22,338 nucleotides of DNA, from the IMG/VR virus record IMGVR_UViG_3300046821_000129, positions 1 through 22,338 of that record; one strand, given 5' to 3'. Shown here one piece after another: positions 1 to 22,338 of the stretch. The stretch is from a virus. How positions within the stretch are numbered: position 1 is the first letter of the stretch; every line of letters starts with the position of its first letter. Under the pieces are notes generated by a model. The model worked only from the letters and a program-made list of their open reading frames with translations, made no database searches and was not told the DNA's origin. The translations under genes and the position numbers were made by a program.

Positions 1-111
1 TTAGGAACATTTAAAAACAAAGAAGATGCGGCGATTGCATACAATAAATATATTATTGATAACAATTTAAAAAATAAAATAAATACATTAAAAGGTTTAA
101 CAGATGAGTAA
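1..111 (+). CDS. AP2-domain (HNH-AP2 type) homing endonuclease, C-terminal end only
   Basis: Frame 1 is open from the window edge and stops with TAA at 109-111, giving 36 residues. The visible part, around LGTFKNKEDAAIAYNKYII, matches the end of an AP2 DNA-binding domain: the GTF strand, then the acidic-Ala-Ala-x-Ala-Tyr helix, then a late Asn-Thr-Leu. In phages this domain is usually the C-terminal DNA-binding part of HNH-AP2 homing endonucleases. The nuclease part would lie to the left of the window. The stop overlaps the start of the next gene by 8 bases, so the two are probably translationally coupled. The AP2 assignment rests on this short tail only. Confidence 0.6.
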   Translation, partial: LGTFKNKEDAAIAYNKYIIDNNLKNKINTLKGLTDE

Positions 112-1033
112 TGAAATAGTAGAATACAAAAAAAGTGATTGGCTATCAAAGGAAGAAAAATCAGTAATTGATAGACAATTTTTCCCACATGGTGCAAGTG
201 TCGATGATAAAAGATTTTGTATGCAAGTTGCAGAGCAATTAAATTTAAATCCTTTATTAAAACAAATCTTTTTTGTACCAAGAAAAACAAATATCGGAAC
301 ACAACAAAATCCAAACTGGGTAGAAAAAGTAGAGCCTATTGCTGGTAGAGATAGTTATTTAACTTTAGCACATAGAACTGGACAATTAGAAGCAATTGAA
401 AGAAATAGTGAGGTAAGACCTTTTCCAACCATGAATGAGAAAGGGAAATGGATTTTAGAAGATGATCTATGTGGAATATCTACGATTTATAAAAAAGGTC
501 ATACCAGACCATTTATTACTATTGTAAGATATTCAGAATATGTGCAAAAAACAAGCAAAGGCGAGATTACTAAATTTTGGAAAGAAAAGCCTATAACTAT
601 GATTGAAAAAGTAGCAGAAAGCCAAAACTTAAGAAAAGCATTTAATATAACTGGTTTATATGATGAGAGTGAGTTATCAGATGGTGAAACTAATTTAAAT
701 ATTAACAACACAAATAAATTAGAAAAGCCAAAACAGCAACAAAGAAGCAACGATATTAATTCTTTAGTTTTAGAAGTAAATCCATTACAAAAAGCAATAA
801 ATGATTACAATAACCAACCAACTGCAACTTATAACATTGATGTAGATATTGAACTTCCAGAAAAAACAAGAGCATTAACTCCAAAAGAGATAATGATTCA
901 AGAGTTAATTGATAGAGGTGCAAGTGAAGAACAAGCAGCAAAGTGGTGTTGGAATAAAGATGCTGTAATTCCTACTTTTTTAGCTGATCCAGCAAGTATT
1001 GATGTAGCTTTAGAAGAAGCTGTAGGGTTTTAA
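104..1033 (+). CDS. RecT/Bet family single-strand annealing protein
   Basis: A 309-residue protein. Residues of about 25-185 fit the RecT/Bet fold of phage annealing proteins. Visible signs are the early stretch FCMQVAEQLNLNPLLKQIFF, the IAGRDSYLTLAHRTGQ segment, and the conserved MIEKVAESQNLRKAFN helix near 165-180. These proteins pair complementary single strands during phage recombination and replication, usually with an exonuclease partner; none is seen here. The C-terminal third (about 195-309) is low in complexity and Asn/Gln-rich until a final helical segment. It starts inside the end of the preceding gene and is followed 33 bases later by SSB, its usual functional neighbour. The family call is firm; whether it is RecT or Bet proper is not decided. 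Confidence 0.88.
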   Translation: MSNEIVEYKKSDWLSKEEKSVIDRQFFPHGASVDDKRFCMQVAEQLNLNPLLKQIFFVPRKTNIGTQQNPNWVEKVEPIAGRDSYLTLAHRTGQLEAIERNSEVRPFPTMNEKGKWILEDDLCGISTIYKKGHTRPFITIVRYSEYVQKTSKGEITKFWKEKPITMIEKVAESQNLRKAFNITGLYDESELSDGETNLNINNTNKLEKPKQQQRSNDINSLVLEVNPLQKAINDYNNQPTATYNIDVDIELPEKTRALTPKEIMIQELIDRGASEEQAAKWCWNKDAVIPTFLADPASIDVALEEAVGF

Positions 1034-1066
1034 GATGAATATGAATATTAGAAAATAAGGATAAAA

Positions 1067-1540
1067 ATGTTTAACAGAGTAATAGTAATTGGGAATTTAA
1101 CAAGAGATATTGAACTAAAATATTTACCAAGTGGGAGTGCTGTTGCAAAATCTGCAATTGCATCTACTTATAAATATAAAAGTTCAACTGGTGAACAAAA
1201 AGAGGAAGTTTGTTTTTTAGATTTTAATTTATTTGGAAGAAGTGCAGAAGTTGCAAATCAATATCTAAAAAAAGGCTCAAAGGTTTTATTAGAGGGTAGA
1301 TTAATTCTTGAACAATGGACTGCACAAGATGGAACAGCAAGGAGCAAACACTCATTAAGAGTTGAAGCTATGAAAATGCTAGATAGTAAACCATCTGGCG
1401 AACAGCAAGATTATAGAGGAAATGGGCATCAAGAGCAAGGGTATCAAGCTGAAAGTAATACTACAAGACAAAATCCGCCAATAGTTTATGAAAATAGAAT
1501 TCCAGAGATAGACATAGATGAAGAAGAAATACCATTTTAG
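1067..1540 (+). CDS. ssb: Single-stranded DNA-binding protein (SSB)
   Basis: A 157-residue protein with the usual SSB layout. The N-terminal OB fold (about 1-107) opens MFNRVIVIGNLTRDIELKY and contains FNLFGRSAEVANQYLKKGS and VLLEGRLILEQW. A polar, Gln/Asn-rich linker follows, then an acidic tip ending DEEEIPF, the docking tail that recruits replication and repair proteins. AAGGATAAAA just before the ATG is a good ribosome site. It coats single-stranded phage DNA and probably works with the RecT-like protein encoded upstream. Confidence 0.95.
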   Translation: MFNRVIVIGNLTRDIELKYLPSGSAVAKSAIASTYKYKSSTGEQKEEVCFLDFNLFGRSAEVANQYLKKGSKVLLEGRLILEQWTAQDGTARSKHSLRVEAMKMLDSKPSGEQQDYRGNGHQEQGYQAESNTTRQNPPIVYENRIPEIDIDEEEIPF

Positions 1541-1549
1541 GATAAAGAC

Positions 1550-1723
1550 ATGAAAGAATTAATGAAAGAAATTGCAGATGAAATGTTTAAATATTTAATG
1601 ATGGTATTGTTTATTTGTGTAATTGGTGTTGGTGCAATTTTATTTGGGTTTGTGATAATTTTCACAAGTCCATTTTTGGCACTTTTTGGAGAGCTTACAT
1701 TTGAAAGGATTTTTAAAAGATGA
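1550..1723 (+). CDS. Small membrane protein (57 aa)
   Basis: An ATG at 1550, 9 bases after the SSB stop and preceded by AGGATAAAG, opens a 57-codon frame ending TGA at 1721-1723. The N-terminus is amphipathic (MKELMKEIADEMFKYLM), followed by a long hydrophobic stretch at about 17-47, enough for one long or two tight membrane passes, and a basic end FERIFKR. The stop overlaps the next ATG in an ATGA junction, which supports it as a real coupled gene. I recognise no family and infer no function. Confidence 0.6.
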   Translation: MKELMKEIADEMFKYLMMVLFICVIGVGAILFGFVIIFTSPFLALFGELTFERIFKR

Positions 1724-2010
1724 TAAAAATAATAGAAGAAATTGAAAACTTTTTATTAGCATTGTGTGCTTTAAGCGACAATAGTTTTTTTAAACTATTT
1801 TTGACTTATGCAATCTTTGCAATTTTATACACTTTTTTAACCACAAATATAGAAAAATATTTAGGTTTTAAAAATGAAGTTAGATTGTATGATTTAATTT
1901 TTATTGTTTGTTTATTTGCTATGTTTGCGTGGAATAGTTATCACTTGCACATAGTAAAGGTAAATACTGGGACACCTAGTTTTAAAATAAAAAAAGTGGT
2001 TCAAGAATGA
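1720..2010 (+). CDS. Small membrane protein (96 aa)
   Basis: A 96-residue protein with two hydrophobic segments, about 24-42 (FFKLFLTYAIFAILYTFL) and 57-74 (YDLIFIVCLFAMFAW), separated by a short basic loop. It is joined to its neighbours by ATGA-type overlaps at both ends (1720-1723 and 2007-2010), so it belongs to the same early transcript as ssb. No family is recognised. Location next to replication and recombination genes does not by itself say what it does; superinfection exclusion is one possibility but nothing here shows it. Confidence 0.65.
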   Translation: MIKIIEEIENFLLALCALSDNSFFKLFLTYAIFAILYTFLTTNIEKYLGFKNEVRLYDLIFIVCLFAMFAWNSYHLHIVKVNTGTPSFKIKKVVQE

Positions 2011-2261
2011 AGCCACAAGATAACAGCATCAACAATGGTGGAGAAACAGACTACTACCAAATTAAGAATGAATGGAAAAGTTTTCAAGATGTTATAGAAG
2101 ATAGAAAAATGAACTATGCACAAGGGAACATTTTAAAGGTTGCTTGTACTTTTAATATTGGTAGGCACAATGGTACTTCTTATGAAAGAGAATTAAACAA
2201 AATAGTTTACTTTGCGAATAGAGAACTTGAAAGAATTAAAAAGGATAAAGATGCTTATTGA
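2007..2261 (+). CDS. DUF3310-like phage protein
   Basis: An 84-residue protein. Its second half, around NYAQGNILKVACTFN followed by GTSYERELNKIVYFANRELE, resembles the DUF3310 family: a YxxGNxxKY-type helix with an aromatic/Arg-rich end, a Gly-Thr spacer, then an acidic helix with repeated Leu and Tyr. DUF3310 proteins are common in phage early regions and are often misnamed nucleotide kinases; their role is unknown. It overlaps the preceding gene by 4 bases and the next by 11. The family link is by pattern only. Confidence 0.6.
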   Translation: MKPQDNSINNGGETDYYQIKNEWKSFQDVIEDRKMNYAQGNILKVACTFNIGRHNGTSYERELNKIVYFANRELERIKKDKDAY

Positions 2262-2799
2262 TAATCTATTAAAAAGAGTACAAATTGAATGTCTTTTAGC
2301 TTTTGCTCACTCAAGAATATCTGGTGTTGCAGGAAAAGAGCAAGAAGGAACGGTTATTTTCAACAATAGATATGTTCTTAAAGATGCAGTTCAAAGAGGC
2401 AAAGAACTTGAAGAAGCAATCAAAGATTTATCTACTATTGAAATTATCAATCAAAAGATAGGAAATAAAAACAATATTGGATTAGCCAATATGTATCATC
2501 ATCATTATACTAAGTTGTTGGATCTACTTGATAAAGCAATTCCCAAAGATGGTCAAATGATTGAAGGATTGATTGGTTTACATATTTTAACTTTAGCAAC
2601 TGAAAAAGGTATGTTAAATGACGATAATCTTGAATACTTCAAAGATACTATTGCATTATATGAAAACGATAACTTTTCAAAAGATGAAATAGTAAAAGAA
2701 AATGTATTGTTTATGAGGGAAATATCACAAAAAATATTTGAAAACTATTGGAAGAAAACTAAGAAAATAAGCACTAAAAATAAAAGGAGAGCAGCATAA
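2251..2799 (+). CDS. Hypothetical helical early protein
   Basis: A 182-residue protein if started at ATG 2251, which has AAGGA at 2241-2245 five bases upstream. An upstream start at 2212 is also in frame but has no clear ribosome site and would overlap the previous gene by 50 bases. The protein is mainly helical and soluble, with no membrane segment. It contains a His-rich spot (MYHHHYTKLL, about residues 80-89) and ends in a strongly basic tail KKTKKISTKNKRRAA. Its stop shares bases with the ATG of the truncated dUTPase start (TAATG at 2797-2801). I do not recognise a family. Confidence 0.6.
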   Translation: MLIDNLLKRVQIECLLAFAHSRISGVAGKEQEGTVIFNNRYVLKDAVQRGKELEEAIKDLSTIEIINQKIGNKNNIGLANMYHHHYTKLLDLLDKAIPKDGQMIEGLIGLHILTLATEKGMLNDDNLEYFKDTIALYENDNFSKDEIVKENVLFMREISQKIFENYWKKTKKISTKNKRRAA

Positions 2800-2873
2800 T
2801 GTTAAAAGTTTTAGATGGTGGGAAAGCACCAACAAAGGGAAGTAAATATAGTGCTGCAATAGATTTATATTGA
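2799..2873 (+). pseudogene. Orphaned 5' end of a dUTPase gene
   Basis: A strong ribosome site (AAAGGAG at 2782-2788) precedes ATG 2799, which opens only 24 codons before TGA at 2871-2873. The peptide ends [14 protein letters not shown], the same as residues 11-24 of the complete dUTPase at 3358. In all, 18 of 24 residues agree, but many codons differ. It therefore looks like the original dut start, cut off just after the first half of motif 1 when the HNH gene arrived. It is not a recent copy of the downstream gene. It may still be translated as a useless peptide or as a leader that couples ribosomes to the HNH gene. Confidence 0.75.
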
Positions 2874-2912
2874 CATTTTAGTACAATTCTATACATTTTT
2901 AAAAGGATTGTG

Positions 2913-3365
2913 ATGATAAAAATTAAAGAACTTGGAGCTATAAAATCTCCTAAAAATAGAAGTACATATGCTCTATATGAATGTCCAGTATGTAAAAAAG
3001 AGTTTATAGCAAGAAACGGTGATGTAAGTAGTGGAAAATCAACAAAATGCAAAAGTTGTTCTATGAAAAAAGCAAAAACAAAACATGGGGATTGTAAAAC
3101 AAGACTTTATATAATTTGGTCTGATATGAAAGCAAGATGTAATAATGCTAATCATAAAAATTATAATGATTATGGTGGTCGTGGGATAAATGTATGTGAT
3201 GAATGGATTATATATGAGAACTTTAAAGATTGGGCTTTAAGTAATGGATATGAAGATTATTTAACAATTGATAGAGAAAATAATAACGGCAACTATAATC
3301 CCACTAACTGTAGATGGGCTACAAGAAAACAACAAGTAAATAATAGGAGAATCAGTTATGTTTAA
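2913..3365 (+). CDS. HNH homing endonuclease (phage type) inserted in dut
   Basis: A 150-residue protein from ATG 2913; a GTG at 2910 is in frame, but the ATG has better spacing from AAAAGGA at 2901-2907. The N-terminal part has a four-cysteine zinc site (C24, C27, C46, C49). It is followed by the phage HNH signature: [13 protein letters not shown] (about 64-76), [15 protein letters not shown] (84-98) and a core [19 protein letters not shown] (117-135), ending in a QQVNNRR helix. Such enzymes cut allelic genes lacking the insertion and so spread. The gene lies between a truncated dUTPase start and a full dUTPase gene. Its last 8 bases overlap the dUTPase start and carry that gene's ribosome site. 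Family call firm; the target site is inferred to be in dut. Confidence 0.9.
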
Positions 3366-3867
3366 AATTTTAAAAAAAGGATGTGAGCCTACAAAAGGCT
3401 CTAAATATTCAGCAGCAATAGACCTTTATAGTGCTGAAGATGTAGTTATTGGAACTGGTGAAACTGTTAAAGTGCCTTTAGGAGTTTGTATTGATGAAAA
3501 TTATTTATTAATGATGATAGAGAATAAAATAGATGGAATGACAAGAGAACAGCAAAAAGTAAATTTTATGAAAGACCATTATCTGCAACTAGAACCAAGA
3601 AGTTCTTTAAGAGCAAAAGGTTTAATTGCTGGAACAGGAATAATTGATTTAGATTATAAAGATGAGATTATGATTATATTGCATAATCCAATAACTTTTA
3701 AAGCTATTGTTAAATGGATTTTTTCTTTTGGAAGAAATAAATCAGTTTTTAAAATCTCAAAAGGTGAGAAAATTGCTCAAATACTTCTAAAAGAGCATAA
3801 GACTTATTTGATGGGTATTGATACAGATGATGTAAGAAATGGTGGATTTGGGAGTACGGATAAATGA
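3358..3867 (+). CDS. dut: dUTP diphosphatase (trimeric dUTPase)
   Basis: A 169-residue protein carrying all five motifs of trimeric dUTPases: AIDLYSA (20-26), PRSSLRAKG (80-88), [11 protein letters not shown] (94-104, with the catalytic Asp in the IID step), [10 protein letters not shown] (135-144) and the C-terminal flap NGGFGSTDK (161-169). It hydrolyses dUTP to dUMP and pyrophosphate, keeping uracil out of phage DNA. It is longer than the usual 140-150 residues because of two insertions, about 55-74 and 113-130. AGGAGA shortly before ATG 3358, inside the end of the HNH gene, supports this start. All catalytic motifs look intact, so the enzyme should be active despite the HNH insertion upstream. 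Confidence 0.95.
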
Positions 3868-3911
3868 TAACTAACTCATTCTTTGATGCAATAAAAGATT
3901 TAATTAAATAG
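3864..3911 (+). CDS. Possible 15-residue peptide after dut
   Basis: An ATGA overlap at 3864-3867 with the dUTPase stop opens a 15-codon frame ([15 protein letters not shown]) ending TAG at 3909-3911. It is amphipathic. The overlap is the same type seen between real genes in this operon, but the frame is too short to call with confidence and may be only a spacer before the next ribosome site (AGGAGATAGTA). Confidence 0.2.
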   Translation: MITNSFFDAIKDLIK

Positions 3912-3920
3912 GAGATAGTA

Positions 3921-4250
3921 ATGAGTATAAATGAAAAGCCAACCACTAAAATAGGTATAAATGAATTTGGAATACTTGAATATCTTAAATATATTCCTAT
4001 TTTAATTGAACAAAATAATGAATTACTTAAGAAGATAGAATATATTGAAAATTCACTAATAAATAAACTAGACTTTTCAAAAAGATGTGATGTTCGAAGT
4101 TTTTTAGAAGTTTCAGAAAGTACTCTTTCTAATATGATGAATGATGGAAGATTAAAGCAAGGTATTCATTATACTAAAACAATTAAGGGGAGAAAGACTA
4201 AAATCATATTTCACGAAGATGCGATTGTAAAATATAAAGGAAATAAATGA
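3921..4250 (+). CDS. Excisionase-like / AlpA-like DNA-binding protein
   Basis: A 109-residue protein. Residues of about 20-55 form a predicted coiled helix (LIEQNNELLKKIEYIENSL). The C-terminal half looks like a small winged helix-turn-helix of the excisionase type: FLEVSESTLSNMMNDGRLKQ, then HYTKTIKGRKTKIIFHEDAI. The pattern of a helix reading a marker, a polar turn, then a strand-rich wing fits proteins that bend DNA at attachment sites. AGGAGATAGTA precedes the ATG. Its stop overlaps the integrase start by 4 bases (ATGA), the usual xis-int pairing, and that context is much of the reason for the call. It could instead be a regulator of the operon. One arm of a 19-bp inverted repeat lies in its last codons. 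Confidence 0.6.
   Translation: MSINEKPTTKIGINEFGILEYLKYIPILIEQNNELLKKIEYIENSLINKLDFSKRCDVRSFLEVSESTLSNMMNDGRLKQGIHYTKTIKGRKTKIIFHEDAIVKYKGNK
4208..4226 (+). repeat. Left arm of a 19-bp inverted repeat flanking int
   Basis: ATTTCACGAAGATGCGATT is the exact reverse complement of 5381-5399. It lies in the last codons of the excisionase-like gene (encoding FHEDAI), 9 bases before the integrase ribosome site. The match ends cleanly at both sides. Confidence 0.85.
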
Positions 4251-5290
4251 CTTTTTACAATCGAGAAGGAATGCTTTACGCAAGAATAAATGGAAAGAGA
4301 ATATCCACTAAATTAAAGTATTCAAAAGAAAATATTAAACTATTTACATCATATTCAAAAAATGATGAGTTCTTTTCAAAATTTAATGTTGATAATATAA
4401 ATATACCAACTGTTATTGAATTATGCGAAGAAGTTTTAGAAGAAAAGGAAGCTCAACTAAAACCAACCTCAATGTGTATGTATCGTTCTATGTTTAAGAC
4501 ATATATTGTACCCTATTTTAATAAAAGAATAGATGAAATAGAACCTTTAGATATAGATAAATGGTATAAAAACTTTACAAATAAATCAGGGATTATAACA
4601 TCTGAATCAGTTTTAAAACCCGCTTTTGAAAAAGCAATATTGAGAAAGTATATAACAACCTCTCCTTTTGTTATTACAAAGCCTAGATTAAAAAGTACTT
4701 ATAAAATAAATCCTTTTACTTTGCAAGAAATAGAATTGCTTTTGCATAATAGTAATGGGTGGTTTAAAAATTTTATTGGATTATGTTTTTTTACTGGTGC
4801 AAGAACGGGTGAAATATTAGCTTTAAAATGGTGCGATATTAATTTTAATAACTATACAATAGATATTAATAAAACACAAACTAATGGATTTACTCAAAGT
4901 CCTAAAACTGAATCAAGTATTAGAATAATAGATATGCTGCCACAATCAGAAGATTTTTTAAAAAATCAAAGAAAAGAAACTGGATTAAGAGAGTATGTAT
5001 TTTTGCCTAAAGGTAAAAAAATTTGTACTTCTTCATATTTAACTCCCACTTGGAATAATTTATTAATTCAAGTGGGTCTTGAGCATAGAGGAATATATCA
5101 AACTAGACATTCGTTTGCTTCAAATATGCTAAGTAATAAAGAAGACTTAAATTGGGTATCGCAAACACTAGGACACAAGAATCCAGGAATCACTCAACAA
5201 AAATATTTTAAGTATATTCCAGCTAAAAGGAATGAAAGAAAAAACACATTTTTGGACACTATCGACACAAAATCAGCACAGTCCATCTAG
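4247..5290 (+). CDS. int: Tyrosine recombinase (phage integrase)
   Basis: A 347-residue protein with the three integrase parts. There is a short N-terminal arm-binding strand region (MLYARINGKRISTKLKYS), a SAM-like core-binding domain of about 52-135 (LKPTSMCMYRSMFKTYIVPY), and the catalytic domain of about 155-330. Catalytic residues visible: R186 in FFTGARTGEILALKW, K220 in SPKTESSIR, R287 in YQTRHSFAS (Tyr replaces the first His of HxxR, as in many phage integrases), H310 in TLGHKNPG, and nucleophile Y320 in QQKYFKYIP. It would catalyse integration into and excision from the host chromosome. AAAGGA at 4236-4241 gives a good ribosome site. It is the last rightward gene and faces a phage tail-region gene 175 bases away. 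Confidence 0.95.
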   Translation: MTFYNREGMLYARINGKRISTKLKYSKENIKLFTSYSKNDEFFSKFNVDNINIPTVIELCEEVLEEKEAQLKPTSMCMYRSMFKTYIVPYFNKRIDEIEPLDIDKWYKNFTNKSGIITSESVLKPAFEKAILRKYITTSPFVITKPRLKSTYKINPFTLQEIELLLHNSNGWFKNFIGLCFFTGARTGEILALKWCDINFNNYTIDINKTQTNGFTQSPKTESSIRIIDMLPQSEDFLKNQRKETGLREYVFLPKGKKICTSSYLTPTWNNLLIQVGLEHRGIYQTRHSFASNMLSNKEDLNWVSQTLGHKNPGITQQKYFKYIPAKRNERKNTFLDTIDTKSAQSI

Positions 5291-5326
5291 GAAGTGCGAC
5301 TTTATCGTATCTATTTTATAATTATA

Positions 5327-5363
5327 ACTTATATATTTTAAAATAAACTAAATATATATAAGT
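5327..5363. terminator. AT-only hairpin between int and the late operon end
   Basis: ACTTATATATTT (5327-5338) pairs with AAATATATATAAGT (5350-5363) with a two-base slip and an 11-base loop. It lies where transcripts from both sides should end. The stem has only two G/C pairs at most, so it would be a weak terminator and could equally be an integrase arm-site region or a chance AT palindrome. Confidence 0.25.
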
Positions 5364-5380
5364 ATATAAAAACACTAAAA

Positions 5381-5399
5381 AATCGCATCTTCGTGAAAT
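5381..5399 (-). repeat. Right arm of a 19-bp inverted repeat flanking int
   Basis: AATCGCATCTTCGTGAAAT is the exact reverse complement of 4208-4226. It lies in non-coding AT-rich DNA 91 bases after the integrase stop. The two arms enclose the whole integrase gene (1154 bases between them). Confidence 0.85.
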
Positions 5400-5445
5400 T
5401 TTATTAAATAAAAACTTATAATTTATATAATTAATATATTAAACT

Positions 5446-5465
5446 ATGACACAAATTTGACTCAT
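5446..5465. repeat. Imperfect 20-bp dyad next to the late operon stop
   Basis: ATGACACAAATTTGACTCAT has matching ends (ATGA/TCAT) and a palindromic centre (CAAATTTG) with two mismatched pairs between. It immediately abuts the stop of the leftward gene at 5466. It could be an integrase core site, a weak hairpin at the transcript end, or chance. Confidence 0.25.
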
Positions 5466-6887
5466 TTACATTATCTTCATTGTACTAGCAATAACAAACT
5501 GTGGCATAAACCGATTCACAAAATCCCAGCTCATATCATCAGCCACATATATTTCATTTATTTTTTCAGCAGGAGTGGATGAAGTTGTTACGACGTCTGC
5601 TTGTAATTTTTCTTCTACAATATTATTATATACACCATATACACTATACGCAAACTTTCCAACTCCAAGTATAGTATTTAGTACGAGATCATCAGCAAGT
5701 ATTGTTAGTGCTGTTTCCATTGCTGACTCTTCAACTCCTGCTTCAACCATTTGAGCTGTATATGTTTCTATAGCTGCTTGGTCTGCTATAAAAGCATCGT
5801 AAATATTAATACCTCCACCAATAAGTGAAACAATTTGACCACCTACGACCATTACTTTATTACCAATCAAAGCACCAGTAAGAGATATAACCATACCTGC
5901 AATGACTAGAACTGTTCCAATACCGACTCCAAGACCTAATGGAATCAGATAATATTGTTGAGTTAATACTGCTATTGCAATAATAATTATAATAAACACA
6001 ACACCCCAAACACCCTTTTGATACCACTTCTTTTTATGCTCAACTTCTTGTGTAAAAGTCTTTATATTATTTTGGATAAATGCTACAAACTCATCTGCTG
6101 GTAAATTTCTTATCGCTGCATATCCATATAAAGTAGTTGGTTGATTAGGAATGTCTGGAAGTTCTATAAGAGCATCAAATAACTCAATATCATTTCCAAT
6201 AACATAAGTATCTGGCTTATTTCCCATTCCAAGAATTTTATATTTTCTTTTGACAAATAATCTATCATTAATTACTTTTCTTAGTTCTTCATCTGAAAAA
6301 GTATAAGTAAAATATTTTAAATTACTTCTTGCATCACCATTAAAAAAATCAACTTCATTTGGATTAACTTCATTCCATGTGTCAATAGTATCTGTTGAAT
6401 CATTATCAATCATATACATAACTAATCTAGAGTATAAAATATTTGCTATTTCTTCATCACTTGCACCATCAAAATTTGTTTCAATATTGTTTTTAAATAT
6501 TTGATAGTCATATCTATCTTTATCTCCAAAAGCAACTTTTAAAGTAGTTCCATATTTCTCAAATATTTCTAAACATTTATTTGTAAGTTGTATTTGATGT
6601 GTAAGTTTTGATTGTTCAGATGTATAAGATATTGATGTAGTTCTTAGTTTCACTCCAAATCCTGCAAGTCCTCTAGTATCTCCAAGGAATTTTGGTTTTA
6701 ATCCAAATAGTTTTGCAACTTCTTTATTTCTATAACTTCCATTATTCCATAAATATAGCTTCCCTTCTAGATTCCATAAAGCCAAAAGTTTTCTTTTAAA
6801 TCTTCTATCTTTAATTTTTTTAGCTGCTTTAAATCCTTGTCGTGCCGATACTAAATCGCCACGATAAGGTACAAGTATATTTCCCAC
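5466..6887 (-). CDS. Unknown protein with glycine-rich membrane segments
   Basis: A 473-residue protein starting at GTG 6887, with GGA about 7 bases upstream inside the end of the previous gene. Residues 1-290 look soluble and mixed, with a basic start (KAAKKIKDRRFKRKLL). At about 293-365 there are three or so hydrophobic segments, beginning WGVVFIIIIIAIAVL, then GLGVGIGTVLVIAGMVISL and GGQIVSLIGGGINIY, very rich in Gly and Ile. An Ala-rich helical region follows. The pattern recalls phage proteins that enter or cross a membrane, such as ejected virion proteins, but I recognise no family. It is the last gene of the leftward operon, a place where accessory genes also accumulate. Confidence 0.65.
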   Translation of the reverse strand: MGNILVPYRGDLVSARQGFKAAKKIKDRRFKRKLLALWNLEGKLYLWNNGSYRNKEVAKLFGLKPKFLGDTRGLAGFGVKLRTTSISYTSEQSKLTHQIQLTNKCLEIFEKYGTTLKVAFGDKDRYDYQIFKNNIETNFDGASDEEIANILYSRLVMYMIDNDSTDTIDTWNEVNPNEVDFFNGDARSNLKYFTYTFSDEELRKVINDRLFVKRKYKILGMGNKPDTYVIGNDIELFDALIELPDIPNQPTTLYGYAAIRNLPADEFVAFIQNNIKTFTQEVEHKKKWYQKGVWGVVFIIIIIAIAVLTQQYYLIPLGLGVGIGTVLVIAGMVISLTGALIGNKVMVVGGQIVSLIGGGINIYDAFIADQAAIETYTAQMVEAGVEESAMETALTILADDLVLNTILGVGKFAYSVYGVYNNIVEEKLQADVVTTSSTPAEKINEIYVADDMSWDFVNRFMPQFVIASTMKIM

Positions 6888-6891
6888 TTAA

Positions 6892-7695
6892 TTATCCAAT
6901 TTGTGTATAGTTATCTGAGAATATGTCTGAACCAACTATATTTTCACATAATGTTTTATGAGAAGTTAATATTCCTCCAATAGAAGTTAAACCTTCTGCT
7001 AAAGCTGAACTTCCAATTTGCATTAGCTGATTAGCTACTTGTACTTTACTATGGTCTTCGAAACTTTTTGCTTGTTGTTTCATTTGTTCCATTTGATAAC
7101 CAATTAATCCAGCTGTAGTATCAGCTGCATTAGCTGCTGCTAAACTAATATGTTGATATGATATTGCTTGTGTTGTTGTTGGATCTGTATATGATCTAAC
7201 TACACTTGTAACTATTGCACCTGATTTTCTAGCTTCGCTTAATGTTGAAGCAACTGTATTATCAAGTTTAGTTTTAGTTTCTGCAATAGCTAAAAAAATC
7301 TTAGTTTTTATAGAGTTTATCTCTTCTTTAGCTTGATTTGTTTGTTCTTTTGTAAGATTTACTTTTTCTTTTGCAACTAATTCTTCTTGAATTGCAATTT
7401 TATTCTGAGTTTCTGATAAAGTAATCTGTGCATCATTTACGGCTTTTTGTTGGATTAATCTTTTATCCTCGAAAATATATTGTTGTGCTGCTTGTATTCC
7501 AGCTGTAATTTTTGCATTAAACAAACTTGCTGAAAAATTTGAATACTCTTTTAACTTTTGTTCAGCCGATAAATTTGTTTTATTAAGATACATTTTCATA
7601 TCTTTTAAACTAACTTTTTCTTCTTCTTTGATTATATCTATCATGGTTTTTGATAGTGTTTTTATATCTATTTCGTTGATTATATTTAAGCTCAT
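6892..7695 (-). CDS. Unknown alanine-rich helical protein
   Basis: A 267-residue protein with AAGGAG a few bases before its ATG at 7695. It is almost entirely helical, with a long heptad-like stretch (about 85-130, including KEKVNLTKEQTNQAKEEINS) that suggests a coiled coil. Then come Ala- and Gln-rich helices (QHISLAAANAADTTAGLIGY, about 176-195; YQMEQMKQQAKSF). No signal peptide or membrane segment is seen. It stops 4 bases before the next gene. The mix of long helices and its place beside tail-fibre-type genes suggest a structural or internal virion protein; no family is recognised. Confidence 0.65.
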   Translation of the reverse strand: MSLNIINEIDIKTLSKTMIDIIKEEEKVSLKDMKMYLNKTNLSAEQKLKEYSNFSASLFNAKITAGIQAAQQYIFEDKRLIQQKAVNDAQITLSETQNKIAIQEELVAKEKVNLTKEQTNQAKEEINSIKTKIFLAIAETKTKLDNTVASTLSEARKSGAIVTSVVRSYTDPTTTQAISYQHISLAAANAADTTAGLIGYQMEQMKQQAKSFEDHSKVQVANQLMQIGSSALAEGLTSIGGILTSHKTLCENIVGSDIFSDNYTQIG

Positions 7696-7718
7696 TTTTT
7701 TATTCTCCTTTTTTTGTT

Positions 7719-9569
7719 TTAGATCATATTATTAATAGATATTTTAGGTAGTCTAAATCCAATTAGAGTATTGGTACCTGTAGAATTTGTTACAGAATTT
7801 GCTATTGCATATATTTGACCACTAGACCATATTTCAGGAGTAAGATTTGATTCTCCAAATGTATCTATACTCATAAAATATGCACCACCGTATACATTAC
7901 TTACATTTGTAAATAAAATTTTAAAAGACATACCGCCATAAGATACTGTAGCAGAATTAAAACTGTTAGCAGCAGGTCTTGCAATACTCCCATTTCCAAC
8001 CAATCCAGAATATGTAACAGCCGTTGATGAATAAACTGCAGATAATACTAATAAATTACCTATGTATAATTTAAAGTAAGATGATATATTAGAATTAAAA
8101 TAACCAAAATATATTCTATTTGCTGGAAGTGGTCCATTACTTAATAGGCTAGCAAAGTTAATCATTGGAGTAGACTTAACTACTTTCATATTTGTTCCAA
8201 TATTTGCAGAAGCATATGAATATATATCAGAAGATAATGTATAAGTACCAGGAGAAAGATAGGGACTATCTGATACTTTAACTTTCTCAAATGATGATAC
8301 TATACTAATAGATGGAATTCTATATTCATTTGTTCCACTCATATATACTGCATCAGTATATAAACTAGGATTTGCACTATACATTATAGGAGTAATATGA
8401 TAGTTAGTGAGTACTTCCAGTTCTCCATCTAAGTCTAAATATGAAGCTTTTACTACTGCACCATTTATTACTGCACCATTTATTACTGCACCAGTAAAAG
8501 TTTTTCCCACAAATTCATTTGCTGTAACTGTTTCTGCTATAACCCCACCAACTGCATTAAGATTATTTACAAAAGCTTCATTAGTAACTATCTTTCCACC
8601 ATTGATGGAAGTAACATTATTGTTAATAGCATCTTGAACATTTTGTTTTGTTACTATATTTTCACCGCCAGTAATATTTGAAAAAGTAACTCTTCCGTTA
8701 AATAATAAATCATTTCCAACAATTGAAAAAGGGGTATAGCTATTAGTACTATTTGATATTTCAAATACATCAGTATTTATTTTAAATGTAGATATTGCAT
8801 TTGTATCTGTAAATTTAAATCCAACAATTTTACCATCTGAATCAAGAATTACTTTTGAAGTAATCGCAGTATAGTTTCCCTCTTCATCTAGCACTATCTC
8901 ATTTGATTCATTAATTGAAACTCTTGACATATTATTTCCAAGTTCAAGTTTTTCTATCTTTTGAGATTTTACATTTCCATTTACATCTACATATAAGTCT
9001 ATTGCTTCACTATAATTTGATAGGCTTTGATTAATACTTGCTTGCAGTTCTTCTACTTGCGTAGCTCTTGCAGTATCTTTAGTATTAATAGTTTCTTTTA
9101 CATTTAATATTTCAGACTCACTACTCCCAACTCTACTTGATAAATTTCCAACTTGTGAAGCTGTTGCAAATTCTGCTGTTGCTATTGCTATTTTTGCCTC
9201 TGCAATACTTGCAGCTATTTCAGGTGAAGCTTTTTGAGTTAGCAATTCTTCAAGGTAAGTAATAGTTGTATCAATATATGTTTTTTTATATACTCCATCC
9301 TCAAAGTTCTCTATTGTTTGTCTCATTGTAGAGATTAAAGAATCTGCTAAAGTTTGAGTTTTTGCATCTAATATAGCTTTGTCTATTGCATCTTGAATAA
9401 TATCTGGGATAGTAGATAAGTTTATTTGAGATAATAAATATCCCTTTTTTATTACTTCTCTAAATTCACTATCAGATTCAATAATATTATCATTGTTTAC
9501 TTCAATTGTATTTGGTTTATTTGTACTTAATATTTTTGAAATAGTTGAAGATTGAAATACTTTTGACAT
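7719..9569 (-). CDS. Second tail fibre or tip-like protein
   Basis: A 616-residue protein. Residues of about 1-185 are helical and coiled-coil-like. About 195-300 are strand-rich (KIVGFKFTDTNAISTFKI), then a segment like the C-terminal part of tail tip or J-type proteins and fibres: INGGKIVTNEAFVNNLNAVG, IAETVTANEFVGKTF, and a short triangular-helix type repeat GAVINGAVINGAVV. The last 240 residues are strand-rich, Ser/Asn/Tyr-heavy and probably form the tip. It ends RLPKISINNMI. It is likely a trimeric fibre or tip protein. It carries no VR-like sequence, so it is not a second DGR target. A 15-bp tandem repeat lies at 8454-8493. Confidence 0.6.
   Translation of the reverse strand: MSKVFQSSTISKILSTNKPNTIEVNNDNIIESDSEFREVIKKGYLLSQINLSTIPDIIQDAIDKAILDAKTQTLADSLISTMRQTIENFEDGVYKKTYIDTTITYLEELLTQKASPEIAASIAEAKIAIATAEFATASQVGNLSSRVGSSESEILNVKETINTKDTARATQVEELQASINQSLSNYSEAIDLYVDVNGNVKSQKIEKLELGNNMSRVSINESNEIVLDEEGNYTAITSKVILDSDGKIVGFKFTDTNAISTFKINTDVFEISNSTNSYTPFSIVGNDLLFNGRVTFSNITGGENIVTKQNVQDAINNNVTSINGGKIVTNEAFVNNLNAVGGVIAETVTANEFVGKTFTGAVINGAVINGAVVKASYLDLDGELEVLTNYHITPIMYSANPSLYTDAVYMSGTNEYRIPSISIVSSFEKVKVSDSPYLSPGTYTLSSDIYSYASANIGTNMKVVKSTPMINFASLLSNGPLPANRIYFGYFNSNISSYFKLYIGNLLVLSAVYSSTAVTYSGLVGNGSIARPAANSFNSATVSYGGMSFKILFTNVSNVYGGAYFMSIDTFGESNLTPEIWSSGQIYAIANSVTNSTGTNTLIGFRLPKISINNMI
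8454..8493 (-). repeat. 15-bp tandem repeat in the second fibre gene
   Basis: Unit TACTGCACCATTTAT (plus strand) occurs at 8454-8468 and 8469-8483, with a 10-base partial third copy to 8493. It encodes the repeated pentad G-A-V-I-N, typical of stacked strands in fibre shafts. Confidence 0.8.
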
Positions 9570-9577
9570 AACTTTAA

Positions 9578-9823
9578 TTATTCTCCTAAACTTTTATTAC
9601 AATGATTCTTTTCTAATCTTTTTAAAAAGCAACAAAGTTTTTTATCAAACCAAGTTGCTTCACCTTTTTTAATTCTTCTACCAATATGAGAACTAACAGT
9701 CTCATCTTGAGAACCATCCCAAATAACTACATTTAACATTTGATCAAGAACTAAAAGAAATCTCATTAATCTAGTTCTTTTTTTTCTATCATTCTCAAAT
9801 TTTTCTATTAGCTCTATACTCAT
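9578..9823 (-). CDS. Small conserved-looking phage protein
   Basis: An 81-residue protein, highly charged. Its core reads MLNVVIWDGSQDETVSSHIG, then RRIKKGEATWFDKKLCCFLK and NHCNKSLGE. I have a general memory of similar short proteins with a Ser-His-(I/R) and a His-Cys-x-Lys-Ser ending lying near tail genes of podovirus-like phages, but I cannot name the family or its function. It overlaps the preceding gene by 4 bases and stops 8 bases before the second fibre gene, so it is part of the late operon. Confidence 0.6.
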   Translation of the reverse strand: MSIELIEKFENDRKKRTRLMRFLLVLDQMLNVVIWDGSQDETVSSHIGRRIKKGEATWFDKKLCCFLKRLEKNHCNKSLGE

Positions 9824-10218
9824 AATTTACTCGCTGCAATAAACATATCATCAACTGCATCATCAGTTAATACTAAAGTAGTTTTAAAAACTTCAATCAA
9901 AGGACTAACTCTTTCAATAGTTGAGCCGCTCCAGTCAATTTGCCATGCTCTATTACTAGAAATAATAGATTCTACTTCATCTAATAATCCCAACCCTAAT
10001 AAATGTAATTTAGCTTGTCTCATGGTAATAGAATTAGGAACACTCATTTTCTTTTCCAGCTTTACCTTTTCAATAATTGCTAAATCTACTGTAGCTTGAG
10101 GAATTTCTTTTACTCCATCAAACTCAACATATTTATCACCACTCATAACAACTCTTTTTTCCAGCATCTTTGATAACACATCAACTAATGGGATATTAAC
10201 TGCGTTCGTATTTTCCAT
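9820..10218 (-). CDS. Small tail-region protein (XkdW-like pattern)
   Basis: A 132-residue protein. The central part SITMRQAKLHLLGLGLLDEV followed by ESIISSNRAWQIDWSGSTIE and LTDDAVDDMFIAASKL matches a pattern common in small phage proteins encoded next to tail fibres: a Met-Arg-Gln-Ala helix, a Trp-containing strand, and a final helix with an acidic-acidic-Phe/Leu motif. An ideal ribosome site (AAGGAG, 8 bases spacing) precedes ATG 10218. The gene starts inside the last 34 bases of the reverse transcriptase gene, so the DGR sits within, not beside, the late operon. Function is unknown; a role in tail assembly is inferred from position. Confidence 0.6.
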   Translation of the reverse strand: MENTNAVNIPLVDVLSKMLEKRVVMSGDKYVEFDGVKEIPQATVDLAIIEKVKLEKKMSVPNSITMRQAKLHLLGLGLLDEVESIISSNRAWQIDWSGSTIERVSPLIEVFKTTLVLTDDAVDDMFIAASKL

Positions 10219-11204
10219 AACTCAAACTCCTTATTTATAAATTTAACTAGATTCCAACTATCAGCACTTCTTAAATGACCACTCCAGGAAGCTAGAAACA
10301 TTTTTAACTTTTCTAGGTCCTCTTGAAGTAAGTGCTTTTTAATTTTTCTTTTTGCTCTTATAACACTATCTTTTCTGATTAATTTATAATTATCAGTTAT
10401 TCTATACCCTAAGAAATTTAAAGGTTTAGATAAGGCATTTATGTACCATTTGCTAAATCTTAACTTCATATATAATTTACTAAATAATGCTAGTTTTCTT
10501 TGAACTGCAACTAATTCAGATTTACTATTACAAACGATAACAGTATCATCCATATATCTAAAATAGTTTTTCATTCTAAGTTTTGTTTTTACAAATCTAT
10601 CAAAGATATGTCCGTAGATATTTGCAAATAATTGAGATAATAAATTACCTATTGGAATACCTGTTTTTAAATCTCCAGCAAAACCTCTTAATAATGTAAC
10701 AACTCTTTTATCACTAATCTTTCTACATACTTCTTTAAATAAAATATCTATGTTTATTGAATGGAAATATTTAGAAAAATCCATTTTCAAATAATAAACA
10801 GCTCCATTCTTTATGGTTTTTCTAATAGATGCTTGAACTGATTTAACACCTACATGTGTACCTTTATTTTTTCTACACGCATATGATGTTCTATAAAAAC
10901 CTTTTTCAAAGATAGGTTCAACAATATTATTAATTGCGTGTTGAACCACTCTATCTTTGAAAGGTAAAGAGCTAATAACTCTTTCTTTAGGTTCATAAAC
11001 TTTGAAAGTGTGATATTCTCCATGTTTATAAACTTCATTTTTTAATTGTTGTTGAATAAGATATAAATTAGCTTCTAAATTCTCTTTAAACTTCAAGTGA
11101 CTAACTGTGTATCTATTTCCACCTTTAACAGCTTTTTTATATGCTAGTCTTATGTTGTCTATGTCTGAAATTTGTTCTAATAAATGTTTATATCTTTTTC
11201 CCAT
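10185..11204 (-). CDS. DGR reverse transcriptase
   Basis: A 339-residue RNA-directed DNA polymerase of the diversity-generating type. Palm motifs: YYLKMDFSKYFHSI (137-150, first catalytic Asp 142), GIPIGNLLSQLFANIYGH (182-199) with the DGR-typical SQ, NYFRYMDDTVIV (213-224, catalytic pair D219-D220), and LNFLGYRI (262-269). Its short length and lack of a maturase or endonuclease domain also fit DGR enzymes and not group II intron enzymes. It copies TR RNA into cDNA with errors opposite adenine, together with Avd. AAGG lies 8 bases before ATG 11204. It follows TR and overlaps the next late gene by 34 bases, so late transcription should carry it. Confidence 0.97.
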   Translation of the reverse strand: MGKRYKHLLEQISDIDNIRLAYKKAVKGGNRYTVSHLKFKENLEANLYLIQQQLKNEVYKHGEYHTFKVYEPKERVISSLPFKDRVVQHAINNIVEPIFEKGFYRTSYACRKNKGTHVGVKSVQASIRKTIKNGAVYYLKMDFSKYFHSINIDILFKEVCRKISDKRVVTLLRGFAGDLKTGIPIGNLLSQLFANIYGHIFDRFVKTKLRMKNYFRYMDDTVIVCNSKSELVAVQRKLALFSKLYMKLRFSKWYINALSKPLNFLGYRITDNYKLIRKDSVIRAKRKIKKHLLQEDLEKLKMFLASWSGHLRSADSWNLVKFINKEFELWKIRTQLISH

Positions 11205-11288
11205 TTTTACGACCTTTTTGTATGCTGTCTTGTAGTTTCATTTTCATTACTCGTACTTTTACAGACCTCTTAAAGTATTTGCTAACGC

Positions 11289-11501
11289 AGGGCAAACAAG
11301 CTGACCATATTTATAGGTCGCACCACCAAAGCCTTAACTATTAATGAGTGCATTGTTTTTCTAAATATCCTCACACGCAAAACGACACCCAATGTTCCAA
11401 TTCGAGTTCCAAACATAATTGTTCCAATTCGAAGCCCGAGAACCAGCATTCACACCATTGTCACGATTCCCGCCCAATATCACCGCTATCTTGTTTGCCC
11501 T
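11289..11501 (-). ncRNA. DGR template RNA region (TR plus spacer), closed by an inverted repeat
   Basis: This non-coding stretch between avd and the RT gene contains the template repeat. AGGGCAAACAAG at 11289-11300 is the exact reverse complement of CTTGTTTGCCCT at 11490-11501. In the leftward transcript the two 12-base arms can pair, one 3 bases before TR and the other 70 bases after it, enclosing TR and the spacer in one loop. A small extra hairpin is possible in the spacer (GACC at 11303-11306 with GGTC at 11316-11319). DGR RNAs are known to need sequence outside TR for reverse transcription. Ends of the real RNA are not known. Confidence 0.7.
11371..11486 (-). repeat. DGR template repeat (TR)
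   Basis: This 116-bp sequence aligns without gaps to VR at 11891-12006 with 103 identities and 13 differences. Read on the coding (minus) strand, it has nine AAY codons in the frame used by VR, the known design for maximum amino acid change without stop codons. The first 22 bases on the plus strand (11371-11392) are identical to VR and carry just one T, so the 3' end of the coding strand is nearly free of adenine, as expected for the initiation-of-mutagenic-homing segment. The left edge of the match is sharp. The right edge is blurred: 11487 also differs at an adenine, but 11488 differs at a non-adenine. Confidence 0.97.
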
Positions 11502-11513
11502 TTAAGATTAATA

Positions 11514-11858
11514 CTAATCTTTTTTAATCCAACTATTCAGCATTTTTCCAACTTCTGCAAGTTTTACACTTGCTGTTTGATGTTGTTTTTGACTGATTAG
11601 TTTTCTATTTTCACTGGCGAAAAATCTCAAGTAAAATCTTATACTTGCTAAGTTTGCATCAGCTTCATAAAGTCTTGCCTTTTGGTTTGACTTTATAGCT
11701 TTATAAAATAATTCAACTTGCTCAAATACAAGATGAATCAACTTTTCTTTTATTACTCCATGTTTTCTAGGAACATTTTGTAAAACCAAATAAATGTAAT
11801 TAGAGAAGTCTTCATACTTCTCTATAATCGCTAAGTTTTTCGCTGGATTCATATTCAC
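11514..11858 (-). CDS. avd: DGR accessory variability determinant (Avd)
   Basis: A 114-residue, all-helical, basic protein fitting the Avd four-helix bundle. Visible signs are the opening IIEKYEDFSNYIYLVLQNVP, the basic turn RKHGVIKEKL, a middle SIRFYLRFFASENRKLIS, and the typical end KLAEVGKMLNSWIKK. Avd forms a positively charged pentameric barrel that binds RT and template RNA and is needed for mutagenic homing. The gene starts 13 bases after the target stop and ends 12 bases before the TR-flanking inverted repeat, the order found in the Bordetella phage DGR. The start is either GTG 11858 or ATG 11852; neither has a strong ribosome site, so coupling to the fibre gene is likely. Confidence 0.92.
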   Translation of the reverse strand: MNMNPAKNLAIIEKYEDFSNYIYLVLQNVPRKHGVIKEKLIHLVFEQVELFYKAIKSNQKARLYEADANLASIRFYLRFFASENRKLISQKQHQTASVKLAEVGKMLNSWIKKD

Positions 11859-11871
11859 TCACTTTCGTTCG

Positions 11872-14532
11872 TTATACAAGTTCCAGGTGGTCACACGCAA
11901 AACGACACCCAACGTTCCAACCCGAGACCCAAACATAATTGTTCCAACTCGAAGCCCGAGAACCAGCACTCACACCATCGCCACGACCCCCGCCCAACAA
12001 CACCGCAGTTGGTGAGTTATCAGTCGAGTATATTTGACCTCTACTATCTGTATTAGCTTTCCATGCCCAAACTGTATCAGTTGGATAGTTTGCTAAATCA
12101 GAACCCCAAATCCATTGAGTACCTGTTGCTTGTTCAATTCCATATTTAGAAGTAAGATTTGGATAATGTTCAATTTTTCCTGCAACTATTTCATAAGCAT
12201 TTGTTGAAGATGAAACACCCTCTAAAACACCATAAGCAATTGTTGGAAATTCAGAATAAGAAATTAATCTTTTTGCGTTTGCTTTTGCAACTTCACAAGC
12301 TTGAAACCAAGTAAATTTCCCATAGTTTAAAGTATTATTTCCACCATATTCCAAAGGGATTTTAGGCATTAATCTACCAGCAGTAACACTATCACCACCA
12401 GCAATAGTTAATCCAGCTTTTGAAGTACCGTTTGTGATATGCTCACTATTTAATAAATAGATGTCATACCATTTACCACCAATATTAACCATACCTTTTG
12501 GACTAGCAACAGGTCTATATTTTAAATCCCAAAAAGAGTATTGATTAATACCTCTAATTTTTACCATGTCCGCTTCAAGTTTATTACCTGTAACAGTTTC
12601 AGTTTCACCAATTAAACCATAATGAAATCCTCCTATTAATCTATCAGCTGTAATCGCATCATTTGCACTAATATAAAAAGTTGCATCACTTTTCGCATAA
12701 ACATAATAATCCGTTCCTGCTGTTTTAGTTGAACCAACCAAATTAGAAGCTAGTGTTAAAGTGTAATCTGTGATAACCTTAAAGCTTTCAGTTCCAACAG
12801 TAATTTTTAATCCAGCAGGAATTTTTATACTTGATGGTGATACTTTTACAAATAAAGGACCTCTAGTTGGTTTATCAAATTGTTGAGTTGATATTTTTAA
12901 ATCAAGAGAAGTTTTTGTATAAACATCAGCTATATTTGCTTTTGCATCTAAAGCTAGTTGTAACCCAGCAATATTAGAAATAGCTAAAGCATCTAATGTT
13001 GATTTATTTTGTTTAATGAAATTAATAATCTCTTGTAATTCATCTAGGCTTGTATCATTTGAAGTTAAAAGAGTATTTATATGGTCAATATAATCTTTTA
13101 ATACTTTTCCTTGTAATGCAGACAAAGGTTTATCTGGATCAATTGAAACAAGATTATTTTTAATATCTGCTATATTAACTTTTGAAGAAATGCTATCAGC
13201 ACTAGATTGTAAATTATCCCTTATAGTTTCAATATCAGTTTTTGCATTTAAAACAGTTTGTTTATCTAATGAAACAGCTTGTTTATCACTTGTAACTTGT
13301 AATGCTAGATTTTGAACACTACTTTCAAGTTGTTCTACAACTACTCTATTTGCACTTATGCTATCTGCACTTTGACTTGCTTCAAGTGCTTTTTGAATAG
13401 CTGTTTCTTCACTAGCCTTTGCATTGCCTTCACTTGTTTTAGCAGCTAATTTACTTGCATTCGCATCACTTGCACTTTGACTTGCTTCAAGTGCTTTTTG
13501 AATAGCTGTTTCTTCACTAGCTTTTGCATTGCCTTCACTTGTTTTAGCAGCTAATTTACTTGCATTCGCATCACTTGCACTTTGACTTGCTTGTAATGCA
13601 TAAGTTTGTGCAGCAGCTACTGGACTATCCCAACTTACACCGTTATAAAATTTTAGTTCTTTATCTATTTCATTATAATAAAGTGCAGCTATATCCAATG
13701 GATTGCCATCATTATCAGTCAATGGATCACTAGCTTTTTTACCAAGAAATCTATCATCAAAAGTATCAAGCATAATTTCAATAGCATCTTTCATTGAAGT
13801 AACACTATCTTTGTTATCTAATACATTTTGCTTCATAGCTTCAATATCTAGTTTATCTTGTCCAACTATATTTTTATCTTGATTTACAATAGTTGCAATA
13901 TCTTCTAGTATTTGTAATTTATCTGCATGATTAAGATTGTAAGTATCTAGTTTTTCTATATGGTTTTGATTATATAAATCTAGTTTTTCATTATATGTAT
14001 TTATAGCAGTTGGAATAACTATATCAATTAAATTATCTCTTGTAGATATATATTCATCATTTCTAAATAAGATATTATCAAGTTTCCCATTTATGATAAT
14101 TGCTTCATCTCTTTCATCAAGTAAAAAATCTAGTGTTTCAGATTCTAAAGATTCTACAATTCTAACTTTTGCTTGTAATATTACTTCACCTGTTGATAAT
14201 AATATCTCTAAAATTGCATAGAATCCACTCTCACCATATTTATCATCTTCGCTTTGTGGAATAGTAAAGTTTAAAGTATCTACTTTAGATAAAGACACAT
14301 CTACTCTACCTTTTGTAGCATTTCCATCTATATCTTCTGGTTCAATAATAGCTGTTCCAACTTCAAAAACATTTTTAATATCTTCAAAATCTTCATGAGT
14401 ATTTTTAATTTTAATTGTTGCACTTAATCCTGCAAAATCTTCTGGGTCACCAGTTACAGAATTAACCCATTGCCAAGTTCCATAAAACTTACTACCTCTT
14501 AAAATAGTTAATTCATCTGTTCCTAACAACAT
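11872..14532 (-). CDS. Tail fibre with DGR-variable lectin-like tip (DGR target)
   Basis: An 886-residue fibre. Residues 1-130 form a strand-rich head (LTILRGSKFYGTWQW onward) like the N-terminal attachment domains of baseplate or fibre proteins. About 150-540 are a helical coiled-coil shaft with a 35-residue tandem repeat and segments such as DPDKPLSALQGKVLKDYID. About 545-660 are again strand-rich. The C-terminal 220 residues (from SFWDLKYRPVASPKG) resemble the C-type-lectin or formylglycine-enzyme-like fold of DGR targets, with FTWFQACEVAKANAKRLISY, TGTQWIWGSDL and the final NVGCRFACDHLELV. Variable residues lie between 845 and 874. It should bind the host receptor. The ATG shares one base with the preceding lysis gene's stop. 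Confidence 0.92.
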   Translation of the reverse strand: MLLGTDELTILRGSKFYGTWQWVNSVTGDPEDFAGLSATIKIKNTHEDFEDIKNVFEVGTAIIEPEDIDGNATKGRVDVSLSKVDTLNFTIPQSEDDKYGESGFYAILEILLSTGEVILQAKVRIVESLESETLDFLLDERDEAIIINGKLDNILFRNDEYISTRDNLIDIVIPTAINTYNEKLDLYNQNHIEKLDTYNLNHADKLQILEDIATIVNQDKNIVGQDKLDIEAMKQNVLDNKDSVTSMKDAIEIMLDTFDDRFLGKKASDPLTDNDGNPLDIAALYYNEIDKELKFYNGVSWDSPVAAAQTYALQASQSASDANASKLAAKTSEGNAKASEETAIQKALEASQSASDANASKLAAKTSEGNAKASEETAIQKALEASQSADSISANRVVVEQLESSVQNLALQVTSDKQAVSLDKQTVLNAKTDIETIRDNLQSSADSISSKVNIADIKNNLVSIDPDKPLSALQGKVLKDYIDHINTLLTSNDTSLDELQEIINFIKQNKSTLDALAISNIAGLQLALDAKANIADVYTKTSLDLKISTQQFDKPTRGPLFVKVSPSSIKIPAGLKITVGTESFKVITDYTLTLASNLVGSTKTAGTDYYVYAKSDATFYISANDAITADRLIGGFHYGLIGETETVTGNKLEADMVKIRGINQYSFWDLKYRPVASPKGMVNIGGKWYDIYLLNSEHITNGTSKAGLTIAGGDSVTAGRLMPKIPLEYGGNNTLNYGKFTWFQACEVAKANAKRLISYSEFPTIAYGVLEGVSSSTNAYEIVAGKIEHYPNLTSKYGIEQATGTQWIWGSDLANYPTDTVWAWKANTDSRGQIYSTDNSPTAVLLGGGRGDGVSAGSRASSWNNYVWVSGWNVGCRFACDHLELV
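11891..12006 (-). repeat. DGR variable repeat (VR) in the tail fibre gene
   Basis: VR lies at the 3' end of the fibre gene and encodes residues 843-880. Compared with TR it differs at plus-strand positions 11913, 11921, 11922, 11927, 11928, 11948, 11969, 11979, 11981, 11987, 11988, 11998 and 12000. Every one is a coding-strand A in TR; 11 became G and 2 became T. The 92 non-adenine positions show no change. Nine codons are altered: I845L, N849G, D851G, N852D, N855S, N862S, N869V, N871G and I874V (TR to VR). The invariant end encodes GCRFAC, close to the conserved end of DGR lectin-fold targets. I found no clear hairpin just downstream. Confidence 0.97.
13367..13592 (-). repeat. 105-bp tandem repeat in the fibre shaft
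   Basis: Copies at 13367-13471 and 13472-13576 differ at a single base (13417 versus 13522), and a partial third copy (GCACTTTGACTTGCTT) follows at 13577-13592. The unit encodes 35 residues of coiled-coil type (Ser/Ala/Lys-rich, including SASDANASKLAAKTSEGNAK). It keeps the reading frame, so gain or loss of units would only change shaft length. Confidence 0.92.
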
Positions 14533-14999
14533 TATAAAGCTCCATACTTTCTATTCATTTCAAGGTAATGCTCAGATGTACCTTTTCCTTGAACTGTGTT
14601 ATAGTGAAGTTTCCAATATTTGGCTCTTTCTTCAATAGTTGCAGGGATTGGATCACCTTTTAACCAATAGTGAAGTCTTGTAAATAAAAGTGCTAAAAAT
14701 TGGTTATATCTCAAATCATCCCATTCAACCAAAGATATATCAATTTTTAATTCTTTTAAAATTTTTGGTTGTAATCTTTTACTTCTATTTCGAATATCAT
14801 CAAAAGGTAATTTATCAAATTGAGTAATCCCCATACCAGCACCTGCTGTTTTATCTTCAATTTGTCCAAGTCCAGTTTCAGCAATTGCAGTTTCAATTAT
14901 CATTTCTTTTGCAGTTTCATATAATCCATGACCTATGCAATCACAAATTCTTTGAGCATCTTCATCAATTCTTTTAAGATTTATTACACCGTAGTTCAT
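14532..14999 (-). CDS. Endolysin, lysozyme-like muralytic enzyme
   Basis: A 155-residue protein that fits a lysozyme or transglycosylase-type fold. Helices lead into ETAIAETGLGQ (36-46), which supplies a candidate catalytic Glu (E41, or E36). A loop with GAGMGITQFD (53-62) follows, the Gly-x-Gly-x-x-Gln element of lytic transglycosylase-like enzymes, and then a helix around LALLFTRLHYWL. It would cut peptidoglycan at lysis. No signal peptide is seen, so release by the holin is expected. It overlaps the outer spanin gene by 4 bases (ATGA) and completes the lysis cassette. Exact bond specificity is not evident. Confidence 0.75.
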   Translation of the reverse strand: MNYGVINLKRIDEDAQRICDCIGHGLYETAKEMIIETAIAETGLGQIEDKTAGAGMGITQFDKLPFDDIRNRSKRLQPKILKELKIDISLVEWDDLRYNQFLALLFTRLHYWLKGDPIPATIEERAKYWKLHYNTVQGKGTSEHYLEMNRKYGAL

Positions 15000-15259
15000 T
15001 TACTTACTCCTTTACAAAATAAATTATTTCTATCAACTTGTTTTTCATAAAAATTAAAACCCGATTCAATTGAAGTTTTATATGCAACTGCAACATCAAC
15101 ATCATCTTTATGAACTCTAATTTGAGTTGGTTCAAGTCTTTCAATCTTTTGTTGTTCTATACAAACTAACTTATCTAGAAATATAATTTTTGGTTCTTTT
15201 TGTGAACATCCAATAAAGATAAAACTAAAAAGTAACGATAGTAAAATTGCTTTTTTCAT
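14996..15259 (-). CDS. Outer spanin lipoprotein (Rz1-like)
   Basis: An 87-residue protein with a clear lipoprotein signal: MKKAILLSLLFSFIFIGC, lipobox IFIGC, Cys 18 as the lipidated residue, followed by SQKEP. The mature part is about 70 residues. It starts inside the last 35 bases of the gene for the membrane-anchored coiled-coil protein in another frame, the overlapping arrangement of Rz and Rz1. Outer spanins join inner spanins across the periplasm and fuse inner and outer membranes at the end of lysis. This implies a Gram-negative host. The two conserved-looking Cys near the end (CIEQQ, FCKG) are unusual and may form a disulfide. Confidence 0.75.
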   Translation of the reverse strand: MKKAILLSLLFSFIFIGCSQKEPKIIFLDKLVCIEQQKIERLEPTQIRVHKDDVDVAVAYKTSIESGFNFYEKQVDRNNLFCKGVSK

Positions 15260-15578
15260 CTTGTTTTATCTCCCCTCTTTTTATAACTGCTTCTTTTACT
15301 TTTGAAGTTGTTTTAATTACTTCAATCTTTTGCTCTTGAGTAATAGCTTTTTCATTAGATATTTCTCTTTCAATAGCTAAGGTTTTTTCATACCCTTTGA
15401 TAGTTAAGTCATTGATTTCTTTTTGTTCTACTAAACTAGAATTGCTCTCTTTCAAGTCAGTTTTTAAACTTTGATTTTGAAACATAACATAAGCTAAAAA
15501 TAGGATAAAAGCTAAGTAAAAATAGGTTTTAAATTTATTAAAAAATGTTGATAAAAATGAAGATAAAATAGTTATCAT
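15225..15578 (-). CDS. Inner spanin (Rz-like)
   Basis: A 117-residue type II membrane protein. A single N-terminal membrane helix lies at about 19-36 (TYFYLAFILFLAYVMF), followed by a long charged, coiled-coil periplasmic part rich in Glu and Lys (KESNSSLVEQKEINDLTIKG). The order after a holin gene, and the overlap with a lipoprotein gene, are the main reasons for the spanin call, since sequence similarity between Rz proteins is low. It overlaps the holin gene by 4 bases. Confidence 0.72.
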   Translation of the reverse strand: MITILSSFLSTFFNKFKTYFYLAFILFLAYVMFQNQSLKTDLKESNSSLVEQKEINDLTIKGYEKTLAIEREISNEKAITQEQKIEVIKTTSKVKEAVIKRGEIKQDEKSNFTIVTF

Positions 15579-15889
15579 TTTGAATCCTCACAATTTATAT
15601 TTAAGTATTTACAAATAGCTTTAGGAATAACCTGCTCTAACATACTTAATCCCTTTGTACCAAGATGCGAAACTACACCAACAACTCCAACTATTAGAAT
15701 CTCATTTACTCCACTACCCTTACATAAAAAATAGGTTACAATTGCAAGAAAAAAAGATATAACTACTTCACCAATAAGTTCACTTATTCTATTGATATAA
15801 CCTACACTTGCACCTAAAGTACTTAATGCACTAATCCATAGTATTGTTAATATATTTTTTGATAAAAATATTGTTAATGCTTCAATCAT
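15575..15889 (-). CDS. Holin
   Basis: A 104-residue membrane protein with three hydrophobic segments: about 11-29 (NILTILWISALSTLGASVGY), 38-55 (IGEVVISFFLAIVTYFL) and 62-77 (EILIVGVVGVVSHLG). It ends in a polar tail. This topology fits three-pass phage holins, which pierce the inner membrane at a set time and let endolysin reach the wall. Four-base overlaps link it to the head-region gene upstream and the inner spanin downstream. The call rests on topology and its place in the lysis cassette. Confidence 0.75.
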   Translation of the reverse strand: MIEALTIFLSKNILTILWISALSTLGASVGYINRISELIGEVVISFFLAIVTYFLCKGSGVNEILIVGVVGVVSHLGTKGLSMLEQVIPKAICKYLNINCEDSK

Positions 15890-16221
15890 TCATTTAACTC
15901 CTGCTCTTTAAATTTGTTCCAAAGGAAAGTACCTTTTGCATCTTCATAATCTAAAATATATTTCTGTTTTAAATTAATATCATTTGTATATAATTGCGAT
16001 ACATAATAAATAAGTGCTATTACAATATCTTCAATAACTGGGATATTGTCATTTTCATTTTCAAATATATCTACTGTTCTAATAACTTCTCGTGTTTCTG
16101 CTTCAAGTTTTACAATACCTTGTTCAATTACTATCTTCCATTGAGGAAAAGAAGAGGGAAGCTTTGATTGACCATCTTGTGTATTGGTTTTTATAAGTGA
16201 TTCAAAAGTTTTAAAATTCAT
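15886..16221 (-). CDS. Small head-region protein, possibly head completion
   Basis: A 111-residue soluble protein: a short N-terminal helix, strands (WKIVIEQGIVKLEAETREV), and a C-terminal helical part (IEDIVIALIYYVSQLYTN, then KGTFLWNKFKEQ). It lies between the capsid gene and the lysis cassette, where head completion or head-tail joining proteins are common, and its size fits. I do not recognise the family, so the role is inferred from place only. Confidence 0.55.
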   Translation of the reverse strand: MNFKTFESLIKTNTQDGQSKLPSSFPQWKIVIEQGIVKLEAETREVIRTVDIFENENDNIPVIEDIVIALIYYVSQLYTNDINLKQKYILDYEDAKGTFLWNKFKEQELNE

Positions 16222-16248
16222 AATTAACCTTATTTATTAACTTAATAA

Positions 16249-16266
16249 AGCCCTCAAAAGAGGACT
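16249..16266 (-). terminator. Stem-loop after the capsid gene
   Basis: Read leftward, AGTCCTC-TTTT-GAGGGCT forms a 7-pair stem (one G-T pair) with a four-base loop, just after the capsid gene stop. No strong T-run follows, so it is probably a leaky terminator or an mRNA-end stabiliser. It could let capsid mRNA outnumber that of the genes beyond. Confidence 0.5.
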
Positions 16267-16273
16267 CTATAAA

Positions 16274-17419
16274 TTAAGCTTTTAATCCAAATCCAGCTGA
16301 GAATGCAAAAGCATTTCTAATAGCAAGGGTCATATCTGAGTAATATCTAACTAAATCAGCAGTCGTATCTGAAGATGGGTTAGTTTTATATGTATCAGTT
16401 AAAAATGATTTTTGAGCATAAGAGAAGTTACCAATAAGTAAAACATCGTCTAATCCATTAGCTGCATTAAAATCTTGATGATATTGGATTCTTGCCTTTC
16501 CAAATGGAGTGATAATTACTTCAACTTGATAACCAATCTCTTTATCTTGCATTGTTCCTCTTCTTAGGTCTTTGTACATATCTGTAATAGTTTCTAATAA
16601 ATCACCACCACAATATAAGTCAAATGCTCCATTAACTGGTTTTACACCGTAATCAGTCATTTTCCTAATTAACTCATTGATATGTTTTCTATCAATAGTT
16701 GTTTTAGTTCCAGTCATATCTCCTGCACTATCAAAAGTTTTGATATTTCCAAGCCATTTGTTTGACCAATCTTGTAAATCCCTAAAATTTCCACTATCAA
16801 TTTCAGATTGTAACTTCCCAGTATTTGCCAAGTAATGGAATATTCCTGCCATTTGTGAAGCATCAGCAGCATTTGTACCGTCACCACTTCTAAATTTAGG
16901 AGCAGCAATTAAAGACATTTTCCCAGCAATTGATGGATCAGCATCTAATGGAGTATAAGTGTAATTGCTTGTGCCAGTAATTACCGTTCTACCAATACCT
17001 AGAATCGCTTGTTCCATTGTTTTTTTATGTTTTAAAACTAAATCTCTATCCATTAAAGATTGTTCAGAAGCACCATAAGTAACAGTATCTTTTGCAGCTT
17101 GTGAAATGAAATCTTCATGTTTGAAAATCTCTGTTGCATTATCTAATCTTTGAGTAGATGGTTTAGTACCACCAGTGAATCCTGAAACCTCTGCAACTGG
17201 TTTTCTATCAGCTTCACTTACTTTTCTTTGTAACCAACCATGTCTGTTGTTAGTTGCTTTTTGTCCAGTTGAAAGCTTTGAAAGTAAAGGAGTATCTTCT
17301 CTACCTATAAACTCAATGGCTTCAACAACTGACCTTTTGTCATGGGGTCTATTTGTACCTTGTAAACCAGTTTCAACATAACCTGTTGAAGTTTTCCCGC
17401 TTGAACCTGCTCCAATCAT
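16274..17419 (-). CDS. Major capsid protein (SU10/DUF5309-like)
   Basis: A 381-residue protein resembling the SU10-type major capsid family (formerly DUF5309). It has an N-terminal arm rich in Gly, Ser and Thr (GAGSSGKTSTGYVETGLQGT), then EAIEFIGREDTPLLSKLSTG, a basic strand around HGWLQRKVSEADRKPVAEVSG, and strands with DLYCGGDLLETITDMYKDL and VEVIITPFGKARIQYHQDF typical of this HK97-fold group. It ends in a short hydrophobic segment FAFSAGFGLKA. AAAGGATAAAT precedes the ATG. It forms the phage head shell. A stem-loop follows the stop. Confidence 0.82.
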   Translation of the reverse strand: MIGAGSSGKTSTGYVETGLQGTNRPHDKRSVVEAIEFIGREDTPLLSKLSTGQKATNNRHGWLQRKVSEADRKPVAEVSGFTGGTKPSTQRLDNATEIFKHEDFISQAAKDTVTYGASEQSLMDRDLVLKHKKTMEQAILGIGRTVITGTSNYTYTPLDADPSIAGKMSLIAAPKFRSGDGTNAADASQMAGIFHYLANTGKLQSEIDSGNFRDLQDWSNKWLGNIKTFDSAGDMTGTKTTIDRKHINELIRKMTDYGVKPVNGAFDLYCGGDLLETITDMYKDLRRGTMQDKEIGYQVEVIITPFGKARIQYHQDFNAANGLDDVLLIGNFSYAQKSFLTDTYKTNPSSDTTADLVRYYSDMTLAIRNAFAFSAGFGLKA

Positions 17420-17520
17420 ATTTATCCTTTATATTTTTGATTAATTTTATTGGTTAGGTTGTGGATAAATAAGGGGGATTTTTGGAATGAGTGGGTTTTA
17501 TTGGGAGTGTAAAGAGGAAA
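17420..17520 (-). other. 101-bp spacer before the capsid gene
   Basis: The only sizeable gap in the right-hand part of the late operon, apart from the DGR RNA. It has the capsid ribosome site (AAAGGA) at its left end and is A/T-rich with runs of C on the transcribed strand. I see no convincing promoter or terminator, though a capsid-specific promoter here would be reasonable. Confidence 0.4.
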
Positions 17521-20500
17521 TTAATCCTCTTTATCTCTCATAGCTTTTTTAGCTTGATTAGATTTATCGTAAGTCATTGCATTTATTCCTAAGAATTTTA
17601 ACAACTCTTGTGTTGTTGTTCTAGGTTTTGTAACTGCATTTGTGCTTCTTTTTTTAGCTTCCATAAGTTGTGACTCTGCCAAGTTATAAGCATTATCAAT
17701 AACATCTGGTGTAATTTGTTGAACTCCATATTTAGCTAAATGATAAGCTTTTAATGCACCCTCTTTGTTAGTGATTTTTCCACCAAAATAAGAGTCTTGA
17801 TTTCTTGGAATATCTTTAATTGGACTCCATGCACCACCACTTGTTAGATTTTTTACAAAGTCCAATGGATTTAAAACATCATTGTGTGGAATCCATCTAT
17901 CAACTTTTATTGTTGTAACTTCATTTCCATCTTTATAAATTGGTATTCTTTTCATAGAAAAGTTTTGTTGTGGTATATCTTTTTCATTGAATGGATCTAT
18001 TCCAAACATTTGATTCATTCCATATAATGCACCATAAATTGCAACAATTCTTTCTGGTCGTTCTTTCATTTGCTTCAAAATAATTGGAGTTGCATAGTAA
18101 GTCCAAGATATAAAAGGTGTTAGCATACTATTTCTTCCAAATCTTGCCCATTGACTCATAGGTTTTGTATAGTCTGGGATTGTGCTATTAACTTGTTTTA
18201 TCGCATCATCAAAGCTTGTACCTGCTTCTGTTAAAGATTTAAGCATACTAAATCTCATAATATTATCTTCACCTTGATAAGCATTACTTGCAATTTCATC
18301 AGCTTTTTGTAGTGTGTTCTTAAATCTTCCACTATTAGTTGGAGTAACATTAGGATTTACATATTTGTTTAAAATATCGTTTAAATTACTTCTTCCAAAT
18401 AATCCTGCTTGTTGTGCTTGATTCCAAAGCTTTAAATCTTCATCTTGTGCTAAAGCTCTCAAGGTTGCATTTTCTTCTTGTGATAATCCAATAATTTGTT
18501 TTGCTGTTAGTTCTCTAAACTGATTTACTTTTTGTGAAGCTAAAGCACCTTTTGTTGCATTAACTACTGCTTTATTTGGGTTAATACCTGCTCCAAATTG
18601 CATAGTTACATTTGATAATAAATTATTCAAGTGAGCAATAGGGTTGTAAACTGTATGAGATTTCTTCCAAAATGTACTTAATGCCTTAAATGCTTCCATT
18701 CCTTTTGAGCTTAACAAACTCCCCTCTGTACCAAACAAAGCATTATTGAATTCTTTTATATCACTTGCAACATCAGCAGGAACATACTTACCATTTAATG
18801 CTCCATATCTTTTACCTGCTAAATGTACATATCCATCTATCGGATCATCTGAAACATAGTTTGTATTATCAACTATCTTTTTAAGCATAGTTGCATGATC
18901 TATCATTTCCCTAGTTCGCATTAAAGTTTCTGGCAAACTAAATGCAATATCTTTTACTTCTCCCCATCTTGTTCTTTGTTCTTCCGTCCAATCTTGTCTA
19001 AACTTATATTGTCCGTTTTGCATCTTTGTGGCTTCAATCTTACCTGCAAAGAAATCTCCAATTTCTCCATTTTTTAAAAGCTTTTCATATTCTGTTTTAG
19101 TTCCATTCCATTCATTACCTCTTGCATGAACTCCTTGAATAGTTTTACCTTTTGTAAATAGTGAGTTAAACTTTTGACTAAAATCTTTTTCATATCTTCT
19201 GTGTAAATATCTATCTTTGAATTTATCAAACTGTGCTTCTTCTAATACACCTAAATCAACAAGTTCTTTTCCCATCTTATTAATTTCACCAGTATAATTG
19301 TCTGCAAGTTGTTTAATGTTTGGATCAAGTTGTATAGTTTTATTGCCACTCATATAATCATACATTTTAGTTCTTGTCGTATCATCAAGAAGTTTTAGTT
19401 GTTCATGCAGCAAAGCAAAGTTTTCATACTGTTTATTCTTGTTTGAAATCATTGCTTCTCTTAGTGCCATATAATCAGTTTTTTGATAAATTTTATGACC
19501 AAAAATTTTATCTGCTGTTTCTGTATCTGCAAGATTTTTAATTATGCTTGTTGCTTTTGCAGCAATATTTGTATTCTTTGCAATTAAAGCACCTTTTGTT
19601 CCAACTGCTCCTAAACCTACACCAATTAGAATATCTGTAATATTTGTTTTTCCATCACCATTTAAGTCGTTGTTCGCTCCCGTTATTCCACCGACCATTC
19701 CGCCGCTTATTGTTGGACTAGCAAACAATACATTATTTTTTTCAGCTTCTCTTTTTATAACTTCAATTCTTGACTCTGGCATTTTTGGATCGTATGTTTT
19801 ATATTTTATTCCATTTTTTTCAAGAATTTCTTTTGTTTCTTTACTTGCATTTTTAGGAATAATTGCAAGTTTAAACTTGTTTAATTCCATCTTTCCTAGA
19901 AATTTGCTCTCAAAATATTCTGTTGGCATTTCTTTTAACTTATTTAGAAAATTATCTATTTCTGCAAAATCTTCTGGTTTCACCTTTACAGAATAATCGC
20001 TCAATGCTCTTTTCCCTCTTTTTGCATAATCTGATATAAACTCTGATGCAATCTCTCTTGCGGTAAAGCTGTTACCAATTCCATCATCAGCAATCTTTGA
20101 AATAATATCGCCCAACTCATTATCTATTGTTGATTTTATTGATTCAAATTCTTTTGATGTAACAAGTCTTTCTTTGGCTTTTTTAATTTGCTCTATTGTT
20201 TTAAACTCTGGTGTAACTGTTGCTCTGATGCTTCCTGCACCATAGTTAAAGTTTTCCCCACCTCTTAGGTTGGAAGTTAAATACTTCATTACATTTTGCT
20301 CTGTGTATGGCTGTTGCTTCCCGTTGTTGTTGAAAGAAGATTTGTAAGAATAAGACTCTTGAATATTCTTCGCATAGTTGTCAAATTCATCTTGATGTTT
20401 TGACATATGCTTATTAACCAATTCCCTTGCTTTATATAGGTCTGGTTTATTTTGACTTCTACCAATTTGGTCTAAGTTCATTGCTCTATCTTTTGCCAAA

Positions 20501-22338
20501 TTAAATAATCTATCTGGTTGCAGCATTGTATTTAATAATTTTTCATTATCAATATATTTTGCTTGTAGCTCTTTTGCCACTTTTGCTTGAAAATTTGGAT
20601 CTCTTGCAAGTGTTTGATAATCTAACCCTTTGTTTGAAACAGATGCGGTATATTCTAATTTATAAAACTGTTTTAATGTTTGCTCTTGTGGATTAACTCT
20701 ATTTGGAATTTTTAAAGATATTCCTTTTTGTTCTTCTAAAAACTTTGCTTTTAGTGCAACATTATTCATTAATTCTGCAACATCATTACTTGTTGATACA
20801 TCACCGCCACCAGTTTTATGTATATAATCTATTAAACTATTGTCTATTTTTCTAATATCTGATTGATTATATTCTCGTCTTTCTCTTGGGTGTCTTGGAC
20901 TATAAATATCTGACGCAAAAGCTTTCATATCTTTTGATGGTGTAGCAAGTGCTTTATCTCCAATTAATGTAATATCTCCAAAGCCATCAATAGGCATATC
21001 TTTTTTAACTGTTGCTAATGATGGTGCTGCAATTCCACCTCTACTATTTGCATATCTAAGATTGTCTTGTGATAAATTGTGTTGTATCATAAGGTCTTTT
21101 GTATCTGTTGGATTTTTACCAACAAACATACCTGCTGTATTACCATCAATATTCTTATCTTTAAATGCACTAGGCATAATCTTTCTTGCAGCTTTAACAC
21201 CAACTGCACCAATCAATGCACCAATTAATCCATCTTTATAATCTGTTTGCCCATCATTGTTGTAATCTTGCTCTGTTGCCATTGCATGAGTTCCACCAAC
21301 TGCTGCACCACCAAATGTTTGACTTCCATTTGAAAAAGGAATTGCACCCATTCTGTTTGCTGTTTCATAATCCATGTTATTTGAAACTGCATCATCAATT
21401 GTTGTATTTGGCTTATATCTTGGTTGATTTACTTTTGTTCTAAAGTTATCTCCCTCGTGTTTCATAAAGTTATTAACTGCATCAAGTATCTCAAAATCTC
21501 TTTGAGTTGCTGTTCCTTGTTCGTATCTAATGATTGAGTTTCTAACACCTGCTGTGCTTGTTGGCTTCTCTAAACTAAGAACATCTGATGTATTCATTCC
21601 AGTAGCTTTTGTTAATCCCTCAAATTCATTTAAAGCATTAGAATCATAAGTTTTTGTAGGCTCTTTAATATTTGTTCTTACTTGAACAATCCCATCTTGA
21701 TTAGGTTGTGCAGGTTTTAAATTATCAAAAAACTTTTGAACTTCATCAACTCTTGCATTTTGTGGCAACTTAGATATAAATTCATCAACTGCATTATTGT
21801 CTTTTGCATATCTAATAATGCTTTTCATTTCTTCTCTATTACCTAAAGGCAATACATCAGGCAATAATTGTTTTTGTGTACCCATTGGTGGAAGTGAAAT
21901 ATCATTTGGATTTTCTCTTTTAACACCCATCAAAGAATTAGTTTCATTAGCTTTTAAAACATCATTCAGTGGAGTAATTTTTTCTCTCAATTGCTGTAAT
22001 TCATTATTTCTTTGAGCATCTTTTTCAAATCCAAAAGTATCAACTTGTTTTGGTTGATATATAAATGGGTCTTGTTGTGATGCAGGAGTTGGTAAGATTC
22101 CATCACCTTGTGCTTGTATTCTATTTTTATCAACTGGATTGAAGAAGTCATTTACTTTACTAGCTTGTTGATTGTCAATAACTGGCATATCACTTCTAAC
22201 TGGTGCAGCATCAGGAATAATATTTTTACCACCAAAGTAAGTATCATTTAGTTTTTGTGCAATATTGTCTGAACTATTATTGTTTTTAATGGTGTTTTGT
22301 TGGAATGTTTCATCAGCTATTGGTGCAGTATTCTCAAC
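17521..22338 (-). CDS. Giant internal-virion / polyvalent-type protein, 5' end beyond the window
   Basis: The frame is open without a stop from 22338 to TAA at 17521 (1605 residues here). An ATG at 22188 exists but has no good ribosome site, and the 50 codons before it read as similar protein, so the true start is probably outside. Numbering from that ATG: the first 300 residues are polar and disordered. Calcium-loop motifs DYNNDGQTDYKD (308-319) and DLNGDGKTNITD (841-852) are each followed by a Gly-rich hydrophobic helix. The C-terminal part contains a segment (FGRNSMLTPFISWTYYATPI onward) resembling a large-polyvalent-protein-associated domain. Size and position beside the capsid gene suggest a protein carried in the head and ejected with DNA. 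No catalytic site is evident. Confidence 0.7.
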   Translation of the reverse strand, partial: VENTAPIADETFQQNTIKNNNSSDNIAQKLNDTYFGGKNIIPDAAPVRSDMPVIDNQQASKVNDFFNPVDKNRIQAQGDGILPTPASQQDPFIYQPKQVDTFGFEKDAQRNNELQQLREKITPLNDVLKANETNSLMGVKRENPNDISLPPMGTQKQLLPDVLPLGNREEMKSIIRYAKDNNAVDEFISKLPQNARVDEVQKFFDNLKPAQPNQDGIVQVRTNIKEPTKTYDSNALNEFEGLTKATGMNTSDVLSLEKPTSTAGVRNSIIRYEQGTATQRDFEILDAVNNFMKHEGDNFRTKVNQPRYKPNTTIDDAVSNNMDYETANRMGAIPFSNGSQTFGGAAVGGTHAMATEQDYNNDGQTDYKDGLIGALIGAVGVKAARKIMPSAFKDKNIDGNTAGMFVGKNPTDTKDLMIQHNLSQDNLRYANSRGGIAAPSLATVKKDMPIDGFGDITLIGDKALATPSKDMKAFASDIYSPRHPRERREYNQSDIRKIDNSLIDYIHKTGGGDVSTSNDVAELMNNVALKAKFLEEQKGISLKIPNRVNPQEQTLKQFYKLEYTASVSNKGLDYQTLARDPNFQAKVAKELQAKYIDNEKLLNTMLQPDRLFNLAKDRAMNLDQIGRSQNKPDLYKARELVNKHMSKHQDEFDNYAKNIQESYSYKSSFNNNGKQQPYTEQNVMKYLTSNLRGGENFNYGAGSIRATVTPEFKTIEQIKKAKERLVTSKEFESIKSTIDNELGDIISKIADDGIGNSFTAREIASEFISDYAKRGKRALSDYSVKVKPEDFAEIDNFLNKLKEMPTEYFESKFLGKMELNKFKLAIIPKNASKETKEILEKNGIKYKTYDPKMPESRIEVIKREAEKNNVLFASPTISGGMVGGITGANNDLNGDGKTNITDILIGVGLGAVGTKGALIAKNTNIAAKATSIIKNLADTETADKIFGHKIYQKTDYMALREAMISNKNKQYENFALLHEQLKLLDDTTRTKMYDYMSGNKTIQLDPNIKQLADNYTGEINKMGKELVDLGVLEEAQFDKFKDRYLHRRYEKDFSQKFNSLFTKGKTIQGVHARGNEWNGTKTEYEKLLKNGEIGDFFAGKIEATKMQNGQYKFRQDWTEEQRTRWGEVKDIAFSLPETLMRTREMIDHATMLKKIVDNTNYVSDDPIDGYVHLAGKRYGALNGKYVPADVASDIKEFNNALFGTEGSLLSSKGMEAFKALSTFWKKSHTVYNPIAHLNNLLSNVTMQFGAGINPNKAVVNATKGALASQKVNQFRELTAKQIIGLSQEENATLRALAQDEDLKLWNQAQQAGLFGRSNLNDILNKYVNPNVTPTNSGRFKNTLQKADEIASNAYQGEDNIMRFSMLKSLTEAGTSFDDAIKQVNSTIPDYTKPMSQWARFGRNSMLTPFISWTYYATPIILKQMKERPERIVAIYGALYGMNQMFGIDPFNEKDIPQQNFSMKRIPIYKDGNEVTTIKVDRWIPHNDVLNPLDFVKNLTSGGAWSPIKDIPRNQDSYFGGKITNKEGALKAYHLAKYGVQQITPDVIDNAYNLAESQLMEAKKRSTNAVTKPRTTTQELLKFLGINAMTYDKSNQAKKAMRDKED

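What the first reader, a model, noticed from the sequence alone, without database searches (positions are those of the whole stretch)
10185..14532. Complete diversity-generating retroelement in a phage late operon
All DGR parts are present on one strand in the classic order: target fibre with VR at its 3' end, Avd, TR, then a YMDD reverse transcriptase with the IGNLLSQ motif. No part is broken. The element should diversify the receptor-binding tip of the fibre, giving the phage a way to change host range. DGRs of this layout are known from Bordetella phage BPP-1; this one is embedded in a different phage type, probably with a Campylobacterota host.
Basis: partly seen in the sequence, partly recalled or inferred. 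Interest (0 to 1): 0.92.

Follow-up and report, generated by a model that had tools for sequence, protein, structure and literature searches.

The report
Complete phage DGR with unusual hairpin
This phage carries a complete, intact hypermutation cassette that rewrites the tip of its tail fibre, a known kind of system closely related to the one in Bordetella phage BPP-1; what is new is that the small DNA hairpin marking its target, and those of about half of the relatives examined, carries two conserved G-A mismatches that only one DNA strand could fold well.

Summary
On the minus strand the window holds a complete DGR: Mtd-type fibre with VR, Avd, TR, DGR RNA and RT, in BPP-1 order, no part broken. 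All 14 TR/VR differences fall on TR adenines (P about 1e-11). The RT matches solved BPP-1 bRT far better than any other RT; the fibre head models as Mtd (Z 36). Relatives sit in Campylobacterota MAGs, and the capsid matches Campylobacter/Helicobacter phages. So it is a new member of a known kind in a different phage. Near-identical relatives differ in VR only at TR adenines, so the group is active in nature.

What I did not find described is the hairpin just after VR. Published phage hairpins are perfect 7-10 bp GC-rich stems. Here, and in about half of 59 non-redundant VR flanks, two base pairs close a GNNA loop, followed by an invariant tandem G.A mismatch and further covarying pairs (30 seen, 0.03-0.15 expected; none after TR). 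The mismatch should fold well on the sense strand only. This suggests that the target is recognised as a folded single strand, the one the cDNA anneals to, rather than as a symmetric cruciform. That step is inference and directly testable.

The parts
11872..14532 (-). Target gene: 886-aa tail fibre, shaft plus Mtd-type tip
   Evidence: PF21916 1.8e-13, phrog_11262 7e-77; 32% to BPP-1 Mtd over residues 561-885
11875..12852 (-). Mtd-like fibre head (residues 561-886)
   Evidence: profile to Mtd structures 7e-106; model pLDDT 93.8, Z 36.5 to 1yu4
11891..12007 (-). Variable repeat VR
   Evidence: 14 differences from TR, all at TR adenines
11857..11872 (-). Target hairpin ACGAAC-GAAA-GTGAGT with tandem G.A, starting at the last base of the fibre stop codon
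   Evidence: conserved and covarying in 30 of 59 non-redundant VR flanks
11514..11858 (-). Avd (likely ATG start at 11852)
   Evidence: PF22296 1.6e-35, NCBIfam NF033474 over cut-off
11371..11487 (-). Template repeat TR
   Evidence: 117 bp, 25 adenines
11224..11350 (-). DGR RNA element 3' of TR (spacer region)
   Evidence: Rfam RF03022 Phage_DGR, 85 bits, full length
10185..11204 (-). DGR reverse transcriptase, 339 aa, YMDD and IGNLLSQ
   Evidence: phrog_1423 1.3e-105, 46% to BPP-1 Brt, 8ub7 1e-121 for the family profile
9820..10218 (-). Small gene overlapping the RT end, often travelling with the cassette; perhaps a fibre partner (inference)
   Evidence: relatives after RT in several loci; phrog_10241 3e-12
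9578..9823 (-). Second small gene after RT, found in the same place in some relatives
   Evidence: L003, L006, L017, L018 58-68%; phrog_3342

Best explanation
This is an intact BPP-1-type diversity-generating retroelement in a temperate phage of Campylobacterota. The TR-containing RNA is copied by the Avd/RT complex with errors at adenines. The cDNA replaces VR, so the tip of an Mtd-headed tail fibre is rewritten and the phage can vary the receptor it binds. The target is marked by a hairpin that begins at the last base of the fibre stop codon. In this DGR group that hairpin is most likely used as a folded single sense strand (GNNA loop plus tandem G.A pairs), the strand to which the cDNA anneals. 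It would hold that strand open next to the cDNA landing site rather than form a symmetric cruciform. Shown here: anatomy, homology, adenine-only differences, conservation and covariation of the hairpin, and adenine-linked VR variation in near-identical relatives. Inferred: activity of this copy, receptor binding, and the strand-specific role of the hairpin (about 0.6 likely).
For: TR/VR: 14 of 14 differences at TR adenines. RT, Avd, Mtd and RNA families. Same gene order as BPP-1. Mtd fold. RT tree. Activity in relatives: contigs with identical or near-identical TR and RT differ in VR at 6-14 positions, 100% of them at TR adenines (L067/L068/L069, L077-L084, L106/L107); two of these three groups have the G.A hairpin. 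Hairpin: 30 of 59 non-redundant flanks against 0.03 expected; any-loop scan: tandem GA/GA 30 against 0.15, all 30 with GNNA loops though loops were not filtered. Motif search that did not ask for pairing: 148 of 168 flanking cells pair, shuffled mean 84, maximum 103. All four pairs show changes on both sides. A second VR of L018, far from avd, also has it. GNNA loops on two G-C pairs are known as extraordinarily stable DNA mini-hairpins (PMC4686876). Sense strand on the lagging template is the preferred target in a rebuilt BPP-1 DGR (PMC12875486).
Against: No data on this phage itself; the record is a fragment. Nearest-neighbour DNA tables give the G.A hairpin about +0.4 kcal/mol against -7 for perfect stems, and do not prefer GA/GA over AG/AG or AA/AA, so its stability in DNA rests on general knowledge of sheared G.A pairs. 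RNA tables show a much larger sense/antisense gap, which leaves an RNA role open. In BPP-1 an inverted target still worked and hairpins formed on both strands (PMC3240598), although BPP-1 has a perfect stem. Related DGRs switch between G.A and perfect stems, so the mismatch is not essential to every member.
Confidence: 0.88

Rival explanations
1. The conserved hairpin acts as RNA in the fibre-avd transcript, for example to stabilise the message or to tune translation of avd, and not as folded DNA in target recognition.
For: RNA tables give the sense hairpin -2.2 kcal/mol on average and the antisense +1.0; most loops are GNRA; in the window it overlaps the region just before the avd start.
Against: A remote VR in L018 not followed by avd keeps it; L135 and L137 have it with GRTA, not GNRA, loops; in BPP-1 the equivalent element works as DNA and in an inverted target (PMC3240598).
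Confidence: 0.2
2. The motif is a double-stranded binding site: two GA steps one helical turn (10 bp) apart, read by a protein, with no folding.
For: GA at positions 3-4 and 13-14 is invariant.
Against: The flanking positions covary as Watson-Crick pairs far beyond shuffles, and perfect stems replace the motif in relatives.
Confidence: 0.08
3. The DGR is intact in sequence but no longer active in this phage, or its products are not selected.
For: No close copies with other VRs were found, so no direct sign of current activity.
Against: All frames open, catalytic motifs present, VR carries 14 adenine-only changes, RNA element intact, relatives active.
Confidence: 0.08

Closest known systems
Bordetella phage BPP-1 DGR (mtd-avd-TR-brt)
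   Same: Gene order, Mtd-type target, Avd and RT at 46% identity, VR at the 3' end of the target, GAAA-looped hairpin after VR.
   Different: Fibre is 886 aa with its own shaft; the other BPP-1 late proteins compared have no match; the BPP-1 hairpin is a perfect 8-bp GC stem, here a short stem with tandem G.A.
DGRs of Campylobacterota MAGs and a related virus record (L035 Helicobacteraceae, L036 Sulfurimonas, L037 Arcobacteraceae, L053)
   Same: RT 70-74% identical, Avd 61-74%, Mtd-like target.
   Different: L053 has a stand-alone 342-aa target beside the integrase and no fibre shaft; the L036 hairpin has one broken outer pair.
Vibrio phage VP58.5 / Pseudoalteromonas phage ACA1 type DGRs
   Same: Avd, RT and TR/VR with adenine bias.
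   Different: RT in a separate clade, target of SUMF1/EgtB type or unnamed, mostly perfect GC-rich stems with GATA or GGTA loops.
Phage DGR target hairpins of Guo et al. 2011 (PMC3240598)
   Same: Hairpin just after VR with a 4-nt loop fitting GRNA on the sense strand.
   Different: Published stems are 7-10 bp, GC-rich inverted repeats; here a conserved tandem G.A interrupts a short stem.

Membership tests
Diversity-generating retroelement | RT belongs to the DGR clade | tested here: met
   8ub7 (BPP-1 bRT) 1.3e-121, next family 1e-31; tree with BPP-1
Diversity-generating retroelement | TR and VR differ essentially only at TR adenines | tested here: met
   14 of 14, P about 1e-11
Diversity-generating retroelement | Accessory Avd protein | tested here: met
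   PF22296 and NCBIfam NF033474 over cut-off
Diversity-generating retroelement | VR lies in a C-type-lectin-like domain of the target | tested here: met
   Model matches Mtd, Z 36.5, rmsd 2.2 over 296 residues
Diversity-generating retroelement | Structured RNA 3' of TR | tested here: met
   RF03022 full-length, 85 bits
Diversity-generating retroelement | Mutagenic retrohoming activity | not testable with these tools
   Needs living phage; relatives show VR-only, adenine-only variation
Published consensus of phage DGR target hairpins (Guo 2011; an efficiency element, not needed to be a DGR) | 4-nt loop GRNA on the sense strand | tested here: met
   GAAA
Published consensus of phage DGR target hairpins (Guo 2011; an efficiency element, not needed to be a DGR) | Uninterrupted 7-10 bp GC-rich stem | tested here: not met
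   A-T, C-G, tandem G.A, A-T, C-G
BPP-1-like phage (Rauchvirus) | Shared late proteins with BPP-1 outside the DGR | tested here: not met
   No match beyond chance for the late proteins compared

The most novel reading that the evidence does not exclude
In a large part of BPP-1-type DGRs, this one included, target recognition uses a sense-strand single-stranded hairpin built on a GNNA mini-hairpin and tandem G.A pairs. Retrohoming would then be strand-specific annealing of cDNA to exposed single-stranded DNA, as in recombineering, and not recognition of a symmetric cruciform.
Probability: 0.5. Interest if true: 0.65.

Novelty: new variant of a known kind. Interest (0 to 1): 0.5.

Why it matters
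The DGR itself extends a known system to a Campylobacterota phage; an RT of this type was found in only 7 of 397 sampled genomes of the phylum. The hairpin matters more. How the mutated cDNA enters the target is still open (PMC12875486). A conserved mismatch that can pair well on one strand only is natural evidence for which strand must fold, and it can be tested with existing BPP-1 reporter assays in laboratory E. coli.

Tried and rejected
An exact-pattern search for close copies of this TR/VR in viral contigs found none, so VR variation of this very phage could not be shown. A capsid search of viral contigs found no relatives. The two genes after RT were tested as homologues of BPP-1 bbp3/bbp4: no match. 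T7 records matching the fibre tip are declared laboratory T7-Mtd chimaeras, so not natural relatives. L004/L048 lacks an Avd match between target and RT; not followed up, and a collapsed TR/VR repeat in the assembly is possible. Thermodynamic tables did not explain why GA/GA is preferred. AG/AG and CT/CT internal loops in the open scan are other registers of the same repeats or coding sequence at the VR end. The hairpin class was first drawn by requiring pairs; because that selects for pairing, it was repeated with a motif search that did not. The 2018 NAR survey of DGRs is not held and figures of Guo 2011 are not held, so earlier mention of G.A stems cannot be ruled out; searches of the held papers showed none.

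Full report
What is there. The window is the whole of a 22,338-bp virus record, cut inside a large ORF at its right end. On the minus strand it carries a capsid protein, lysis genes, an 886-aa fibre, Avd, a repeat, an RT and further virion genes; on the plus strand Bet, SSB, dUTPase and a tyrosine integrase. TR (11371-11487) and VR (11891-12007) differ at 14 positions, all adenines in TR: 11 A>G and 3 A>T, P about 1e-11. The other 103 positions are identical. The spacer between TR and RT matches Rfam RF03022 Phage_DGR at full length.

What it is. Several independent tests make it a DGR of BPP-1 type. A profile of the RT family finds solved BPP-1 bRT at 1e-121 and group II intron RTs only at 1e-31. 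Avd passes two curated cut-offs. The fibre head (residues 561-886) finds Mtd at 7e-106 and models as Mtd with pLDDT 93.8, Z 36.5 and rmsd 2.2 over 296 residues. Gene order equals that of BPP-1. The rest of the phage is different: no other window protein matches the BPP-1 late proteins compared, and the capsid protein matches only Campylobacter and Helicobacter pullorum phages. RT relatives at 70-74% lie in Helicobacteraceae, Sulfurimonas and Arcobacteraceae MAGs. A related virus record, L053, has an integrase 62% identical to the window's; its IMG/VR name suggests an isolate genome, which I could not verify. In the phylum as sampled such RTs are rare, 7 of 397 genomes.

Mosaicism. In the viral and MAG relatives compared, what is shared is mainly fibre tip, Avd and RT, often with the two small genes that follow (9820-10218 and 9578-9823), while capsid and most other genes are not. 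The cassette therefore seems to travel between phage backbones together with the fibre tip. The first small gene looks to me like a fibre partner protein; that is inference.

Activity. No close copy of this phage was found with the pattern tried. Relatives supply the natural experiment. L067, L068 and L069 share TR exactly and differ by 1-6 bases in a 1-kb RT, yet their VRs differ at 6, 13 and 14 positions, all at TR adenines. The L077-L084 group (7-11 differences) and L106/L107 (12 differences) behave the same. The first two groups carry the hairpin described next; the L077 group has it with one G.T pair.

The hairpin. Reading the 3' flank of VR across relatives showed a recurring pattern right after the stop codon: N N G A N N - GNNA - N N G A N N, where the outer and inner two positions pair. 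In the window it is ACGAAC-GAAA-GTGAGT at 11857-11872. Among 59 VR flanks of RTs less than 90% identical, 30 have exactly this form (33 with one G.T pair), 14 have uninterrupted stems of six or more pairs, and shuffled flanks give 0.03 on average (maximum 1 in 300 rounds). After TR none of 57 has it. Allowing any loop and any 2x2 internal mismatch, GA/GA occurs 30 times against 0.15 expected, and all 30 have GNNA loops; the mismatch sits in a Y-GA-R context in 25 of 30 on each arm. Columns G5 A6 G9 A12 G15 A16 are invariant in 32 distinct sequences, while the four flanking pairs each change on both sides. A motif search that does not ask for pairing finds 148 of 168 flanking cells paired, against a shuffled mean of 84 and maximum of 103. 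So the hairpin is real and its mismatch conserved. A second, remote VR in L018 that is not followed by avd has it too, which ties it to VR. Two other loci from genomes sampled in the phylum, L135 and L137, with RTs about 38% identical to the window's, also have it, with GRTA loops.

On the RT tree G.A stems fill most of the BPP-1-type clade but alternate with perfect stems: well supported branches force at least 7 changes. The VP58.5/ACA1 clade has no G.A stem; most of its rows have perfect stems and the rest are unclassed. The two stem forms therefore seem able to replace each other, which fits a stem in which tandem G.A acts as pairs.

How it probably works. In BPP-1 a hairpin or cruciform boosts homing; its structure, not its sequence, matters, while the loop sequence is critical, and known phage hairpins have 7-10 bp GC-rich stems with GRNA loops (PMC3240598). 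A rebuilt BPP-1 DGR edits better when the sense strand, to which the cDNA anneals, is the lagging template, and its authors suggest that the stem-loop keeps the target open (PMC12875486). GNA and GNNA loops on two G-C pairs are known as extraordinarily stable DNA mini-hairpins (PMC4686876); nine of the 30 hairpins contain exactly GCGAAAGC. On the antisense strand the same site would have TC/TC mismatches and a TNNC loop. I therefore infer that selection keeps the sense-strand hairpin. The phage's own Bet and SSB would suit annealing of cDNA to exposed single strands; that is a guess.

Doubts. Folding tables give the G.A hairpin little stability in DNA and no preference for GA/GA over AG/AG; with RNA tables the sense/antisense gap is large. 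An RNA role is the main rival. Against it stand the BPP-1 experiments in DNA, the remote VR in L018, and the GRTA loops. In BPP-1 inversion of the target did not matter, though that stem is perfect.

Verdict. Ordinary in kind, complete, and very probably functional: a new BPP-1-type DGR in a Campylobacterota phage. The hairpin is an apparently undescribed variant of a known element; the literature check was limited to the papers held.

Noticed in passing
window 13366-13575: 105-nt tandem duplication, 99% identical, in the shaft part of the fibre gene; fibre length may vary by repeat number.
   Followed up: no
window 17521-22338: Very large minus-strand ORF (1555 aa from its first ATG; open at the record's end) with a PBECR5 nuclease-like domain match.
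   Followed up: no
window 104-1540: Bet-type annealing protein and SSB next to each other; possible helpers of cDNA homing.
   Followed up: no
L053 2350-3378: In this related virus record the DGR target is a stand-alone 342-aa Mtd-like protein near avd, RT and integrase, with no fibre shaft.
   Followed up: partly
L018 13736-14797 and L006 1853-2734: Second, remote target genes whose VRs match the same TR.
   Followed up: partly
L122: Ideonella plasmid with two Avd and two RT genes in a row.
   Followed up: no
L135, L137: Loci from sampled genomes of the phylum, RT about 38% identical to the window's, also with tandem G.A hairpins but GRTA loops.
   Followed up: partly
L004 6886-8987 (= L048): Target followed by RT with no Avd match in between: deletion or assembly collapse between TR and VR.
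   Followed up: no

Follow-up and report, generated by a model that had tools for sequence, protein, structure and literature searches.

Organization of the locus

The window, i.e. the whole 22,338-base virus record analysed here, harbours a DGR cassette on its minus strand, in the gene order target, avd, template repeat (TR), reverse transcriptase (RT), with the following features:

10185..11204, minus strand: DGR RT, 339 aa (PF00078, E 2.5e-21; PHROG 1423, E 1.3e-105)
11224..11350, minus strand: DGR RNA between TR and RT (Rfam Phage_DGR, RF03022; 85.1 bits, gathering threshold 50, whole model 1-127)
11371..11486, minus strand: TR with 24 adenines, found by repeat comparison
11514..11858, minus strand: Avd accessory protein, 114 aa (PF22296, E 1.6e-35; NF033474, 107 bits, cut-off 80)
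11872..14532, minus strand: target gene, 886-aa tail fibre/receptor-binding protein with an Mtd-like C-terminus (PF21916 mtd_2nd, E 1.8e-13)
11878..12852, minus strand: region homologous to residues 67-380 of BPP-1 Mtd (PDB 1yu4, E 7.6e-42)
11891..12006, minus strand: variable repeat (VR) with 13 changes, each on a template adenine

The RT shows 45.6 % identity to the BPP-1 RT and matches chain A of PDB 8ub7 (E 1.8e-83). Its translation contains the motifs IGNLLSQ and YMDD, both conserved in the RT alignment, and an SQ motif of the (I/V/L)GxxxSQ type has been given as a criterion for DGR RTs (PMC3521204). Avd matches PDB 4dwl (Bbp7; E 9.8e-26), while the target protein contains phage fibre repeats and matches the tail protein family PHROG 11262 (E 7.2e-77).

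The Mtd match lies in the last 356 residues of the target, and the VR of the window aligns on Mtd's own VR. Counted back from the C-terminal CDHL, N849, D851, N855, N862 and N864 correspond to Mtd positions 344, 346, 350, 357 and 359, and N865, N869, N871, N873 and I874 to positions 360, 364, 366, 368 and 369, respectively. These Mtd positions belong to its variable residues, in line with the codon changes of BPP-1, BIP-1 and BMP-1. The locus thus combines what characterizes a BPP-1-type DGR, i.e. an A-restricted TR-VR pair, the RT motifs, Avd and a structured RNA 3' of the TR, and homology to Mtd predicts a target of the C-type-lectin fold with a C-terminal VR. The cassette itself is a textbook DGR.

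The nearest RTs in genome contigs (74, 72, 70 and 58 % identity) were found in Helicobacteraceae, Sulfurimonas, Arcobacteraceae and Sulfuricurvum MAGs; judging from this relationship, the host of the phage is most likely a member of the Campylobacterota. We are highly confident that the locus is a DGR of the BPP-1/Mtd type, most likely of a phage with such a host, in which cDNA made by RT and Avd replaces the VR of the tail-fibre gene. Accordingly organized systems would copy the TR transcript and the structured RNA behind the TR into cDNA by the RT-Avd complex, with errors arising opposite template adenines; the mutated cDNA would then substitute for the VR in the tail-fibre gene, allowing the phage to sample new receptor-binding surfaces.

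Template and variable repeats

In gene orientation, TR and VR align over 116 bases without gaps, beyond which the homology ends on either side, and an independent repeat search recovered the same pair (89 % identity). Differences were found at 13 of the 24 template adenines and at none of the 92 other bases (P = 4.5e-11 for all 13 landing on A by chance), comprising 11 A>G, two A>T and no A>C substitutions. Re-alignment and recount thus agree with the original prediction on the positions, the gap-free alignment and every one of these numbers. The past mutagenic homing that it read from them is likewise supported by the complete BPP-1-type cassette (RT, Avd, RNA and Mtd homology).

The changes alter codons 845, 849, 851, 852, 855, 862, 869, 871 and 874, six of which are AAY codons, and all nine alterations are nonsynonymous, as had been described. 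However, 82 % of simulated sets of 13 random A changes were also entirely nonsynonymous, because 23 of the 24 TR adenines lie at codon positions 1 or 2; that every change alters a residue is therefore mostly built into the template design. Four A-bearing codons had been listed as unchanged, i.e. N864, N865, Y866 and N873. All four are indeed unchanged, but the list was incomplete, as D881 is a fifth.

For comparison, 151 raw TR-VR pairs were extracted from 198 records; 110, the window's own among them, remained after removal of duplicates and were divided by RT identity to the window into set I (at least 58 %; 26 others), set II (41-51 %; 50) and set III (40 % or less; 33). Later scans yielded a held-out set of 69 further pairs (99 raw), i.e. 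179 pairs overall. Pairs were selected by an A-tolerant score and had to be gap-free, at least 60 bases long, and show at least four A changes with at most one non-A change per four A changes. Of the many statistical tests that were run, only the predictions R1-R6 had been specified in advance; of these, R2 failed as a statement on which product is the commonest.

The 109 other pairs, whose share of non-A changes was limited by this selection, contain 26 mismatches at 9,045 non-A bases. Letter-blind detection gave 150 loci with a repeat of at least four mismatches (some contigs repeated), 122 of them with at least 75 % of the mismatches on one template letter, and this letter was A in 121 of the 122. 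Among the 28 remaining loci, part of which were inspected, several were long unrelated repeats, and the BIP-1 and BMP-1 repeats take in IMH mismatches. The many non-adenine differences that would have pointed to ordinary divergence were thus not seen. An origin of the TR-VR differences by ordinary divergence of a duplicated segment, or by gene conversion, has nothing in its favour beyond the existence of two copies; with no change at 92 non-A bases, a complete RT/Avd/RNA cassette adjoining the repeats, and the same restriction recurring in 109 other pairs and in letter-blind detection, it can practically be dismissed.

Excess of A>G substitutions

The 11 A>G among 13 changes would be improbable if G, T and C were used equally (P 2e-4), while the A>G share is only mildly high when compared with the 26 other pairs of the RT clade (share 0.51; P 0.013), and among the 98 other pairs that carry eight or more changes, 6 reach the value of the window. 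The 109 other pairs together show 818 A>G, 409 A>T and 230 A>C (1,457 changes), and the 69 held-out pairs 648, 285 and 239, respectively. In print, G has been reported as the commonest and C as the rarest product by the authors of DiGReF, who left the question of selection versus enzyme open (PMC3521204), and 59.3 % of the errors in BPP-1 cDNA made in E. coli were a cDNA C, i.e. A>G (PMC12875486). Therefore, the transition bias suspected from the window is real, but it is general to DGRs and already published, and we reject the notion that it is peculiar to this phage.

What can be added to the published order is the evidence from fourfold-degenerate third positions, where the residue is unaltered: 48 A>G, 12 A>T and one A>C were counted there (n=61), so that the bias is at least partly mutational and not only due to selection. 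The fourfold sites of set II differ, with 13 T and 12 G in a per-record tally that counts two-VR records twice. Deamination of adenosines in the TR transcript would also yield A>G, as in 11 of the 13 changes of the window; it is refuted, however, by the two A>T in the window and by the A>T and A>C totals of the other pairs (409 and 230, respectively), and the cassette has a DGR RT.

Residues proposed to be kept by selection

The unchanged codons of the window had been taken as a hint of residues kept by selection, which stands for Y866 only. In the relatives of set I, the aligned codons of N864, N865 and N873 are changed in 20/26, 17/26 and 20/25 cases, respectively, i.e. in most relatives, and these residues were rejected as candidates. 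Y866, on the other hand, is changed in 2/22 set I relatives versus 26/82 when the TAY codons of the 110 pairs are pooled. This residue looks to be under constraint, although a low error rate at this codon may be an alternative to selection.

Dependence between neighbouring adenines

The products of AAY codons are not independent (chi-square 160, 9 d.f.; 110 pairs). TGY (Cys), which combines A>T at the first with A>G at the second adenine, was observed three times versus 62.4 expected in the 110 pairs (0, 1 and 2 in sets I, II and III) and three times versus 31.4 expected in the 69 held-out pairs, with an observed/expected ratio of 0.013-0.111 (bootstrap over 81 TR clusters). VR-to-VR heterogeneity is real (statistic 294.5 vs 209.9 expected) and was considered as a source of the effect, but it was rejected, since permutation within each VR leaves the effect in place (expectation 53.6 in the 110 pairs and 20.8 in the held-out set).

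The same cysteine codon is common as a product of TAY, at 15/26 changed TAY codons in the 110 pairs and 13/35 in the held-out set, where Cys had been predicted as the commonest TAY product and this failed (Ser 17, Cys 13). As Cys arises freely from TAY, selection against Cys is not the cause of the lack of AAY>TGY. AGY, in turn, gave TGY in only 2/136 changed codons (1/59 in the 110 pairs and 1/77 in the held-out set). More generally, A>T before a template G made up 5/298 changes at adenines without a 5' A, and the synonymous sites among these contexts show 61 G and one T. At fourfold third positions before another A, the T:G ratio was 14:3 if that A was kept and 3:36 if it was changed (P 6e-8), or 12:3 versus 3:23 when only distinct contexts were counted (P 2e-5); when each TR cluster contributes a single site, the effect is thin (14 clusters, median P 0.03).

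An explanation of both the surplus of A>G and the lack of TGY by selection on the protein, favouring Gly, Ser and Tyr and disfavouring Cys, instead of by the enzyme, draws on VRs being selected sequences, on the near-invariance of Y866 and on the question having been left open by the DiGReF authors (PMC3521204). It does not predict A>G at 48/61 fourfold sites and at 61/62 where the next template base is G, nor a Cys that is free from TAY yet rare from AGY, nor a neighbour effect at synonymous third positions, thin as this is per cluster, and we consider it unlikely.

Our reading is instead that the base at the cDNA end steers the next error at an adenine. A>T is almost absent after a cDNA C, be it correct (opposite G) or erroneous (opposite A). 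Among the spectra tried, those of the first A after a second A>T or A>C were best fitted by the spectra before template T and C, respectively. After a second A>G, the first-A spectrum shares only the loss of A>T with template G: the first A still went to C in 41/206 changes after the mispaired cDNA C, and the rest-of-AA spectrum gives a better fit than that of template G (log-likelihood -234 vs -240). The likeness of correct and erroneous cDNA ends thus holds for the T and C products and only partly for G. Mechanistically, the RT may have a memory of one base, by which the last base written, right or wrong, would limit the options at the next adenine.

NNC and NNT encode the same residue, and position-matched differences between AAC and AAT are therefore free of protein selection. 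The first adenine behaves similarly in both. For the second adenine, A>C was found, unstratified, in 2/97 AAC versus 13/124 AAT codons in set I, 3/118 versus 33/202 in set III and 3/100 versus 96/477 in the held-out set, while set II leans the opposite way (38/342 vs 6/90, not significant). Stratified by column, in a comparison comprising 18 tests across sets I-III, the counts were 1/92 versus 12/125 in set I (P 0.010) and 2/105 versus 32/183 in set III (P 0.0003). With the BPP-1 RT in E. coli, A>C was reported at 26.8 % before C versus 2.5 % before T (PMC12875486). This context rule for AAC, when carried over to the relatives, failed in most of them; therefore, the error rules differ by DGR lineage or setting.

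A mismatched hairpin behind the VR

Behind the VR, BPP-1 has a hairpin, GCGGGGCC-GAAA-GGCCCCGC, and mutagenesis has identified this site as needed for homing (PMC3240598). The target consensus given by Guo et al. in 2011 is a GC-rich stem of 7-10 bp with a GRNA loop (PMC3240598). In the window, a GAAA loop is present, while a perfect GC-rich stem of 7-10 bp was not found, and perfect stems of at least 6 bp behind the VR were found in 0/27 sites of the RT clade (set I and the window). As the clade has no perfect inverted repeat, a mismatched stem was looked for, which gave the following candidate:

11857..11872, minus strand: candidate target hairpin ACGAAC-GAAA-GTGAGT, with, from the loop outward, two Watson-Crick pairs, A.G, G.A and two Watson-Crick pairs

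This candidate begins at the final base of the target stop codon and is located between the end of the target gene and the beginning of avd. A 16-mer of this hairpin type is ACGAACGAAAGTGAGT.

With the tetranucleotide GRAA as the only anchor, sought at +18 to +32 behind the VR in an unselected count, the tetranucleotide was present in 26/27 sites of the RT clade, including the window; the 27th, L065, is a truncated VR call. Among these 26, pair 1 is CG in 19 and TA in seven, pair 2 is GC in 18 and AT in eight, pair 3 is A.G in all 26, pair 4 is G.A in 24 and A.A in two, and pairs 5 and 6 are Watson-Crick in 23 and 24, respectively. In set II, this anchor, defined by the loop only, is not specific enough and frequently hits other places. 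When any loop and any two mismatches were allowed, the AG/GA combination was obtained in 22/24 hits of set I and 17/22 of set II, compared with 0.0 and 0.06 in shuffled flanks of the respective sets. TR flanks scanned alike contained no AG/GA hairpin. Perfect stems were found in 12/50 pairs of set II and four of set III; AG/GA was found in 1/33 of set III, with a TCCT loop, and at 0/69 sites of the held-out set. Given its near-absence in set III and the held-out set, those lineages therefore probably mark their targets in another way.

Among the 22 distinct 16-mers, invariance is confined to the two GA steps and the outer two bases of the loop; in the four flanking pairs, both sides change in 30 cells and one side in none, in rows that had been chosen for pairing, so that their full pairing is by construction. 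When the GA type (42 rows, counting those with G.T as the outer pair) was mapped onto an RT tree of 71 records, 12 changes were required, at least eight of them by well-supported branches, which suggests that it was gained or lost repeatedly. The second, remote VRs of L018 and L006 are each followed by their own hairpin copy away from the cassette, the copy of L006 being an A.A variant inside a coding frame. Taken together, these counts show statistically that a GNNA-loop hairpin with a near-invariant tandem A.G/G.A step lies behind the VR in the RT clade. By analogy with BPP-1, we infer that this mismatched hairpin is a homing signal.

As a stand-alone DGR finder, the 16-base motif is weak: DGR parts were present in 9/63 viral stretches and not in the other 54, compared with 0/15 stretches for a control motif with reversed mismatch. 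The search did add three DGR stretches outside the earlier sets (L374, L388 and L409).

Hairpin stability and strand

With the DNA parameters of ViennaRNA, the hairpin of the window has +1.2 kcal/mol as sense and +2.0 as antisense strand, compared with -11.4 for that of BPP-1, and a standard free fold does not choose it (z 0.11). The sense form is favoured over its complement in 22/22 16-mers by ViennaRNA, by only about 0.8 kcal/mol and with absolute values near zero. DNA mini-hairpins with a GAAA loop and sheared G.A steps are stable. On the complementary strand of the stem, tandem T.C stands in place of G.A. Since the G.A form exists on the sense strand only, homing may depend on a hairpin formed by one strand and not on a cruciform.

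Our hypothesis for this clade and many other Mtd-type DGRs, which we put forward tentatively and at somewhat less than even confidence, is therefore that the homing signal is a hairpin of the sense strand only and not a cruciform, combined with the one-base memory of the RT. The hairpin, acting as single-stranded sense DNA, would have a core of tandem, probably sheared, G.A, and the cassette would read it on the single-stranded lagging-strand template during replication. Such a reading would explain the published homing preference for targets co-directional with replication; in the parts of that work dealing with a gap model, primase tests are given as negative and, by the authors' own account, inconclusive.

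Alternatively, the GA hairpin could act in mRNA, e.g. in avd-target translation coupling, or as a duplex protein-binding site, and not in DNA homing. In favour of this are its place in the window, behind the target stop codon and ahead of avd, and a more favourable energy as RNA than as DNA (-0.6 to -4.2 kcal/mol for the sense RNA in three examples). We nevertheless consider such a role rather doubtful: the hairpin occupies the same place as the BPP-1 hairpin needed for homing (PMC3240598), is absent behind the TR, and is also found behind the remote second VRs of L018 and, as the A.A variant inside a coding frame, of L006, and for Avd there was no match at E 1e-4 in L043, which bears the second VR of the L018 contig.

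Implications and comparison with known systems

Two results, the target hairpin with its mismatches and the non-independence of adjacent adenines, were not found described in print, in a search limited to a PMC collection; the A>G bias is already known. In their treatment of the target hairpin, Guo et al. left open whether it acts as a cruciform or on one strand (PMC3240598), and in this question the GA stems that occur in nature speak for the sense strand. Enzyme and selection, in turn, can be separated in natural sequence by means of fourfold sites and AAC/AAT codon pairs. With neighbour dependence, repertoire estimates that multiply independent adenines would be too large, and if the RT memory is true, the reachable VR repertoire would be smaller and more structured than 4^n.

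Compared with the BPP-1 DGR (mtd-avd-TR-brt), the window shares the gene order, RT, Avd (Bbp7), the A-only change and an Mtd-like target with a C-terminal VR, while the target has 886 aa versus 381 aa in BPP-1. The TR of the window is rich in AAT, whereas the Asn codons of BPP-1 are all AAC in the stretch compared. With regard to the error spectrum, A>G is the commonest change and A>C near-absent before G with the BPP-1 RT in E. coli (PMC12875486), and the relatives are alike (2/298); the rise of A>C before C reported there is reversed in three of our four sets, while set II agrees.

At the end of the VR, the (GC)14 of the BPP-1 type, 14 bp made up of G and C only, is absent in the window, where the shared stretch ends in GGGTGTCGTTTTGCGTGTGA. 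Both phages carry a GNNA-loop hairpin behind the VR, with a similar spacing; the stem of BPP-1 is a perfect 8-bp GC stem, in contrast to the six positions with a central A.G/G.A step in the window. Position and a 4-nt loop fitting GRNA are likewise common to the window and the hairpins of Guo et al. (PMC3240598), whose account of the stems, in the sections concerned with the target consensus, describes them as GC-rich and mentions no tandem mismatch, unlike the A.G/G.A held by the stem of the window.

Substitution spectra and template codons

Across all 110 distinct TR-VR pairs, including that of the window, the mix of A-to-G, A-to-T and A-to-C changes differed among VRs beyond what sequence context accounts for (statistic 294.5 versus 209.9). 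Among the DGR-bearing relatives used for comparison, one VR of L146 carried 12 changes to T, four to C and none to G, and all nine changes in L161 were to G. The TRs of L188, L165, L146 and L149 were rich in ACA, ACT, CGA and GGA codons and therefore contained many third-position adenines. Moreover, in pairs whose RT shares at most 40 % identity with that of the window (L083, L102, L110, L114 and others), the codon pair CTA-AAT or GTA-AAT became NTG-TAT in around 12 related VRs, which is a recurrent or inherited outcome.

Genome organization and target genes

The window consists of two divergently oriented halves, and its target fibre gene contains two in-frame direct copies encoding a 35-residue repeat, rich in Ala and Ser, that lies upstream of the Mtd-like domain:

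104-5290, (+): Bet recombinase, dUTPase-like and tyrosine-recombinase-like genes
5466-22188, (-): structural genes, including an SU10-like capsid protein
13366-13575, (-): the direct copies in the target fibre gene, each 105 bases long, sharing 99 % identity

In two relatives, L018 (12665-12775) and L006 (568-676), a single DGR serves two target genes; the second is several kilobases distant and has a VR and a hairpin of its own.

Finally, Bordetella phage vB_BbrP_003, from China, and BPP-1 (L198, L201; 2667-2800) show identical VR changes relative to an identical TR, which is unusual at a hypervariable site.
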